A stretch of DNA of 64,000 nucleotides from contig SYLI01000006.1 in assembly GCA_005809105.1 (NCBI GenBank), positions 1 to 64,000 on the forward strand. The letters run 5' to 3'. Positions 1 through 64,000 of this stretch are shown in pieces. The position numbers were made by a program, and so were the translations under genes. The notes under the pieces were generated by a model. The model did not search any database. It worked only from the letters and a program-made list of their open reading frames with translations, and was not told the origin of the DNA. Origin of the DNA: Verrucomicrobiales bacterium. Lineage in GTDB: Bacteria > Verrucomicrobiota > Verrucomicrobiia > Limisphaerales > UBA1100. The first letter of the stretch is position 1. Every line of letters begins with the position of its first letter.

Positions 1-1
1 A

Positions 2-238
2 CCCACGCGCGGCATTGACGTGGGCGCGCGTCAGGAAATCTATCACCTCATCAACCAGCTGGCGGCGCAGGGCAAAGCCATCCTGCTCATCAGCTCAGAT
101 TTGCCCGAGGTGCTGGGGATGAGCGACCGCGTGCTGGTGATGCGCGAAGGGCGCGTGATGGGCGAGATTGCCGACGCGTCGCGCGCCACGCAGCAGGACG
201 TCATGGCGTTGGCCACGGCCGACGCCGCAGCCGCATGA
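2..238 (+). CDS. Sugar ABC transporter ATP-binding protein, C-terminal fragment (truncated by window start)
   Basis: Frame 2 reads [52 protein letters not shown], typical of the second half of RbsA/MglA-type ATPases; ATGA overlap with the next gene. Confidence 0.9.
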
Positions 239-1617
239 GCACCAAGTGGCACACCCGTCTATTGACCGAGCACGGCTCGCTGCTGGTGCTGCTACTGCTC
301 TGCGTTTACTACAGTGTGGTCACGTGGGCCGAGCAGCATCCCGTTACACCGCAATCGGGCCGTCAGCTGGCGCGCGCCATTTCCACCGCGCCGGATCAGC
401 GCGTGCTGATTGTGATTCGGCCGACGGACGCCGACCGCGTTTTCGCCCTCGCACTCAAGCAGGAGCTCTCGGCCCGCGGCGCGCAGCTGGTGGAGCCCAT
501 CGTCGAAGGCGCCCCGGCCGACGTGCGCGTGGCGCTAGAGCGCATTGGGGCCGAGGGTGGACGCGTGGATGCCATCGCCACCCACCAGCCTGCGTCGGAA
601 TGGGGCCCCTTGCAGCCGGAGCGGCTGGTGGAGATGGCGGCCCATTTCCCGGGGCTCAAAGATATCCGCGTCCACCGGCCAGCGAGTCACTGGTGGCCCA
701 CCTTTCTCACCCGCGGCAACTTGCTCAACGTCATCAACCAGAATGCCGACATCGCTATCATCGCCATCGGCATGACCTTGGTGATCATCGCCGGGGGCAT
801 CGACCTGTCGGTGGGCAGCCTGCTGGCGTTGGCGGGAGTGACGGCCGCCGTGTCCATCCATCATGCCGCCGCCGGCGCGAACGCTTCGCTGGCGGGGCTG
901 CTGGGGTGCGGGCTGCTGGCGGTCGTGTTGGGCGCGGCTGCGGGGGCGTTTTCGGGCGTGATGGTGACGCGCTTTGGGGTGCCTGCGTTTGTCGTGACGC
1001 TGGGGGTGATGATGGTGGCGCGCGGCGTGGCGCTCATCGTGGCAGTGCAACACCAGCGCGTGTTGTCCGGCGGCGCGACGGAGGGAACGCCCGAGGCCGT
1101 CAAGATTGCCGCGAGGGCGTTTGGCGCGCTGGGCAACGGCGCCTTGCTGGGCATCCCCAATCCTGTGTGGCTGATGGCGACTCTCTACGTGCTGGCGCAC
1201 GTGGTGATGACGCGCACCACGCTGGGCAGGCGCATCTACGCGGTAGGGGGCAACCCCGAGGCGGCGCGACTTTCGGGCGTGCCGGTGCGCGCGGTGCTGG
1301 TGGGGGTGTTTGCGCTGTGCGGTGCCTTGGCGGGTTTGGCGGGTCTGGTGGACGCGTCGCGCTTTGAGGGCGGCCGGCCCAACGCGGGCGAACTCTACGA
1401 GCTGCAGGTGATCGCCGCGGTGGTGGTGGGTGGCACGAGTCTGGCGGGCGGGCAGGGGAGAATTTTTGGCACGCTGGTGGGCTCGCTCATCATCGCCGTG
1501 ATTCAGAACGGGCTCAACATGGCCGGCGTTAAAAGCTACGAGCAGAAGGTGGTGTTTGGCCTGCTCATCCTCGCGGCGGTGCTGCTGGATCGGTGGAAGA
1601 AACACCGGCCGGCCTGA
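235..1617 (+). CDS. Sugar ABC transporter permease (RbsC-like) with extra extracytoplasmic domain after TM1
   Basis: 460 aa; [19 protein letters not shown] and [19 protein letters not shown] motifs of the BPD_transp_2 family; about 115 aa hydrophilic insertion between TM1 and TM2. Confidence 0.92.
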
Positions 1618-1629
1618 CGGAGCGTACGG

Positions 1630-2883
1630 CTACATCTCCGGTTCGGCTTCGATCACCGCCGCACGACCCGCTTGGATTTTTCCAATGGTCTCCACGGCGG
1701 CCTTCACTGGCGCGGCGCCGCTCAGAATTCCAAACTTGAGGCTAAACTCGCGCGCCTCGCCGGGCTTGAGCTTTGCCACCCGCCCACGTTCGCGCTCCCA
1801 GCTGCGGTTGTGCGGAAAGCTTGTGCCCGGCTCCAGCCCGGTGACGTAGCCATCGGCCCGCGCGGCCGTGTTCTTCCACTGCGTGAGATAGGGCAGCTCC
1901 TTGACGCTCCAGCTCATGGTCATGCCGCGGTCAGCACCCGCGTTGTGCAGCAAAACGGTGGTGCGCCCGGCGGCGTCGGCCAGGGGCGCAAGTTGATACA
2001 CCTCTTCAATAAATCCCGTGGCGGGAGCCGCGTAGATATTCCATCGCGCGGCCGACTTGGCGGCGTGCGCGTTAAAGGGTACCACGCGGGCCACCGGTGC
2101 CACGACGCGCGCACCGGCATCGAGCAGCGGCGCGCCGAAGTTGGCGTGATAGATCAGCATGAACTCCTGATCGGTGGCGCCATGGTTGGTGAGCCGGTCG
2201 CGCAGGGAGAATTCCGCAGAGCCCGGTGCCGTGCTGACTTCCGTCCACAACTCCAGCTTGGGGCCAAAGAACACGCGCTCGTCCACGCGCCCGCGCACGC
2301 GCAACGTGTGAGGCGGCTCGCGGTCCACCTCCACCACCACCTCCGCCGCCGGCACGTTGGCAATCTTCCCGTGCAGCGTGAGGTCCATCTCGCCCGTGGC
2401 GCCGGTGTTGGTGATGAACTTGTCGCGTCCGGGGTGGCCTGCAAACTCAAGGCCGCACCGAGCCATCCACTCGTTAAAACCCTCAATCCAGCCCAGCCCT
2501 CCGCGGCTTTCCAGATTGATATGGCGAGGATGCACCACCTCCTTGATGGGCGAATCCCAGCCCAGCCGAACGTCGCCCATCGTGACATCCAGCACGCCCA
2601 TGCCGCGCGTGGGGATGATGCGAATCTTGAGCCGGCCGTTGTCGAGCGTCACCAGTTCCACGCCTTCCTGCTTTCCCCCGTGCAGGGTGGTCTTTGTGAT
2701 GTGCCATCGCGCATCGGCGGGGCTTCCGGGCAGGTCCTGGGCGCTTAAGCGCCATTCAGAGGTGTGCAGGTTTTGCCCGGTGCTGGTGAGCGTCTTCTGG
2801 AAGGGTTGTGCGGCGTGGGCGGGAACTGCGGCGCACATGGCGCACGCCGCGGCTGCGGCGGCCCAAGGCAGGAGGGATTTCAT
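1630..2883 (-). CDS. Secreted DUF4432 / aldose-1-epimerase-like protein
   Basis: Start MKSLLPWAAAAAACAMCAAVPAHAAQ (signal peptide); RGMGVLDVTMGDVRLGWDSPIKEVVHP, GGLGWIEGFNEWMARCGLEFAG. Confidence 0.75.
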   Translation of the reverse strand: MKSLLPWAAAAAACAMCAAVPAHAAQPFQKTLTSTGQNLHTSEWRLSAQDLPGSPADARWHITKTTLHGGKQEGVELVTLDNGRLKIRIIPTRGMGVLDVTMGDVRLGWDSPIKEVVHPRHINLESRGGLGWIEGFNEWMARCGLEFAGHPGRDKFITNTGATGEMDLTLHGKIANVPAAEVVVEVDREPPHTLRVRGRVDERVFFGPKLELWTEVSTAPGSAEFSLRDRLTNHGATDQEFMLIYHANFGAPLLDAGARVVAPVARVVPFNAHAAKSAARWNIYAAPATGFIEEVYQLAPLADAAGRTTVLLHNAGADRGMTMSWSVKELPYLTQWKNTAARADGYVTGLEPGTSFPHNRSWERERGRVAKLKPGEAREFSLKFGILSGAAPVKAAVETIGKIQAGRAAVIEAEPEM

Positions 2884-2938
2884 GTGCGCATGACGCCGTG
2901 CCGGAGGCGCTTCGACAACAAAAAACGGTTTCTTGTGT

Positions 2939-4420
2939 CTACTCGTAGCGCAGGGCCTCCACCGGGTCCAGACGCGCGGCGCGCATGGCCGGATACACAC
3001 CGGCGAGCAATCCAAAAAGCGTGGTGAACACCAGCAGCCCCCCAAAGAGCCAGGAGGGCGGCAGGAAGAGGTCGGTGTTGCCCAGCACGTCGGGCCAGCG
3101 ATGAGCCGCCCACACATTGCCGAGGCTGCAGAGCAGCCAGCCGCCGCAGCCGCCGGCGATGCCGCCAAGGAACCCGATGGCCGCGGCCTCAACGGCAAAC
3201 ATCCACGCCACCAGCCGCCGCGTGGCGCCCAGTGCCTGCAGCACGCCGATTTCACGGCGCCGCTCAAACACCGCCATCAACAGCGTGTTCACGATGGAGA
3301 ACGCCGCCACGACGAAGGCGATGCCGCCAAAGATGAGCAGGAGCTTCTGCAGGGTGACAAAGAGGCTGTGCAACTCGCCCAGCAAGTCCTCCACCGACCG
3401 CGGCACCAGCCCGAGAGCGCGTACGGCCTGCTTGACGGCAGGCACATCCGCCGCCTCGTTGACGCGCAGCAGCGCGCCCAGCCCGAACGCCCGCTCGGTG
3501 TAGAGGTCGGGGTTGCGGAGCAGGATGCGGCCCATCTCGCGTGCGTATTCGTCGGGGACATAGACCAGATTTGAGAGCAGCCCTTTGCGGGCGACACCCA
3601 CGACCTTGGCCGGAAACGTCCGTGCGTCCGTGCCGTTGCCTTCGCGCTCAAAGGCCTGGAGCGTGTCGGCCATTTCCCCCAGCTGCATGAAGAGTGCGAG
3701 CATGGCCTCATCGGGGTCCGCCGGAGGTTTGCGCACCAAATCAAAGAGGCGGCGCAGTTCGGCGGGCGTGTCGCCGGCCAGCCGCGGCTGGCCGGTGATG
3801 TTGAGCAGCGGATGCTCGCTGATGTTAAGCAGCACCGTTTGGCCAAGGAGCGCGTCGGCCGACGCCAGGCCCAGCGACTGCAGATAGGCCTCGGACACGA
3901 TACATTCATGCGCCGAGTCGCTGCTAAACCCGCGGCCTTTTAGCAGCAGCTCCGGCCCGGCCTGGATCCACGGCACCACGATGGTGTCAAACTCGCGCGG
4001 ATCGCCGCGCACCTGCAGCGACCGGGCCAGGATGAACACCATGGGTTGCACGGCGCTCACTCCAGGGATGCGCCGCAGTCCCTCCACCTGCGCGGGCTCA
4101 AGGTACTTGATCTGGAAGGCGCCGATGAACTCGTCCTCCTTTTCCGAGGTGATCTCACGCGGCGCGCGGCCCAGCCCGGTGACCATCGACTGCGCCAGCC
4201 GCGCCGGATTGATGCCGCTCTTGGGCCACGCCTCCACCAGGCGGGGGTTGGCCAGGGCGCGCACCTGATGGTCGAGAAATTGCGAGAGGCCGTGGCCCAG
4301 CGAGACGATGAGCACCACCGCCAGCGCACCGATGACGACGCCTGCCATGGTGAGCGCCGCGCGCGTCTTCTTGCGCGTGAGATTGCGCGCCACCTCGGCG
4401 ATGAGATCGGGCGGCGTCAT
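2939..4420 (-). CDS. ABC transporter permease, MacB/FtsX type
   Basis: 493 aa; MTPPDLIAEVARNLTRKKTRAALTMAGVVIGALAVV and C-terminal FERRREIGVLQALGATRRLV; 4-bp overlap with the upstream ATPase. Confidence 0.9.
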   Translation of the reverse strand: MTPPDLIAEVARNLTRKKTRAALTMAGVVIGALAVVLIVSLGHGLSQFLDHQVRALANPRLVEAWPKSGINPARLAQSMVTGLGRAPREITSEKEDEFIGAFQIKYLEPAQVEGLRRIPGVSAVQPMVFILARSLQVRGDPREFDTIVVPWIQAGPELLLKGRGFSSDSAHECIVSEAYLQSLGLASADALLGQTVLLNISEHPLLNITGQPRLAGDTPAELRRLFDLVRKPPADPDEAMLALFMQLGEMADTLQAFEREGNGTDARTFPAKVVGVARKGLLSNLVYVPDEYAREMGRILLRNPDLYTERAFGLGALLRVNEAADVPAVKQAVRALGLVPRSVEDLLGELHSLFVTLQKLLLIFGGIAFVVAAFSIVNTLLMAVFERRREIGVLQALGATRRLVAWMFAVEAAAIGFLGGIAGGCGGWLLCSLGNVWAAHRWPDVLGNTDLFLPPSWLFGGLLVFTTLFGLLAGVYPAMRAARLDPVEALRYE

Positions 4421-5106
4421 GAGGCGGCGGGATGGGCGGGATGAAGCGCGCCGTCGGTCATGTTAAAGCGCACCGGTGCGCGGCGGGCCACATCCAGGTT
4501 GTGGGTGACGAGCAGCATCGTGATGCGCTGCCTGGCGTTGAGTTCCACGAGCAAGTCGGCAATCTGCCGGCCCGTGTGGACGTCGAGGTTCCCCGTGGGC
4601 TCATCGGCCAGCAGCAGGCGCGGCTGATTGGCCAGCGCCCGGGCGAGGGCCACCCGCTGGCGTTCGCCGCCCGAGAGCTGCCGAGGCAGGTGCGCGGCGC
4701 GTTGCGTGAGCCCCACCTGCGTGATGAGGCCCTCGGCGCGCTCCCGCCGTGCGGCGCGCGGCATGCCCGAGAGTTTGAGCGGCAGCTCCACATTCTCCAG
4801 CGCCGTCAGGTGGCTGAGCAGGAAGAAATCCTGGAAGACAAACCCCACCGAGGTGCGTCGATAGGCCGCCAGATCGTCGGCGGCCAGTTGGTGCAGCGGC
4901 CTGCCGTCCACCGTGATGGCACCCGAGGTGGGCGTGTCCAGTCCTCCCAGCAGTGCCAGCAGAGTGGATTTGCCCGAGCCGCTGGGCCCGACGATGGACG
5001 CCAAAGCACCCGTGTCCAGCGTGAGCGCAAGATTGTCGACGGCGCGCACTTCGCTGTCCCCCACGCGAAAGACGCGTGTCAACCTGTCGATGCGGATGGT
5101 GGCCAT
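4417..5106 (-). CDS. ABC transporter ATP-binding protein, LolD/MacB type
   Basis: Start MATIRIDRLTRVFRVGDSEVRAVDNL; Walker A GPSGSGKSTLL, signature LSGGERQRVALARAL, Walker B LLLADEPTGNLD. Confidence 0.95.
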   Translation of the reverse strand: MATIRIDRLTRVFRVGDSEVRAVDNLALTLDTGALASIVGPSGSGKSTLLALLGGLDTPTSGAITVDGRPLHQLAADDLAAYRRTSVGFVFQDFFLLSHLTALENVELPLKLSGMPRAARRERAEGLITQVGLTQRAAHLPRQLSGGERQRVALARALANQPRLLLADEPTGNLDVHTGRQIADLLVELNARQRITMLLVTHNLDVARRAPVRFNMTDGALHPAHPAAS

Positions 5107-5192
5107 GGCCCGCGAAAGGCGCTTCGCGCCCAAGGGCTGTGTCGCCCCTTTGCGAGGCGCTTGGCAACTAGAAAAACGGCCGGGAAGGCCCC

Positions 5193-5918
5193 TTAGGCCG
5201 CCAGCGGGATGGCGGTTGCGGGCCGGATCGGCAAGGCTGCGGGGGCCTCGTTGCGCGCGGCCCTGGCGCGGCGCGTCGCATGCCGTTCGCGATCCATGAG
5301 GCGCAGGAGAATGGCGCGCATGCGGTGACGGGCGCGGTGGGCGCGCACGCGAACCGACGTCGACGACCACCCGGTGCACCGGCAGATTTCCTCGATGCTG
5401 TGGCCTTCGATGGACTGCATGGTGACCACCAGCCGGTCGCCCGCGGACATCTCGGCAAAGACAAGGTCGAGAATCTCCCTCGCGCAACGCTGATTCTGGG
5501 CCGGGTGGTCCGGGCCGGTGTTGAGCCAGTCCAGCGCGTCCTCGCCCAGTTCGGCAAAGCCGACAGCCTTGATGCGGCGCACCTGATAGCGGACATGATC
5601 CAGCGCCACGTTCACCGTGATGCGCGAGAGCCAGTGCTCGAAGGGCGCCTCACCCACGTACTGTCCGAGATTGCGCCAGGCCTTGAGAAAGGTCTCCTGG
5701 GCCAGATCCTCCACGAGGTGCGCGTCGCGCTCGTACTTGCCCAGAATGGCAAACACCTGCCGTTGGTGGCGGCGGACGAGCGTGGCGAAAACCCCGGTGT
5801 CGCCGGCGCGCACGCGCTCGACCATCTCCAGGTCCTCTTGGGCGCGGGTGGCTACAGAAACCTCTGGGATGCCCGCGGCGAGCGGAGCTTCCAAGGCGGG
5901 CAAGGTGTTTGTCATCAT
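5193..5918 (-). CDS. ECF-type RNA polymerase sigma factor
   Basis: MTNTLPALEAP...FATLVRRHQRQVFAILGKYERDAHLVEDLAQETFLKAWRNL (region 2) and HSIEEICRCTGWSSTSVRVRAHRARHRM (region 4). Confidence 0.9.
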   Translation of the reverse strand: MMTNTLPALEAPLAAGIPEVSVATRAQEDLEMVERVRAGDTGVFATLVRRHQRQVFAILGKYERDAHLVEDLAQETFLKAWRNLGQYVGEAPFEHWLSRITVNVALDHVRYQVRRIKAVGFAELGEDALDWLNTGPDHPAQNQRCAREILDLVFAEMSAGDRLVVTMQSIEGHSIEEICRCTGWSSTSVRVRAHRARHRMRAILLRLMDRERHATRRARAARNEAPAALPIRPATAIPLAA

Positions 5919-6066
5919 GTTTGCCTTCGTAACATCCGTGCTGGCACGGGTGTCTTGGGAGTGGATTGAAGCGGGCCCATGTAAAGTTTTTGTGTCGCCG
6001 GCCGTCCTGAAATGTAAAGATTTGTCAACGGACCCGGACGGTTGTACCCGGGCCCCCGAATCGACC

Positions 6067-6825
6067 ATGCCCAAGACCCCGCGCAGCGCCTCCAGTCAGC
6101 CTGGCAGCGCGGCGCGCGCGGCCCTCCCAGCCGAGGTCGTGCGCGTGCTGCTGATTGACGACGACACCAAGCTCTGCCGGCTCATCCGCGATTATCTCGC
6201 GCCGCTGGGTTACGCCGTGGACGCGGTGCACCACGGCGCCGACGGGCTGGCGCGGGTGCAGTCGGGATCCTACCGCGCGGTGATTCTGGATGTGATGCTG
6301 CCGGGCATGGACGGTTTTGCCGTGCTCAAGGGCATCCGCCAGCACAGCAATGTGCCCGTGTTGATGCTCACCGGCCGCGGCGAGGAGGCCGACCGCGTGA
6401 TGGGGCTTGAGCTGGGTGCCGACGACTACCTCCCCAAGACGTTCTCAACGCGCGAACTTTTGGCGCGCCTGCGCGCCGTCACCCGGCGTGCCGAGCGCAA
6501 GGCCACCTCGGAGGCCGAGGAGGAGACCCTTTCCAACGGCGGGCTTTCGCTCTCGCCAGGGGCCCGCACCGCCCTGCTGGAGGGCGAGCCCCTGCGGCTG
6601 ACGGCACTGGAGTATGACCTGCTGCTCTGCCTCTTGCGCAGCGCGGGACGCGCGCTCAACCGCGAGCAGATTCTCGACGCCGTGGCAGGCCGCAATTACG
6701 AGGTCTTTGATCGCAGCATTGACGTGCACATCAGTTCATTGCGGCAGAAGCTGGGCGACAACCCCCGCACCCCGCGCTATCTCCAGACCATCCGGTCGGT
6801 GGGATACATGATGGCCAAATTCTGA
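6067..6825 (+). CDS. Two-component response regulator, OmpR/PhoB family
   Basis: VLLIDDDTKLCRLIRDYL, VILDVMLPGMDG, LMLTGRGEEADRVMGLELGADDYLPK, C-terminal winged helix VFDRSIDVHISSLRQKLGDNPRTPRYLQTIRSVGYMM. Confidence 0.95.
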   Translation: MPKTPRSASSQPGSAARAALPAEVVRVLLIDDDTKLCRLIRDYLAPLGYAVDAVHHGADGLARVQSGSYRAVILDVMLPGMDGFAVLKGIRQHSNVPVLMLTGRGEEADRVMGLELGADDYLPKTFSTRELLARLRAVTRRAERKATSEAEEETLSNGGLSLSPGARTALLEGEPLRLTALEYDLLLCLLRSAGRALNREQILDAVAGRNYEVFDRSIDVHISSLRQKLGDNPRTPRYLQTIRSVGYMMAKF

Positions 6826-6835
6826 GGCATTCTTT

Positions 6836-8803
6836 GTGAACCTGCGCCCCACACTCTTCACCAAGATCCTGTTGTGGTTCTTCCTCAATCTCGTACTCAT
6901 CGGGGCAGCCGTGGGGTTGTTTGTCCGCCATCACGCCAGCCCGCTCTCGCCCTTCGCGGGGCCCTTTGAGCAGCGGCTCCGGCAGGTGGGCGAGGTGGTG
7001 TCGCATACACTGAGCCAGGAGCCGCGCGAGACGTGGACGGCGTCTTTGCGCAAGTACTCGGACATCTACCGGATGAACTTCTACTTGGTCGGCACCGAGG
7101 AAAAGGTGCTGGCGGGGGATCTGGTGCAACCGCCGCCGCCGGTGCTGGCGAAGCTCAAGGAATCGGCCCCGCACGCCGTGCCGCTCATGCGTGGTCTTGG
7201 CTCCGGCCGCGACAATCCCGGTTTTCCCCAAGGCGTCCGGCGCGAGGGCAACCGCTCCTATGCCGAGCAGCTCACCTTGCTGCCAGCGCAACGCGAACCC
7301 TTTGAAGCGGCCCGGCGCGAATACGAATCGCGCCAGCGCCGGCTGGGCACCAACACCGCGCTGGTGGGACTGACCCGCGAGGCCTGGTTCGGGAAGTTTC
7401 GAGAATTGCGGTCGGAACTAAAGCAGGAACATCTGAAACTCTCGGCGGGCTTCCTCACCGCGGAGCAGCAGACGCGGTATGAAGGGCTGCTTTCGCGCAA
7501 CGAACGCGACGAGGCGTTGGGGTTCCTCTTCCGACGCCCACTGCCGATGCCGCCGGGCTCCGTCGAGCGCTGGCTGGCGCAGGCCGACACCAACAACGAC
7601 GGGCAGTTGAACCTGGAGGAAATTCAGCAATGGATGGTCGGGCGTGCGCCCGGTGCCACCGAACCCCGTCCGGAACCCGATGCCTTGCAGTCGGCGGCCC
7701 CTCCCGCGCCGGTGTTCTTGGTGTCCACCGCCAATCCGCAGCTCTACTGGGCGGGCACCCCCATCACCGTGCGGGTGCGCGAGGGCGCCGATGAATTGCC
7801 TCAGGATGAGGTTGCAGGACTGCGGCCGGTGCGGCGGGGAGGGGCGCGGCCGGTGCAGTACACGGCCACGCTGCTCACCATGTCCGATTCGATGCACGGC
7901 CACGGGCTCTTCTCTGACCCCGCCCCGTGGCTGGTGCTGCTGGGGGGCGCGGCAGGGTTGTCGGTGCTTTTCTGGATTCCCATGGTGCGGACCATCACCC
8001 GTCCCATGGCGGAGGTGACGGCCGCCACCGAGCGCATCGCCGAGGGCAAGTTTGACACCCGCGTCGGCATCGCGCGCACGGATGAAATCGGCCGCGTGAG
8101 CCAGGCGGTGGATCAGCTGGCGCAGCGGCTCGATGGCTCCATCAAGGGCCAGAAACGGTTTCTAGGCGACATCGCCCATGAGCTGAGCTCACCCATCGCG
8201 CGGCTGCAGGCGGCGCTGGCCGTGCTTGATCAGCGGGCCGAAGCCGCCTCCCGCGATTACGTGGCCGACGCGCAGGAGGAGGTGCAGCACATGTCCGAAC
8301 TGGTGGACGAGCTGCTGATGTTTTCAAAAACAGGCATTCGCCTGCCCGACGCCAAGCTGCAGCCGGTGGAGCTGCGGGCGCTGGCGCAGAGGGTCATTGA
8401 CCGCGAGGCGGCGGCCTCCGTCGAGGTGAGGATGGATCTCGCCGAGAGCCTCCGCGCCAGCGCCGATCCCACGCTGCTCGCGCGCGCGCTGGGCAACCTG
8501 GTGCGCAACGCCGTGCGCTACGCGGGCAAAGGCGGCCCCATCACGCTGCAGGGACGTGTTCATCACGGGCGCGTCGTGCTCACGCTCTCCGACTGTGGTC
8601 CTGGGCTGGCACCCTCGCTGCTTCCCAAGGTGTTCGAGCCGTTGTTCCGGCCGGAATCCGACCGCGGTCGCGAAACAGGCGGTGCCGGGCTGGGGCTGGC
8701 GATTGTGAAGAGTTGCGTGGACGCCTGCCACGGCACCATCACCTGCCGCAATCGCACGCCGAACGGATTGGAATTTGAGATCATCCTCAAGCCCGCAGCC
8801 TGA
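6836..8803 (+). CDS. Sensor histidine kinase (CpxA-like) with periplasmic EF-hand
   Basis: TM1, long periplasmic region, TM2 (APWLVLLGGAAGLSVLFWIPMV), HAMP, H-box FLGDIAHELSSPIARLQ, ATPase motifs NLVRNAVRYA and GAGLGLAIVKS; EF-hand DTNNDGQLNLEE. Confidence 0.93.
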   Translation: MNLRPTLFTKILLWFFLNLVLIGAAVGLFVRHHASPLSPFAGPFEQRLRQVGEVVSHTLSQEPRETWTASLRKYSDIYRMNFYLVGTEEKVLAGDLVQPPPPVLAKLKESAPHAVPLMRGLGSGRDNPGFPQGVRREGNRSYAEQLTLLPAQREPFEAARREYESRQRRLGTNTALVGLTREAWFGKFRELRSELKQEHLKLSAGFLTAEQQTRYEGLLSRNERDEALGFLFRRPLPMPPGSVERWLAQADTNNDGQLNLEEIQQWMVGRAPGATEPRPEPDALQSAAPPAPVFLVSTANPQLYWAGTPITVRVREGADELPQDEVAGLRPVRRGGARPVQYTATLLTMSDSMHGHGLFSDPAPWLVLLGGAAGLSVLFWIPMVRTITRPMAEVTAATERIAEGKFDTRVGIARTDEIGRVSQAVDQLAQRLDGSIKGQKRFLGDIAHELSSPIARLQAALAVLDQRAEAASRDYVADAQEEVQHMSELVDELLMFSKTGIRLPDAKLQPVELRALAQRVIDREAAASVEVRMDLAESLRASADPTLLARALGNLVRNAVRYAGKGGPITLQGRVHHGRVVLTLSDCGPGLAPSLLPKVFEPLFRPESDRGRETGGAGLGLAIVKSCVDACHGTITCRNRTPNGLEFEIILKPAA

Positions 8804-8905
8804 CGCGCCTGCCTCCGCCTCAGGGCCACTGGGGCATTGCCATCACAGCCCAAACCCTGTTAGATTTTTTCCAGAACCTAGGTTGCCGCAGCGGGGCCCA
8901 ATGCC

Positions 8906-9127
8906 ATGATGATTCATGCCGCAAGCTTCAGCATCCACGACCTCTACCGGGGGACGGCGATGGATCGCATGGTGGCGCAGGCCAAGGTGTCCGCGGGCCC
9001 GCTCAATGACTATTTCTACGGGCGAGGCCAAGGCGCGCCACAGATGGTGTTCGAGGGGCTCCCGCCGTATTTCGTAATGAACCTGGATGAGTACCAGCCC
9101 GGCATCTTCTTTAATGCCACCGCCTGA
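8906..9127 (+). CDS. Small hypothetical protein (73 aa)
   Basis: Open frame MMIHAASFSIHDLYRGTAMDRM...PYFVMNLDEYQPGIFFNATA filling an otherwise long intergenic gap; overlaps the next gene's start. No family recognised. Confidence 0.35.
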   Translation: MMIHAASFSIHDLYRGTAMDRMVAQAKVSAGPLNDYFYGRGQGAPQMVFEGLPPYFVMNLDEYQPGIFFNATA

Positions 9128-10079
9128 GGCGGTGCCCGCGGCAGTCCCGACGGGCGCGCTATCCCGGCGAGCGTGGCTGGGAGGGGCGGCCGCCGCCGCC
9201 GCATGGTCGGCCCTGCCCGCGGCCGCTGTGGCAGTCCCCGCCAAGGCGCCGCCGCTTAAGCTAGCCATCGCGACCTACAGCTACTGGCACTTCAAGCCGC
9301 CCAAGGTGAGCGTTCAAACCGTCATCGACAAGGCGGGCGATTTGGGCGCCGAAGGCGTGGACATCCTTCATCGGCAGCTCGACAGCGAGGAGCCGGCCTA
9401 CCTGCAGGAGCTCAAGCGGCGCGCTCTCTCCCGCGGCGTGGCCCTCGTGTGCCTGTCCATCCATCAGGACTTCGTCGACCCCGACCCCGCGGAGCGGCAG
9501 CGCAACATCGACCACACCCTCCACTGCATCAAGCTGGCGCATGCGCTGGGCATCCCGTGCATCCGCCTCAACTCCGGCCGCTGGAACACCATCAAGTCGT
9601 TTGATGAGCTGATGAAAGCCCGCGGCGAGGAACCCGTGTTGCCCGGCCACACCGAGGACGAGGGATTCAAGTGGTGCATCGACTGCATCGAGAAGTGCCT
9701 GCCCTCGGCTGCGAAGCACGGGGTGGTGCTGGCGCTGGAAAACCACTGGGGACTCACCCGCACACCCGCGGGCCTGCTGCGCATCGCGCGCGCCATCGAC
9801 TCGCCGTGGCTGGGCGTGCTCATGGACACGGGCAATTTTCTGGAGGATCCCTATCCCAAACTGGAGGCGATTGCGCCCCGCACGGTGTTCGTGCAGGCCA
9901 AGACCTATTTCGGGGGCGGGGAATGGTACACGCTCGATCTGGACTACCGGCGCGTCGCCCGGATTCTGCGCGCGGCCAACTATCGCGGCTATGTCTCGCT
10001 GGAATTTGAAGGCAAGGAAAACCCCGACACCGCCGTCCCCAAGAGTCTGCAGTTGCTCAGGGAGTCCTTGGCCGGGTAA
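9087..10079 (+). CDS. Sugar phosphate isomerase/epimerase-like TIM-barrel protein with Tat-like leader
   Basis: LSRRAWLGGAAAAAAWSALPAAAVA leader; KLAIATYSYWHFKPPK...VVLALENHWGLTRTPAGLL...LGVLMDTGNF...GYVSLEFEGKE. True start may be 9114. Confidence 0.85.
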   Translation: MSTSPASSLMPPPEAVPAAVPTGALSRRAWLGGAAAAAAWSALPAAAVAVPAKAPPLKLAIATYSYWHFKPPKVSVQTVIDKAGDLGAEGVDILHRQLDSEEPAYLQELKRRALSRGVALVCLSIHQDFVDPDPAERQRNIDHTLHCIKLAHALGIPCIRLNSGRWNTIKSFDELMKARGEEPVLPGHTEDEGFKWCIDCIEKCLPSAAKHGVVLALENHWGLTRTPAGLLRIARAIDSPWLGVLMDTGNFLEDPYPKLEAIAPRTVFVQAKTYFGGGEWYTLDLDYRRVARILRAANYRGYVSLEFEGKENPDTAVPKSLQLLRESLAG

Positions 10080-10143
10080 GGGGCACAATTCGCGGTGGCG
10101 GGAAGGCTTGCGTGTGCGGGCGCGGCGCGTTACATCTCACCCC

Positions 10144-11586
10144 GTGAAAACACCCTTCTTTCCGATGGGCGCGTTGCTGTTGGCGGGCGCGCTTCTCTCC
10201 GGCGCCGCCGAGGCCAACAAGTCCGACGACAAGCCCGCCACGCACAAGCTGGAGCTCTCACCCTTTCGCGTGGAACTGAAATGGGAGGCCACGGTCGAGC
10301 CGGCGGGCGTGCATCCGGTCAAGGTTTCACCCAAAGTCTGGACGGAACTCACCGTGAAGGAGGCGGCCGCGCACGGCCAGAGCGTCAAGAAGGGCGACGT
10401 GCTGCTCCAGTTGGAACCGGAGAAAATCCAGCAGCGCATCCGCGACTCGGAGATCGGGCTGGACTTGGCGCGGCTCGATTTGGAGCTGGCCAAAGGCGAC
10501 CTGGAATTCGCGGAGAAGGTCTCCCCGCTGGAGTTGGCGACGGTGGAACGCGCCTACCGCGTGGTGCAACAGGATTTGGAGCGGTACCTCAAGGTGACGC
10601 AGCCATTCGACATCAAGACGGCGCAGGTGAATCTCAAGAGCGCGGCTGACTATCTGGCCTACGCCGAGGAGGAGCTCAAGCAGCTCAAGAAAATGTACAA
10701 GGCCGACGACCTCACCGAGGAGACCGAGGAGATCATCCTTAAACGCGCGCAGGATTCGGTGGATCGCGCGCGCCACTCTCTGGTGGGAAGCGAAATCAGC
10801 ACGCGCACCCAGCTGGACCTCTCCATCCCCCGCGCCGAGGAGCAGAAGCGCGAGGACGAGGTGCGCCAGCGCCATGTGCTCGTGCGCAGCAAGGCCGCGC
10901 AGGCGCGCGAGCTTGCGAAGAAACGGCTGGCGTACGAACGGCAGCAATTGCAGCACCAGAAAACGCAGGAATCGCTGGCCGAACTCAAGGCCGACGCCGA
11001 GGGCATGGTGGTGCGCGCCCCCGCTGCGGGCGTGGTCTATCACGGATCCTTCACCCAAGGCCAATGGTCTGGCACTGGCGGCCTGTCGGCGCGGCTGGTG
11101 CCCGGAGGCAAACTCCTTGCGGGCGACACCGTGATGTCCATCGTCGAACCCCGCCCCCTGTTGCTGCGCGCCCTTGCGGCTGAAAAGGAAATCCGCCTCA
11201 TTAAGACAGGCGCGGCCGCCAGCGCCATCCCGACGGCGGATCCCTCCGTTCGGCTGGTCTTGAAAGCCCTCGCGGTGCCGGCCATTCCCACCGGCGTGGA
11301 CAAGTTTGAGCTGCGCTTCCAGGCCGAGGCTGCGGCGGGGGCGGAGTTTCTCATGCCCGGCATGACCTGCGCCGTCCGGATGCTTGCCTACGAAGCCAAA
11401 CAGGCGCTGGCGGCACCCTCGGCCGCCGTGTTTGAAGAGGGTGGCAAGCCCGTTGTGTTTGTGAAAACCGGGAAAGGCCACCGTGTCGCCGCGGTCACGT
11501 TGGGGCGTTCGACGGGCGGCAGGACGGAAATCCTGGGCGGGGTGAAGGCGGGCGATGTGCTCCTTCTGGAAAGGCCCCTTGAATAG
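10144..11586 (+). CDS. HlyD-like periplasmic adaptor / membrane-fusion protein
   Basis: GTG start MKTPFFPMGALLLAGALLSGAAEA; lipoyl-like half motifs and coiled coil; VVRAPAAGVVYHGSFTQGQW. Confidence 0.75.
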   Translation: MKTPFFPMGALLLAGALLSGAAEANKSDDKPATHKLELSPFRVELKWEATVEPAGVHPVKVSPKVWTELTVKEAAAHGQSVKKGDVLLQLEPEKIQQRIRDSEIGLDLARLDLELAKGDLEFAEKVSPLELATVERAYRVVQQDLERYLKVTQPFDIKTAQVNLKSAADYLAYAEEELKQLKKMYKADDLTEETEEIILKRAQDSVDRARHSLVGSEISTRTQLDLSIPRAEEQKREDEVRQRHVLVRSKAAQARELAKKRLAYERQQLQHQKTQESLAELKADAEGMVVRAPAAGVVYHGSFTQGQWSGTGGLSARLVPGGKLLAGDTVMSIVEPRPLLLRALAAEKEIRLIKTGAAASAIPTADPSVRLVLKALAVPAIPTGVDKFELRFQAEAAAGAEFLMPGMTCAVRMLAYEAKQALAAPSAAVFEEGGKPVVFVKTGKGHRVAAVTLGRSTGGRTEILGGVKAGDVLLLERPLE

Positions 11587-12790
11587 GGCGGCGTCAGCAG
11601 CTTGGGCTCTCGCGCTGGCGTTGTCATTGCACGCGGCCCACGCGCAGGAGGAACCCGACTTTCTTAAAACACCGCGCTTGCCAGACATCGCACCGCCGGG
11701 CGATGCGGTCGTGGCCAAGTCCATCGAGCGGGGCGTGTATTTCCTTTTGGAAATCCAGAACAAGGATGGCTCGTGGGGATCGCCCCGGAACACCAAGGGG
11801 CTCAACATCTACGCGCCCACGTTCCAGAGCCACATGGCGTTCCAGCTCGCCATCACGGCCCTCTGCACCACGGCACTCATCGAGGCGGGGGGCGATAGTC
11901 CACGCACCCTTGCCGCCATCGCGGATGGGGAGAAGCACCTGCTTGCCAATCTACCCAAGCTGCGCCGCGACACCGCCGACGCCCTGTACAACGTGTGGGC
12001 GCACGGCTACGCCATCCAGACCTTCGTGCGCCTGCGCGCACGCGCCACGGCGGCCAAGGATCCCGAGAAGGCGGCGCGCATCGAGGCGGCCATCCGCGAT
12101 CAGTTCAACTGGCTGGGCCGCTACGAGTCGGTGGACGGCGGCTGGGGCTACTACGATTTTCGCGTGGGCTCGCAGAAGCCGGCGTCCAGCTCCATCTCCT
12201 TTGTCAACGGCACGGTGCTGGTGGCGTTTCACGAGGCTAAGAAGGCGGGCATCGAGCCGCCCAAGATTCTGGTGAAACGCGCGCTGGACGCGCTGCGCCG
12301 CCAGCACCTGCCCGACGGCAGCTTTCTCTACGGCGAATACCTCAACATGCAGCCGCGCCGCGGCATCAACCGGCCCGCGGGCAGCCTGGGGCGCTCGCAG
12401 GTGGGCAACCTTGCGCTGCGGATCTGGGGCGACGCCAAGATCACCGACGAGGTCATCGTGACCTGGCTGGATCGCCTCTTCGCCCGCAACGACTGGCTGG
12501 GGATTGGCCGCAAGCGTCCCATTCCCCACGAGGCCTGGTTCCAAATCGCCGGCTATTTCTATTACTACGGCCACTACTACGCGGGGCTGCTCATGGAGCA
12601 CGTGCCTGCGGCCGACCGGCCCCGCCTGCAGGATCACCTGGCTTCCACCCTCATGAAGCTTCAGGAGAAGGACGGAGACTGGTGGGACTTCCCCCTCTAC
12701 GACTACCACCGCCAGTACGGCACGGCGCTGGCCGTGCTGGCGCTGCAGCGCTGTCTGCGCAATCCACCGGCCAAACCGGCGGACAAATAG
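11555..12790 (+). CDS. Secreted alpha-toroid protein (prenyltransferase/squalene-oxidase-repeat-like)
   Basis: Signal-like N-terminus; GVYFLLEIQNKDGSWGSPRN, YESVDGGWGYYDF, LQEKDGDWWDFPLYDYH (QxxDGSW-type repeats). Confidence 0.7.
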   Translation: MCSFWKGPLNRAASAAWALALALSLHAAHAQEEPDFLKTPRLPDIAPPGDAVVAKSIERGVYFLLEIQNKDGSWGSPRNTKGLNIYAPTFQSHMAFQLAITALCTTALIEAGGDSPRTLAAIADGEKHLLANLPKLRRDTADALYNVWAHGYAIQTFVRLRARATAAKDPEKAARIEAAIRDQFNWLGRYESVDGGWGYYDFRVGSQKPASSSISFVNGTVLVAFHEAKKAGIEPPKILVKRALDALRRQHLPDGSFLYGEYLNMQPRRGINRPAGSLGRSQVGNLALRIWGDAKITDEVIVTWLDRLFARNDWLGIGRKRPIPHEAWFQIAGYFYYYGHYYAGLLMEHVPAADRPRLQDHLASTLMKLQEKDGDWWDFPLYDYHRQYGTALAVLALQRCLRNPPAKPADK

Positions 12791-12824
12791 CCCCATCCCA
12801 TCCTCCAAAGACGGATGAATTCCC

Positions 12825-12852
12825 TTGACGGTTGGCTCGTCAGCAATACAAC
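12825..12852 (+). promoter_or_regulatory. Candidate sigma70-like promoter
   Basis: TTGACG-N16-TACAAC upstream of the small CxxC protein at 12916. Confidence 0.4.
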
Positions 12853-12915
12853 TAGGCGCAGTCACCATTGAAACAATCGAGTAAGAGACTCAGAAAACAA
12901 CCCCAAGAAATCATT

Positions 12916-13221
12916 ATGAAGTACATCACAACATTCGCACTCGCGTTCGGGCTTCTCGGTTCAGCGGCGTTCGCCGCGGATGAGGCAACGACGGTTGAAG
13001 GCAAGGTCCAGTGCGCCAAGTGCACGCTCAAGACGCAGGACAAGTGCCAGGCCGCCGTGGTGGTCACCAAGGAAGGCAAGGAAATCACCTACCTGTTGAC
13101 GGGCAAGGATGCGGCGGGCCTGCACAAGGACGTCTGCAAGCCGGGCACCACGCTGGACGTCAAGATCACCGGCAAGATTGCCAAGGGTGTTCTGGCGATC
13201 TCCAAGGTTGAGAAGAAGTAA
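12916..13221 (+). CDS. Small secreted Cys-motif protein (CAKC...DKCQ), hypothetical
   Basis: MKYITTFALAFGLLGSAAFAADEATTVEGKVQCAKCTLKTQDKCQAAVVV; signal peptide, followed by a strong terminator. Confidence 0.8.
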   Translation: MKYITTFALAFGLLGSAAFAADEATTVEGKVQCAKCTLKTQDKCQAAVVVTKEGKEITYLLTGKDAAGLHKDVCKPGTTLDVKITGKIAKGVLAISKVEKK

Positions 13222-13236
13222 CCTTAAGGCATTTAT

Positions 13237-13267
13237 CAAAACCCCGTGGCTATCGCCGCGGGGTTTT
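13237..13267 (+). terminator. Rho-independent terminator
   Basis: AAACCCCGTGG-CTATCG-CCGCGGGGTTTTTT hairpin (one G.U) with T-run. Confidence 0.85.
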
Positions 13268-13359
13268 TTGCTTTCCCAGCGAAGGGGCCACGTGGCGAGG
13301 GCCGGCGTGAGGGGGTTTAGAGGTTGACGACCGGGCTTTGCATCGGGAGCATCGCGGGC

Positions 13360-14829
13360 ATGGACAATCCTCAATCAAGCACGCGTCGTGACTTCATCAA
13401 GGCCACCGGCAAGATTACGGCGGCGTCCGCACTAGCGGGGGTCGCCCTGCCGTACGTGCATGGCGCGGTGGATGACACCGTGAAGGTGGCGCTCGTGGGC
13501 GCCGGGGGGCGCGGCACGGGCGCGGCTGACAATGCGCTCTCGGTGTCGGCGGCGCATGGACCCACCAAGCTCGTGGCCGTGGCCGACATCTTTGAGGACA
13601 AGCTCAAGGGCAGCCTCAATGCGCTGCAAAAGAAGCATGGCGACAAGGTGGACGTGCCCGCGAACCGCCAGTTCATCGGGTTCGAGGGTTTCAAGAACGC
13701 GATCGACAGCCTGCGCAAGGGCGACATCGCCATCTTCACCACGCCGCCGGCGTTTCGCTGGGTGTTCTTCCAATATGCGGTGCAGAAGGGCGTCAACGTC
13801 TTCATGGAGAAGCCGGTGACCGCCGATGGCTTTGGCACCAAGAAAATCCTGGAGATCAATCGCGAGGCCAAGAAGAAGAACCTCAAGGTGGGCGTGGGCC
13901 TCATGTGCCGCCACAGCCGGGCGCGCGGCGCCATGGCCGAGCAGATTCAGAACGGTGCCTTGGGCGACATCGTGCTCATGCGTTCCTATCGCATGCACGG
14001 GCCGGTGGCTTCCGCCCGCTCCATCCCGCGCGCCATGAGTCCGGAGTACAAGGACATGGAGGAGATTCGCTGGCAGATCCGGCGCTTCCACAGCTTCATC
14101 TGGGCCAGCGGCGGCTGCTTCAACGACTATTACATCCACAACATTGACGAGTGCTGCTGGATGAAGGGTGCCGCCATGGGCGACCCCACCAACGCCGGGG
14201 GCGATCCCTTGAATGTGGACGCCGCGCGCGATAAATTCCCCTGGCCCATCATGGCGCAGGCCACCGGCGGCAAGCACTACACCAAGGACGATCAGGGCCG
14301 TCCCTTCATCGACCAGAACTTCGACAGTTACTCGGTGGAATACACCTACGGCGATGGCACCAAACTCATGCACCAAGGCCGCACCATCGAGGGCTGCCAC
14401 AACGAGTTTGCCAGCTACGTGCATGGCACCAAGGGATTCGGCGTCTTTTCCGCCAATGGCCATTTCCCCGCGCCCTCGGCCATCTACTCAGGCCTGACTC
14501 CCAATCCCAAGAATCAGACTTGGAAGTTCCCCGTCACCGAGACCAACCCTTATCAGGACGAGTGGGACGATCTTCTGGACGCCATCCGCAACGATAAGCC
14601 CTACAACGAAGCCGATCGCGGCGCGCTCGCCAGTCAGGTCTGCAACATGGGGCGCATGGCCGCGCACACCGGTCAGCGCGTCACCTGGGACATGGCACTC
14701 AATGCTCCGCCGCTGGCCAAAGATCTCGATAAGCTGCTGGGCTTTGATAGCAAGGCGCCGGTGCTGGCCGATGCTCAGGGTTTCTATCCCATGCCCCAGC
14801 CGGGCCTCAAGAAAGACCGCGAATACTAG
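13360..14829 (+). CDS. Gfo/Idh/MocA family oxidoreductase with Tat leader
   Basis: STRRDFIKATGKITAASALAGVALPYVHG leader; VKVALVGAGGRGTGAADNAL Rossmann motif; MEKPVTADGFG. Confidence 0.9.
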   Translation: MDNPQSSTRRDFIKATGKITAASALAGVALPYVHGAVDDTVKVALVGAGGRGTGAADNALSVSAAHGPTKLVAVADIFEDKLKGSLNALQKKHGDKVDVPANRQFIGFEGFKNAIDSLRKGDIAIFTTPPAFRWVFFQYAVQKGVNVFMEKPVTADGFGTKKILEINREAKKKNLKVGVGLMCRHSRARGAMAEQIQNGALGDIVLMRSYRMHGPVASARSIPRAMSPEYKDMEEIRWQIRRFHSFIWASGGCFNDYYIHNIDECCWMKGAAMGDPTNAGGDPLNVDAARDKFPWPIMAQATGGKHYTKDDQGRPFIDQNFDSYSVEYTYGDGTKLMHQGRTIEGCHNEFASYVHGTKGFGVFSANGHFPAPSAIYSGLTPNPKNQTWKFPVTETNPYQDEWDDLLDAIRNDKPYNEADRGALASQVCNMGRMAAHTGQRVTWDMALNAPPLAKDLDKLLGFDSKAPVLADAQGFYPMPQPGLKKDREY

Positions 14830-15007
14830 CCGGCTGCGCCGGAGCAATACCCCCTGCGGAGGGGCGCCTGCGGCAGGCACTCCTGCGGAGGGCGATAAGG
14901 GGCTTCGCCCCTATGGCCGCACCGCAGGTGCCGCAGGGGCGCCTGCGGCGGGCGATGGGGGATTATTGCCCCACCGCAGGTGGCTGCACCGCAGGTGCCG
15001 CAGGGGG
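14830..15007. repeat. Intergenic palindromic repeat, locus R1 (two units)
   Basis: GGCGCCTGCGGCAGGCACTCCTGCGGAGGGCGATAAGGGGCTTCGCCCCTATGGCCGCACCGCAGGTGCCGCAGGGGCGCC; near-identical copies at R2 and R4, related copy at R3. Confidence 0.85.
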
Positions 15008-16450
15008 CAGCTTCAAGGCCACGGTGTGCTCGTGTCCCGCCGCAATCGCCACCACGCCACTCAAGGCCACGGGCACCTTGCACTGACCATCGTCGTTCCT
15101 TCCCCACGCGACCACGGTGCCTCCTTGCGTGAGGGTCTGCTTTATCTTCTCCTCCTTGAACCCTGCCCGCCGCATGGCCGCCCAAGTCTTCGCCATCGGA
15201 TGCTTGGCAGCGTCGGCGGCAGCAGTGGCTTTGGCTGTGCCCTTGGCATCGGCAGTGGGCTTGGCATCGGCAGTGGGCTTGGCATCGGCAGTGGGCTTGT
15301 CTTTGGCGGTGATTTTGACGTAGGAAAACCACGCGACCGGGACCAGCACCATGGCGATGGCGGCCAGCGCGCCGCTCTTGATCCACATCGACTTCCTCTT
15401 CGCCTTCCCCGCGGCGGCCATGGAATCGAGTTCTGCTTCGGCCCTGCTCAACTCTGAATAGGCGCTTTCCAGTGGCGGCCGGCATTGCGCTTCCAGTTCA
15501 GAGCCGGGCAACACCGTTGCCATCCAATGGGCATTCAATGCTTCACGGATGGCGGCCAGTTCCTGCCTCGCTTGGCTGTGGTGGGCAACGCGGTCGGCCG
15601 AGGCGGCGACTCCCCGGAAGCGTTCCAATACATCCCACACGTTGGCGGGGAGTTTCCTGGCAAAGCCAACCGCTTTGGCAGCGGCCCCTTGCAGCGCGGT
15701 GAGGCTGGATTGGACTGCTGCATAATCCAGGTCGCTGAAGTGGTTGGATGATCCCAAGAGGCCGGCAGCCTCAAGCAGTTGTCTGGCCGTAAGGTGGTTG
15801 CCAAGCGCAATCTGGGCGGCGGCCTGCTGCAGGGCTTCACGATGCCGGGCATGGCGCTCGGCTAGCTCGGCCAAGCGTGAGCACTCCTTCTTGAAATGGG
15901 CCTTAATTTCTTGAAAGAGTCGCCCACCCCCCAACGCCAACAGGCGGAAGGCGGGGCGGTCGTCGGTCTCTTCGGGCAAGTCCACGTCCAGCCACTGGGC
16001 GCAGAGGAGCAGCTCGGGGTGCAGGTCGGCGTCGTCGTCGCTGCCATTCCAGTCCAACGGGGAAAGCAGCGTAGCAAGCGCCTGCAACCGGGCCGGCAAC
16101 TGGGCGGCAGCCTCTTCCAGACTGGCCTTGGCAGTCTGCAAGTCTGCGAGGGAGAAGGAGGAGGAGCGCAGCTTTAGCTCCAATGAGGTGCGGTGCAGGC
16201 TGGCGGCCGTGTCAAAGAACTCCGAAAGCTCCCACAGGCGTGGATCTAGCGTGGCGAGAGGGTCGGCCGGGAGGGTGCCGGCCCGGGCATGGGCGGCGAT
16301 GTAATCGGCCAGGTCGGACCTGATCGCGCGGTGGGCCTGCATGTCGGCCAGATCGGTCAACTCATCGGCCTGCCGATCCAGCAAGTTGCGCTGCGTCTGC
16401 AACACCGCCACGGAGCGGAGGAGCGGTTCATCCCAACGGGTGTTCGACAT
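14963..16450 (-). CDS. Single-TM hypothetical protein with C-terminal RCC1-like repeat
   Basis: 495 aa; TM SGALAAIAMVLVPVAWFSYV, (KPTADA)x3 linker, then GGTVVAWGRNDDGQCKVPVALSGVVAIAAGHEHTVALK; C-terminus PPAAPAVQPPAVGQ encoded within repeat R1. Confidence 0.75.
   Translation of the reverse strand: MSNTRWDEPLLRSVAVLQTQRNLLDRQADELTDLADMQAHRAIRSDLADYIAAHARAGTLPADPLATLDPRLWELSEFFDTAASLHRTSLELKLRSSSFSLADLQTAKASLEEAAAQLPARLQALATLLSPLDWNGSDDDADLHPELLLCAQWLDVDLPEETDDRPAFRLLALGGGRLFQEIKAHFKKECSRLAELAERHARHREALQQAAAQIALGNHLTARQLLEAAGLLGSSNHFSDLDYAAVQSSLTALQGAAAKAVGFARKLPANVWDVLERFRGVAASADRVAHHSQARQELAAIREALNAHWMATVLPGSELEAQCRPPLESAYSELSRAEAELDSMAAAGKAKRKSMWIKSGALAAIAMVLVPVAWFSYVKITAKDKPTADAKPTADAKPTADAKGTAKATAAADAAKHPMAKTWAAMRRAGFKEEKIKQTLTQGGTVVAWGRNDDGQCKVPVALSGVVAIAAGHEHTVALKLPPAAPAVQPPAVGQ
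15243..15299. repeat. 18-bp tandem repeat x3 (codes KPTADA)
   Basis: Three exact copies of ggcatcggcagtgggctt. Confidence 0.9.
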
Positions 16451-16465
16451 AGGAATGGAGGAAGG

Positions 16466-16750
16466 TCAGGGGGCGGGGCGGATCTTTTTGAGCCGGGCGA
16501 GGGAATCCATGGTGTCGGCCATAAGGACGCGGAGCTGCTTGATTTGATCGGCCTGAAGGCGGCGCTGCTCGCGTTCGGCGTTCTCGGCAGCGAACCGTTG
16601 GGCTTCGATATTCAAACGTCCTCGTTCCGTCTCCGACCGGGACTGCTCGATGCGGTTTTGTTCCCCCAAGACGCGGGCCTGTTCTCGGGTGGCTTCGGCT
16701 TGCGCCCGCGCCGCCTCCCTTTGCTGCTCCATCAGCCTGTTGCGCTGCAT
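16466..16750 (-). CDS. Coiled-coil hypothetical protein (94 aa)
   Basis: MQRNRLMEQQREAARAQAEATREQARVLGEQNRIEQSRSETERGRLNIEAQRFAAENAEREQRRLQ; just downstream of a small acidic ORF, same strand. Confidence 0.55.
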   Translation of the reverse strand: MQRNRLMEQQREAARAQAEATREQARVLGEQNRIEQSRSETERGRLNIEAQRFAAENAEREQRRLQADQIKQLRVLMADTMDSLARLKKIRPAP

Positions 16751-16759
16751 CGCGCCGGT

Positions 16760-16846
16760 TCACTGGCCGTAGACGTTCACAAACGGCTCCGCATCCTTGA
16801 GCTGATCGAGGGGGCTATGAGAGTTGTCGTCGTCTTCTTCTGACAT
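16760..16846 (-). CDS. Small acidic ORF (28 aa)
   Basis: MSEEDDDNSHSPLDQLKDAEPFVNVYGQ; between the 166-aa repeat protein gene and the coiled-coil ORF on the same strand. Confidence 0.25.
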   Translation of the reverse strand: MSEEDDDNSHSPLDQLKDAEPFVNVYGQ

Positions 16847-16867
16847 AAGCGGAATGGGGTTGAGGGG

Positions 16868-17368
16868 TTAGCGTCTGAACTTGGAGGGCAGGCTCAAGGG
16901 GGTGGCGCCCTTGACGGTGGTCTTGGTCTCGCCAAAGAAGTTGGGCTTGGTCTGCGTGAAGGCCTCGCCAATCACCTTGCCTGAGCGATCCTTGAAGGTC
17001 GTCTTGGTCTCGCCCAAGTAGTTGGGCTTCGTCTGCGTGACACCCTCGCCCACGGTCCGGCCGTTGGCATCCTTGAACACGGTCTTGGTCTCGCCGAAAT
17101 AATTGGGCTTGGTCTGGGTCACCGCCTCGCCAAGCGCCTTGCCGGAACCATCCTTGATCACCGTCCTGGTCTCCCCAAAGAAGTTGGGCTTGGTCTGGGT
17201 CAGTGCCTCGCCCACGATCTTGCCACCTGGATCTTTGACCACGGTCTTGGTCTCGCCGAAGTAGTTGGGCTTGGTCTGGGTGGTGGCGGTGGCGTTCACC
17301 CTGCCAGACTGGGCCGGGAGCAACGGCGCCAGCAGCAGTCCGGCCAGGAGGAGCAGGTGGGTTTTCAT
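16868..17368 (-). CDS. Secreted 27-aa tandem-repeat protein (TQTKPNYFGETKTVVKD type)
   Basis: MKTHLLLLAGLLLAPLLPAQS signal peptide followed by five ~27-aa repeats TQTKPN(Y/F)(F/L)GET(K/R)T..KD..GK..GEA. Confidence 0.8.
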   Translation of the reverse strand: MKTHLLLLAGLLLAPLLPAQSGRVNATATTQTKPNYFGETKTVVKDPGGKIVGEALTQTKPNFFGETRTVIKDGSGKALGEAVTQTKPNYFGETKTVFKDANGRTVGEGVTQTKPNYLGETKTTFKDRSGKVIGEAFTQTKPNFFGETKTTVKGATPLSLPSKFRR

Positions 17369-17400
17369 GTGGTTTAAGAGTGTTGCCACAGGCCCGTGCC

Positions 17401-17512
17401 GTTGTCCAGAGGCAACCCCTTGCAGGGGGGCGCCTGCGGCGGGCACTCCTGCGGAGGGCGATAAGGGGCTTCGCCCCTATGGCTGCACCGCAGGTGCGGG
17501 GAATAGCGCTTG
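17401..17512. repeat. Intergenic palindromic repeat, locus R2
   Basis: GGCGCCTGCGGCGGGCACTCCTGCGGAGGGCGATAAGGGGCTTCGCCCCTATGGCTGCACCGCAGGTGC; nearly identical to R1. Confidence 0.85.
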
Positions 17513-17545
17513 CCGGCGCTTGCGCCATGGCGTAGAAAATCCAGC

Positions 17546-18499
17546 ATGAAAGCCAATCGCACACTTCTTCCCGCTGCCATCGCGCTCTTCGTCACCTGTC
17601 TCCCGCTGCCTGCCGCCGAAGAGGGCTGGCTCGTGAGCTTTGAAAAGGCCAAGGCCGCCGCCGCCAAAGAGGGCAAGGCCATCTTCATGGAGTTCACGGG
17701 ATCGGACTGGTGCCCGCCGTGCATCGCCTTGCAGAAAAACGTGCTCTCCAAGGACGTGTTCAAGGAGCAAATGCCCAGGCACTTCATCCTGCTCAAGCTC
17801 GATTCACCCCGCGACAAGTCCAAGCAATCGCCGGAGGAAATCGAGCAGTATAAGACGCTGAGCAAGGAGTATGCGGTGAGCGGCGTGCCCACCATCTATC
17901 TGGCCGACGCCACCGGCAAACCCTTCGCGCGCCGCGTGGGCTATGGCAGCAGCGTGTCAGCGGAGGATTACATCAAGGACATGGTGACCAAGGCCGCACT
18001 GCTCAAGGAGCGCGACGAGGCCATTGCGCAGGCGTCGGCCGCCAAGGGCGTCGCGCGCGCCAGACTGCTCGACGCCGCCCTGTCCAAGCTGGATGCCGAC
18101 CTTGTGCAGAAGCACTACGGGGAATGGGTTTCCGAAATCATCAAGCTTGATGAGAAGGACGAGGCCGGACTCAAGACCAAGTACGAAGGCGCTGCCAAGG
18201 CCGCGAACACCAAGGCCGCCCTGCAGGCCATCGTGCGCACGCCGCGCGCCGCCAATGCCGCGCCGCCCAAGCCCGCGGAATACGTGGCCAGGATTGCCAA
18301 GCTCATCGAGACCGACAAGCCCGAGGGTGAAACGCTGCAGGAGGCGCTCTATTACAAGGCCATGTACCTCATGCGCGACAACAAGCCTGCCGAAGCACGC
18401 AAGGCCGCGCAGGACGCCAAGCGCGCCGCGCCCGATTCGCCCATGGTGCCGCGCATTGACCTGCTCTTGAAGCAGGCGGTGGATCCCAAGGCCATTCTC

Positions 18500-18502
<3 letters not shown>
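17546..18502 (+). CDS. Secreted thioredoxin-family protein (WCPPC) with C-terminal helical region
   Basis: MKANRTLLPAAIALFVTCLPLPAAEE; KAIFMEFTGSDWCPPCIALQKNVLSKDVF; GVPTIYLADATGKP. Confidence 0.9.
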
Positions 18503-18921
<419 letters not shown>

Positions 18922-18978
18922 GAACCAGTGCAGGGGGGTGTCCGTGGAGGAAAAAAGCCGTGGCAGCGTTAGGGGCTC

Positions 18979-20151
18979 TCAGGCGACGGCGAGCCGGCCT
19001 TCCAAGGCGCGGTGCGCGGCGTCCCATTGGCGGATGGCGTCGCGCAGTTCGGCCAGCGCCTCCTCCAGTTGCGCGCACAGCCCCGCGATGTGGTCGCGGG
19101 CCGTGGCGGCCATCTGGCCGGTGGCGCGCACATATTCGCGGCGGCAGCGTTCCCACGCGGCGGCGGCGGCGGCCAGGCGCTCCTGGGCGGCCTGATACCT
19201 CGCCTCGGTTTGCAAGCACACCGGGCGCGAAACGACTGCAAGCCGGGTGTCCAGCATGCGCGTCTTCTCGGCGATTTCCGACAGTTGAATCTGTTCGTCG
19301 GGCACGCGGCGCAGTTCGGTCGCCAGCCCCAGCTTGTTGAGCACCCACACCGCCCACTTGGTGGGGTCGAACTGCCACGCCTTCACGCCGTTGCGGTAAT
19401 CGTGCTGAAACTCGTGGTGAAAATTGTGGTAGCCTTCGCCAAAGGTCAGCAGAGCCATGATCCAGCTATCGCGCGCCGTGCAGCGGGTGGAGTAGGGCTG
19501 CTTGCCCAGGGTGTGGCATAGGCTGTTGATGAAGAAGGTGGTGTGATGCACCGCCACCAGCCGCGCCACGCCGCCCACGAGCAGGCCCGCCGCCGCGCCC
19601 ACGGGGCCGTCAAGGAGGTATCCCACCAAAGTCGGGATGCCAAAGCCCACCAGCAGGCCAATCTGCGACCACCAACGGTGCTGCCACATCACCATGCGGT
19701 CGGCCTGCAAGTCGCGCGCGTTGTCCAGGTCGCAGCCAAACCGAATCTTGAACATGATCCAGCCAATGTGCGCGTGCCAGAAGCCCTTTGTGATGTTGTA
19801 GGGGTCGTCGGTGTCATCCACGTGCTTGTGATGCCGGCGATGGTCGGCCACCCACGTCAGCGCCGAGGCCTGCATGGCCGCCGCGCCAAAGAGCAATGTG
19901 GCCAGTCGCACGGGCCAGCTGGTCTTGAAGGACAGGTGCGCAAAGTGCCGATGGTAGCCTAGCGTGATGCTCATCCCGCAGGCGATGAAGAGAAAGAGGG
20001 CCAGCGACCCATGAACCCACCAATGGTTGATTTCGCCGCCGTGCCTCCACAAGAACCAGGGCAGCACGGTCAGGGTGATGACCACCGTCAGGATGAGGAA
20101 GCTGCTGTTAAGCCAGTGGACCTGGTTCCATGGAATGCGCCAATTGTTCAT
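18979..20151 (-). CDS. Fatty acid desaturase (acyl-CoA delta-9 type) with C-terminal coiled-coil extension
   Basis: His boxes GYHRHFAH, ADHRRHHKHVDD, GEGYHNFHHEFQHDYRNG; start MNNWRIPWNQVHWLNSSF. Confidence 0.93.
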   Translation of the reverse strand: MNNWRIPWNQVHWLNSSFLILTVVITLTVLPWFLWRHGGEINHWWVHGSLALFLFIACGMSITLGYHRHFAHLSFKTSWPVRLATLLFGAAAMQASALTWVADHRRHHKHVDDTDDPYNITKGFWHAHIGWIMFKIRFGCDLDNARDLQADRMVMWQHRWWSQIGLLVGFGIPTLVGYLLDGPVGAAAGLLVGGVARLVAVHHTTFFINSLCHTLGKQPYSTRCTARDSWIMALLTFGEGYHNFHHEFQHDYRNGVKAWQFDPTKWAVWVLNKLGLATELRRVPDEQIQLSEIAEKTRMLDTRLAVVSRPVCLQTEARYQAAQERLAAAAAAWERCRREYVRATGQMAATARDHIAGLCAQLEEALAELRDAIRQWDAAHRALEGRLAVA

Positions 20152-20310
20152 GAAAAACTCGCCCGGGGTTCCCCGAACAAACCGCGAAACGATGCCCGAG
20201 CCCAACGGGGTTGTAAATAAAAACATACTGGCCGCAGCCTGCTGTACGCCAAAGCGCGACCGGGGAATGACTTGCCATGCATGGGGAAGGCGGTAGCTTT
20301 TTTGCAAACG

Positions 20311-21489
20311 ATGTCCTTGAATGGGTTTGAGCGCGTTGGATGGGCCTGCCGGCTCCTGTGCGCCGTGGCTTTGAGCGGGTTGGAATGGGGCGCGAAAGGC
20401 GCTCCGGTCGGCGGCGGATGGCGCAAGCACGTCGTCGCGTCGGGATTCCACAGTGCCACGGTGGTGGCGGCTGATTTTAACGGCGACAAGAAGCCCGATA
20501 TCGTTGCCGCTGCCGATGGCAGGGTGCTGCTCTTTGCCGCGCCCGGATGGGAGCGCGCCGTCCTGAGCGATGCCGCCTTGGCCTTGAGCTGCATTCACAG
20601 CGAGGTCATGGATGTCAACCGCGACGGCCGGCCCGACTGGATTGGCGCGCAGTACGACAAGCCCGGGCGCATCGTCTGGCTGGAAAACACCGGCAAGCCC
20701 GGCGTCTGGCCGATGCGCGCGGTGGACGAGCAAGTGAACGGCATCCACGGGTTGCTCGTGGCGGACGTGGATGGTGATGGCATTGCCGATCTGGCCGCGA
20801 ACAGCGGGCAGCCCAAAGACACACCCTTTCCCAACAGCCTTGTCTGGTATCGCACCCCCGCGAAGGGCGGCACGGCTTGGAGGCGCACGGTGTTTGCGCG
20901 GGGCGACGCGCCCGGATTGAGCCATTATCTGGGCGTGGGGGATGTCAATGGCGACGGGCGTCCCGATGCCGCCACCGGCGCCAAGGGCGGGCCGCAGGAT
21001 GAGACGGGCTCTGGCGAATGGTTTGCGTGGTGGGAAGCCCCGAAGGATCCGGCGACGGCCCCATGGAAGAAGCATCTGCTGCCCGGCAAACATCCCGGTG
21101 CCACCAACATCCTCATGGCCGACGTGGATGGCGACGGCCGCAACGACTTTGTCGCCAGCCGGGGGCACGGCAAGGGGGTGCTCTGGTTCCATGCGCCCGA
21201 CTGGAAGCCCCGTGATATCAACCCGGATCTCGCCGGGCCGCATTGTCTGGCAATCGGTGACCTCGACCGCGACGGCGATATCGACGCCGTCACCTGCGCC
21301 AAGGACGATCTCGTTGCCGCGTGGTTTGAGAATGATGGCAAGGGCCGGTTCACCACGCACATCCTCGGGCGCAACCAGGCGGCTTACGACATCCGCCTGC
21401 ATGATCTGGACGCCGATGGCGATCTGGATGTGCTGATTGCCGGTCAGGTCAGCAAAAACATCGTGTGGTACGAGAACCCGCTGAAATGA
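20311..21489 (+). CDS. Secreted FG-GAP/VCBS repeat protein
   Basis: ADFNGDKKPDIVAAADG, DVNRDGRPDWIGAQYD, DVDGDGIADLAANSG, DVNGDGRPDAATGAK, DLDADGDLDVLIAGQ. Start codon uncertain (ORF opens at 20272). Confidence 0.85.
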   Translation: MSLNGFERVGWACRLLCAVALSGLEWGAKGAPVGGGWRKHVVASGFHSATVVAADFNGDKKPDIVAAADGRVLLFAAPGWERAVLSDAALALSCIHSEVMDVNRDGRPDWIGAQYDKPGRIVWLENTGKPGVWPMRAVDEQVNGIHGLLVADVDGDGIADLAANSGQPKDTPFPNSLVWYRTPAKGGTAWRRTVFARGDAPGLSHYLGVGDVNGDGRPDAATGAKGGPQDETGSGEWFAWWEAPKDPATAPWKKHLLPGKHPGATNILMADVDGDGRNDFVASRGHGKGVLWFHAPDWKPRDINPDLAGPHCLAIGDLDRDGDIDAVTCAKDDLVAAWFENDGKGRFTTHILGRNQAAYDIRLHDLDADGDLDVLIAGQVSKNIVWYENPLK

Positions 21490-22433
21490 CATTGGATCGC
21501 CGGGAATTCATGGTTCAGGCCGCCGCGGGCCTGCTGGTTTCCAAGGCTGTGCTCGCGGCCGCCCCCCTGAAGCCCGGCGCGGCGGCGTCGGCACCGGCCA
21601 GGGCGTTTGGGCTGCGCTACACGCTGGCCTCGTGCCTCTATGGCACGCTGCCACTGGCACAGATCGTCCCCGAAGCGCCCAAGACGGGCGCCGACACGGT
21701 GGATTTGTGGCCGCGCATCCACGGCAATCAGCGCGAGCAGTTGGACGAGATGGGCCACGACGCGTTCCGGGCGTTGCTGGAGAAACACAAGGTGCGGCTG
21801 GGCATCCTGACCCGTTACGACTTGGGGCCCCTCAAACTGAAGGACGAACTGGCCGTTGCCCAGAAGCTACAGTGCCCGCTCATCGTCACGGGCGCGGGCG
21901 GCAAGAACGGGCTGGCGGGCGCAGACTTGAAGGCCGCGGTGCTGGCGTTGGGCGAGAGCCTGAAACCGACGCTGGCGCAGGCCGAGCAGTGTGGCGTCAC
22001 GGTCGCGATTGAAAACCACAGCGGTCAGTTGCTGCATTCGGCCGACGGCGTGCGCTGGCTGCTCGAGGCCGTGCCCTCGCCGCGGCTGGGGCTGGCACTG
22101 GCACCCTATCACCTGCCGCAGCAGCCCGACGAACTGGCGCGGCTCATCCGCGACGCGGGCGCGCGCCTCGCGCATTTCTACGCGTGGGAACATGGCAAGG
22201 GCTGCATGGTGAAGATGCCCAAGCAGGAGGAGCTGCAGCAATTGCCCGGCCGCGGGCGGCTGGATTTTTCGCCCCTGCTGGCGGCGTTGAAGGCGACATC
22301 CTATCGCGGGGCGGTGTCGGTGTTCATGCACCCGGTGCCGCGCGGCGTGCCCATCCTGGGAACCGTCGCGGAGGTGACGGCCGAGGTCAACCGGGCGCGG
22401 AAATATCTGGAAGCCTGCCTTGCCAGGTCGTAA
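21486..22433 (+). CDS. Sugar phosphate isomerase/epimerase-like TIM-barrel protein, Tat-like leader
   Basis: MTLDRREFMVQAAAGLLVSKAVLAAA; GADTVDLWPRIHGNQ, CGVTVAIENHSGQ; ATGA overlap with the preceding gene. Confidence 0.78.
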   Translation: MTLDRREFMVQAAAGLLVSKAVLAAAPLKPGAAASAPARAFGLRYTLASCLYGTLPLAQIVPEAPKTGADTVDLWPRIHGNQREQLDEMGHDAFRALLEKHKVRLGILTRYDLGPLKLKDELAVAQKLQCPLIVTGAGGKNGLAGADLKAAVLALGESLKPTLAQAEQCGVTVAIENHSGQLLHSADGVRWLLEAVPSPRLGLALAPYHLPQQPDELARLIRDAGARLAHFYAWEHGKGCMVKMPKQEELQQLPGRGRLDFSPLLAALKATSYRGAVSVFMHPVPRGVPILGTVAEVTAEVNRARKYLEACLARS

Positions 22434-22443
22434 TCAGAAGGGG

Positions 22444-23022
22444 ATGCAACCATCGCGCGGCAAGGTGCTCATCATCGTGGGAGACGCCACGGAAACCGTG
22501 GACACGCTCTACCCCTATTACCGGCTGATTGAGGGTGGCTATCAGCCGGTGGTCGCCGCGCCGGAAAAGCGACGCTACCAGATGGTGCTGCACGAGGTGA
22601 AGCCGGGCTGGACGATCACCAAGGAATGGGAGGGCTACAGCATCCAGGCCGACATCGCCTTTGCCGACATCAAGCCCGAGGAGTATGTGGGCATCTTCTT
22701 TAGCGGCGGCCGCGCGCCCGAGTACATCCGCGAGGACGAGGCGCTGCTGCGCCTCACGCGCCATTTCTTTGAGCAGAACAAGCCCGTGGCCAGCGTGTGC
22801 CACGGCGTGGAAATTCCCGCGCGCGCCGGATGCGTGCGCGGGCGCAAGATGGCCACGGTGGCCAAGTGCCAGTTCGACCTTGAGGTCTGTGGCGGCACGT
22901 ACGTGAACGAGCCCTGCGTGATTGACGGCAATCTCGTGAGCGGTCGCACCTACCACGACCACGGCCACTACATGGGCGCGTGGATGCGCCTGCTCGACCA
23001 AGCCACCGGCAATTCCCGCTAG
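22444..23022 (+). CDS. DJ-1/PfpI family protein (class I glutamine amidotransferase-like)
   Basis: KVLIIVGDATETVDTLYPYYRLIEGGYQPVVAAP, YVGIFFSGGRAPEYIRED, PVASVCHGVEIPARAG (nucleophile Cys). Confidence 0.9.
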   Translation: MQPSRGKVLIIVGDATETVDTLYPYYRLIEGGYQPVVAAPEKRRYQMVLHEVKPGWTITKEWEGYSIQADIAFADIKPEEYVGIFFSGGRAPEYIREDEALLRLTRHFFEQNKPVASVCHGVEIPARAGCVRGRKMATVAKCQFDLEVCGGTYVNEPCVIDGNLVSGRTYHDHGHYMGAWMRLLDQATGNSR

Positions 23023-23024
23023 GA

Positions 23025-23041
23025 GCGCGCGGTTAGCGCGC
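23025..23041. terminator. Possible hairpin between convergent genes
   Basis: GCGCGC-GGTTA-GCGCGC between convergent genes; no clear U-tract. Confidence 0.3.
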
Positions 23042-23052
23042 CGCCTTATTCC

Positions 23053-24081
23053 CTACGCCACGCGCGCGATGTTCACAAAACAGTGAACATGATCCAGCAC
23101 CCGGTAGTTCCACACGAACCCCGGGCCTTCGAGCCGCCAGAAGTGCCAGGGCTCCTTGGGGTCGGTCGAATCCTTGTCCTTGTAGAAGGCCAGATTGATC
23201 TTGGCCGTCCCCCCGTTGGCCCGCACGATTTCCATCACCTCGTCGGCGTCCTCCTTGCGGTAGGGCGAGAGCACGGCGCGCATCACCGATTCGACCAGTT
23301 TCTGCTGGTCCTTGGAGAGTTCGGCCAGGCCGATTCCCGGATAGGGCCGCGCCCGGTGCCGCACCGACCCCGCCTGTTCGCCCGGCGATCCCTCGACCAC
23401 CGCGGCCGTCTGCTGCTTGCCATCCAGCGCCGCAAACAAGCCTTGCACCGCGCGCGTCTGGTACTGGAACACATTGCGCTCGCTGTAGCCGGGGGCGCTG
23501 TGGCCGTAATAAAGGGGGCCGCCAAAGGCGGTGCCTGGCACCGAATTGCCATCACAGCGCACGGTGAGGTGATGGCCGGTGAACACCCAAGCGAAGGGGT
23601 TTTTCCCTGATGGATCGCCAAAGATGTGGGCCCCGCAGCCCGCGAGCGAGCCGCTGCCATCAAACTTGCCGTTGCGCGAGAGCCTCCGGTAGCCCTCGTC
23701 GTCCGAGCACATGGCGCGGAAGATGCGTTCCACCAGCTCCTGCTGGGGCTTCGTGTACTCCGTGCCAATCGCGGCCTTGAAGAGGGGGCTGTTGTACATG
23801 CCCATGCGCGTTGGGATTTTCCCCGGGCCACCGCCCTCATCCCAGGGGCGCACCAGCTTGGCGCGCTGTTCGGGCGAGAGCGCCGCGTGCAATTCGCGAA
23901 CCATGTCCTCCGCCGGCTTGGACTTGGCGGGTGCCGTGTCCGCCCGCAAGGCCGACACGCCCGCAGCCGCCAGCGCCGCGCCCTGGCCCAGCGAGAAAAG
24001 AAAGTCGCGGCGCGCGAGGGTGGAGTCTTCAAGGAACCGGCAGTCGGGGCATCCGGGCCGGAGGTGCAATTCGGTATTCAT
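23053..24081 (-). CDS. DUF3500 domain protein with Tat-like leader
   Basis: STLARRDFLFSLGQGAALAAAGVSALRA; GKFDGSGSLAGCGAHIFGDPSGKNPFAWVFTGHHLTVRCDGNS...WHFWRLEGPGFVWNYRVLDHVHCFVNIA. Confidence 0.82.
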   Translation of the reverse strand: MNTELHLRPGCPDCRFLEDSTLARRDFLFSLGQGAALAAAGVSALRADTAPAKSKPAEDMVRELHAALSPEQRAKLVRPWDEGGGPGKIPTRMGMYNSPLFKAAIGTEYTKPQQELVERIFRAMCSDDEGYRRLSRNGKFDGSGSLAGCGAHIFGDPSGKNPFAWVFTGHHLTVRCDGNSVPGTAFGGPLYYGHSAPGYSERNVFQYQTRAVQGLFAALDGKQQTAAVVEGSPGEQAGSVRHRARPYPGIGLAELSKDQQKLVESVMRAVLSPYRKEDADEVMEIVRANGGTAKINLAFYKDKDSTDPKEPWHFWRLEGPGFVWNYRVLDHVHCFVNIARVA

Positions 24082-24144
24082 GGATGGTTGCTGGTTTTGT
24101 TTGGGTTGATGGTGATGCGCCCTTTTGGGGCTTGGGTGGGAAAG

Positions 24145-26571
24145 TTATCGTGCGGGCTTGGAGTCACCGACATTGAGGTGGTGCGCCGTCAGTTCTTGAT
24201 TGCCCGAATCGTCCAGCGCCATGGCGCTGAGCCTGCCATCCTTCGGGTGCGGTACCGTCGCCTGCCAGTCGCACACTCCCGCGTGCTGGCGCACGAGTGT
24301 GGCGCGGGCACCGTTGACGCGGACTTCCTTCACCACGCCATTGTCGTGGGTGATGCCGGTGAGCATCCAGCCACCTTGCGCGCTACGGGCGGTCGTGATG
24401 ACGGTCGCCGGCGGCAGGTCGTCCACCGGATTTAGAAGCTGCGGCCAAGCCAGCTCGCGCACTTCCGCCACGCGCGAACCATCGCCAGTCAGTGGGCGCT
24501 CCTCGCGGTAGGTGTTGCCGTCGCTCAGGAGATGCTTGGCCTTGGTGCTGACAATCTTTGCGTGCCGCCCCGGCCCGAAATGGTCGTGAACGTAGTAAGG
24601 CACGCCCTCATCCACGATGGGGTCGGCCCGCACGCTGCCTCCGCGGTTAAACAGCGGACGCCGACCTTCCTTGGATTGCAGCACCACATTGCGAAAGTGG
24701 CACTCGGCGCCCGGGGCGAGCGCGTTGTCGGTCATGTGAACCACCGGATGAACATCGTCGCCGCGCTTGAGGTCGTCCACCGTGAGCCCATCGACGGTGA
24801 TGCTGCCGTTCTGCGCGCTGGCGTCATCCATGCCGCGATTAAAAGGCTCGGGCCCGAGGCCAGAGAGGTGCACGCGCCGGTACACATGGCGGTCAAACGC
24901 GGGCCGGTACACGCCGTAGGGCGCGTTGTGAATGCGCAGGCCGTCCATCAGCATGGCCGGGCTGTGTGGCCGGATGGCGTAGTGCGACTGCCAGATGGTG
25001 AAGTTGCGCAGGATGTGCGGGTGGCGCGCGTCGGGCCCGGTCCAGTCAACCTTGCGGATGTGCGCGAGAAAGGGCAGGTCGCGGATGGGCGCGTCGGGCT
25101 GGTGATCGCCGTTGGCGGCCACCACCATGCCGGCAAAATTACCATGGGCCTCGTTGTCCTCAAAGCGCCAGATGGGCAGCGTGCGCACGTCCACCTCCTT
25201 GCGCGAACCATCCGGCTGGACGATGGGCAGGCGGCTGTCGAACTGCGAGGTCTTCTGCATGTCATAGCGAAAACCGTACTCGTCGCTCTCCACGCCCACG
25301 TTGCGTGTGAGCGTATTGAGCCCGTTGGCCCACCAGAACGCCGCGCCTTCATTGCGGTCGAAGGGCAGCGCCTGCCCCTTGAGCGCCTTGCCTTGAAAGG
25401 CCTGCACTCCCAGGTTTCGATCCAAGAGATTAAACACCTCCATGCCGTCTTCGAGGAAGAACCCGTGGCCCACCGACTGGTAGCCCACGCAGTCGCGCAC
25501 CACCAGATAGCGCGTGCCGTGGACGGTGACCCACCGGTTGTGCGAATCCACGATCGCCGCGCCCACCACGCCACTGCCGCGCATCGTGTCGCCCACCAGA
25601 TGGAAGTGGATGGCGTAGCGGCCCAACACGCCTTCCTTGCCCAAGTGGGCGAAGCGCGCGTGGCTGATGCCGCCCTGGCTGTAGCGGTGGTACATGGTGT
25701 GGCCGCGCACACCGGCCGGATCGGCGCTCTCCACCACCACATTGCGGGAGAGATTGGCGGCCTCGCTGCGAAATTCACCGGCGCCCGCATGACGGTTGGC
25801 CAGCGGGCGGTCCAGCGTCAGCACCGCGCCGGCGACCTTGGTGAGGGTGCGTTTTTCGGTCTGCGGCTCGCGCGCGTTTTTCGCGCCCGCACGAAACGAG
25901 CCGTACCCCTTGGGGGCCTCGGATGCCGTGAGGATCACTTCATCGCCCGCCCGCCATCCGGCCACCGCCTCGGAGAGGGTCACGGTGGAGTCGCCCGCGG
26001 CGGCGTCCGCGCCGAGTTTGAGCCACGTCCGGTTTAGGGGTGCGCCGTGAATCTCCATCCTGCCCGCACAACACACCAGCGCGGGCGCATCCTCCTTGGG
26101 CAGTCCCTCGAGGTAATGCAGCCGGATGCGCGCCGTGTGCGCCGCCGGGATGGGTTCTTCAAGCGTGCCCACTTCCAGGGTAGGCATGGCGGCAGAGGGC
26201 TGCGCACTGGGTTCGCCCACCTTGTTGACCTCGAGAAAATCACAGGCGAACCCGCGTTCGGTGCAGCGGTCGCCGGCCTGCACTTTGAGCAGGGCGACAT
26301 TGAGCTCGGTGCTTCGGTCGCGGGCGAAATGAAGTTTTCCCGCCACCTGCACGATGCGCAAGACCGGCGTGGTGCGGGCGTCAAAGCGCACCGTGGTGCC
26401 CGGGCTAACCAGCACGCGGTCGCCGGCTTGTGGGAGGCGGGCCGGCTGCCACGTTTTGGCGTCGGACCAATCCCCGTTGCGCGCCGAGCGCACGGAAAAC
26501 TCGACATGGCCGGTTTGCGCAGCCAAGGGCGTCGCCAGCACAATGCCGAGTACGGGGAGCAATCGATTCAT
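24145..26571 (-). CDS. G8-domain protein, CEMIP/TMEM2-like parallel beta-helix
   Basis: SVRSARNGDWSDAKTWQPARLPQAGDRVLVSPGTTVRFD (G8-like); GRYAIHFHLVGDTMRGSGVVGAAIVDSHNRWVTVHGTRYLVVRDCVGYQSVGHGFFLEDG. Confidence 0.82.
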   Translation of the reverse strand: MNRLLPVLGIVLATPLAAQTGHVEFSVRSARNGDWSDAKTWQPARLPQAGDRVLVSPGTTVRFDARTTPVLRIVQVAGKLHFARDRSTELNVALLKVQAGDRCTERGFACDFLEVNKVGEPSAQPSAAMPTLEVGTLEEPIPAAHTARIRLHYLEGLPKEDAPALVCCAGRMEIHGAPLNRTWLKLGADAAAGDSTVTLSEAVAGWRAGDEVILTASEAPKGYGSFRAGAKNAREPQTEKRTLTKVAGAVLTLDRPLANRHAGAGEFRSEAANLSRNVVVESADPAGVRGHTMYHRYSQGGISHARFAHLGKEGVLGRYAIHFHLVGDTMRGSGVVGAAIVDSHNRWVTVHGTRYLVVRDCVGYQSVGHGFFLEDGMEVFNLLDRNLGVQAFQGKALKGQALPFDRNEGAAFWWANGLNTLTRNVGVESDEYGFRYDMQKTSQFDSRLPIVQPDGSRKEVDVRTLPIWRFEDNEAHGNFAGMVVAANGDHQPDAPIRDLPFLAHIRKVDWTGPDARHPHILRNFTIWQSHYAIRPHSPAMLMDGLRIHNAPYGVYRPAFDRHVYRRVHLSGLGPEPFNRGMDDASAQNGSITVDGLTVDDLKRGDDVHPVVHMTDNALAPGAECHFRNVVLQSKEGRRPLFNRGGSVRADPIVDEGVPYYVHDHFGPGRHAKIVSTKAKHLLSDGNTYREERPLTGDGSRVAEVRELAWPQLLNPVDDLPPATVITTARSAQGGWMLTGITHDNGVVKEVRVNGARATLVRQHAGVCDWQATVPHPKDGRLSAMALDDSGNQELTAHHLNVGDSKPAR

Positions 26572-26668
26572 GACAGGTGGCTTTGGCTTCGACGGCGGCG
26601 GGTTTGTGGAATTCAGCACCGCGCTACTTCAGGGAAACCACACGGCGCCCGGTTGCGGCAGTTTTTTT

Positions 26669-27793
26669 CTAGGGCATGTAGCCTTGAATCCAGCCGCGAG
26701 AAGCCTGCGGGGGGATGGCATCGGCCGCGTCCTTGCCGTCAGCCAGGGTGAAAGAGATGCCCAGCGGGAATTTGCCCTTGGGGGCGTTGCCCGTATAGGT
26801 GCCTTCGCCAAAGAACTCGCCCTTGGCGACCCAGTCCATCCGCGTGACCTTGCCGCCCTTGGTTTCGACCACGCCGTAAAGCTCGGCATCAAAGCCGCGG
26901 TCGCCTTTGGCGGACTGAAGCTTGACGGTGGCGCGCAACACGCCCCCGCGCAGGGCGCCTTGCACCGCGCGCACTTCACCGGCCTCCCACATGGGGGGTT
27001 CGCCGCGCGTGTTGTCCACGAGGTGAAAGCGCGCGATGCGCCGCAGCAGTGCCTCGGGCAATTCCCCTTTGGCGAGCGCGGCGTGCTCGGCGGCGCTGAT
27101 CCACAGGTTGTCGCGCCCGAGGGACTCCTGAAAGATGCGGCGCGTGGCGTCCTCGGTGTCTTCGTAGCCGCCAAGCACCTTGCTGTGGACTCGCACGATG
27201 AGCCCGCCCGGCGGCGGCTGCGGGCTAAAGCGTGCCTCGGGCTTGCCCCGGTCGAGAGCCGCGGCTTGGGCCGGCGGGCGGAACTTGGCCAGCGCCGACT
27301 TCATCATCGCTTGAACGCGGTCCACCCCCCGGTTGTTTGTGAAACCCAGCAGCATGCCGCCGGCGTCGGCGGCATAGAGCCCCTGCGTGGTGCCCTGGCC
27401 GACCTTGCGCGGGCCTTGATTGGCGATCTTCTGGTAGAACTTGCCTTCGTTGTCCTGCTGCCGGCGCTGGTACCACTGGTCGATGGCCACGGGCACGAAG
27501 CGCGTCTTGAGCAGGGTGACGATTTCCGGATTGGAGAAGATCGACGCACGGTCGATCACGCCGTTGTTTCAAGTACAACCCAAGGGATGGCCGTCCATCG
27601 CCCAGATGAAGATGGGCTTGCCCTCGCGCGCGGCGATGGCCTGCGCCTCCAGCACGGAGGTCTTCCAGGGGATGCTGCGCCACACGGCATGGGGATCGGG
27701 CTGCAGCTCGCGGTGCAGTTTTTGAAATTCGGCCTCGGTGATGGCCATGCCGGCATTCGCGGCGCAAACGAAGGCGCAGAGAAGCATTCGCAT
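26669..27793 (-). CDS. Candidate selenoprotein: secreted thioredoxin-like protein with in-frame UGA at codon 75 (CxU motif)
   Basis: ORF 27569..27826 ends ...IFIWAMDGHPLGCT-TGA and the same frame continues NNGVIDRASIFSNPEIVTLLKTRFVPVAIDQWYQRRQQ to 26669; UGA followed after 11 nt by GAUCGAC-CGUGC-GUCGAUC hairpin. Confidence 0.78.
27542..27560 (-). promoter_or_regulatory. Candidate bacterial SECIS hairpin
   Basis: GAUCGAC CGUGC GUCGAUC, 7 perfect pairs, loop with G at position 2, 18 nt between UGA and loop. Confidence 0.65.
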
Positions 27794-27862
27794 GGGGCAT
27801 CTTTTTCGGCCGTGCCGATTTGTCAATGGACAAGTGCGACGCGCCCGCTAGCATCCCCCATC

Positions 27863-28780
27863 ATGATCCCGCTCCAATGCCTTCGGGCTGCCGTGATGTT
27901 CGGGCTGGCGGGTGCGTCCATGTGCGCTGCGGCAGATCTCTCCCTCCACTTGCAGCAGAGGGTTGCGGCGGGCGAGAGTTTCAAGTTGGCTGCCACGCCG
28001 GAGCGGTGGGAGGCGCAAAAGACCGCCCTCATCGTCTGCGACATGTGGGACCTGCACGATTGCTACAACGCCGTGCAGCGGGTGAACGAGATGACCCCGC
28101 GCATGAACGAGGTCGTGGGTGCGCTGCGCGGCAAGGGCGTGCTCGTCATTCATGCGCCCAGCAGTTGTATGAAGTTCTACGACGCGCACCCGGCACGCGC
28201 CCGCGCGCAAGCCGCACCCAAGGCCGCAAACCTGCCCGTGGGAATCGGCGACTGGTGCAAACAGATTCCTGCGGAGGAGAAGGGCAAGTATCCCATTGAT
28301 CAATCCGACGGCGGCGAGGATGACGAGCCGCAGGTGCACGCGCGTTGGGCGGACGAACTCAAGGCCCGGGGCCTTAATCCGCGCGCGCCGTGGACGCGCC
28401 AGACGGCCGGACTGACCATCGACGGCGGCCGCGACGCCATCAGCGATTCGGGTGTGGAAATCTGGAACCTCCTTGAGTCGCGCGGCATTCGCAACGTGAT
28501 CCTGCTGGGGGTACATGTGAACATGTGCGTTTCGGGCCGGCCCTTTGGCCTTCGGCAGATGGCCAAGAACGGCAAGCACGTCGTGCTGATGCGCGACCTC
28601 ACCGATTCCATGTACAACCCCGCTCGCTGGCCGCACGTGGATCACATTGCCGGCACGGCATTGTACATCGAGCACGTCGAGAAGTACATTTGCCCGACCA
28701 TCACCTCCGATCAGATTCTCGGCGGCAAACCTTTCGCCTTCCGCACCGCACCGGCTGCGGCACCTGCGGTGCGGCCATAG
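27863..28780 (+). CDS. Isochorismatase/cysteine hydrolase family protein (secreted)
   Basis: KTALIVCDMWDLHDC, NVILLGVHVNMCVSGRPFGLRQM; C-terminal tail TAPAAAPAVRP encoded in repeat R4. Confidence 0.88.
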   Translation: MIPLQCLRAAVMFGLAGASMCAAADLSLHLQQRVAAGESFKLAATPERWEAQKTALIVCDMWDLHDCYNAVQRVNEMTPRMNEVVGALRGKGVLVIHAPSSCMKFYDAHPARARAQAAPKAANLPVGIGDWCKQIPAEEKGKYPIDQSDGGEDDEPQVHARWADELKARGLNPRAPWTRQTAGLTIDGGRDAISDSGVEIWNLLESRGIRNVILLGVHVNMCVSGRPFGLRQMAKNGKHVVLMRDLTDSMYNPARWPHVDHIAGTALYIEHVEKYICPTITSDQILGGKPFAFRTAPAAAPAVRP

Positions 28781-28960
28781 GCTCCTGCGGTGCGGCCATA
28801 GGGGCGAAGCCGTATTGCCCTCCGCAGGAGGGTCTGTGCCCACATCATAAGGGGCTATTCCCCATGATGGCCGTGCGCAGCACCCCACCGCAGGTGTATT
28901 GCCGTGCGCAGCACCCCTGCGCACAGGGGTCTTTTATGATTGCTCCCCGCAGGGGCTTTA
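28740..28960. repeat. Intergenic palindromic repeat, locus R4 (inverted relative to R1)
   Basis: Reverse complement contains CTCCTGCGGAGGGCAATACGGCTTCGCCCCTATGGCCGCACCGCAGG matching R1/R2. Confidence 0.8.
28913..28935 (+). terminator. Rho-independent terminator candidate
   Basis: ACCCCTG-CGCA-CAGGGGT followed by CTTTTA. Confidence 0.6.
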
Positions 28961-28978
28961 CCAAATGCTGCCCGCCCT

Positions 28979-30571
28979 ATGGCCGAGTCCAAGCAGCCCG
29001 ACAGGATGGAAAAGGTCGTCTCGCTCTGCAAGCGGCGCGGCTTTGTATTCCCGTCGTCGGAAATCTACGGCGGTATCAACGGTTTCTGGGATTACGGCCC
29101 GCTGGGCGCGGAGTTGAAGCGCAACGTGAAGGAGCTGTGGTGGTCGGAGATGACGCGGCTGCGCGACGATGTGGCCGGGCTGGAGGCCACCATCATCATG
29201 CACCCGCAGATTTGGAAGGCCAGCGGGCACGTGGACACGTTTAGCGATCCCATGATTGATTGCAAGACGTGCAAGGGCCGGTTCCGCGCCGATCAGACAG
29301 GGGAGATTCCCTGCCCGCAACGCCCCAGCAAGATGGTGACCGAGTGCGCCGGGGAAAAGACGCAGCCGCGCCCCTTCAATCTGATGTTCAAGACGCACTG
29401 CGGGCCGGTGGAGTCGGAGGACAACGTGTGTTATCTGCGGCCCGAGACGGCCCAGGCCATCTTTGCGCAGTTTAAGAACGTGCTGGAGACCAGTCGGCAG
29501 AAGGTTCCCTTCGGCATCGCGCAGGTCGGCAAGGCATTTCGCAATGAAGTGACGCCGCGCAATTTCACCTTTCGCAGCCGCGAGTTTGAGCAGATGGAGC
29601 TGGAGTACTTCATCAAGCCCGACGAGGCGGTCGAGGCCATCAGCGGGAGTGTTGCAGAGGCCACGGGTGAGGGGCATCCGGGCGAGCCGCAGCCTTCGTG
29701 GGGCTGGCAGCTCTGGCACAAGTATTGGGTGGAAGAACGCCTGCGCTTTTACGAGGGCATCGGCCTGCCGCGCACGTCGCTCGAGGAGTATTGGCAGAAG
29801 CCGGAGGAACTGGCGCATTACGCGCGGGCCACGGTGGATATTCTCTTCAAGTTTCCCTTTGGCACGCAGGAACTCGAAGGCATCGCCGCCCGCAGCGACT
29901 TTGATTTGAGTCAGCACGAACGGCACGCCGGCAAACCCATGGGCGTGTTTGACGACGACCTGCGCGCGGCATGGACGCGCTTGCCTAAGGAGACACAGGA
30001 CGCCCTGTGGAAGCGTTACCACGACGCGAGGCACAAGTACCTCATCAAGTCTGGGGTGGACGCCGAGAGTGCGGCCGCCACCGCGCGCAACGACGCCGAT
30101 AATCTGGCGAAGGGCAAGTACATCCCCCACGTCATCGAGCCCTCCGCCGGCGTGGATCGCCTCATCCTGGCACTGATCACGCACGCTTTCAGCGAGGTGA
30201 CCGAGACCGACGACAAAGGCAAATCGGAGACGCGCGTCATCCTGCGTTTTCATCCGCGCGTGGCGCCCATCAAGGTGGCGGTGCTGCCGCTGCTCAAGAA
30301 CAAGCCCGAACTGGTGGCCAAGGCGCGTGGGGTTTTCGAGCTGCTGCGCGGGCAGGTGAACACCTACTACGACGACTCCGGTTCCATCGGCCGGCGCTAC
30401 GCCAGACAGGACGAGGCCGGCACACCCTTTTGCGTCACGGTGGATTTTGAGACGCTCGGCGAGAAGCCCGAGCTCTTGGACACCGTGACCATCCGCCACC
30501 GCGACGACGCCCGGCAGGAACGATTGCCCATCACCGGGCTTGCCGCGTGGTTGCTGGAGCGGGTGCGATAA
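28979..30571 (+). CDS. glyS: Glycyl-tRNA synthetase (single-chain class II type)
   Basis: MEKVVSLCKRRGFVFPSSEIYGGINGFWDYGPLGAELKRNVKELWW; LRPETAQAIFAQFKNV; FRNEVTPRNFTFRSREFEQMELEYF; HVIEPSAGVDRLILALI. Confidence 0.97.
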   Translation: MAESKQPDRMEKVVSLCKRRGFVFPSSEIYGGINGFWDYGPLGAELKRNVKELWWSEMTRLRDDVAGLEATIIMHPQIWKASGHVDTFSDPMIDCKTCKGRFRADQTGEIPCPQRPSKMVTECAGEKTQPRPFNLMFKTHCGPVESEDNVCYLRPETAQAIFAQFKNVLETSRQKVPFGIAQVGKAFRNEVTPRNFTFRSREFEQMELEYFIKPDEAVEAISGSVAEATGEGHPGEPQPSWGWQLWHKYWVEERLRFYEGIGLPRTSLEEYWQKPEELAHYARATVDILFKFPFGTQELEGIAARSDFDLSQHERHAGKPMGVFDDDLRAAWTRLPKETQDALWKRYHDARHKYLIKSGVDAESAAATARNDADNLAKGKYIPHVIEPSAGVDRLILALITHAFSEVTETDDKGKSETRVILRFHPRVAPIKVAVLPLLKNKPELVAKARGVFELLRGQVNTYYDDSGSIGRRYARQDEAGTPFCVTVDFETLGEKPELLDTVTIRHRDDARQERLPITGLAAWLLERVR

Positions 30572-30576
30572 AGCGA

Positions 30577-31329
30577 ATGACTTCCGACAAAGCCATCGCG
30601 TTGTTGGAGAAGTTCCGTGCGGGGAAAGTTTCGCGCGACGCGGTGCTCCGCGCCTTTCAAGCGGCGCCTTTTGATGATCTGGGCTTTGCCAAGGTGGACA
30701 CCCACCGCGCGCTGCGAAAAGGATTCCCGGAAGTCATCTTTGGAAGCGGCAAAACGCCGGCGCAGGTGGTGACGATCGCCGCGCAGATCATGAAGCGCGA
30801 AGAGCGCGTCCTCATCACGCGCATCACGCAGGCTCACGCCCGCGCGCTGAAACGCAAATTCAAGAGTGCCGTTCACCACGAAGCCGCCCGCTGCGTTACC
30901 TTGGGGACGATGCCCGCGCCGCTTCGCCCCGGTGTCATTGCTGTGATCACCGCTGGCACCAGCGACCTGCCCATTGCCGAGGAAGCGGCCATCACCGCTC
31001 AGATCATGGGAAACCGCGTCGAGCGAATCAGTGACGTCGGGGTCGCGGGGTTGCACCGGCTGATGGCGCGGCTGGAACAAATCCAGAGGGCGAATGTGCT
31101 CGTGGTGGTCGCCGGCATGGAAGGGGCGCTGCCCAGCGTCGTCGCGGGGCTTGTCGCAAGGCCGGTCATCGCCGTCCCCACAAGCGTCGGCTACGGTGCC
31201 AGCTTTGGCGGTGTCGCCGCGCTCTTGGGAATGCTGACCAGCTGCGGCAGCGGTGTCACGGTCGTCAACATCGACAATGGATTTGGCGCCGGCTACGCCG
31301 CCAGCCAGATCAACTCGCTTCTGGAATAA
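30577..31329 (+). CDS. larB: Nickel pincer cofactor biosynthesis protein LarB
   Basis: VDTHRALRKGFPEVIFGSGKTPAQV; AVITAGTSDLPIAEEAAITAQIMGNRVERISDVGVAGLHRL; GMEGALPSVVAGLVARPVIAVPTSVGYGASFGGVAALLGMLTSC. Confidence 0.93.
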   Translation: MTSDKAIALLEKFRAGKVSRDAVLRAFQAAPFDDLGFAKVDTHRALRKGFPEVIFGSGKTPAQVVTIAAQIMKREERVLITRITQAHARALKRKFKSAVHHEAARCVTLGTMPAPLRPGVIAVITAGTSDLPIAEEAAITAQIMGNRVERISDVGVAGLHRLMARLEQIQRANVLVVVAGMEGALPSVVAGLVARPVIAVPTSVGYGASFGGVAALLGMLTSCGSGVTVVNIDNGFGAGYAASQINSLLE

Positions 31330-31332
31330 CGC

Positions 31333-33762
31333 ATGGTGGCAGGGCGTCCCTCTCTCAACATCCTTGCCGCCATCGCGTGCGTGCTGGGTTGGAAAGCGGG
31401 CCTTGTGGACGCGGCAGCTGCGGCGGCAGCCCAACGCGCCCCCAACCCGGCGCCGGCGTTTTTTGAGCGCCATTGCGTGGGCTGTCACGGCGGGGAGAAG
31501 CCCAAGGGCGAGGTGCGCCTGGGCGGGTTGTCGGTGGATTTTGCCGACCGCGCCAATCGCCAGATCTGGGATCGCGTGCTGCGGCAGTTGAGCGAGGGGG
31601 CGATGCCACCCAAGGAGAAGCCGCGGCCCAGCGCCGCCGAGCTGGCAGCCATGAGCGGGTGGATCGTGGAGCGGGGCAGGGCCGCCGACACGGCGCGCCG
31701 CCTTGAGGGCCGCGTGGTGCTGCGGCGGCTCAACCGCACCGAATACGAAAACACCGTGCGCGACCTGCTCGGGGTGCAGACGCCGCTCAAGGATTTGCTG
31801 CCGCCCGACTCCTCCTCCGACGGATTCGACAACATCGGTGAGGCGCTCCACACGTCCTCGTTTCTGCTCGAGAAGTATCTCGAAGCTGCGGACACGGCGC
31901 TGGATCAGGCCATCGCCAACGGGCCGCAGCCCCGGTCGGCCAAGGTGCGCTACCTGCTCACCGAGTCGCATCAAGTGCGCTCGACCACGGAGAAGGTGTT
32001 TCGCAAGTCCGAAGAAGGCCGCGTCGTGGCGTTCAGCTCGTCGGCGTGGCAGCAGGTGGGGCTGACCAAATTCTACCCTGCCGAACGGGGGCGCTACCGC
32101 TTCCGCCTGTCGGTGTCGGCGGTGCAAAGCGGCGGGCAGCCGGTGGTGTTCCGTGTTTGGTCGGGCGCAGGAGGCATGGGCGGCGCGCGCGGACATCTGG
32201 TGAGCTACTTCGACGCGCCGCCCGACAAGCCGGCCGTCATCGAGTTTGAGGAATTCATGGAGCCGCGCACCACCATTTCGATCCTCCCTTACGGTCTGGC
32301 CTCCGCGCAGACCGTGAACAAGGTGGGCGCGGAGGATTGGAAGGAACCCGGTCTGGCGGTGGACTGGGTGGACGTGGAAGGACCGCTCAATGAGGCGTGG
32401 CCGCCGGAAAGTCATCGCCGGCTTTTGGGCGATTTGAAGCAAGGGCCCGCGCCCGGCTTTAATCAGCGCGACCGCGTCGAAGTCGTCTCCAGCGATCCCT
32501 CGGCCGATGCCGGGAACCTCTTGCGACCGTTCATGCGCCGCGCCTTCCGCCGCGCCGTGACGGAGGCCGACGTGAAACCCTTCGTCGCGCTGGTTGAGGC
32601 CAAGCTCGCGCAGCAGCGCACCTTCGAGCAGGCGATGCGAGCCGCGCTCTCCGCCGTGATGGTCTCGCCGGAGTTCCTGTTTCTGCGCGAGAACCGGGGC
32701 AGGCTGGACGACTTTGCGCTCGCCAGCCGCCTGTCCTATTTCTTTTGGAGCACGATGCCCGACTCGGAATTGATCGCGCTCGCCGAGCAGCAGAAGCTCT
32801 CGCAGCCCGCGACGCTTCGCGCACAAGTCGAGCGCTTGCTCAATCATCCCAAGGCCACGGCCTTTGCTGAAAACTTCACCGGCCAGTGGCTGGGGCTGCG
32901 GGACATTGATTTTACGATGCCCAGCCACATCCACTACCCGGAATACGACGACATGCTCAAGGTCTCCATGGTGCAGGAGACGGAGCGGTTCTTCCGTGAA
33001 GTGCTGAGGCACGACCTGAGCCTCACCAACTTCATCGCCTCGGACTTCACCATGCTCAACGGCCGGCTCGCCAGGCACTACGGCATCCCCGGCGTGAGCG
33101 GGTTTGGATTTCAGAAAGTGAAGCTGCCGCCCGGAAGCCATCGGGGTGGCGTGATCACGATGGCCAGCGTGCTCAAGGTGACGGCCAACGGCACCACCAC
33201 CTCGCCCGTGCTGCGGGGCGCGTGGGTGCTCGACCGCATCCTCGGCACCCCGCCACCCAAGCCGCCCGACAACGTCGGCACGCTGGAGCCTGACACGCGC
33301 GGCGCCAAGACCATCCGCGAGCAGCTCGCCAAACATCGTCAGCTTGAATCCTGTGCGAGCTGCCACGTAAAGATGGATCCGCCCGGCTTTGCGCTGGAGA
33401 GCTTCGATGTCATTGGCGGCTGGCGCGAGTTCTACCGGGTGAGTGGCAATGGCAAGGCCGTGATGATTGACGGTCGGCGGATGCCCTATCTCCACGGCCC
33501 GAAGGTGGATCCCTCCGACGTGCTCTCCGACGGGCGCGCATTCAAAGACATTGATGAACTCAAGGGGCTGCTGCTGGCCGATCTTGATCCCATTGCCCGC
33601 TCGCTGACGCGAAGATTGCTGACCTATGCGACCGGGCAGGGTGTCGACGCCGGCGACACCGCCGTCATCGAGGACATCGTCGCCAGGGCGAAGGCGAAAA
33701 ACTACGGCTTCCGGTCACTCCTTCACGAGGTGGTCGCCAGCACGATTTTCCAAACCAAATAG
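31333..33762 (+). CDS. DUF1592-type protein with N-terminal cytochrome c-like motif (planctomycete type)
   Basis: FFERHCVGCHGGEKPKGEVRL (CxxCH); VLRRLNRTEYENTVRDLLGV; LASRLSYFFWSTMPDSELIALA; CASCHVKMDPPGFALESFDVIGGWRE. Confidence 0.92.
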   Translation: MVAGRPSLNILAAIACVLGWKAGLVDAAAAAAAQRAPNPAPAFFERHCVGCHGGEKPKGEVRLGGLSVDFADRANRQIWDRVLRQLSEGAMPPKEKPRPSAAELAAMSGWIVERGRAADTARRLEGRVVLRRLNRTEYENTVRDLLGVQTPLKDLLPPDSSSDGFDNIGEALHTSSFLLEKYLEAADTALDQAIANGPQPRSAKVRYLLTESHQVRSTTEKVFRKSEEGRVVAFSSSAWQQVGLTKFYPAERGRYRFRLSVSAVQSGGQPVVFRVWSGAGGMGGARGHLVSYFDAPPDKPAVIEFEEFMEPRTTISILPYGLASAQTVNKVGAEDWKEPGLAVDWVDVEGPLNEAWPPESHRRLLGDLKQGPAPGFNQRDRVEVVSSDPSADAGNLLRPFMRRAFRRAVTEADVKPFVALVEAKLAQQRTFEQAMRAALSAVMVSPEFLFLRENRGRLDDFALASRLSYFFWSTMPDSELIALAEQQKLSQPATLRAQVERLLNHPKATAFAENFTGQWLGLRDIDFTMPSHIHYPEYDDMLKVSMVQETERFFREVLRHDLSLTNFIASDFTMLNGRLARHYGIPGVSGFGFQKVKLPPGSHRGGVITMASVLKVTANGTTTSPVLRGAWVLDRILGTPPPKPPDNVGTLEPDTRGAKTIREQLAKHRQLESCASCHVKMDPPGFALESFDVIGGWREFYRVSGNGKAVMIDGRRMPYLHGPKVDPSDVLSDGRAFKDIDELKGLLLADLDPIARSLTRRLLTYATGQGVDAGDTAVIEDIVARAKAKNYGFRSLLHEVVASTIFQTK

Positions 33763-33770
33763 GCCAAGCC

Positions 33771-35036
33771 ATGAACACACTCACCCGCCGCACCTTCCTC
33801 CGCGCCGCCGGCGTTTCGCTCGCGCTGCCGGTGCTTGAATCGCTCCAGCCGCGCGCCTTCGCCGCCGGGAACACCGCACCCATCCGCCGGATGCTCTTCG
33901 TCTGCACGCCGCTGGGGCTTCATCCCCAACACTTTTTCCCCGCCGAGGCGGGCCGCGATTACGCATCCACGCCGTATCTGGACGTGCTCAAAGACTTTCG
34001 CAACGACTTCACCGTGATGTCGGGACTGGCGCATCCGCAAGTGGGATCCAGCCACGATTCGCTCTTCAGCTTTCTCACCGGCGCGCCTCATCCGGAGCTG
34101 CGCGCGGGCTTCCGAAACAGCATCTCGGTGGATCAGTTTGCAGCCGAGCACATCGGCCGGCAGACCCGATTCCCCAGCCTGTCGCTCTCGGCGGAGGGTT
34201 TTGGTCTTTCGTGGACGCGCAGCGGCGCGCTCGTGCCGCCCGACCTGTACCCGGCCCGGATCTTTGCGAGGCTCTTTCTCGAAGGCCGGCCCGACGAAGT
34301 CGCGGCACAGGCGCGCCGTTTGCGTGACGGGCAGAGCATCCTCGACGCCGTGCGTGGGCAGGCTCGCAGCCTTGCGCCCTCGCTCGGCGCGCGCGACCGA
34401 GAGAAGTTGGACGAGTATTTTTCGAGCGTCCGTGAACTCGAGGAGCGCTTGGCGTCGGACGAGGCGTGGTCGAAGAAGCCCAAGCCCAGGGTGGATGCAC
34501 CGGCACCCCAGAACAACCTGAACCCCGCCGACCTCATCGGCAAAAACCGGAGCATGTTCGACCTCATCCATCTGGCGATCCAGACCGACTCGACGCGGCT
34601 CATCACCCTGCTGCTCTTGGGCACCAGCCTCGTGCCGCCAATTCCCGGCGTATCCCAGGGCCACCACGACCTCTCGCATCACGGTCAGGACCCCGCAAAG
34701 CTCGCGCAGCTCAAGACGCTCGAGTTGGAAAAGATGAAGACCCTCCGCGACCTGTTGGAAAAGTTGAAGCGGACGGAGGAGCAGGGCGCAAGTCTGCTCG
34801 ACCGCACCATGGTGTTCTTCAGCAGCAACCTGGGCAATGCCAGCAACCACTCCACGCGCAACCTGCCCGTGCTGCTGGCTGGCGGCGGTTTCAAGCACGG
34901 CCAGCATCTCGTCTTCGATCCAAAGAATCCGCCGCCCCTCTGCAACCTTTACGTGTCGATGCTCCAGCGCATGGGCATCGCAGCCGGGAACTTTAGCTCG
35001 GGCACCGGGCCGTTGAAAGGCTTGGAGATGGCGTGA
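33771..35036 (+). CDS. DUF1552 domain protein with Tat leader
   Basis: TRRTFLRAAGVSLALPVLESLQPRAFAA; MSGLAHPQVGSSHDSLFSFLTGA; VSQGHHDLSHHGQDPAKLAQL; pairs with upstream DUF1592. Confidence 0.9.
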   Translation: MNTLTRRTFLRAAGVSLALPVLESLQPRAFAAGNTAPIRRMLFVCTPLGLHPQHFFPAEAGRDYASTPYLDVLKDFRNDFTVMSGLAHPQVGSSHDSLFSFLTGAPHPELRAGFRNSISVDQFAAEHIGRQTRFPSLSLSAEGFGLSWTRSGALVPPDLYPARIFARLFLEGRPDEVAAQARRLRDGQSILDAVRGQARSLAPSLGARDREKLDEYFSSVRELEERLASDEAWSKKPKPRVDAPAPQNNLNPADLIGKNRSMFDLIHLAIQTDSTRLITLLLLGTSLVPPIPGVSQGHHDLSHHGQDPAKLAQLKTLELEKMKTLRDLLEKLKRTEEQGASLLDRTMVFFSSNLGNASNHSTRNLPVLLAGGGFKHGQHLVFDPKNPPPLCNLYVSMLQRMGIAAGNFSSGTGPLKGLEMA

Positions 35037-35100
35037 GTTTGGCGCGGGTGCGTTTCTTTGCTGCACACCTGCCCACGCAGCCGATAGAGTCCGGGCCTGC

Positions 35101-36399
35101 GTGAGGACGTTGTACCTGGACATCTTTAGCGGCATCAGCGGGGACATGTTCCTTGGCGCGATGCTGGACTTGGGCGTGGACTTCACCGCGCTGGAGCGTG
35201 AGCTTAAAAAGCTGCGGCTTGAGGGCTACACCCTCACGGCAAGCCGCCGACAAAAGTGCGCCATCGAAGGCGTCAAGTTTGATGTGCATCTGGCATGCGG
35301 CGGCGCAGTGGACGACTCCCACTCCCACGCGCACAGCCATGAGCATACGCACACGCACGGGCATTCCCACGACCACTCACACGAGCATAGTCACGGCACA
35401 GGCGGCACGCACACCCGCAACTTCGCGCAAATCTCAGAATTGATTCACGCCAGCGGGCTTGGCGAGTGGGTGAAACAAAAGGCCGTGGCGGTGTTCCTGC
35501 GCGTGGCGCGCGCCGAAGGCAGGATTCATGGCATGGCGCCCTACGAGGTTCACTTTCACGAAGTGGGCGCGGTCGATTCCATCGTGGACATCGTGGGTGC
35601 GTGCGTGGCGCTGGATTTGCTGGGTCGGCCGCGTGTGCTGGCCGGGCCGCTGGTGGAGGGGACGGGCTTCATCCAATGCGCGCACGGCAGGTTTCCCATT
35701 CCCGCGCCGGCGACGCTCAACATCTTGGCCGAGCGGGGCGTTGTCATCACCCAATGCGAGGAGCCCCATGAACTCGTGACGCCCACCGGCGCGGCGATTG
35801 TGGCGGAGTTCGCCGAGAGCTTTGGCCCGATGCAGGGATTGCGGTTGGAGAAAGTGGGTTTTGGCTTGGGCACCCGCGACCATCACACGCGGCCCAATGT
35901 GCTGCGCGCCGTGCTGGGCGTGAGCGGGGAAGCCGCCGCCGCAACCCTCACGCACGATTGGGACACCGACACGGTGACCGTGCTGGAAACTAATCTCGAC
36001 GATATCAACGCCGAGGTGCTGGGGCATTTTGTAGAACGCGCGCTGGCCGAGGGGGCGCTCGACGTGTTTCACACGCCCATCCAGATGAAGAAGAACCGGC
36101 CGGGCGTGCTTCTGAGCGTGCTGTGTGCCGAGGCCGACGCGGACAAGTTTTGCGCGCTCATGCTTCGCGAGACGAGCGCCTTTGGTGTGCGTCGCACGGT
36201 GGCAACCCGGCGCAAGTTGCAGCGCGAATTTACGGTGGCCCAAACCGCGTACGGCGAAGTGCGCGTGAAACTTGGAATGCTTGATGGCAAGCGGGTTCAG
36301 GCCGCGCCGGAATTTGAAAGCTGCCGCGCTTTGGCGGGCAAAGCCGGCGTGCCCATCAAGGCGGTGTACGACGCCGCGTTGCGCGCGGTGCAGGGTTGA
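35101..36399 (+). CDS. larC: Nickel pincer cofactor biosynthesis protein LarC (single ORF, His-rich loop)
   Basis: MRTLYLDIFSGISGDMFLGAMLDLG; His-rich HSHAHSHEHTHTHGHSHDHSHEHSH; YEVHFHEVGAVDSIVDIVGA; ETNLDDINAEVLGHF; HTPIQMKKNRPGVLLSVLC. Confidence 0.95.
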   Translation: MRTLYLDIFSGISGDMFLGAMLDLGVDFTALERELKKLRLEGYTLTASRRQKCAIEGVKFDVHLACGGAVDDSHSHAHSHEHTHTHGHSHDHSHEHSHGTGGTHTRNFAQISELIHASGLGEWVKQKAVAVFLRVARAEGRIHGMAPYEVHFHEVGAVDSIVDIVGACVALDLLGRPRVLAGPLVEGTGFIQCAHGRFPIPAPATLNILAERGVVITQCEEPHELVTPTGAAIVAEFAESFGPMQGLRLEKVGFGLGTRDHHTRPNVLRAVLGVSGEAAAATLTHDWDTDTVTVLETNLDDINAEVLGHFVERALAEGALDVFHTPIQMKKNRPGVLLSVLCAEADADKFCALMLRETSAFGVRRTVATRRKLQREFTVAQTAYGEVRVKLGMLDGKRVQAAPEFESCRALAGKAGVPIKAVYDAALRAVQG

Positions 36400-36413
36400 C
36401 TTGGGTTTTCCTG

Positions 36414-37004
36414 CTACGGCGTCAGTTCCTTGATGCGGATGCGGCGATATTCCATCGTGCCGCGGTCGGCCTCCAGCCCGATGGGGCCGGTGGCGGGAAG
36501 TTTGAGTGCGGCTTCCAGCACCTCGCCGTTGCAGGTGCAGCGTGCGACACCGTCCTTCACGACGACTTCAATTTGGTTCCAATCCTGCGCCTTGTATTTC
36601 TTGAGCTCCTTGTACGGCCCGGCCACGAGGTAGTCGCGGCACTGGAGCTGCGGCTTGCGAACATAGATGCCGCTGTCGGCATTGACGGCGGCGCGAAATT
36701 CCAGCTTGAGATGAAAGTTCTTGGGGAACTCCTCTACGGTGTAGAGCTGCCGGAAGCGCGCCTTGCCTTCCACGTGCGGGTTCACGGTGAGGATGCCGGG
36801 CTTGGCGGTGTAGCGGCCGTCGCTGGCTTCGGCTTTGCCATCGAAAGTCTCGGCGGGCTTGTAGTCCTTGTCGCGATAGCCCCAGCCGGAAAGGTCCTTG
36901 CCGTTGTAAAGGCTCTTGAAGCCGGGCTCGTTCTTAAAATCGTCGGCCAGCACACCGGTGGCCGTCAGCGCGAACACCGCGGCAGCAATGATGAATCGTT
37001 TCAT
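36414..37004 (-). CDS. DUF1080 (3-keto-disaccharide hydrolase-like) secreted protein
   Basis: GFKSLYNGKDLSGWGYRD; FPKNFHLKLEFRAAVNADSGIYVRKPQLQ; WNQIEVVVKDGVARCTCNGE. Confidence 0.88.
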   Translation of the reverse strand: MKRFIIAAAVFALTATGVLADDFKNEPGFKSLYNGKDLSGWGYRDKDYKPAETFDGKAEASDGRYTAKPGILTVNPHVEGKARFRQLYTVEEFPKNFHLKLEFRAAVNADSGIYVRKPQLQCRDYLVAGPYKELKKYKAQDWNQIEVVVKDGVARCTCNGEVLEAALKLPATGPIGLEADRGTMEYRRIRIKELTP

Positions 37005-37010
37005 GATGGG

Positions 37011-37052
37011 AAAAATCCGGCCACCGACGCTCCCGCCGGTGGCCGGGTTTTT
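37011..37052 (-). terminator. Rho-independent terminator (bidirectional-looking)
   Basis: 10-bp perfect stem CCGGCCACCG/CGGTGGCCGG flanked by T-runs on both strands. Confidence 0.85.
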
Positions 37053-37063
37053 AGATTGGCGGC

Positions 37064-37864
37064 TTACTGGGTCAGCTCGTCCAGCTTGGCGGTGATCGCG
37101 TCAGCCCAGATCTGGTAGCCCTTGGAGGAGAGGTGCAAGAAGTCGGGCATGATTTCCTTGGTCAACACGCCGTCGGCCTGCAGGAATTTTTCGCCGATGT
37201 CCATGTAGTGCACGCTCTTGCCATCATGGAGCTTGGCGATGATGGCGTTCACCGCCTTGAGCTTGTCACGGCCCGGATTGGGGCTGGCCTTCTCGCCGCG
37301 CGGGAACACCGCCAGCAGCAGGATTTTCGCGTCGGGCTGCTTGGCGCGCACCGTCTCGACAATCTTGGTGACGCCCTTGGCGATGCCCTCGGCGGAGTCG
37401 CTGCCGGAGTTGTTCGTGCCGATCATGATGACCACGGCCTTGGGCTTGATGCCTTCAAGCTCGCCATTTTGGATGCGCCAGAGCACGTGCTGGGTGCGGT
37501 CGCCGCCGATGCCAAAGTTGGCCGGCTTGTACTTGCCAAAGGCCTTTTCCCAAATCGCCTTCTGGCCGCCCCATCCTTGAGTGATGGAATCGCCCAAGAA
37601 CACGACCTGTGCCTTGCCCTCCTTGGCAATCTTGAGAAAGCTGTTGTGCATGCCGACGAATCCAGCCTGAGGCTGGCCGGTGCCGTCGACTTTCGGGGCC
37701 GCCACGTCGGGCGCTTGCGGCGCCGCTTTGATGGCGGGTTTCTTGTCGGCGCCCTTTTTATCGCCGGCCTTGGGCGCGTCGGGCTTTTTGTCCTGAGCGG
37801 TCAGGGGTGTCGTCAGCAGGGCCACGGTGGTGACCAGTGCGGTAAGCAGATGGGTTGATTTCAT
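37064..37864 (-). CDS. Secreted SGNH/GDSL hydrolase
   Basis: VVFLGDSITQGWGG, FGIGGDRTQHVLWRIQNGEL, IMIGTNNSG, DFLHLSSKGYQIWADAI. Confidence 0.93.
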   Translation of the reverse strand: MKSTHLLTALVTTVALLTTPLTAQDKKPDAPKAGDKKGADKKPAIKAAPQAPDVAAPKVDGTGQPQAGFVGMHNSFLKIAKEGKAQVVFLGDSITQGWGGQKAIWEKAFGKYKPANFGIGGDRTQHVLWRIQNGELEGIKPKAVVIMIGTNNSGSDSAEGIAKGVTKIVETVRAKQPDAKILLLAVFPRGEKASPNPGRDKLKAVNAIIAKLHDGKSVHYMDIGEKFLQADGVLTKEIMPDFLHLSSKGYQIWADAITAKLDELTQ

Positions 37865-37942
37865 GGTGAATGAGGGTTCGGCGGAATTGGACGACGATGG
37901 CCCCGCTCTGTTCAAGCCAAATTAGGGGGCGTGAGAGGGCAC

Positions 37943-38710
37943 TCAGCCTCGCAACAGGTCCCAGCCCAAGCGCAGGATGAGCAGGCACGTGACCGCAAGA
38001 AAGAGGCGCCGCACAAACACACTCCCTTTGGCCACGGCCAGCTCGGCGCCGAGCAGCCCCCCGGCGATGTTGCACGCGGCCATCGGAAGCCCGTACTTCC
38101 AGCTCACCTTTCCAGCCAGCGCAAAACACAGCAGCGCGCCCAGGTTGGTGGCTAGGTTGATGGCCTTGGTTCGGGCCGATGCGTTCAGAAAATCGCAGCC
38201 CATCCACACGATGAATCCGGCCGTGAGAAAGCTGCCCGTGCCGGGCCCAAAGAAGCCGTCGTAGAACCCCATCGCGGCGGCAAAGAGCGGCGCGGCCCAC
38301 ACGGCGCGTTTTTTGGGCGCGGCGGGACTTGCGCCCCAGTCCCTGTTCCACGCCGTCCACGCCGCCACGACCAAAAGCAAGACCAGCACGAGCGGACGCA
38401 TCACCCCCGTGGGAACCCACGCCACCATGCGCGCACCCAGCCATGCGCAGAGGAAACCTGTGGCCATGGCCGGAGCGAGTTCGCGCCAGGGCAGTTGCAG
38501 GTGCCGGTTGTAGCGATGCACGGCGACGGCGGTGCCGCAGGTGGAAGACACCTTGTTGGTGCCCAGCACCAGCGCCACGCTCGACGCCAGCTCAGGCGGC
38601 AACAGCAGCAACAGAGCGGGAATCTGGATGAGCCCACCGCCGCCGGCGATGGCATCCACGAAGCCGGCAGCAAACCCGGCCAGCGCCAGCGCCGCCATTT
38701 CGAGGGTCAT
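37943..38710 (-). CDS. Sulfite exporter TauE/SafE family membrane protein
   Basis: GFAAGFVDAIAGGGGLIQIPALLLL; LGTNKVSSTCGTAVAVHRY; GFYDGFFGPGTGSFL. Confidence 0.92.
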   Translation of the reverse strand: MTLEMAALALAGFAAGFVDAIAGGGGLIQIPALLLLLPPELASSVALVLGTNKVSSTCGTAVAVHRYNRHLQLPWRELAPAMATGFLCAWLGARMVAWVPTGVMRPLVLVLLLVVAAWTAWNRDWGASPAAPKKRAVWAAPLFAAAMGFYDGFFGPGTGSFLTAGFIVWMGCDFLNASARTKAINLATNLGALLCFALAGKVSWKYGLPMAACNIAGGLLGAELAVAKGSVFVRRLFLAVTCLLILRLGWDLLRG

Positions 38711-40143
38711 GGCTTGGGAGAGGGCGTGGTGAGGGTGTGGGTCGGCTGAACCGCTGCAAAGAAGCCGCCGGCCTTGGCGAGAGTCTCGTTGTGTTCGGCC
38801 TCCGGATCGGAATCGGCGACGATGCCGGCCCCGGTCTGAAACCACGCCATTCTCTCGCGCACCAGCGCCGTGCGGATGGCAATGGAGAACTGGCTCTCGC
38901 GGTTAAATCCAAGGTAGCCGATGGCGCCGGTGTAAGGCCCGCGCGTGACGGGCTCGAGTTCATCGATGATGTCCATGGCGCGAATCTTGGGGGCGCCGGT
39001 GATGCTGCCGCCCGGAAAACATTCGCGCAGCGCCTGCAAATGCGAGGTGCCCGGACGCAGCCGGCCTTCGACCGTGGCCACCAGATGCTGCACCTGCGGG
39101 AAACGCTCCAGCCGCGCCAGTTCGGGCACGGCGACGCTTCCAAATTCACAGATCCTCCCCAGATCGTTGCGCAGCAGGTCGGTGATCATCACGAGCTCTG
39201 CATTTTCTTTTGCGCTGGTTTGAAGCTCATGTGCGAGGCGCGCGTCGCTGTCGGCGTCCGGGCCGCGCGGGCGGGTGCCCTTGATGGGGCGCGTCTGCGC
39301 GTGCGCGCCGCTCAGCCTGAAAAAACGCTCGGGCGAGGACGAGGCGATCTCCAGTCCGCCGCAGTTGAGGTAGGCGGCGAAGGGAGCGGCGCTGTGCCGA
39401 CACAGCGCATCAAAAAGCTCCCAGCCCGTGCGCCGCCACGGTGTGGAAAACCGCTGCGAGAGGTTCACCTGATAGATGTCGCCGGCTCGGATGTACGCCA
39501 GCGCGCGGACGACCGCACCGAGAAACTCCTCGCGGCGCAAGTTGGAAACGACCTCGGCCGCGACGGATTCTTCCGGGGCTTGGGCGGGTGCAGGGGCGGC
39601 GGCGATGGCGTCCATCTGCGTGCGCCAGAAGTCCACCGCGGCCGAGGCGGCGGCGCGGCTGCGCGAGCCGTCCACGCGCAGGCCGGTGGAAAGGATCCAC
39701 GTCTTCTGAAGCAAGCGATCCTGGATGACGAGGCTGTCATGGAAACCCAGCTGCGCATCGGCCAGTTCGAGATCATCCACGGCCCGGCGCGGCAGGCGCG
39801 GCTCGGAAAAGTTTTTGAGCTCGTAGCCAAAGTAGCCAAAGCAGCCGCCGGCAGGGAAAGGCAGGTCGCGCCCATCGAGCATTTCGTAGCGCGAGAGGAG
39901 ATGGTCAAGCAGCGCCCACGGGTTGCCAAATTGCGTGTGCCGCCGGCTGCCTGCGCGCAGCTCGCAGCGCGTGCCCCGCGTGCGCACGGTGAGAAAGGGG
40001 CGCGCGGTAAGCAGCGAGTAGCGCGACTGCGCATCGGCCACTCCCAAACTATGCAGCCACACCAGGCCGGGCTGGTGCGCGAGCCGGGCGGCGAGCCGGT
40101 GCAGCTCCGGCGCGTGGGGGATTTCCCTCAGTTCAAGTTGCAT
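38707..40143 (-). CDS. pabB: Aminodeoxychorismate synthase component I
   Basis: GDIYQVNLSQRFSTPW, ASSSPERFFRL, TRPIKGTRPRG (PIKGT supports PabB over TrpE), DLLRNDLGRICEFGSV, FPGGSITGAPKIRAMDIIDELEPVTRGPYTGAIGY. Confidence 0.93.
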   Translation of the reverse strand: MQLELREIPHAPELHRLAARLAHQPGLVWLHSLGVADAQSRYSLLTARPFLTVRTRGTRCELRAGSRRHTQFGNPWALLDHLLSRYEMLDGRDLPFPAGGCFGYFGYELKNFSEPRLPRRAVDDLELADAQLGFHDSLVIQDRLLQKTWILSTGLRVDGSRSRAAASAAVDFWRTQMDAIAAAPAPAQAPEESVAAEVVSNLRREEFLGAVVRALAYIRAGDIYQVNLSQRFSTPWRRTGWELFDALCRHSAAPFAAYLNCGGLEIASSSPERFFRLSGAHAQTRPIKGTRPRGPDADSDARLAHELQTSAKENAELVMITDLLRNDLGRICEFGSVAVPELARLERFPQVQHLVATVEGRLRPGTSHLQALRECFPGGSITGAPKIRAMDIIDELEPVTRGPYTGAIGYLGFNRESQFSIAIRTALVRERMAWFQTGAGIVADSDPEAEHNETLAKAGGFFAAVQPTHTLTTPSPKP

Positions 40144-40226
40144 GGCGTGGCGCTGGGACGGTCGGCTCTTAAGGCCAAACGTAGGCAGGCCCGCAGCGTC
40201 AGGCAATGATGTTCGAAAGCGCGGGG

Positions 40227-41657
40227 CTACTTCTCCTTGGCAGGCTGGGGACGTGGGCGGGCATTGAGGACGATGGGGCAGCCTTCGAAGCCAAACGCGG
40301 TGCGCAGGCAGTCGCAGAGGTATTTGGAGTACTGCTCGTTGAAGAGGCCGGTCGAGTTCACAAACAGCAGGAAGGTGGGCGGGGCCTGCGCCGTCTGGGT
40401 GGCGTAGTAAAACTTGAGATGCCGCCCGCTCTTGCTGGGGGGCTGGCGTCGGGCGACGGCGTCGGAGAGGGTGCGATTAAGCAGCGGGGTGGGGACGGTC
40501 TGCTGGCACTGGGCAGCCACATAGCGGATGGCTTCGAGTAGGCGCTCGAGCTGGAATCCGTCGGTGGCGCTGGTGAAGATGACCGGCGCGTAGTCGAGGA
40601 AGAAGAGTTGTTCGTGCACCCAGTCGCCAAACTCGGCGAGGGTGACGAGCGGGCGTTTTTCCGTCGAGCCGCTTCGCCTGCGGCTGCGATGGCGCTGGCG
40701 CACCTGGCGCACCTCCGCCGTGGCCAGATCCCATTTGTTGACCACCACGACACAGGCGCGTCGCTCGGCATTGATGAGGTCGGCAACCTTCTTGTCCTGC
40801 TCCAGAATGCCCGACTCGGCGTCGAGCACCAGTACCGCCACGTCGCACCGGCCGATGGCCGCGTGCGTGCGCTGGACGCTGAAAAACTCCACGGAATCAT
40901 CCACGCGCCGGGTCTTGCGCAGGCCGGCGGTATCGATGAGCAGGCAGGGCTGCGGCGGGCCGCCGGTGAGGACGGTGAAGGGCACGTCCACCGCGTCGCG
41001 CGTGGTGCCGGGAATGGGGCTGACGATGACGCGCTGGGATTGGGTGATGGCGTTGATGATCGACGACTTTCCCACGTTGGGCCGGCCGACAATGGCGATC
41101 TTGAGCGGATCGGCAGCGGGTGCGTCCGCACCGGGTTCCGGCGCGGGGGGCAGCTTGGCCAGGGCGGCGCTCATCAACGCGCTGAGCCCGCGGTCGTGCA
41201 GGGCGGACACGGCGAATTGTGCGCCAAAGCCCAGCGGCGAGAAGTCGTCCGACGAGTCGGCAAAGTCCTCATTGTCGGCCTTGTTGGCGGCGACCAGCAC
41301 GGGCTTGCCCGAGGCGTGCAGGCGTCGGGCCACCTCGCGGTCGAGCATCATCACGCCGTCGCGGATGTCGGTGATGAGGAGGATGACGTGCGCCGACTCG
41401 ATGGCCGTGAGAGCCTGATCGAGGGTGGCGCGGGTGATGACGTCCTCCACGCTTTCGCCGTGAGCCAGACCGATGCCGCCGGTGTCCACGAGCGTGAACG
41501 GGCGGCCCTCCCATTCCACCTCGGCGCTCACGCGGTCGCGCGTCACCCCGGGGCGGTCATGGACAATGGCAATGCGCCGACCGGCGATGCGGTTGAACAG
41601 GGCCGACTTGCCCACATTGGGTCGGCCCACAATGGCGATGACTGCCCTTTGGCTCAC
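40227..41657 (-). CDS. der: Ribosome biogenesis GTPase Der (EngA)
   Basis: Two G domains: VIAIVGRPNVGKSALFNRI and KIAIVGRPNVGKSSIINAI; KH-like C-terminal domain. GTG start. Confidence 0.96.
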   Translation of the reverse strand: MSQRAVIAIVGRPNVGKSALFNRIAGRRIAIVHDRPGVTRDRVSAEVEWEGRPFTLVDTGGIGLAHGESVEDVITRATLDQALTAIESAHVILLITDIRDGVMMLDREVARRLHASGKPVLVAANKADNEDFADSSDDFSPLGFGAQFAVSALHDRGLSALMSAALAKLPPAPEPGADAPAADPLKIAIVGRPNVGKSSIINAITQSQRVIVSPIPGTTRDAVDVPFTVLTGGPPQPCLLIDTAGLRKTRRVDDSVEFFSVQRTHAAIGRCDVAVLVLDAESGILEQDKKVADLINAERRACVVVVNKWDLATAEVRQVRQRHRSRRRSGSTEKRPLVTLAEFGDWVHEQLFFLDYAPVIFTSATDGFQLERLLEAIRYVAAQCQQTVPTPLLNRTLSDAVARRQPPSKSGRHLKFYYATQTAQAPPTFLLFVNSTGLFNEQYSKYLCDCLRTAFGFEGCPIVLNARPRPQPAKEK

Positions 41658-41711
41658 GGTTGACGTGTCACGGAGACGAGGCGACGCCGCAGTTTGTGCG
41701 CGGCGAAATAA

Positions 41712-41786
41712 TGGCGACCCCAACGGGAATCGAACCCGTGTTACCAACGTGAAAGGCTGGTGTCCTAACCGCTAGACGATGGGGTC
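41712..41786 (-). tRNA. tRNA-Glu (anticodon TTC)
   Basis: GACCCCATCGTCTAGCGGTTAGGACACCAGCCTTTCACGTTGGTAACACGGGTTCGATTCCCGTTGGGGTCGCCA; loop CTTTCAC. Confidence 0.96.
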
Positions 41787-41873
41787 AACCCACGGGGCCG
41801 CGCATTATGCGGATGGCGAAGGGGATGTCACGGGGAAAATCCTCCAGCCAGGGGAGGCCTCCCAGAATCGTGG

Positions 41874-41995
41874 TTGACATTGCCCGCCAGGCCCGCCATA
41901 TTCCGCCAACACTAAATTTTGATTCGGGCGACAGAACGTTTCTTCAGAGGGGTTCTCCACCCCCACCTCCTTGGCGTCTGTTGCCCGAATCACTT
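41874..41995 (+). ncRNA. Candidate orphan structured RNA with promoter
   Basis: TTGACA-N17-CATATT then 14-bp inverted repeat GATTCGGGCGACAG...CTGTTGCCCGAATC (one G.U) with ~43-nt loop; no coding frame. Confidence 0.4.
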
Positions 41996-42010
41996 TTATG
42001 GATTCGCCCG

Positions 42011-42039
42011 TTGACGGTCGTGGCGGGTTCTTCTAGGTT
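42011..42039 (+). promoter_or_regulatory. Candidate promoter of tRNA-Asp
   Basis: TTGACG-N17-TAGGTT ending 11 nt before the tRNA 5' end. Confidence 0.5.
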
Positions 42040-42050
42040 CGCAACCCCGC

Positions 42051-42127
42051 GGGGGTGTAGCTCAATTGGTTAGATCGCTGCACTGTCACGGCAGAGGTTG
42101 CGGGTTCGAGCCCCGTCACTCCCGCCA
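42051..42127 (+). tRNA. tRNA-Asp (anticodon GTC)
   Basis: GGGGGTGTAGCTCAATTGGTTAGATCGCTGCACTGTCACGGCAGAGGTTGCGGGTTCGAGCCCCGTCACTCCCGCCA; loop CTGTCAC, encoded CCA. Confidence 0.94.
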
Positions 42128-42294
42128 GTTTGGCCCCCGCCTTTTGGCTCGGGGCTTGCCCCCATCCTCGGCTGTAACTCTGGAACCCGCGGCCGAGTCT
42201 ATGAAGCAGATGGTGCCTTTCCCCGGAGGCAAGATGGCGCGACTTACTCACACGCACGGGTTTTGAGTTCAAACTTATTGCCATCGGAAGGAGC

Positions 42295-45200
42295 ATGGCC
42301 CTAAGGTTTTCTGTCCAATATGGGACTTTGTCTGATGTTGTGCCTGTAAAGCGCAAGCAACTCTACCTGACGCTCCTCGCAGCCGCACTCGTGATTGGCG
42401 GGGCGGTGGGGCTTTACCTCCAAAAGAAGCAGCGGCGGCTGCCTTTGCTCTTCACCGATTTGGCCGCGGCGCAGGCCCCGGCCAGCTTTCCCGAACAAGG
42501 CATCGCCAAGCGGTGGCGCTGGGTGACGCTGGACAACGTGGGCTTGGGACAGCTTTCCATTCTTCCGCAGAAACCCAAACGCGTTCGCTTAAACCTGTTT
42601 CCTGATCTTGAGGTTTCGGCGGTGATCACCGCGAACAAGACGCACTGGAACACGGACCAGTCCGCGCTGGGCATCATCAACGACGATCCCGATTCGCTCT
42701 TCGTCATGTCGCGGCACAAAGACATCATGATGGGGATGGTGGTGCTGCCCGACGCCCGGCAGGTGCTCATCAGCCATGTGAAGGATGGCAAGTATGTGAT
42801 TGTCGAGGTGGACCCGCGCAAAGGTGGCGGCTGCGGCACTTGCGTGGATGACGCTGCACCCGCAGCGGCTGGTGATCATCCAAGCCATGGCACCAAACCC
42901 TCGGCGGCCGCTCCATCGGGCGACGCGGCGGCGTTTGCGCGGCGCATGGCAAAAGCCGATGGCGCCGTGGGCCATTCGTTGGCGAGAGAATGCGTGCATC
43001 CGCCCTTGCCGCCCGTTTCGCCCGTGATGCAGCAGGGTGATGGCAGTGTCCAGCCGCTGCCTCCCGAATCACCGCTGCCGCGGCCGCGCACGGCGTCGGT
43101 GCAGGTGCGGCCGATGCTGGCGGCAATTAATCTAAAGAATCTGCAGCCGCTCTTGGCGCAGGGGGCGTACACGTTGCAGGGGCAGGGCGGTTCCGCGCGC
43201 CAGACCATGGGGCCCACCACGCCTCATTCATTGACCTACCAGCGGCCCGGTTACACCGAGTACATTGACATCCTCTTCATCTACGACTTGCGCACCCTGG
43301 CGCAGGAGGGCAACTTCACGCAATTGCAGGGCAAGGTGACGCTGATGCTTGACGTGGTGAACAGCATCTATGCCGCCTGCGCCATCAGTCTGGAAGTGCG
43401 ACAGGCCGGCGCGTTGACGCCGGCCATTCGGCGCGCAATGGCCGGGAGTCCGGCGGATCTGACAAGCTCAGGCTACTCGGCGACGGGGCCGGCATGGCAG
43501 GAGGTTCAGGCGCCGGTGCGGCCCAACCGCACCAACACCGATCCTACGCAGTGGACCGTGTGGACTCCGGTGGGCACTCAGAAGCAGGCCAAGCCAGGCG
43601 TGTACCAGCCGCTCTTTGAGGACAGCAACAGCACGGTTGATTTGAACGAGGCACTCACCTGGCTCACCACCCGCAGCAACTCGCTCCTCTATGGCGACCA
43701 ACACTGGGGGGAGGCAATGTTTAGGTCTTCTACTGGCGTCAACACTCAGGAGCCCTACGTCAACCTCCCCGCCGGCACCTTGTGGCGCTTGGAGCCCAGA
43801 GCGGTGCCCGCCGCCCCCATTTACACCGACACCGTCCATCCCAACCTGCGCACGGGGCCCGTGGATCACGTGGACTCGCCCTGGGCCATCCAGTCAGACC
43901 CCGGCACGCCGCCCATCACCCACGACACCTACGTTTACCGTTACGATGTGGACGGCATCAACGACACCTACGGCACCCAATTCAACCCCCTTTACTCCGG
44001 GATGATTGGGCTGCGGATGGATGTCAATGGCTCCAACTACAACAACGTGGCCTTCACGGGCAACCCGAATGGTGGGGCTACCGCCCGCTATACGACGTTG
44101 CATGGCCAGACCGGGAATTTCGACCCCACCTACCAGATCAACACCACCCCCTACCGGATGGATGCGAGGGCCGACATCGTGTGCATGCTTTCCCCAGACG
44201 CATTTGCACTTGGTGGCGCTGGCGCGGTGGGGCTGGCACAGAAGTACTCGAACCTGAAACCGGTGGCAAACCCAGCCGGCGCGGTGGGCCGGGGGCCTTA
44301 TCCGCAGCCCAATCTGGTGCATGAGCAGCAGTACAGCCGCCACGATGGCGACATCTCGTTGGCTGCCGGAACGCCGTACTTGGGCACCTTCTCAACACTG
44401 CGCCCCACCCAGTTGGCCAACACCGCTGCATCGGGCCTGGTGGGCTACTGGCCGTTTTTGGGCAACGCCAACGACCTGAGCGGGCTTAACAACCACGGCG
44501 TTCTTGTGGGCAACGCGGCGCTGGGCAATGACCGGTTCGGCAACGCCAGCGCGGCGGTGAGCCTGGATGGCTCAGGCGACCATGTGAGCATCCCCGTCAC
44601 CGCTTCCTTGAACATCGCCAGCAAGTTCACCGTGTGCGCCTGGGTGCGCCCCACGCAGTTCACCCACCTCACCTCTCCGCATATCTTCGCCGCAGTGCAG
44701 GGCGCCACCCGCCGCATCACGCTGACGGGCGACGGCACGGCTGCCAACAATGGCACGGTGGTGTTTTATCCCCAAAGCGACAGCGCCAATCAGGTGAGCA
44801 CGCCGCAGCCCAACATCGCAGGCGTGGCTCAGCCGGCCCTCGCGCTCAACCAGTGGCATTTCATCGCGGCGGTTTATGATGGCTCGCAGTCCAAGATTTT
44901 CCGCAATGGCATGCTGGTGGCCGTGGACACGTCGGTGGCCGGAGGCAGCATCGGCACCATCTCCAATCTCTACATCGGCGACAGCACCGCAGGCACGCCG
45001 GCGCAGAACCAATGGCAGGGGCAGATTGATGACGTGCGGCTCTACAACCGCGCGATGGGCGACGACGAGGTGGCCGGCATCTACATTTCAGAACGACGCC
45101 CGCAGACGATGCCCTCGGCTGCCAACCTCGTGTTGCACATGCCCTTTAATGGCGGCAGCCTGGCGGATTTGAGCGGTCAGGGGAACGACGCCAACGCCAC

Positions 45201-48200
45201 CCCCACCGTGGCGCTGGGGCCCACCAAGGTCATGGATCGTCACGGCGCCGCCTTGAGCAGCTACCAGTTCGATGGCGCGGATGACGGAATTCGCACCGTG
45301 AGTGCCAATGGCCTGCCCGTGGCCGCCAGCGATTTCACCATGTCTCTTTGGGTGAGCCCGGGTGCCTTGCAAGGCCCTGACGGCGCGGCCGATCTCGTGG
45401 TGGTCAACCGCGGCCAGGCCAACCGCGTGTACCAGAACATCGGGGGCGGGCAATTCGCGCTCAAGGCGGGGGTTCTCCCTGCGGATGTTCGCAGTGGATC
45501 CTCGGTGGTGAGTGGCGACATCAACAAGGACGGCTTCCTTGATCTTATTGTCGGCAACGGGCAGACGGGCGTGAACGATGAGACCCGGCTCTACATCAGC
45601 AACGGCGATGGGACTTTCCAAGCCGCGCAAACCTTCGGCGGAGGCAGTCAGCGCACCATGGCGCTGGCGCTGGCGGACTTGGACGGCGACAGCTACCTCG
45701 ACTTGGTTCAGGGAAACTACGGTCAGCCCAACCGGTTTTACATCAACAACCAGTCGCGCACCGGCGGGTTCAAGGCGCCCATCAATGTGGATGCCATTTC
45801 CTACAACACCCGCGCGCTGGCATTGCAAGAGGTGAACGGTTCCTTCGCGTTTCTTCCGCCCGCATTTGGAGCTCCCGTGGAGAACATGGCGGCCGTGCCC
45901 GCCACGTTGCCCCGGGCATTGGAGAGCGCGCCGCCGTATTTCGTGGGGTTGGACGCCGCCGGCCCGGATGGAGACTTTGACCCGCAACTGCTGCTGGCGC
46001 AGGCTGCCGCGGGCGTGGCGACGCCACCCATTGCGCCGGTGCGCCCGCTCACCAATGCCGTGCCCGTGGCGCCGGTGTTCCCTCCCGAACTGGCGGCCAT
46101 CCCCGCCGTTCAGCAGTATCCCTTGATGCGGATCGGTTCCCGCGCGGTGATCCCCACCATCCACGGCCGGCAGGCCTCGTATCGCAACATTCATTTTCCC
46201 GGCAACCGCCTGCAGGCCGAGGCCACCGCGCGCCGCTTTCTGGACACCATGTCCGCCACGCTGGGGGTTCGTGCCGGGGAGAAAGATTTGGGCCTGCTCA
46301 AAGTGCAGCACGGTCTGGCGGGCAGCACGGTGTTTTTAGAGCCCAAGCTCCACGGGCGGCGCATCTACAACGCCAGCATCTCCGTCCACTTGGGCGCGCA
46401 GGGGCAGGTGGAAACCCTGCACCTCACGTACTACGCGGGGGTGAAGGTCGAGGATCAGCAACCGGTGATTGACGTGCGCGTGGCCGAGACCATCGCGGAG
46501 CGCCGGCTGGGCGCCAAGTCGGTGCGCCGGCGTTTTGCCGACCGAGCCGAGCAGGTGTGGTACATCAAACCCGACGGCAGCGCGGCACTGGCATGGAAAC
46601 TCCTGGTGGCGCCCTCAAACACGCTGGCGCTGTACGAGGTGCTGGTGGATTCCCGGCTGGCGGGCGTGCTGTCGGTTCGCGACACCAACCTGCATGCGCC
46701 CACCACGGGCAGCGGGCTGGCCTTCACGCCCAATCCCATCCAGACGCAGGGGAGCACCTTTGGTTTGTTCAATGCAAACCCGGGCAACGACGGCACCTCG
46801 GCGGCGCTGAACTTGCAGCGGCAAACCGTGACGTTGCTTGACCTCAATGGTTCTGGGTTTCTGGATGGCAAGTATTTGCACATGAGCACGGTGGCGCCCA
46901 TGAACGCCACCGTGGCGCAGGTTCATGCCTTCAGCCTCACCTCCACCTTCAACTACGATCGCAGCGATGGGCGCTTCGAGGAGGTTTGCATTTATCACAC
47001 CATTGATTCGGTCCAGCGCTATTTTCAGTCGCTGGGATTCAGCGGCTCCAACATTCCCGCCAACGGGCTGCGTGATCAGGTGATGCGCGCTTGCGCGCAT
47101 TCCTTCGAGGGCGTGGGCTCCGGCCTCAACGCCTTTTATAGCCCGGCGCTGAACGAGATCCATTTTGGTCAGGGTGACATGGGGCACGCTAGCGGCGACA
47201 CGGTGGACTTGGCGGAGGATGGCGATGTCATCGCGCACGAATACGGCCACGCGGTGCTCTTTGCCGTGAACCCCGGGCTGGCGATGGGGGGATGCATGTC
47301 CGGCATAAAAGGGGTCAATGAGGTGGACGCCATCCACGAGGGGTTTGGCGACTATCTGGCCTATGCGTTCTGGAGCGAGACGGGCAACGCCGGCTATCTG
47401 AGCGTGGCCGCGCAGCGCGCCCGCGGCGGCGAGTGGGCGATGGAGCAGTACCCCACGGCGATTCGCAGTGTGAACAATACCACCTATGGCTACGCCAATT
47501 GGAATGGCGAATGCCATCATGACGGCGAGATTTGGGCGAACGCGTTGTGGGACTTGCGTGTCAGCCTCGAGACCAAGCACGGCAAGCCGCTGGGCAGCCA
47601 GATGGCTGACAAGCTCGTGTTCGAGTCGCTGCGAAACTACCCGAACATCTGCACCTTCAAGATGGCGGCCATCGAGATTTACAAGGCTGACCAGGCTCTC
47701 AATGGCGGCATCAATGCCGGGCACATCATCAAGGCATTTAATGGCCGCGGTTTCACCACGACGCCCGACTTCCCCAGCCCCCCCGATTTCCCGGATTTGG
47801 TGGCGGGGAATTATCTCGGTGGCGGCAGCGTGGGCTACAGCAATCTCATCGGAGGCTTTGGGCCGCCGATTGCGGTTACTGCGTCCATGTCCACCACCGC
47901 CTTGGCGCTGGGCGACATCAACGGCGACGGCCGCGCCGATCTCATCGTGGGCAACGACGCCACCTTCAACTACCTCTACGTTAATAACGGCACGGGCGGT
48001 TTTCCCGTTGGCCTGCGCCAGCAAATGACCAGCGACAATCTCGCCACTCGCGCCCTTGCGGTGGGGGATGTGGATGGCGATGGCGATCTGGATGTGGTGG
48101 CCGGCAACTACGGCCAGCGCAACAAGCTCTACCGAAACAACGGCACGCCCACACCGTTTTTGGGACTCACGGGCGAGGACATCCACACCGATGCCGACAA

Positions 48201-51200
48201 CACCACGGGCATCGCGCTCAACGACGTGGATGGCGACGGAGATCTGGATGTGCTGGTTTCCAACGACGGCGCCATTCCCAAGCTCTACCTCAACAGCGGC
48301 GTGGGCGTGTTCAGCGCGGGCAGCCCCATCACGGGCGCGCTGGCGGAAAATTCCCAGGCCATACTGGTGGCCGACGTTGCCGGGCCGGGCCGACGCGTGC
48401 TGCTGGCCAACCAGTCCGCCGGCCAGTTCGAGGTGCATCTGGTGGCCGCGACGGGCCGCAATGCGGGTCTGGAGTTCTTCATGGGCGACCCCTCCGCCCC
48501 CAAGGTCACCACCTCCGCCATGAACTGGTCGCTCAACCAGTGGTACAACGTGGTGGTGCGGCGATCGGGCAACACGGTGACCGTGTGGCGCGACGGAATG
48601 TTGCTGGCACAGAACGACAATGTCGTGGCAGGAAACGCGGCCTCACCGGCCAACCAGAGGGTGAGCATGGGCCGGCGCACGCCCTTCCCCAGCTACTTGA
48701 TGCAGGGCACGATGGATGACATGCGAATCTACAACCGCGCGCTGACCGATGCGGAGATTGAGGAACTCTTCGTCTCCGAATGGGCTCAGCCCATGGCGAC
48801 TCCATTTGATTCGATCACCTCGCTGCGGGCGCATTATCCCATCCGCTCCACCGATTCGCCCTTTGCCGTCACCGAAATCGTGGGCACGGGCCCCGACGGC
48901 GTGCCCAACGCCGGTGCCTTGCGCGTCAGCGGCCGTTACGGTGCGGCCGATGTGCAGGGCGCCTACGAGCTGGCTGGCACGGTGGGCGGCTACATCAACC
49001 TGGGGGCGAACACCTCGTTTGGCACCGGCGCCTTCACCGTCTCGATTTGGGTCAGCAACGCCAGCGTGCCCAACGCCGTCAGCGCCGACATCATCGGCAA
49101 CCGCGTCTTCTCCTCGGGGAACGAGTGGTGGCTGGCGTTGCAGCCCAGTGGCCGCGTGGTCTTTCGCGGCGGCGGCACCACGCTGCAGTCCAATACCGGT
49201 GCCGTGTTGATGGATTCCTCCGCATGGACGCATCTGGTGGTCTCGCGCGAGGCCAACGGCAGCGCCACGCTGTACGTGGACAAGACCCCCGTGGCCACGA
49301 CCACATCCATGTCCGCGAACCTGAACACCCTCAACGAACTCTGGATGGGCAGGGCCGGCGGCGGGGGGACCGACTACTACAAGGGGCGCGTGGATGAACT
49401 CCGGCTCTTTCAGGGCCGCGCCTTGCAGGGGTGGGAAGTGTCCGCGCTCTATGATCTGGAACGCCCCGCGTCGGTCGGCACGGCGAGCATCACGGTGAAC
49501 TTCACCCCCGACGCGGTGGATGCGGGGGACAGCGTGCGCCTGCAGCTCTACTCCAACAGCGCGGCCACCGAGGCGGCGTTTTACACCACCGATCTCAACG
49601 CGACGGGCAAGACTTTCACCTACACCTTCAACAGTGCGGCGGCGGCCAATGCGTGGCAGGACTTGCAGGGGCAGTTCCGGTTCACGCCGCAGGGGGGACG
49701 GGTGACCATTGACAACGTGGTGATCACCGTCAACGGGGCCTCCTTCACCTACAGCGGCACGGACGTTCCCGTGCGGATTTCCTCCGGGGACAAGCTGGCC
49801 AAGAACATCCAGATGAACCGCGACAGCACCTTTGCGATGGCGATGCTTTTGAATGCCGGCGGTGCCTACACGCTGGCCCACGAGCTGGGTCATCTCTTGG
49901 GATGCCACCATGGCATTGGGGACACATGGCTGCGTCCGGATAGTCCCAGCATCACCTTCAACCCCTACGGTTCCGAGACCATCGCCGGCGGGGTTACCGC
50001 GGGGGTGGGCAATTACGTGCGCGACGAATTCCTGGCGATGGGCAATCACTTCACGACCTGGGGCACCCCCACCGGCCAGCCGGGCTCCGGCACGTGGGGG
50101 AAATACTGCACCCTCATGGCGTACAGCTTTCCCGGCAACGCGTCCAGCAACCCGCTCTGGACCAGAATCCCCCGCTTCTCAAGCCCGTATGTCTATTGGA
50201 AAGGCAAGGCGACGGGGGATAGCCACGGCTTTAATCTTCCGCCTCCCTTTGGGAACTACAACAAACCGCTCTACTTCGACAACGTGAGGGTGCATCAGGT
50301 GGTTGGTCCCATTGTGGGTTTCTACCGCGACGACAATGGATCAGACCGGCTGCCTTCCGAATTCCAAACGCCCTTGCGCGGGCCGCAGGGCGTGCCCGAT
50401 ATGGACACCAACTTTGCCTCGGGCAATCCCCAGCAAGTGGCCCAGGCAGGAGGCGGCGCCGGTGGCAGCAGTGGTGCGGGTGCCCCCAAGCGCAACACGG
50501 GATTGGGCGCGGGTGTCTCCGGCGGCAATGGGGGCAATGGGGGCAATGGGGGCAATGGGGGCAATAGCGGCAGCACGCCGGGCACCACCAATCCTGCTCC
50601 CGCCACGGGGGGCAATCCCTCCGGCACACCGCCTGCCACCGGTTCAAAGGGTGGCACCACGGCCAACCCTACATCTCCACCGAATCCGGGCGGATCGAAC
50701 CCACGGCCCACGGTGACGCCCGGTGTTGTCGTGTCCGGCCCCGGTGTGCCCAACGACCGCAAGGCGGGAAGCCTGAACATTGCCTTGCGGCGCCAGGCCG
50801 ACACGAGCTGGTCGGGCATTGCCGATGGACACAACCGGGGTGCGACGGCGGACGCGGGCGACAACGCCCTGGCTCAGACCGACGACCGCCGCCCGGCGTT
50901 TCACGGCCGTTCGGTCTGGTGGCACGCCGTGGTGCCGGAGGATGGAACCTATCAGGTGCAGGGCACCACGGCGGGAAGCACCTTTGACACCACGCTCACC
51001 CTGCTGCTGCCCGAGGAGGGCGGCGCGCTCTCCAACGACAACGACCCCGGCCAGTCCGGCCCGTCCAGCCGCGTGCAGACCGGCGAGAGGGTGTTGAAGG
51101 CCGGACAACGGATTTACTTCGCCGTGGACGGCGTGGATGGGGCGCAGGGGCAGGTGCGGCTTAACGTGCGCCTCTCGCCGCTCAAGCGTGGCGGCAACTG

Positions 51201-51201
51201 A
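42295..51201 (+). CDS. Giant (2968 aa) membrane-anchored or secreted multidomain protein: split metzincin + LamG + FG-GAP + nested fungalysin-like gluzincin + PPC-like C-terminus
   Basis: N-terminal TM; EYIDILFIYD...VTLMLDVVNSIYAACAISLEVRQ; LamG and FG-GAP motifs; VIAHEYGHAVLF...AIHEGFGDYLA...GEIWANALWDLR; TLAHELGHLLGCHHG...YCTLMAY; (GGN)n linker; C-terminal SVWWHAVVPEDGTYQVQGTTAGSTFDTTLTLLLP. Start codon uncertain (SD-like GGAAGGAG is too close to 42295). Confidence 0.9.
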   Translation: MALRFSVQYGTLSDVVPVKRKQLYLTLLAAALVIGGAVGLYLQKKQRRLPLLFTDLAAAQAPASFPEQGIAKRWRWVTLDNVGLGQLSILPQKPKRVRLNLFPDLEVSAVITANKTHWNTDQSALGIINDDPDSLFVMSRHKDIMMGMVVLPDARQVLISHVKDGKYVIVEVDPRKGGGCGTCVDDAAPAAAGDHPSHGTKPSAAAPSGDAAAFARRMAKADGAVGHSLARECVHPPLPPVSPVMQQGDGSVQPLPPESPLPRPRTASVQVRPMLAAINLKNLQPLLAQGAYTLQGQGGSARQTMGPTTPHSLTYQRPGYTEYIDILFIYDLRTLAQEGNFTQLQGKVTLMLDVVNSIYAACAISLEVRQAGALTPAIRRAMAGSPADLTSSGYSATGPAWQEVQAPVRPNRTNTDPTQWTVWTPVGTQKQAKPGVYQPLFEDSNSTVDLNEALTWLTTRSNSLLYGDQHWGEAMFRSSTGVNTQEPYVNLPAGTLWRLEPRAVPAAPIYTDTVHPNLRTGPVDHVDSPWAIQSDPGTPPITHDTYVYRYDVDGINDTYGTQFNPLYSGMIGLRMDVNGSNYNNVAFTGNPNGGATARYTTLHGQTGNFDPTYQINTTPYRMDARADIVCMLSPDAFALGGAGAVGLAQKYSNLKPVANPAGAVGRGPYPQPNLVHEQQYSRHDGDISLAAGTPYLGTFSTLRPTQLANTAASGLVGYWPFLGNANDLSGLNNHGVLVGNAALGNDRFGNASAAVSLDGSGDHVSIPVTASLNIASKFTVCAWVRPTQFTHLTSPHIFAAVQGATRRITLTGDGTAANNGTVVFYPQSDSANQVSTPQPNIAGVAQPALALNQWHFIAAVYDGSQSKIFRNGMLVAVDTSVAGGSIGTISNLYIGDSTAGTPAQNQWQGQIDDVRLYNRAMGDDEVAGIYISERRPQTMPSAANLVLHMPFNGGSLADLSGQGNDANATPTVALGPTKVMDRHGAALSSYQFDGADDGIRTVSANGLPVAASDFTMSLWVSPGALQGPDGAADLVVVNRGQANRVYQNIGGGQFALKAGVLPADVRSGSSVVSGDINKDGFLDLIVGNGQTGVNDETRLYISNGDGTFQAAQTFGGGSQRTMALALADLDGDSYLDLVQGNYGQPNRFYINNQSRTGGFKAPINVDAISYNTRALALQEVNGSFAFLPPAFGAPVENMAAVPATLPRALESAPPYFVGLDAAGPDGDFDPQLLLAQAAAGVATPPIAPVRPLTNAVPVAPVFPPELAAIPAVQQYPLMRIGSRAVIPTIHGRQASYRNIHFPGNRLQAEATARRFLDTMSATLGVRAGEKDLGLLKVQHGLAGSTVFLEPKLHGRRIYNASISVHLGAQGQVETLHLTYYAGVKVEDQQPVIDVRVAETIAERRLGAKSVRRRFADRAEQVWYIKPDGSAALAWKLLVAPSNTLALYEVLVDSRLAGVLSVRDTNLHAPTTGSGLAFTPNPIQTQGSTFGLFNANPGNDGTSAALNLQRQTVTLLDLNGSGFLDGKYLHMSTVAPMNATVAQVHAFSLTSTFNYDRSDGRFEEVCIYHTIDSVQRYFQSLGFSGSNIPANGLRDQVMRACAHSFEGVGSGLNAFYSPALNEIHFGQGDMGHASGDTVDLAEDGDVIAHEYGHAVLFAVNPGLAMGGCMSGIKGVNEVDAIHEGFGDYLAYAFWSETGNAGYLSVAAQRARGGEWAMEQYPTAIRSVNNTTYGYANWNGECHHDGEIWANALWDLRVSLETKHGKPLGSQMADKLVFESLRNYPNICTFKMAAIEIYKADQALNGGINAGHIIKAFNGRGFTTTPDFPSPPDFPDLVAGNYLGGGSVGYSNLIGGFGPPIAVTASMSTTALALGDINGDGRADLIVGNDATFNYLYVNNGTGGFPVGLRQQMTSDNLATRALAVGDVDGDGDLDVVAGNYGQRNKLYRNNGTPTPFLGLTGEDIHTDADNTTGIALNDVDGDGDLDVLVSNDGAIPKLYLNSGVGVFSAGSPITGALAENSQAILVADVAGPGRRVLLANQSAGQFEVHLVAATGRNAGLEFFMGDPSAPKVTTSAMNWSLNQWYNVVVRRSGNTVTVWRDGMLLAQNDNVVAGNAASPANQRVSMGRRTPFPSYLMQGTMDDMRIYNRALTDAEIEELFVSEWAQPMATPFDSITSLRAHYPIRSTDSPFAVTEIVGTGPDGVPNAGALRVSGRYGAADVQGAYELAGTVGGYINLGANTSFGTGAFTVSIWVSNASVPNAVSADIIGNRVFSSGNEWWLALQPSGRVVFRGGGTTLQSNTGAVLMDSSAWTHLVVSREANGSATLYVDKTPVATTTSMSANLNTLNELWMGRAGGGGTDYYKGRVDELRLFQGRALQGWEVSALYDLERPASVGTASITVNFTPDAVDAGDSVRLQLYSNSAATEAAFYTTDLNATGKTFTYTFNSAAAANAWQDLQGQFRFTPQGGRVTIDNVVITVNGASFTYSGTDVPVRISSGDKLAKNIQMNRDSTFAMAMLLNAGGAYTLAHELGHLLGCHHGIGDTWLRPDSPSITFNPYGSETIAGGVTAGVGNYVRDEFLAMGNHFTTWGTPTGQPGSGTWGKYCTLMAYSFPGNASSNPLWTRIPRFSSPYVYWKGKATGDSHGFNLPPPFGNYNKPLYFDNVRVHQVVGPIVGFYRDDNGSDRLPSEFQTPLRGPQGVPDMDTNFASGNPQQVAQAGGGAGGSSGAGAPKRNTGLGAGVSGGNGGNGGNGGNGGNSGSTPGTTNPAPATGGNPSGTPPATGSKGGTTANPTSPPNPGGSNPRPTVTPGVVVSGPGVPNDRKAGSLNIALRRQADTSWSGIADGHNRGATADAGDNALAQTDDRRPAFHGRSVWWHAVVPEDGTYQVQGTTAGSTFDTTLTLLLPEEGGALSNDNDPGQSGPSSRVQTGERVLKAGQRIYFAVDGVDGAQGQVRLNVRLSPLKRGGN
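50521..50567. repeat. 9-bp tandem repeat (ggcaatggg)n coding a GGN linker
   Basis: ggcggcaatgggggcaatgggggcaatgggggcaatgggggcaat. Confidence 0.9.
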
Positions 51202-51216
51202 CCTCGAGACCTCGAC

Positions 51217-54200
51217 ATGAATCGCAGGGCCAAATGGATTCGCGCGGGCTGGGTGACGCTCGTCATCGCCTGCGGGATTGCCGGCCTTTGGTGGCGGCAG
51301 GCCAGTCGGTTTGCGCCGCCGCTCTTCGTGGACTTGCCCGCGCATCTCAAGCCCGAGTCCTTCCCCCAAAGCGTCATCGCCAAGCGGCACCGGTGGGTTT
51401 ATCTGGACACGGCGGCGCTCCAGCGCCTCACCAAGATCGGGGGGCGCCTCAAGCTCAATCTTTTCCCCGACATGGAGGAGGTGGCGGTGGTGGGCGCGCA
51501 CCGTTCGCACCCGCACGGCGACCAGTCGGTTCTGGGCCACCTTGAGAGCGGGCCTTACGAATCGCTCTTCGTGTTCTCGCGCAGTGAACAGGTGATGATG
51601 GGATCGGTGGGCATGGCCGATGGCAGGCAGGTGCTCTTAAGCCACGTCCGTGGCGGCGCCTATGTGATTCTGGAGGTGGACACGCGCAAGGTGGGGGGCT
51701 GTGGCACCTGCGAGCCTGAGCGCACCGCGAGCAAAGAAGCCGCGCCGCCACGCCCGTCATCCAAGGCGTCGGCACCGCCGTCCGGGTCGGCCGAGGGTTC
51801 GGCCTTTGCGCGGCAGCTTTCGCGGCGGTCGGGTGCAGGGCCTTGGAGTGGGATTTGCGAGGCGTGCAATGGCGAGCGGACGGCGCGGCCGGTGGCCGGC
51901 ACCCCGGACATCGCCCCGCTGCATTCTCATACGGCCCTTCCTGAGCCCACGGCGCGGCGGCAGGTTCTGCCCAAGCCAACGCTGGCGCAGCGCCAACTGC
52001 CCCTGCTGGCGGCGATGGGGTTGCCCACACACGTGCTGGCCGCCACCGGCCCTTACGGCATTCATAATGCGGGGACAGGCAAGAAGGGGGGCGCCGGTTC
52101 CAGCCCGGTCTCTGCCAGCAGCCGCTACCTTATGTCGGTCGGCACCAGCGAGTTTCTCGATGTGTTGTTCCTTTACACCGACGCGCTGAACACTCAGTTG
52201 GGGGGAGGGGCGACAGGGCTGCTCAATCTACAGGCCTCGGTCACGCTGATGGTTGATCAGGCCAATCAAATCTTTCTGGAAAGCGGTGTGCCCTTCCAAA
52301 TCCGGCAGGCCAGTCTGTGGAAGGCGACTCACCGGGCGATGACGGCGATGGACGGCGGGATTAGCGTCACGGCTCCCAATCTTCTGGGCGCGGGCTATCC
52401 CACCGATGCGCCGGCATGGACGGAGACGCAGGCACCCGTGCGCCCCGACTATTCCAACGGCGACAACAAGCTCTGGACGGTCTGGAATCCGTGGAAAGGC
52501 ACGGTGGGCGTGACGACGTGGAATCAAAAACAGGCGATGGAAGGCGTGTACCAGCCCACGATGGTGAACGTCAAGAAAACGGAGGTGGCGGACTACCTCA
52601 AGTGGATCACCAACCGCAGCAACAGCCTGCTCTACGGCGACCAGTACTGGAAATCAGGAAAACTCTTCACCGGCGCCGTGATTGAATACGTTGAGGCCAA
52701 CAACACCAAGCAGTATTTCCAGCAGCACCGCACCGCCAGCAACCTCGCCACCCGCGCCATCGTGCCCTTGCCCACCAACGGCGCGCCGATGAAGTTTGTT
52801 GGCAATTCCGACTATGCCACCCTCAGCACCATCGTGCAGCACGATCCAGGCTCGGGCGTGGCCGGGTTCATCACGGCCAACACCAGGTTGTATTTTAGAA
52901 ATGGCAATGCGACGGGCCGGTTTTCGTTGCACTCCAAGTCGGCGCACGCCTCCAACGGCAGTTTTCCGGTGCAAATCGGCGCGGACGATCCGCCCTTGGA
53001 TCCGCTCCCGGTGGGGTACTCGCTGGAGCTGGTTGAGCAGGACAACTACAGGGTTAATCCCTTCATCAATCTTCCCGCGGGCTTCACATGGCGGCTGGAA
53101 CCTGATAAGGCGGGAAAATCGCGCATGTACAAGGAGAGTGTCAATCGCGCCGTGGCGGTGGGGCCGGTGGACGATCCGCTCTCCAGCACCGCGATCAAGG
53201 CCTTTGGCCCTGGCGATGCCACGCCGCCCACGAGCATCAAGGACGATAATGCCACCAACCACACGCCGGTGCAGCGCTACGAGCTGGACACCAGCGACCT
53301 CGTCCCCGGCATCGCCAACGGGACCTATTATGGCAATGTGTACAACCCGCTCTATTCGGGTGTGCTGGGGCTGCGGATGGACCTCAACGGGTCCGACTAC
53401 GCCTCGATTGATTTCAATGGAACGCCGCTGGCCTCCGCGCTGCTGCCGGTGCGCTATCCCAACCTGCACCGGTTTCAGGAGACGCCCTTTGTGCCCACCG
53501 CCTTGGCCGCCGACCCCCGGGCCGATCTGGTCATCCTGCTCACCGAAAACCTGGCGGGCAGCGCAGGCATCGCCACCAAGTACATGAACATCACCCCGGC
53601 CGATCCGGCCCGAACCATCGGGCGGGGGATGTCGCCCGAGCCCAACAAGGTTCAGGAAAAGACCGCCGACTATCACGAGGGCGACCTGTTGGGCGGCAGC
53701 AGCCGCATGTTGGAGCGATCCTTCACGTCGCTGCCGGTGACCGGCACCATCAACACTTCCACGACCTCGCTGGGGAGCAGCGGGTTGGTGGCGTACTATC
53801 CCTTTGACGGCAATCTGACCGACTCCAGCGGCAATGCCCACCACGGCGTGCTCTCCTTGGGAACGGCCGCCTACACCACCGACCGCCTTGGCGTGGCGGC
53901 AAAGGCGCTCAGTCTGGATGGCACCCAGCGCGTGGAGGTGACGGCGGGCGCGTCCGTTTTCAATTTCAACAGCACCACCAGCTGGGCGGTGAGCGCGTGG
54001 ATCAAGCCCAACGATATCGCGGCCGAAGGCGGCATCTTGAGCCAGGCCGATTCGGCGACGGGCGTGGTGAACTACCAGATGGGCCTGCGCAATTCCAGGT
54101 TGAGCAGCGAGAGTCCGCCGCTCAGTCCGGTCACGGGCGGCAACTCGGGCGCGGTGCTGGGTGGCACGGGCGAATGGAAGCACCTCATGTATGTGTATGA

Positions 54201-57200
54201 CCGCACCGCGCGCGGCGGCACCGGCGGGTCCTCCTCGTGGACGGGCTTCGGGAAAGTCCAGCGTTACATCAACGGCATGCTCTTTGATGAGATTGGCATG
54301 AATGCGCCCTCGGGCGTGGGCGCAGGCGACCGGCTGTTGCTGGGCGACAACGCGGCGGGGACGGCGCCCTTTGCCGGTGCGCTGGATGAGGTGCGCGTGT
54401 ACAGCCGCTCCTTCACGGGCACGGAGGTTCGCCAGCTTTACGGCAGCGAGAAGAACGCCACCGCGTTTGATGCCCTCACGGGCCTCGCCTTCCACTACCC
54501 CTTTAATGGCGCCTCCACCGCCGACTTGAGCGGCAACACCAACACGGGCGTGGTTTACAACGGTGCGTCGCACCCGCGGCCCGACCGCTACGGCAACGCC
54601 AATGGTACGCTCTCACTCGATGGCGTGAATGATTACATGCGCTCCACCAAGACCACCAACTTCCCGCGCGGGCCCGGCGCCTTCACCTATTCGGTGTGGC
54701 TCAAGCCCGGCAGCCTGCTTTCCCCGGACAGCCGGCTGGACTTGCTGACGGGCCACGGCGCGGGGGTGCCCTCGCAGGTGTTTGTCAACGAAGGCAACGG
54801 CTCGTTGCGCCCCTTCGTGGGCGATCACCAGGTGTCGGGCACCTCGGGCAACGCCACCACCAGCGTGGCGGTGGGCGATCTCAACAACGACGGCTACAAC
54901 GATTTCGTGCTGGGCAACTGGCGCCAGCCCAGCGTGGCCTTCCTCAACAACGGCAACGGCGACTTTGGCGCGGGCATCATGGTCTCCGCCGACGCCAATG
55001 ACACCCGCGACATCAAGCTGGGCGACATCAACCGCGACGGCAACCTCGACCTCGTGGTGGCGCGCGACAACGGCCAGTTCAACCTCATCTACATGGGCCG
55101 CGGTGATGGCACCTTCCAGCCGGCCGTTGAAATCGAGCCTTCCTCGCAGCTGCTCTTCGACGACAAGATTGGGCTGGTGGTCCACTACCACTTTAGCAAT
55201 GGCACGCTGCTGGACGCCAGCACGTCGGCCAACCACGCCAACGCCACCGGATTGCCCGCGCTGGCACCGGGCGTGGGGCCCTTGCCGGTTCCCAACAGCG
55301 CCTACCGGTTTAATCCCGTCACGGGCGCGGGCGCGATGCAGCGGCAATACATCACGAGCAAAACGGCCAATGGGTTTCCGTCAGGCACGGGCAATTTCAC
55401 CGTTCTGGGCTGGGTGAATCCCAAGTCCTTTTTCGGCATGGACGGGCTGCCCGATGTCATCACCGGCGTGGGCGGCGGCCCCTTGCGCATCCACCCGGGC
55501 TACGGCAACGGCTCGTTCGCCTCGCCCCGCACTTTTGGCGGCGTGAGCGACACGACGGCGCTTTTGGTGCGCGATGTGGACGGCGACGGCGATCCGGACG
55601 TGGTGCAGGGTGCCTACAACCAGCTTAACCGCGTGCATCTGCTGCACGGCAACGGCACCTTTTTGGCCAGGGACATTGGCACGGCGCCGGGCGAAGCCAA
55701 TCGCACCCTGTCGCTGGCGATGGCCGATTTGAATTTGTTGCCGGCGGTTGGCCTGCCCGATCTGGTGGTGGGCAACGCCCATCCCGACCGTGACGTGGTG
55801 TACAAGAACATGGGCAACGGCTCGTTTGTGAAGGTCGAGGAAATCATCGGGATGCAGCCCATGAACCCCATCCCGACAGGCGCCATCTGCCATTTCAAGA
55901 TGGACGGCTCGCTGGCGGCCGACGTCGTGCGCGACTTTGCCGTCAATGAGTGCAACGGAACCGTGACGGGCTGGGGTGTGAGCGTCAATGCCACCACCAG
56001 CCGGCACGGGCGTCTCAATAACGCCGTGGTGGTGGACGGCTACAACGGCGGTCGCATCTCCTGGCCGGCCAGCAACGCCACCACGTGGTTTGGCGACATC
56101 CCTGCGCTGAGCATGTCGCTGTGGGTGAAACCCATGGGAACCCAAGCCACCGCGCGAACCGTGCTCAGCTGGACCTCGGTGGCGTACGCCACGGTGGATG
56201 GCTTTGCGTTGCTGTTGCCGGAGAACGCGTATGGCGGCCGGTTTCAATATTTCTCGAGGTCGGTCAACTGCTTAGGCGGCGCGTGGCCCGCCGGCTGGGC
56301 CAACACCGGCTGGCAGCACATCGTGGTCATCCGCAAGCTGGTCACGGCGTTTAACAACGAGTCGCTCGAGATTTATCTCAACGGTAGCCTCAATAATGTG
56401 CAGGTCTCCACCGGGCCGCCGGGGGTCAACGTAAATCCTTCAGGGGCGTTCGCGCTGGGCGCGTGGGCCAGCGGCGGCGGGCAGCCCTCCCACTTTGGCG
56501 TGGACGACATGCGCGGCTACCGGCGCGTGCTGAGCGCGACGGAGATTCTGGAGTTGTACAACGAAAGCGCGCCGGTCTTTCAGGAGTCCAAGGGCCACAG
56601 CCGGTCTGTGGCGCTGGCTGATCTCAACAACGACGGCAAGATGGAGCTCATCGTGGGCTCGGATGGAAACGGCACGATGGTGTACCAGAAGAACCTGGAT
56701 GGCGCCATCACCGATCCCCAATTGTTGGCCCGGCGCTTTGGCGTGGTGCGCTATCTGAGCAGCGGCGCGGCCTTTAATCGCACGAGCTCCGTGTGGGTGG
56801 GCAACGCCACCGGAGGAACCATGCCCGACATCATCGAGGGCAACGACAACGCCTCCACCATGCTCTACCGCACGCTGGGGTATCCTTTCATCAACTTCAC
56901 ACCTCCCTACAACGACTGGCGATATCAAAAACCGGTGATGAGCGGCGCCACGCCCATCCCGCCGCCGGGCGAGACTTGGGTTGCACGGGATTCCAACCGC
57001 AATTGGTCGGCCGTGGCGTCGTCATCCAATGGCTCAAAGTTGGTCGCCACGGTGATGGGCGGCCAGATCTACACGTCCACTGACCTGGGCGCCACGTGGG
57101 GAGTGGGCGGGAGTGCCGTCGGCAACTGGAGCGCGGTCGCTTCTTCTGCTGACGGGGTGAAACTGGTCGCAGCCCGATCCGGCGCAGGCGTCGGCCAGAT

Positions 57201-60200
57201 TTACACCTCACCGGATGCAGGCGCCACGTGGGCTTTGCAGGGTTTAAGCCCGACGCGCGATTGGACGGCGCTGGCCTCGTCCGCGGACGGCACCAAGCTT
57301 GTGGGGGTGGGCAATGCTTCCGAGCTTTTCACCTCCACCGATTCGGGAGCGAACTGGACCCCGCGGAGTTCCGCGCGGGTGTGGGCCGACGTGGCAGGCA
57401 CTCCCGACGGGGTTCGTCTGGTGGCCTGCGAGGCGGGAGCGGCAGGGCGAATCTACGTGTCCATCGATTCGGGGGTGACTTGGGCGCTGGGCGGCAATGC
57501 CACCTATCCGGTGGGCAACTGGGCGGGAGTGGCCTGTTCTGACGACGGCTTCCGGATGGTGGCGGTGATGAATGGCGGCCAGGTCTACACCTCGGTTGAT
57601 GTGGGCACCACATGGACGCCGCAGGTGGCCAGCCCCACCGCGGCATGGAAGGCCATCGGCGCCAACCTGACGGCGCAGTGGCTGGTGGGGGTGACGACCG
57701 GGGGCAACATTTACACCTCTACCGACTCGGGCGCGACTTGGAGGGCGAGTGACAGCGCCCGCGCATGGACCTGCGTTGCCTCGTCGAGCAATGGCATGGA
57801 CCTGGTGGCGGGCGTGAATGGCGGCCAGATCTACACCTCCAACGCGCTGGTGTCGGGCACCCGCGCCATCCGGCTCATGCAAGTGATGGGCCCCATCGCC
57901 ACGCAGCACGATGTGGTGAGCGGCAGGCATGGCAATGCCAGCCAGATCTACGCGGGGAATGGCACGGGCTTCTTCGCATCGGGGCTGGTGTACAGCGGGC
58001 TGGATGACAACACCACGGCGATCGAGATCGCCGACATGAACCGCGATGGCATCGCCGACATCCTGGCCGCCAACGAGGATGGCCCGGACAAGGTGTATCT
58101 GGGCGATGGAGCTGGCAACTTTCAGACAATGCTGCTGCCCGGTTCGGCCGGCAACTCGACGTGCATCGGCGCGGGGGACTTCACCGGGCCGGGGCGCCAG
58201 ACCATTTTTGCCAACCGCAGGCTGGGGGCGTTTGAACTGCACCTCAATGCGGGCGATTCCACCCGGCCCACCGAGGCGGCGATGGAGTTTTACACGGCCG
58301 GCGACGACGTCACGCCCCTGCTCACCAGCGCCAACATGACGTGGGATCCCAACCAATGGTACTTCGTGGCCGTCCGGCGCGAGGGCGATGTCCTGACACT
58401 CTTCCGCGACGGCGTGGCCATGGCGAACGCCACCGATGCATCGGGCCTGGGCAACACGGCCACGCTGGCCGAACGAATCCTCGATCTGGGCTACCGGCCT
58501 GCTTTGCAGGGCGGCCACTTCCCCTTGAACGGCAATGTGGACGATTTTCGCATCTACACGAAGCCCCTGTCCGACTCGGAGATTGCCCAGCTCTACAACA
58601 TGAACGCGCCCACGCTGGCGGCGTCAACGGAGTTGGTGGGGCATTATTCCTTCGACTACGTGGCCACCGACAATCCCGTGGGCACGGTGCTGCGCGATGA
58701 AAGCGGGCGCAACAACAACGGCACGCTGGGAGGCGCCACGGCGCCGCTGCCCACCTTCGACAAACTGGGGAGAGCGGCCTCGGCGCTGCTCTTTGACGGA
58801 GTGGATGACGTGGTGACCATCGCACCGGCCACCGCCGCCAACTTTGGCGACTTTAACATCAACGCCACACAGAACCTCACGGTGGCGTTGTGGGCGCTGC
58901 CCAACACGCTTTCCAAGCCCAACAACCCCATCCTCACGCTGCGGGATGGCTCCGGCAACGCCTACTATCAGATGGAGTTTAACAGCAGCATCTTTGCCAC
59001 GGCGATGCCGCCCGTGGGCCCGGCTGGCAATGGCACCTTTGCGGTGAACCCCGGCTGGCGCTTCTTGGTCTTGGTGCTTGATCGCACCGCTTCGGAAATC
59101 CGCCGCTACGTGGACACGCGGCTCTGCGATGTCATCCCGATCAGCCTGCCGGCGGGGACGCTGACGGGCACGCAGCTGGTGCTGGGGGCCAACGACGCCA
59201 GCGACGCGTTCTTTGAGGGCGTGCTCGATGATCTGCGCATCTACAACCGGGCGCTCTCACCGGGCGAGGTGGCGCAGCTTTACCAGAAGATGCCCTCGGA
59301 CATTCCCACCGACTCGCGGGGCGTGGCCATGGCGGATCTCAACAACGACGGCGATCTGGATCTGTTCTTTGCCAACTACAACCAAGAGAGCATCTGGTTT
59401 GAGAACAACGGCACGGGAGGATTCCCGTTGGCGCGGCGGATTTACACCGGCGACATTTTCCGGTCCACCTCCATCGCCGTGGGCTCCATCAACGGCGACG
59501 CGACTCCGGATCTGGTGCTGGGCAACGAAGGCCAGCCCTCGGTGTGGTACCGCTCCTTTGGTTCCGGCGACGCGTTCAATCCGAAGGTCAATGTCTCCAC
59601 CGACGCCAACCAAACCCAGGCCGTTCTGCTGGTGAACGTGGTGGGAACCGCGGCGCTGGACCTGGTCTCCATCAACCGCAACGAACCGAGCAAGATTTAC
59701 CAGAACCTTGGGGGGGCATGGTCGTTGCCGTCCTTCTTGGATCCCGCGCAGGCTTCGTATGATTCAACCTCGGTGGCCGCCGGCGATGTGGATGGCGACG
59801 GGCTTGTGGATCTGGTGGTGGGCAACAACGGTGTGGCCAATCGGGTTTACAAGAACAACTTAGGCACCTTTGCCAACGGCATCGCCATCACCAGCGCCAC
59901 CACCGGCAACTGCACTGCCGTGGCGCTGGCCGACTTCGCCGGCGACCGGCGCGTGCTGCTTTCCAACCAGAAGGACGCGGGCGGCCGCGCCGACGCCTTC
60001 TCCATCCATCTGCTGCCGCTGGACAAGAACAACACGGCGCACGTGCAGTACTACGCAGGCGGGCTGCTCATGACCGAGTCCACCACCGACTGGAACTTTG
60101 ATCCCGCAAGCTGGCATCATCTCGTGGTGACCCGGCGCGATCCGTTTGATGCGACCAACCCCAACGGCGTGCGCATGTACTTGAACGGTTCATCCATCGG

Positions 60201-62760
60201 CACCGGGACGGCGGCCATGGGCAACTCCGCCATCGGCGCGGCCGAGGTGATTGACACGGGTTATCGCAAGTGCACCGACCAGTTCCCGATGAAGGGAGAA
60301 CTGGACGACCTGCGCCTCTACAACCGCGCGCTCAATGATGCGGAGGTCGTGGAACTCAACTTGGCCGACCAACCCCCGCCGCCCAACGTCAACCCGTACC
60401 AGGGGCTCGTGGCGTGGTACCGGCTCGCGGCCAATGGGCTGGACTCGGCCGGGGTGTACAACCTGCACGGCACCATGAGCGGCCCGGTGCCCACCGTGGG
60501 TGTGGTCAACGATAGCAGCGGCGCACTGGAGTTTAACGGCAGCCGGCGCGACGTGGTGAATGTGGGCCACCATGCCGCGCTCAATGGCAATGCGTCGGCC
60601 GGCTTGAGTTTCACGGCCTGGGTGAAGACGTCGTCGGCCGGCACGCTCTCGGGCACGCTGGCGGCGAAGGACGGCACGATTGGCAGCTGCGGCTGGCGCG
60701 TGGAGGTGAATGCCACCACAGGCCGCGTGCAATTTCTGACCAGTCCCAACGGGACGACAGTCAACACGCTGGTCGGCGTGCAGCCGGTGAACGACGGCGC
60801 CTGGCACCATGTTGTGGTGACGATCGGTCCCGGCGGCCGGCGGATTTATGTGGATGGCTTTCTGGATGGCAGCTCGGGCGCAGGCACGGCGCTCTTTGCC
60901 ACCACGGCTGAATTCATGCTGGGCATGGACAGCATGACGCTGCCCACGGTGAACGGGCCGCTCACCGGGCGGCTGGATGAGGCGCGCGTGTATGACACCG
61001 AGATTTCGGCGGCGAGGGTGGCTGCCATCCACGCGGCGGAGAAGCCGGGAATCGAAGGCTATGCGACCATCAGGGTGCACTTTGTGGGCGACAGGCTGAC
61101 GGCCGGCGACAGTGTGCGCCTGGAGCTCTTCAATGATGTGGACACGAAGCAGGCGCCCTTCTTCAGCCAGATCTTTACCACGGGGGGCGATTCCATCACC
61201 CACACCTTCATGTCCAATGCCACGGGCAATGCGTGGCAGAACCTGCGCGGTGCGTGGCGCCTGAAGGGGATCGCCGGCTCGATAACGGCGGACTCAGTGG
61301 ATATCGAGGTGCGCAGCGGCCAGTTTGTGTTTGGCCTGACCCAGACCATGAACCAGGTGCCCGGTCAATCGCTCTACAATTTCAACGCGCAGATCAACCG
61401 CGATGTGTACTCCGCCGGCGTGGTGCAGCTCTCGCAAGCCACGGCGCAGTACAGCTTCTGCCACGAGATCGGGCATCTCTTGAGCGCCAGTCATGGCATG
61501 GGCGACGACGTGGCCGTCGGCATCCTCGACGCCAGCCACACCTTCAGCCCCTTTGGTTCGCACTTTAATTACGTGCGTGATGAGTACCTCTCCATGGGAA
61601 ACCACTTCACCGCCTTTGGAGGCACGTCGGGGGCCGCCGGAACCTTTGGCAAGTTCTGCACCATCATGGCCTACACGCGCAATGGCGTGTACAAGCGCAT
61701 TCCCTACTATTCCAGCCCGAGCGTCGTTTATTTGGGCGTGCAGACGGGCCACAGCCGCGATCACTACCTGCCTCCCCCCTTCGGCAATTTCAATCAGGCG
61801 CTCTACATGGACAACGTCCGGGCCATGGGGGTCGTCGGCAAGGTGGTGGTGCAGTATCGCGATGTGAACGGCACGGGCCGTCCGGTGGATCCCAGCACCG
61901 TTCCCGCCCCGTTCACGCCGCCACAGGGCGTGCCCTTGATCACCACGATGGCGACGGCCCCGGTGGGCGGCAATGCCACGCAGGTGGCCGTGCTAAACCC
62001 CGCGAACCCGACTACGCCGGCCGATGGACTAAAACCGCCTGCCACCACGCCCGGCACAAGCGGCGGCTCTCCGGCCAGCGGCACAAATCCCATCACCACA
62101 CCCAAGGCGTCGAGCCCAGGCTCACCGACCGGCCGCCAGCCCTCGACAGGCTTGGGTGGGGCCACCGGCTCCACCGGAACGAAACCCCCGGCGGGAGGGA
62201 CGATTGGCGGCACCACGCCGACGCCGCAACCGACACCCACCAACACCACGCCGCGTCCAACCGTGCCGGTCATCCCCACCACCCCTCGTGTGGCCACTGT
62301 GCCCAACGACCAGTTTGAAAACAGCATTCTCCTGCAGCCCAAACCGCTGGCCGATGCCAGCCTCTTGGCGTCGGACAACGGCCACAACATGGGGGCCACC
62401 GGAGGGGCCAATGAATCGGCGGGCCTGCGCTCGGACGACGGCCGTCAGGTGTTTTACGGCAAGTCGGTGTGGTGGGTGATGCAGGCGGCGCGCGAGGGCG
62501 AATACGAACTTGAGGCCTCCACACAGGGCAGCAACATTGACACGACGCTGAGCGTATTTCTGCCGGGCATGGGCGCTCCCCTGTCCAATGACAACGGCGC
62601 GGGCGTGGCGCCCGCCAGCCGCGTGGTGGTGCCGCGGGTGCGGCTCAAAGCGGGCGACCGCGTGTACTTCGCCGTGGACGGGGTGGACGGCGCCGAGGGC
62701 AGGCTGCGAATCTCGGTGCGCCTAAAGCCCGTCAACGCCGCGGGCGCTTCCAAGCCCTAG
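51217..62760 (+). CDS. Giant (3847 aa) paralogue of the preceding protein: split metzincin + LamG + FG-GAP + Asp-box/BNR propeller + PPC-like C-terminus
   Basis: FLDVLFLYTDALN...VTLMVDQANQIFLESGVPFQIRQ; DPRADLVILLTENLAGSAGIATKYM; ... YSFCHEIGHLLSASHGMG...KFCTIMAY; same N-terminal region and C-terminal domain as the 42295 gene. Confidence 0.9.
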   Translation: MNRRAKWIRAGWVTLVIACGIAGLWWRQASRFAPPLFVDLPAHLKPESFPQSVIAKRHRWVYLDTAALQRLTKIGGRLKLNLFPDMEEVAVVGAHRSHPHGDQSVLGHLESGPYESLFVFSRSEQVMMGSVGMADGRQVLLSHVRGGAYVILEVDTRKVGGCGTCEPERTASKEAAPPRPSSKASAPPSGSAEGSAFARQLSRRSGAGPWSGICEACNGERTARPVAGTPDIAPLHSHTALPEPTARRQVLPKPTLAQRQLPLLAAMGLPTHVLAATGPYGIHNAGTGKKGGAGSSPVSASSRYLMSVGTSEFLDVLFLYTDALNTQLGGGATGLLNLQASVTLMVDQANQIFLESGVPFQIRQASLWKATHRAMTAMDGGISVTAPNLLGAGYPTDAPAWTETQAPVRPDYSNGDNKLWTVWNPWKGTVGVTTWNQKQAMEGVYQPTMVNVKKTEVADYLKWITNRSNSLLYGDQYWKSGKLFTGAVIEYVEANNTKQYFQQHRTASNLATRAIVPLPTNGAPMKFVGNSDYATLSTIVQHDPGSGVAGFITANTRLYFRNGNATGRFSLHSKSAHASNGSFPVQIGADDPPLDPLPVGYSLELVEQDNYRVNPFINLPAGFTWRLEPDKAGKSRMYKESVNRAVAVGPVDDPLSSTAIKAFGPGDATPPTSIKDDNATNHTPVQRYELDTSDLVPGIANGTYYGNVYNPLYSGVLGLRMDLNGSDYASIDFNGTPLASALLPVRYPNLHRFQETPFVPTALAADPRADLVILLTENLAGSAGIATKYMNITPADPARTIGRGMSPEPNKVQEKTADYHEGDLLGGSSRMLERSFTSLPVTGTINTSTTSLGSSGLVAYYPFDGNLTDSSGNAHHGVLSLGTAAYTTDRLGVAAKALSLDGTQRVEVTAGASVFNFNSTTSWAVSAWIKPNDIAAEGGILSQADSATGVVNYQMGLRNSRLSSESPPLSPVTGGNSGAVLGGTGEWKHLMYVYDRTARGGTGGSSSWTGFGKVQRYINGMLFDEIGMNAPSGVGAGDRLLLGDNAAGTAPFAGALDEVRVYSRSFTGTEVRQLYGSEKNATAFDALTGLAFHYPFNGASTADLSGNTNTGVVYNGASHPRPDRYGNANGTLSLDGVNDYMRSTKTTNFPRGPGAFTYSVWLKPGSLLSPDSRLDLLTGHGAGVPSQVFVNEGNGSLRPFVGDHQVSGTSGNATTSVAVGDLNNDGYNDFVLGNWRQPSVAFLNNGNGDFGAGIMVSADANDTRDIKLGDINRDGNLDLVVARDNGQFNLIYMGRGDGTFQPAVEIEPSSQLLFDDKIGLVVHYHFSNGTLLDASTSANHANATGLPALAPGVGPLPVPNSAYRFNPVTGAGAMQRQYITSKTANGFPSGTGNFTVLGWVNPKSFFGMDGLPDVITGVGGGPLRIHPGYGNGSFASPRTFGGVSDTTALLVRDVDGDGDPDVVQGAYNQLNRVHLLHGNGTFLARDIGTAPGEANRTLSLAMADLNLLPAVGLPDLVVGNAHPDRDVVYKNMGNGSFVKVEEIIGMQPMNPIPTGAICHFKMDGSLAADVVRDFAVNECNGTVTGWGVSVNATTSRHGRLNNAVVVDGYNGGRISWPASNATTWFGDIPALSMSLWVKPMGTQATARTVLSWTSVAYATVDGFALLLPENAYGGRFQYFSRSVNCLGGAWPAGWANTGWQHIVVIRKLVTAFNNESLEIYLNGSLNNVQVSTGPPGVNVNPSGAFALGAWASGGGQPSHFGVDDMRGYRRVLSATEILELYNESAPVFQESKGHSRSVALADLNNDGKMELIVGSDGNGTMVYQKNLDGAITDPQLLARRFGVVRYLSSGAAFNRTSSVWVGNATGGTMPDIIEGNDNASTMLYRTLGYPFINFTPPYNDWRYQKPVMSGATPIPPPGETWVARDSNRNWSAVASSSNGSKLVATVMGGQIYTSTDLGATWGVGGSAVGNWSAVASSADGVKLVAARSGAGVGQIYTSPDAGATWALQGLSPTRDWTALASSADGTKLVGVGNASELFTSTDSGANWTPRSSARVWADVAGTPDGVRLVACEAGAAGRIYVSIDSGVTWALGGNATYPVGNWAGVACSDDGFRMVAVMNGGQVYTSVDVGTTWTPQVASPTAAWKAIGANLTAQWLVGVTTGGNIYTSTDSGATWRASDSARAWTCVASSSNGMDLVAGVNGGQIYTSNALVSGTRAIRLMQVMGPIATQHDVVSGRHGNASQIYAGNGTGFFASGLVYSGLDDNTTAIEIADMNRDGIADILAANEDGPDKVYLGDGAGNFQTMLLPGSAGNSTCIGAGDFTGPGRQTIFANRRLGAFELHLNAGDSTRPTEAAMEFYTAGDDVTPLLTSANMTWDPNQWYFVAVRREGDVLTLFRDGVAMANATDASGLGNTATLAERILDLGYRPALQGGHFPLNGNVDDFRIYTKPLSDSEIAQLYNMNAPTLAASTELVGHYSFDYVATDNPVGTVLRDESGRNNNGTLGGATAPLPTFDKLGRAASALLFDGVDDVVTIAPATAANFGDFNINATQNLTVALWALPNTLSKPNNPILTLRDGSGNAYYQMEFNSSIFATAMPPVGPAGNGTFAVNPGWRFLVLVLDRTASEIRRYVDTRLCDVIPISLPAGTLTGTQLVLGANDASDAFFEGVLDDLRIYNRALSPGEVAQLYQKMPSDIPTDSRGVAMADLNNDGDLDLFFANYNQESIWFENNGTGGFPLARRIYTGDIFRSTSIAVGSINGDATPDLVLGNEGQPSVWYRSFGSGDAFNPKVNVSTDANQTQAVLLVNVVGTAALDLVSINRNEPSKIYQNLGGAWSLPSFLDPAQASYDSTSVAAGDVDGDGLVDLVVGNNGVANRVYKNNLGTFANGIAITSATTGNCTAVALADFAGDRRVLLSNQKDAGGRADAFSIHLLPLDKNNTAHVQYYAGGLLMTESTTDWNFDPASWHHLVVTRRDPFDATNPNGVRMYLNGSSIGTGTAAMGNSAIGAAEVIDTGYRKCTDQFPMKGELDDLRLYNRALNDAEVVELNLADQPPPPNVNPYQGLVAWYRLAANGLDSAGVYNLHGTMSGPVPTVGVVNDSSGALEFNGSRRDVVNVGHHAALNGNASAGLSFTAWVKTSSAGTLSGTLAAKDGTIGSCGWRVEVNATTGRVQFLTSPNGTTVNTLVGVQPVNDGAWHHVVVTIGPGGRRIYVDGFLDGSSGAGTALFATTAEFMLGMDSMTLPTVNGPLTGRLDEARVYDTEISAARVAAIHAAEKPGIEGYATIRVHFVGDRLTAGDSVRLELFNDVDTKQAPFFSQIFTTGGDSITHTFMSNATGNAWQNLRGAWRLKGIAGSITADSVDIEVRSGQFVFGLTQTMNQVPGQSLYNFNAQINRDVYSAGVVQLSQATAQYSFCHEIGHLLSASHGMGDDVAVGILDASHTFSPFGSHFNYVRDEYLSMGNHFTAFGGTSGAAGTFGKFCTIMAYTRNGVYKRIPYYSSPSVVYLGVQTGHSRDHYLPPPFGNFNQALYMDNVRAMGVVGKVVVQYRDVNGTGRPVDPSTVPAPFTPPQGVPLITTMATAPVGGNATQVAVLNPANPTTPADGLKPPATTPGTSGGSPASGTNPITTPKASSPGSPTGRQPSTGLGGATGSTGTKPPAGGTIGGTTPTPQPTPTNTTPRPTVPVIPTTPRVATVPNDQFENSILLQPKPLADASLLASDNGHNMGATGGANESAGLRSDDGRQVFYGKSVWWVMQAAREGEYELEASTQGSNIDTTLSVFLPGMGAPLSNDNGAGVAPASRVVVPRVRLKAGDRVYFAVDGVDGAEGRLRISVRLKPVNAAGASKP

Positions 62761-62820
62761 TTTCAGAGCCCCGGGGCACGCACTTTCCAGAGCGTGCCAG
62801 AGCGGGTCTTTGCTACGCTG

Positions 62821-64000
62821 CTACGCCCACTTCCATTCGCCGCGCCCGGGACGCCCCAGCAGCCCATTGGCTTCCTTGTCATCGGCGAATTGGTACGACT
62901 TGGGATCCCACTTGAGCTTGCGGCGGAGTTGATAACCCAGGTTGCCCAGCGAACAGAGAATGGAGGTGTGCACGCCCGCCGTCACGTGGGCCACGGGGCG
63001 CCTGCGGCTGCGGATGCAGTCCAGCCAATGGCGGCGGTGGCTGGTGCCGATGTCAGGAAGGCGGAAGGCGGTCTTCTCCTGGGGATCGGTCAGGATTCCC
63101 ACGGGCTTGCTCTCCAGCTTGTTGCGGTCCACGTACAGGGTGCCTTCAGTGCCCTCAAACGTGCAGCCGCTGGGCCCGCCGTGGATGAGCTCGACCCCGT
63201 CGCCGTACACAAAGCGCAGTCCCTGCTGCGCGTCATCCTGCGGGGGGATGATTTCCGCGGGGCCAACCTCGTCGCGATCCAGCGCCCATTGCGCGATGTC
63301 AAAGTGGTGCGCGCCCATGTCGGCAAGTCCGCCGCCGGCGTACTCGCGGTACGTGCGCCAGGCGGGGAAGTGGCCGTGCACGTTGAGCGGGCAGAGCACC
63401 TGGTTAAACGCGCGCAGCGGCGCCGCGCCCAACCATAAATCCCATTCAAATCCCGCGGGTGTCGGTTCGGCGATGAGATCACATGGCCTGGCGGGCCCGC
63501 CGACGCCCACGCGCACGCGCAGGATCTTCCCCAGCCGCCCGTTGCGCACGCGCTCCACGGCCGTCCGGAATTTCCCTCCAAACTCGGTGCGCTGCTGGCT
63601 CCCCGTCTGAAACACAATCTCGTGTTTTCTCGCCGCCTGAAGGACGGCCAGGGCTGCGGCCACCGTCACCGTGAGGGGCTTCTCGCAGTACACGTCCTTC
63701 CGGGCCTCGGCGGCGGCGATGCAGGCATTGGCGTGCCCGTGATCGGGCGTGCCAATGACGACGGCGTCGATGTTCCGGTCGGCGATCAACTGGCGGAAAT
63801 CCAAGTGCGGTCGGCAGCCTTTGAGCCCGCCGTATTGCTTGTCCACCATGCCCAGCGCGTGGTCGCGGCGCGGCGCCGCAATTTCGGAAATGCCCAGCAC
63901 GCGACAGTCGGTCTGCCCGAAGAAGTAGCCCAGATGCCCGCGGCTCTGGATGCCCACGCCGATGAAGCCCAGATTGATCGCCCGGCTGGGTGGATCGGCC
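62821..64000 (-). CDS. Gfo/Idh/MocA family oxidoreductase (5' end beyond window)
   Basis: Frame at the window edge reads ...SRAINLGFIGVGIQSRGHLGYFFGQTDCRVLGISEI; VIGTPDHGHANACIAAAEARKDVYCEKPLT; GGLADMGAHHFDIAQWAL. Confidence 0.92.
   Translation of the reverse strand, partial: ADPPSRAINLGFIGVGIQSRGHLGYFFGQTDCRVLGISEIAAPRRDHALGMVDKQYGGLKGCRPHLDFRQLIADRNIDAVVIGTPDHGHANACIAAAEARKDVYCEKPLTVTVAAALAVLQAARKHEIVFQTGSQQRTEFGGKFRTAVERVRNGRLGKILRVRVGVGGPARPCDLIAEPTPAGFEWDLWLGAAPLRAFNQVLCPLNVHGHFPAWRTYREYAGGGLADMGAHHFDIAQWALDRDEVGPAEIIPPQDDAQQGLRFVYGDGVELIHGGPSGCTFEGTEGTLYVDRNKLESKPVGILTDPQEKTAFRLPDIGTSHRRHWLDCIRSRRRPVAHVTAGVHTSILCSLGNLGYQLRRKLKWDPKSYQFADDKEANGLLGRPGRGEWKWA

Follow-up and report, generated by a model that had tools for sequence, protein, structure and literature searches.

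In the gelatinases MMP-2 and MMP-9 the metzincin catalytic domain is enlarged by three fibronectin type II modules, which lie immediately ahead of the active-site helix. In the integrin FG-GAP propeller, which has seven blades, the alpha-I (vWA) domain lies as an insert between blade 2 and blade 3 (PMC3192720). A survey that covered 48,551 domain insertions found them to be common but as a rule small, occurring singly and shorter than the domain that hosts them (median 115 vs 199 residues), and reported six-level nesting in cyanobacterial RNA polymerase beta' (Si3) (PMC13114784). The words peptidase and protease are absent from the text of that survey, and in the open-access literature we found no account of one peptidase nested within another, nor of LamG/FG-GAP nesting in Verrucomicrobia.

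We discuss here two adjacent genes, A and B, in a 64,000-nucleotide stretch of DNA (the window). We consider it very probable that both genes, which come from an uncultured lineage of Verrucomicrobia, encode metalloproteases of the cell surface, each having an adamalysin-like (M12B-type) metzincin that is interrupted in frame by nested inserts, and most likely they represent an extreme new variant of domain insertion. As in MMP-2 and MMP-9, the inserts include binding modules and lie near the cleft, after the strand region and ahead of the zinc helix. However the gelatinase insert has about 180 residues and one module type, whereas those of A and B have about 1,850 and 2,600 residues and several module types, are nested, and in A include a second peptidase. 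A Pfam scan of A and B gave no match to fibronectin type II, and the likeness to gelatinases is an analogy of position only. The integrin alpha-I case is similar in having a functional domain within an FG-GAP propeller with Ca-binding loops, but in A the guest is a whole M36 peptidase, located in blade 4, and this propeller in turn lies within a LamG domain within the metzincin. RNA polymerase beta' (Si3) shares the recursive nesting, and B is of comparable depth. However the surveyed inserts are usually smaller than their host (PMC13114784), whereas those of A and B are 7 to 10 times the host and consist of extracellular enzymes and binding modules.

The split metzincin of genes A and B

The features of gene A are as follows, residue numbers being those of the protein.

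42295..51201, + strand: gene A, intact ORF of 2,968 codons, metzincin split and with nested inserts
42358..42420, + strand: N-terminal hydrophobic segment LTLLAAALVIGGAVGLYLQ, from its sequence a probable signal anchor
42421..42843, + strand: propeptide-like region, ending in CGTC (42832-42843), a possible cysteine switch
43255..44259, + strand: metzincin N-half, residues 321-655 (beta1, helix, beta2, family-specific cap and ADIVCML strand, by hhalign); IDILFIYD at residue 324 (nt 43264), ADIVCML at residue 626 (nt 44170)
44434..45096, + strand: LamG1, intact, residues 714-934, LamG HMM 1-217 of 218
45127..45378, + strand: LamG2 N-half, residues 945-1028, LamG HMM 2-114
45379..45840, + strand: FG-GAP blades 1-3 and first strand of blade 4, residues 1029-1182, by blade HMM
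46105..47772, + strand: M36 (fungalysin) peptidase with FTP-like propeptide, residues 1271-1826, within blade 4; HEYGH at nt 47236
47791..48384, + strand: FG-GAP blades 4-7 and the strand closing blade 1, residues 1833-2030, by blade HMM
48385..48780, + strand: LamG2 C-half, residues 2031-2162, LamG HMM 108-216, PF13385 positions 32-150
48820..49464, + strand: LamG3, intact, residues 2176-2390, LamG HMM 1-217
49477..49779, + strand: independent beta-rich module, residues 2395-2495, with a homologue that stands alone in G038
49816..50409, + strand: metzincin C-half, zinc helix and Met-turn, residues 2507-2680, ending FYRDDNG (hhalign probability 99.2 against unbroken and 100 against contiguous homologues); HELGHLLGCHH at residue 2529 (49879-49911), YCTLMAY at residue 2604 (50104)
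50812..51189, + strand: C-terminal domain behind a Gly/Pro-rich linker, weakly PPC-like (PF04151 12.6 bits, below cut-off)

The sequence thus has LamG1, LamG2 N-half, blades 1-3, M36, blades 4-7, LamG2 C-half, LamG3 and the beta-rich module, in that order, between the two metzincin halves. By reading, the propeptide-like region is similar across A, B and the other-genus orthologues, and the A-type C-terminal domain is similar among family members.

An earlier sequence-only reading had noticed that the start of a metzincin fold and the zinc motif are far apart in A, and this is borne out, with about 1,850 residues between the halves and an ADxV-to-HExxH distance of 1,903 residues in A and 2,647 in B. 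It had also held that in ordinary metzincins these motifs are a few dozen residues apart, which agrees with the 39-54 aa measured across 34 unbroken metzincins from genomes of the same family (the range takes the alignment value of 47 for one short sequence). The M12B/reprolysin-like secreted peptidases that these genomes also encode in unbroken form (about 440-610 aa) share with A and B the order beta1-helix-beta2, ADxV, zinc helix and Met-turn and have a similar propeptide, but unlike A and B they have no inserts. LamG domains, FG-GAP repeats and another protease had been seen between the halves of A, and Pfam matches all three (LamG 205.7 bits, FG-GAP 123.4 bits and Peptidase_M36 62.9 bits, the last with a cut-off of 23.3).

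Homologues were collected by family- and order-wide genome searches. When the halves of A are compared separately by profile, both match metzincins, on complementary columns: the N-half aligns with beta1-alpha1-beta2 of unbroken metzincins (columns 60-112, hhalign probability 96.5) and the C-part with columns 148-294 (99.6). Against contiguous homologues the end of the N-half covers columns 26-87 (probability 98.6) and the C-half 97-297, so that the two adjoin. The extended zinc motif and Met-turn are found in both A and B, the Met-turn being aligned with unbroken metzincins, and catalytic residues are present for metzincin and M36 peptidase alike. A profile scan of the genome contigs with the C-half alignment found one locus only. 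The C-halves are below the gathering cut-off of 27 bits for Reprolysin_5 (PF13688), at 19.1 for A and 20.5 for B, and A and B are therefore filed as metzincin-like only. PDB sequence searches gave no match for the metzincin N-core and short metzincin matches only for the C-core.

At the level of sequence these comparisons confirm one adamalysin-like metzincin per protein, the halves being on complementary collinear parts and the interruption coming after the ADxV strand and before the active-site helix. We infer that in A the two halves pack together and are active. In the case of L062, the shortest natural homologue (953 aa, with a 680-residue insert), two AlphaFold models had mean pLDDT of 41 and 42 and were confident only in the metzincin pieces, on both sides of the insert, with no measurable fold uniting the two sides. 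The N-core of this modelled homologue resembles adamalysins (48 columns, rmsd 1.2 A and probability 0.97 against ADAM-8 in Foldseek), and not an unrelated fold.

Gene B and the nested inserts

Both genes are on a single 125-kb contig, and B is a tandem paralogue of A.

51217..62760, + strand: gene B, 3,847 codons, metzincin split at the same place as in A
52141..53595, + strand: metzincin N-half, residues 309-793, 43% identical to that of A
53782..54453, + strand: LamG1, intact, LamG HMM 1-217
54481..54726, + strand: LamG2 N-half, LamG HMM 1-125, partner of 59947-60357
54727..55137, + strand: outer propeller blades 1-3, by blade HMM; 3+4=7 with the blades at 59317-59946
55171..55437, + strand: LamG3 N-half, LamG HMM 1-81, between outer-propeller blades 3 and 4, partner of 58201-58605
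55441..58200, + strand: inner propeller, blades 3+2+2=7, holding LamG4 and a BNR/Asp-box repeat region
55885..56571, + strand: LamG4, intact, within the inner propeller
56971..57846, + strand: BNR/Asp-box repeat region, within the inner propeller
58201..58605, + strand: LamG3 C-half, LamG HMM 107-216
58630..59295, + strand: LamG5, intact, LamG HMM 1-217
59317..59946, + strand: outer propeller blades 4-7 and closing strand, by blade HMM
59947..60357, + strand: LamG2 C-half, LamG HMM 122-212
60403..61044, + strand: LamG6, intact, LamG HMM 1-217
61387..61956, + strand: metzincin C-half, 44% identical to that of A; HEIGHLLSASH at 61462, FCTIMAY at 61654

The hydrophobic segment VTLVIACGIAGLW at residue 13 of B is the equivalent of that in A. 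In B and its relatives Ser takes the place of the zinc-motif Gly. The two proteins are collinear apart from the slot between blades 3 and 4, which has M36 in A and in B a LamG domain split by a seven-bladed propeller (holding LamG and BNR), followed by a further LamG.

The insert of each gene is nested, in that LamG pieces pair like parentheses and blades sum to seven across inserts. The LamG half-pairs are complementary on the HMM (2-114/108-216 for A LamG2, 1-125/122-212 for B LamG2, 1-81/107-216 for B LamG3, and 2-113/87-214 in the orthologue L022), and all three pairs of A and B, and that of L022, are in parenthesis order. All four complete propellers have seven blades by the blade HMM, reached only across inserts, and that of L022 was counted without having contributed any seed to the HMM. 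The first blade is without its start and a closing strand lies directly before the LamG C-half, and the blades have FG-GAP Ca loops of the DxDxDG type (DINGDG, DVDGDG), all as predicted for an integrin-type seven-bladed propeller with end-to-end closure. The nesting in A is metzincin > LamG > propeller > M36 peptidase, and B is two levels deeper, with metzincin > LamG > propeller > LamG > propeller > LamG or BNR. The sequence-only reading had proposed one extreme domain-in-domain insertion: the insertion into the metzincin stands, but there are several nested levels, and while it saw the split in A it missed both the repetition of the architecture in B and the splitting and nesting of the inserted modules themselves.

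Relatives and the M36 module

The metzincin of L022, from another genus, is split at the same place as in A and B. As the sequence-only reading had anticipated, there are also homologues with the joint contiguous, in g5, g2 and the f8/f34 relatives; the distance from ADxV to HExxH is 69-86 aa in g5, g2 and G094/G146. Orthologues of other genera in which this joint is unbroken have the metzincin interrupted at a different loop.

The M36 module of A scores well above the PF02128 cut-off, and HEYGH and the downstream-Glu segment NEVDAIHEGFGD are present. Its FTP propeptide motif is below the cut-off of 21 bits, at 13.4, whereas g5 copies are above it, at 36-41 bits. The nearest relatives are modules of G003 and g5 (369 and 217-228 bits), with at most 52 bits elsewhere in the order. 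In g5 M36 sits at another metzincin loop than in A, the loop differing between genera. M36 is unbroken in A and L022 and split in g5 by an NHL-type repeat region, within which there is a LamG domain in G017/G007 and none in G011/G013/G005.

Alternative explanations

It could be argued that the C-segment is by itself a small but whole metzincin, whose N-subdomain would lie in the roughly 110 residues before HELGH, and that the N-part is a decayed or unrelated relic. The stretch from LamG3 to HELGH is 139 residues long, close to the length of a metzincin N-subdomain, and hhalign weakly extended from the zinc helix into a VTIDNVVITV strand, as if it were ADLVSL. However the independent beta-rich module takes up about 100 residues ahead of the zinc helix. 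Its homologue in G038 is secreted as a protein of its own, with a PEP-CTERM-like end, and the module is missing in g5, G002, G094 and G146, where ADxV directly precedes HExxH; the C-part is thus without a whole metzincin. The N-half including ADIV, with the identity between A and B given above, is conserved. We reject a self-sufficient C-terminal metzincin on these grounds, and think it very unlikely. An assembly chimera or collapse of repeats, with LamG and FG-GAP repeats leading to fusion of two or more genes, has some appeal as the MAG is in 106 contigs, the modules are repetitive and contigs break inside this gene in G001, G002, G003 and G007. It is rejected, and we give it hardly any credence: both frames are open throughout, with GC and GC3 uniform over their full length, the same split is present in paralogue B and the other-genus orthologue, and independent assemblies show the architecture again, in genus g3 and also, with another loop interrupted, in four complete g5 genes. 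The sequence-only reading was right to exclude an assembly break.

LamG and FG-GAP repeats diverge fast and partial profile matches are common, and one might see the pieces as a string of truncated or diverged domains in a single metzincin insertion, with no Russian-doll order. The complementary, parenthesis-ordered LamG pairs, the propellers that reach seven blades only across inserts, and closing strands where end-to-end closure requires them all speak against this, and we regard it as improbable. There is a somewhat better case, though still an unlikely one, for the chain being cut after secretion by M36 or the metzincin, the fully nested form being only a precursor. There are propeptide-like regions (the FTP motif before M36 and CGTC before the metzincin), and a metzincin nicked within the insert could remain associated.

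Proposed function and significance

We return to the nested metalloprotease as the preferred reading. Gene A most likely encodes a surface-anchored dual metalloprotease with the inserts as a substrate-binding tower. An inserted domain would fold first and, as its termini are close together, return the chain to the point of departure, so that the host can close around it: the propeller around M36, LamG around the propeller and the metzincin around all. The N-terminal signal anchor would hold the enzyme at the surface and the CGTC propeptide keep it latent until processed, while LamG domains and Ca-loop propellers beside the catalytic cleft would form the tower and keep the M36 active site near that of the metzincin. 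Nesting may have grown as modules were repeatedly inserted in frame and exchanged. The likely role, with function, secretion and activation read from the domains, is to digest particles rich in protein or glycoprotein.

Here a host fold of about 250 residues bears an insert 7-10 times its own size, and a count of propeller blades is enough to read the nesting. Among related species there are sites with and without an insert, a module that has moved and a cargo that has been exchanged, which makes the folding of nested proteins during their synthesis and the choice of insertion site directly testable, as is the question of whether a binding tower beside the metzincin cleft directs substrates, as in gelatinases. 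It is about an even call, in our judgement, that the family amounts to a natural system in which modules enter in frame and recursively: whole enzymes and binding domains are inserted, moved (M36, at two metzincin loops) and swapped at the blade 3/4 cargo slot, while the proteins remain foldable at three to five levels. Among its members would then be the first peptidase catalytic domain to be described as lying, via intermediate domains, inside that of another peptidase.

Genes A and B

Gene A (2,968 aa) is a single uninterrupted reading frame, as the sequence-only reading had claimed, and its metzincin motifs are where that reading had placed them. Gene B (3,847 aa) starts 15 bases past the end of A and repeats its architecture, with the two parts of the metzincin domain, the N-half and C-half, 43% and 44% identical respectively to those of A.

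41712-41786, reverse strand, tRNA-Glu, close upstream of gene A
42051-42127, forward strand, tRNA-Asp, close upstream of gene A
42295-51201, forward strand, gene A
51217-62760, forward strand, gene B

The genome is a 3.0-Mb MAG, with Pedosphaera sp. Baikal-deep-G217 (Verrucomicrobiota) the nearest named relative, and it has no copies of the C-half besides the two in A and B. In genus g3 (G003:C144) a B-like gene (L061), present as its N-half, comes after an A-like gene (L022) on the same strand, and the tandem pair thus looks conserved between genera. The zinc motif of B (61462-61494) and of its relatives L003 and L021 is HExxHxxSxxH, with Ser at the metzincin Gly position.

Local shuffles predict 35 N-x-S/T sequons for B, which has 70 (z 6.5, control patterns at expectation). 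The excess recurs in orthologues from genus g5 (L024, L026 and L027, z 3.4-3.7), with z values of 0.9 for A and 0 for unbroken metzincins. Bacterial N-glycosylation is possible, as the genome encodes an STT3-type oligosaccharyltransferase homologue (G000:C36:67762-68199).

The split metzincin

Unbroken reprolysin-like peptidases are present in all 20 of 20 genomes of the same family. In 34 of these unbroken sequences the ADxV strand is 39-54 residues ahead of the HExxH zinc helix, and beta1, in those where the motif search located it, is 123-138 residues ahead. The ADxV-HExxH distance is 1,903 residues in A (ADIV to HELGH), 2,647 in B and 1,916 in L022. Homologues with both halves adjoining, which bear out the proposal of a metzincin parted by about 5.4 kb of inserted modules, were found in genera g5 and g2 and in G094 and G146, which belong to two other families, with ADxV and HExxH 69-86 aa apart. 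In profile-profile alignment the N-core of A, B and their orthologues (the giants) falls on columns 60-112 of the unbroken profile, covering beta1-helix-beta2 (prob 96.5), and the contiguous homologues, taken from the ADxV strand onwards, fall on columns 148-294 (prob 99.6). On the contiguous-homologue profile the N-half of A stops at column 87 and the C-half starts at column 97, which fixes the split point to about 10 columns; judged from these alignments it falls after the ADxV/GLAQK segment and before the NRDS segment that runs up to the zinc helix.

The alternative, also raised by the sequence-only reading, is that the C-terminal part is a complete metzincin by itself; its N-subdomain would then be in the residues directly before the zinc helix. 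We reject this, as those residues (A 2395-2495) are a separate beta-rich module that exists alone as a secreted protein in G038 and is absent from the contiguous homologues. The G038 protein (L014 1345-1857) has a PEP-CTERM-like end.

The split reading was also modelled on a natural homologue, L062, which has both halves with 680 residues between. With alignment rows from giants only, the confident part was largely beta1-helix-beta2, and the ADxV strand and zinc helix came next; with 14 unbroken relatives added, pLDDT was around 90 over much of both halves. None of the Foldseek matches to the model reached E 0.001. Over 48 columns its N-core fitted ADAM-8 and snake-venom adamalysins at rmsd 1.2 A (prob 0.97), and a longer match to PDB 6o38 (205 columns) was loose, at rmsd 9 A.

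The nested insert

On a LamG model made from 8 intact copies, residues 945-1058 of A match as an N-half (model 2-114) and residues 2059-2162 as a C-half (model 108-216). Two pairs of this kind, ordered as parentheses, are present in B (1089-1215 with 2954-3047, 1319-1407 with 2355-2463) and one in L022. FG-GAP blades sit between the LamG halves, 3 ahead of the M36 peptidase and 4 past it in A, 3+4 in L022, and 3+4 (outer) and 3+2+2 (inner) in B. The total is 7 every time, the number in the integrin propeller (PMC3192720), including L022, which contributed no seed to a blade model seeded from A and B. The first strand is missing from the first blade, and its match (ILVADVAGPG, IGAGDFTGPG, VALADFAG) directly precedes the LamG C-half, as end-to-end closure of a propeller requires. 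The M36 insertion point in A is inside blade 4. Read from the sequence, the insert between the metzincin halves of A and B is nested.

Module exchange and distribution

By BLASTP, A and B are collinear on both flanks of a slot between blades 3 and 4, which holds M36 in A and a LamG3/propeller/BNR block plus LamG5 in B. In g5 the break in the metzincin comes earlier than in A, after LLYGDQYW, and is made by an M36. An NHL-type repeat region in turn splits this M36 (model 2-460 and 479-581). The repeat region contains a LamG in G017 and G007 and none in G011, G013 and G005, giving filled and empty sites inside one genus.

The M36 of A is nearest to the L022 copy (369 bits, 44%), then to the g5 copies (217-228 bits); remaining matches across 320 genomes of the order are at most 52 bits, and within the same family of genomes the Pfam M36 model matches giants only. 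Most simply, an M36 module was acquired once and now occupies two different metzincin loops, although M36 may have been captured independently, from a related donor, at the two loops.

In L062 and L063 (G094 and G146) the earlier metzincin loop carries about 650 inserted aa, with an NHGYVAGQ-type segment partly seen in g5 too (HGLATGS); this is possibly another split domain.

This gene family occurs in 4 of the 5 genera of family f1 and, with one genome each, in families f8 and f34 of the same order, with no others among 385 genomes of the class. The g5 orthologues (L023-L026, L064, L065) start with MASLRKRLKSDNWVCCYATADGRRTQRSTGTTDKDEAMAICRRWENEEYA, fused ahead of the membrane segment and resembling the arm-binding N-terminus of integrases (a weak match to DUF6538).

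Proposed role

The combination of signal anchor, CGTC propeptide, metzincin zinc ligands, M36 (with HEYGH plus the downstream Glu in A), Ca-loop propellers, LamG and a C-terminal domain (weakly PPC-like in A) suggests a surface dual metalloprotease. The inserted modules would form a binding tower next to the metzincin cleft. Gelatinases have a fibronectin II insert in the metzincin, beside the cleft, and the tower would take its position. In a closed propeller, as in a LamG sandwich, the two termini lie near each other, a property typical of inserted domains in a survey (PMC13114784). Domains inserted ahead of the metzincin helix are already known, and so, separately, are domains inserted into FG-GAP propellers; nesting reaches six levels in cyanobacterial RNA polymerase (PMC13114784). 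In a search of an open-access library we found no description of a peptidase nested via propeller and LamG within another peptidase, and this arrangement is thus a new, extreme form of domain insertion.

What the first reader, a model, noticed from the sequence alone, without database searches (positions are those of the whole stretch)
51217..62760. Adjacent 3847-aa paralogue with the same split metzincin but a different cargo
Gene two starts 15 bp after gene one and keeps the same frame-work: TM anchor, propeptide, metzincin first half (TSEFLDVLFLYTDALN...DPRADLVILLTENLAGSAGIATKYM, ~52138-53590), then ~7.7 kb of other modules, then the second half (SAGVVQLSQATAQYSFCHEIGHLLSASH, zinc motif 61462-61494; Met-turn FCTIMAY) and a PPC-like tail. 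It has no gluzincin and instead carries an Asp-box propeller. Position eight of the zinc motif is Ser rather than Gly (HExxHxxSxxH). The pair looks like a duplicated scaffold with swapped inserts: a candidate undescribed family of modular giant proteases.
Basis: partly seen in the sequence, partly recalled or inferred. Interest (0 to 1): 0.8.

Follow-up and report, generated by a model that had tools for sequence, protein, structure and literature searches.

The report
Nested-domain giant protease, tandem pair
Two neighbouring giant genes of an uncultured aquatic bacterium encode secreted-type proteases in which domains appear to be inserted inside other domains like Russian dolls, up to six levels deep in the second gene, which matches the deepest nesting we found reported and makes the growth of such proteins testable.

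Summary
Gene 2 (51217-62760, 3847 aa) starts 15 bp after gene 1. Both carry one metzincin domain cut in two, and the halves align at about 35% identity. Gene 2 has a single HExxH motif and an Asp-box propeller. Relatives show the cut is an insertion: in sister genus g5 the stretch interrupted here is continuous, and short metzincins elsewhere (Lysobacter and others) have no insert. In gene 2 two Laminin-G (LamG) domains are also split, in the order open-open-close-close. Each is interrupted by an FG-GAP beta-propeller, and each propeller is interrupted again. Reassembled, the propellers give 7 blades each (369-376 aa; gene 1's gives 374) and the LamGs 211-221 aa, like intact copies. The proposed parse is metzincin > LamG > propeller > LamG > propeller > LamG and Asp-box propeller: six levels, equal to the published maximum. 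Gene 1 instead nests an M36 gluzincin in its propeller. The metzincin is closest to the M72 proteases CpaA and Mep72. Ser at zinc-motif position 8 also occurs in Lysobacter relatives. Structure prediction of the nested core failed, so the fold is inferred from sequence. Function (envelope-tethered glycoprotein-degrading protease) is inferred.

The parts
42295..51201 (+). Gene 1, 2968-aa paralogue: metzincin interrupted by LamG1, a split LamG holding a 7-bladed FG-GAP propeller (itself holding an M36 gluzincin), and LamG3
45121..45384 (+). Gene 1 split LamG, first half (aa 943-1030)
   Evidence: LamG model from position 3; Pfam Laminin_G_3 positions 1-32
46102..47769 (+). Gene 1 M36 gluzincin with propeptide, inserted inside a blade of the FG-GAP propeller
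   Evidence: Pfam Peptidase_M36 62.9 bits; split blade aa 1168-1185 / 1834-1863
48415..48786 (+). Gene 1 split LamG, second half (aa 2041-2164)
   Evidence: LamG model 98-215; Pfam 42-150/151
51217..62760 (+). Gene 2, 3847-aa giant protease with nested insertions
51217..51711 (+). N-terminal hydrophobic anchor or signal plus propeptide ending in conserved EVDxxK..CGxC
52144..52332 (+). Metzincin part 1 (strand 1, helix A, strand 2)
   Evidence: fold of unsplit relative
52333..53487 (+). Insert at metzincin site A (no Pfam match)
53488..53589 (+). Metzincin part 2 (ADLVILLTENLAGSAGIATKYM)
53779..54444 (+). LamG1, intact (aa 855-1076)
54472..54732 (+). LamG2 first half (opens, aa 1086-1172)
   Evidence: LamG model 1-86
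54727..55152 (+). Outer FG-GAP propeller, half blade plus blades 1-2 (aa 1171-1312)
55165..55443 (+). LamG3 first half (opens, aa 1317-1409)
   Evidence: LamG model 2-84, E=1.6e-5; matches the LamG2-FG unit at E=1.2e-11
55444..55854 (+). Inner FG-GAP propeller, half blade plus blades 1-2
55873..56574 (+). LamG4, intact, inside inner propeller
56575..56892 (+). Inner FG-GAP propeller, blades 3-4
56959..57849 (+). Asp-box (BNR) propeller inside inner FG-GAP propeller
57850..58227 (+). Inner FG-GAP propeller, blades 5-6 plus closing half blade
58228..58611 (+). LamG3 second half (closes, aa 2338-2465)
   Evidence: LamG model 130-215; Pfam 54-151/151
58624..59292 (+). LamG5, intact, inside outer propeller
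59293..59994 (+). Outer FG-GAP propeller, blades 3-6 plus closing half blade
   Evidence: same resumption point in G003 gene 2
59995..60366 (+). LamG2 second half (closes, aa 2927-3050)
   Evidence: LamG model 112-213; Pfam 50-150/151
60397..61032 (+). LamG6, intact
61384..61851 (+). Metzincin part 3 (strand 5, active-site helix, Met-turn and C-subdomain)
61462..61494 (+). Zinc motif HEIGHLLSASH
61654..61674 (+). Met-turn FCTIMAY
62284..62757 (+). C-terminal beta-rich tail (resembles PPC, not confirmed)

Best explanation
Gene 2 and gene 1 are tandem paralogous, envelope-anchored or secreted M72-like metzincin zymogens whose catalytic domain has taken in domains recursively. In gene 2 the loop just before the strand and helix that carry the zinc site holds LamG1, LamG2 and LamG6. 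LamG2 is interrupted after its 'FT.S.W..P' strand by a 7-bladed FG-GAP propeller. That propeller is interrupted between blades 2 and 3 by a second, paralogous LamG(propeller) unit (LamG3) plus LamG5. The second propeller is interrupted by LamG4 and an Asp-box propeller. If every domain closes, the metzincin, LamG and propeller parts separated by up to 2600 residues come together, and the molecule is a branched tree of modules held near the active-site cleft rather than a string of beads. Shown by sequence: the split, its orthology, the complementary halves, blade counts and lengths. Inferred: folding as nested domains, membrane or secreted location, propeptide latency through the conserved CGxC, activity. 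Most likely role (inferred): binding glycan-rich particulate or surface material through LamG/propeller exosites and cutting its glycoproteins, with gene 1 adding a second (M36) protease.
For: Paralogy of both halves. Unsplit comparators: in genus g5 the ADLV strand runs straight into HELGH while the insert sits at another loop; short Lysobacter, Stenotrophomonas and Verrucomicrobial relatives have no insert. LamG halves: gene 2 opens at model 1-86 and 2-84, closes at 130-215 and 112-213, while intact copies cover 1-215; Pfam independently gives 1-34 then 54-151 / 50-150 for the halves (LamG3 first half not detected by Pfam), and gene 1 gives 1-32 then 42-150. FG-GAP blades sum to 7 in each of three window propellers only when read across the interruptions; reassembled propellers are 364-376 aa including G003 and reassembled LamGs 211/221 aa versus 212-234 intact. 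The LamG-to-propeller junction is conserved in four copies. G003 keeps the gene 1 nest and the same resumption of the outer propeller in gene 2. Gene 2 clade (window, G001, G003) 100/98 support. Unsplit relative folds as a metzincin (pLDDT 84) closest to CpaA, Z 26.4 over 212 residues. GC3 is uniform across modules, and codon-position differences against G001 (0.25/0.23/0.47) fit a gene under constraint.
Against: AlphaFold2 of the inner nest (aa 1313-2470) gave pLDDT 37, so it neither supports nor excludes closure of the split domains. The two deepest levels are seen only in the window's gene 2; orthologous contigs are cut (L017, L018). The LamG3 first half is weak (no Pfam hit). The LamG and blade models were trained on copies from these same proteins. 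Several blades were assigned by eye beyond the HMM hits (for example aa 2799-2848 and the closing half blades). No biochemical data exist; substrate and location are inferred.
Confidence: 0.68

Rival explanations
1. The half-LamGs and partial propellers are degenerate leftovers of recombination in a repetitive giant protein, not halves of domains that fold together; the protein is a linear string of intact LamGs with decayed spacers.
For: LamG3 first half is weak; identities between copies are only 22-51%; structure prediction failed.
Against: Halves are complementary with breaks at about the same model position; order is open-open-close-close; blade counts are 7/7/7 and reassembled lengths nearly equal; both halves are kept between genera at 51% and 42% identity in gene 1.
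Confidence: 0.15
2. The precursor is nicked by proteolysis and the active protease is a non-covalent complex of separated halves, so the nesting is a genetic arrangement of a multi-chain machine.
For: Zymogen-type propeptide with conserved Cys; gene 1 carries a second protease.
Against: No conserved cleavage site was sought or found; nested halves would still have to pair. Largely compatible with the best explanation.
Confidence: 0.1
3. A non-catalytic surface adhesin with a relict protease core: Ser at zinc-motif position 8 and huge inserts have inactivated it.
For: Ser replaces Gly at position 8 in gene 2.
Against: All three His, the Glu and the Met-turn are kept in gene 2 of three genomes; Ser at this position also occurs in compact Lysobacter and Catenovulum relatives.
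Confidence: 0.12
4. Assembly chimera in a metagenome-assembled genome.
For: Repetitive LamG and blade DNA; orthologous genes break at contig ends in G001 and G003.
Against: One open frame of 3847 codons, uniform GC3; only 14-bp longest exact match between the two LamG-propeller units; same split and same blade interruption in an independent genome.
Confidence: 0.03

Closest known systems
CpaA of Acinetobacter (MEROPS M72 metzincin glycoprotease, PDB 6o38; PMC7542363)
   Same: Closest solved fold to the unsplit relative of this metzincin (Z 26.4, 212 residues, rmsd 2.6); catalytic domain works with glycan-binding-like modules.
   Different: CpaA has four Ig-like repeats before an uninterrupted catalytic domain; here modules are inserted inside the catalytic domain and inside each other.
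Mep72 of Pseudomonas aeruginosa (M72.001; PMC4222646)
   Same: NCBIfam Mep72 matches the unsplit relative L050 (72.9 bits, model 1-236) and weakly the gene 2 second half (16.7 bits); protease plus carbohydrate-binding modules.
   Different: Far under the equivalog cut-off of 645 bits; Mep72 has two C-terminal CBMs and an intact catalytic domain of about 180 aa.
PAPP-A / pappalysins (PMC9579167)
   Same: Metzincin with modules (LNR1-2) inserted into the catalytic domain and a laminin-G-like domain in the same chain.
   Different: One level of small insertions; LamG sits before the catalytic domain, not inside it.
Gelatinases MMP-2/MMP-9 (own knowledge)
   Same: Substrate-binding fibronectin type II modules inserted before the active-site helix.
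   Different: About 175 residues, one level, tandem not nested.
Six-level nested SI3 region of cyanobacterial RNA polymerase RpoC2 (PMC13114784)
   Same: Recursive A1-B1-C-B2-A2 insertions; same number of levels as proposed for gene 2.
   Different: About 640-690 residues inside an intracellular polymerase; here about 2600 residues of lectin-type domains and propellers inside an extracellular-type protease, with inserts often larger than their hosts (that survey: inserts smaller in 77% of events).

Membership tests
Metzincin clan | HExxHxxGxxH zinc motif | tested here: inconclusive
   Gene 2 HEIGHLLSASH: all His and Glu present, position 8 Ser not Gly. Gene 1 HELGHLLGCHH fits. Ser at this position recurs in compact relatives.
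Metzincin clan | Met-turn below the zinc site | tested here: met
   FCTIMAY; T, M and A of CTIMAY invariant in 12 of 12 homologues
Metzincin clan | Metzincin fold | tested here: met
   On the unsplit relative L050 only: pLDDT 84, CpaA Z 26.4, adamalysins Z about 18. Not modelled for the split window protein.
M72 (Mep72 / CpaA) | NCBIfam Mep72 or CpaA score above curated cut-off | tested here: not met
   16.7 bits vs 645 for gene 2; L050 72.9 vs 645 and 24.8 vs 750. So it is M72-like, not filed as Mep72 or CpaA.
M72 (Mep72 / CpaA) | Cleavage specificity (peptidyl-Asp or Pro-S/T* glycoprotease) | not testable with these tools
   needs enzyme assay
Pfam Reprolysin_5 (M12) | Gathering score 27 | tested here: not met
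   20.5 bits in gene 2, 19.1 in gene 1
M36 gluzincin (gene 1 only) | Pfam Peptidase_M36 above 23.3 bits and HExxH | tested here: met
   62.9 bits, HEYGH at 47236; gene 2 has none
Nested domain insertion (A1-B1-C-B2-A2) | Host halves are complementary parts of one domain on either side of the insert | tested here: met
   LamG, FG-GAP and metzincin halves
Nested domain insertion (A1-B1-C-B2-A2) | Uninterrupted homologues of the host exist | tested here: met
   Metzincin: g5 at this site and compact relatives; LamG: intact copies in the same protein. No uninterrupted copy of this FG-GAP propeller was found.
Nested domain insertion (A1-B1-C-B2-A2) | Separated halves pack into one domain in three dimensions | tested here: inconclusive
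   AlphaFold2 pLDDT 37

The most novel reading that the evidence does not exclude
A self-similar module, LamG carrying an FG-GAP propeller in one loop, has been inserted into a copy of itself, giving a six-level nest inside a protease. In this lineage giant extracellular proteins thus grow inward by recursive insertion rather than by adding domains end to end, and the same partner protease (M36) occupies different nesting positions in sister genera.
Probability: 0.55. Interest if true: 0.82.

Novelty: new variant of a known kind. Interest (0 to 1): 0.72.

Why it matters
Domain insertion is common but rarely deep: the 2026 survey found mostly single-level cases and gives six levels in cyanobacterial RNA polymerase as its complex example, with inserts usually smaller than hosts (PMC13114784). 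Here a secreted-type protease reaches the same depth with propellers larger than the LamGs they interrupt. The tandem pair, and relatives with other inserts at other loops, form a natural series for asking how a protease still folds when its halves lie thousands of residues apart, how such giants grow, and whether binding modules are placed beside an active site by insertion. It also warns that linear domain annotation, which reports half-domains as weak or missing hits, hides such architectures.

Tried and rejected
AlphaFold2 of gene 2 aa 1313-2470 with half-domain paralogue rows: pLDDT 37, uninformative. A viral-contig scan for FG-GAP relatives to deepen the alignment found none. Search for the LamG-to-propeller junction in 196 order genomes found only three clear copies, all in the window; four weak partial hits elsewhere were not followed up. 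G003 was not listed among the hits there although its copy is known, so absence elsewhere is weak evidence. Literature search for FG-GAP, laminin G and Verrucomicrobia giants returned nothing. PPC identity of the C-tail could not be confirmed. A new protease family was considered and rejected because of the CpaA/Mep72 match; 'Ser-8 is an anomaly' was rejected because compact relatives share it.

Full report
Observation. The ORF at 51217-62760 (+) is 3847 aa and begins 15 bp after gene 1 (42295-51201, 2968 aa). The pair lies between a der/EngA GTPase gene on the minus strand upstream and a GFO/IDH/MocA oxidoreductase gene on the minus strand downstream. BLASTP aligns the two second halves (E=8e-130) and the two first halves (E=1e-78) at about 35% identity. 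Gene 2 has a single HExxH, at 61462, followed by a Met-turn.

Where it comes from. Same-genus and same-family contigs carry Verrucomicrobial names (Pedosphaera sp. Baikal-deep-G217; Verrucomicrobiales RS370; others). Strong relatives of this metzincin were found in 11 of 293 genomes sampled from the order and, apart from the window's own genome, in none of 287 sampled from the rest of the phylum at E<=1e-8. It is a narrow family.

The metzincin is truly split by insertion. In genus g5 the same metzincin has its insert at a different loop, here called site A; the ADLV strand and the HELGH helix, which are 2600 residues apart in gene 2, are continuous there. That g5 insert is an M36 gluzincin, which is itself interrupted by a propeller with a teneurin-NHL match. 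Compact relatives in Lysobacter, Stenotrophomonas, Bacteroidetes and a Verrucomicrobial MAG have propeptide plus metzincin with no insert. The Verrucomicrobial one (L050) was modelled well (pLDDT 84, pTM 0.84) and matches CpaA (Z 26.4) and then adamalysins/ADAMs (Z about 18). On that model site A lies between strand 2 and the helix before strand 3, and site B, used by the window genes, lies in the loop between strand 4 and strand 5, just ahead of the active-site helix. By established knowledge, gelatinases and PAPP-A also carry modules inserted in the catalytic domain of a metzincin (PAPP-A: PMC9579167; gelatinases from own knowledge).

What is inside. A LamG model built from intact copies finds in gene 2 four intact LamGs (aa 855-1076, 1554-1782, 2471-2690, 3062-3272) and four halves: 1088-1169 (model 1-86), 1319-1405 (2-84), 2371-2461 (130-215) and 2939-3047 (112-213). 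Pfam gives the same complementarity for the LamG2 halves, for the LamG3 second half and for the gene 1 halves. The order is open, open, close, close. Between them lie FG-GAP blades. Outer propeller: blades at 1206 and 1255, then after the interruption 2699, 2750, 2799, 2849, and a closing half blade at 2893 that complements the opening half at 1171. Inner propeller: 1445, 1493, then LamG4, then 1787, 1850, then the Asp-box propeller, then 2214, 2264, and a closing half at 2310 complementing 1410. Gene 1: 1069, 1120, a blade split at its calcium loop by the M36 gluzincin (1168 / 1834), then 1866, 1914, 1964, and 2016 complementing 1029. Each sums to seven. Some blades (for example 2799 and the closing halves) were assigned by eye from the sequence. 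With inserts removed the propellers are 376, 368 and 374 aa, and 364 in G003 (369 for the second with the boundaries); the split LamGs are 211 and 221 aa against 212-234 for intact ones. The site where the propeller enters the LamG is the same in four copies, which suggests that LamG2 and LamG3 units are copies of one LamG(propeller) module, one inserted in the other.

Depth. Metzincin > LamG2 > propeller 1 > LamG3 > propeller 2 > LamG4 and Asp-box propeller is six levels. A 2026 survey of 2.7 million classified domains reports six levels, in cyanobacterial RNA polymerase, as its complex example, and finds inserts smaller than hosts in 77% of events (PMC13114784). Here propellers of about 370 aa sit in LamGs of about 215 aa.

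Conservation. G003, another genus, has gene 1 with the same nest (split LamG, seven blades, M36 in the same blade) and the start of a second gene right behind it. A separate G003 contig holds the end of gene 2: its outer propeller resumes with the same four blades plus closing half, followed by the LamG second half and the last LamG, while the LamG before it appears interrupted by other material, so the deep content differs. The gene 2 proteins of window, G001 and G003 form a clade with 100/98 support and all have Ser at motif position 8. Compact Lysobacter and Catenovulum relatives have it too, so it does not mark an inactive enzyme.

What failed. AlphaFold2 of aa 1313-2470 gave pLDDT 37; three-dimensional closure is therefore not shown. 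The deepest levels are known from one gene in one metagenome-assembled genome. Against a misassembly: one open frame, uniform GC3, no long exact DNA repeats between the two units, and the shared interruptions in G003.

Function (inference). The hydrophobic N-terminus, zymogen-like propeptide ending in EVDxxK..CGxC, intact zinc site and Met-turn, and LamG and propeller modules point to an extracellular or envelope-tethered protease with many binding surfaces near its cleft. The nearest characterised relatives are M72 proteases: CpaA cuts O-glycoproteins at Pro-S/T (PMC7542363) and Mep72 carries carbohydrate-binding modules (PMC4222646). A role in cutting glycoproteins of particulate organic matter or of the cell's own surface is the most likely guess; it is not shown.

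Noticed in passing
51217-62760 (gene 2); G000:C36, L118:7087-11958: N-x-S/T sequons in gene 2 number 70 against about 35 expected from shuffles (z about 6; offsets 1, 3 and 4 are not enriched). Two g5 homologues also show it (z 3.8 and 4.1), other genes nearby do not in sum. The genome encodes a 1624-aa STT3/PglB-type oligosaccharyltransferase with a WWDYG motif. N-glycosylation of this giant is possible.
   Followed up: partly
L023:7616-14476 (G005) and other g5 loci: In genus g5 the M36 gluzincin sits inside the metzincin at site A and is itself interrupted by an NHL-like propeller; in the window and G003 it sits inside an FG-GAP propeller. Same partner protease, different nesting position.
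   Followed up: partly
51325-51711 and homologues: A Cys after EVDxxK..(G)C in the propeptide is conserved across the order-level family (CGTC in both window genes); candidate cysteine-switch latency.
   Followed up: no
G021:C103, G021:C56: Another family of the order has open frames of 3747 and 4764 aa rich in the same Asp-box repeats (about 40-60% identity to the gene 2 repeats).
   Followed up: no
L112:14430-19403 (G000:C63, about 14 kb downstream of the window): A 1658-aa AsmA/DUF748-like protein also shows sequon enrichment, z about 4.
   Followed up: no
L073 (G083), L027 (G056): Other families of the order have the metzincin with about 700 aa at site A of no recognised domain (not run against Pfam), including repeated HGYVAGQxIFV-type motifs.
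   Followed up: no
L029:731-8245, L030:905-8434: Open frames of 2505 and 2510 aa lie beside fragments of a further, divergent metzincin in G007 and G005.
   Followed up: no
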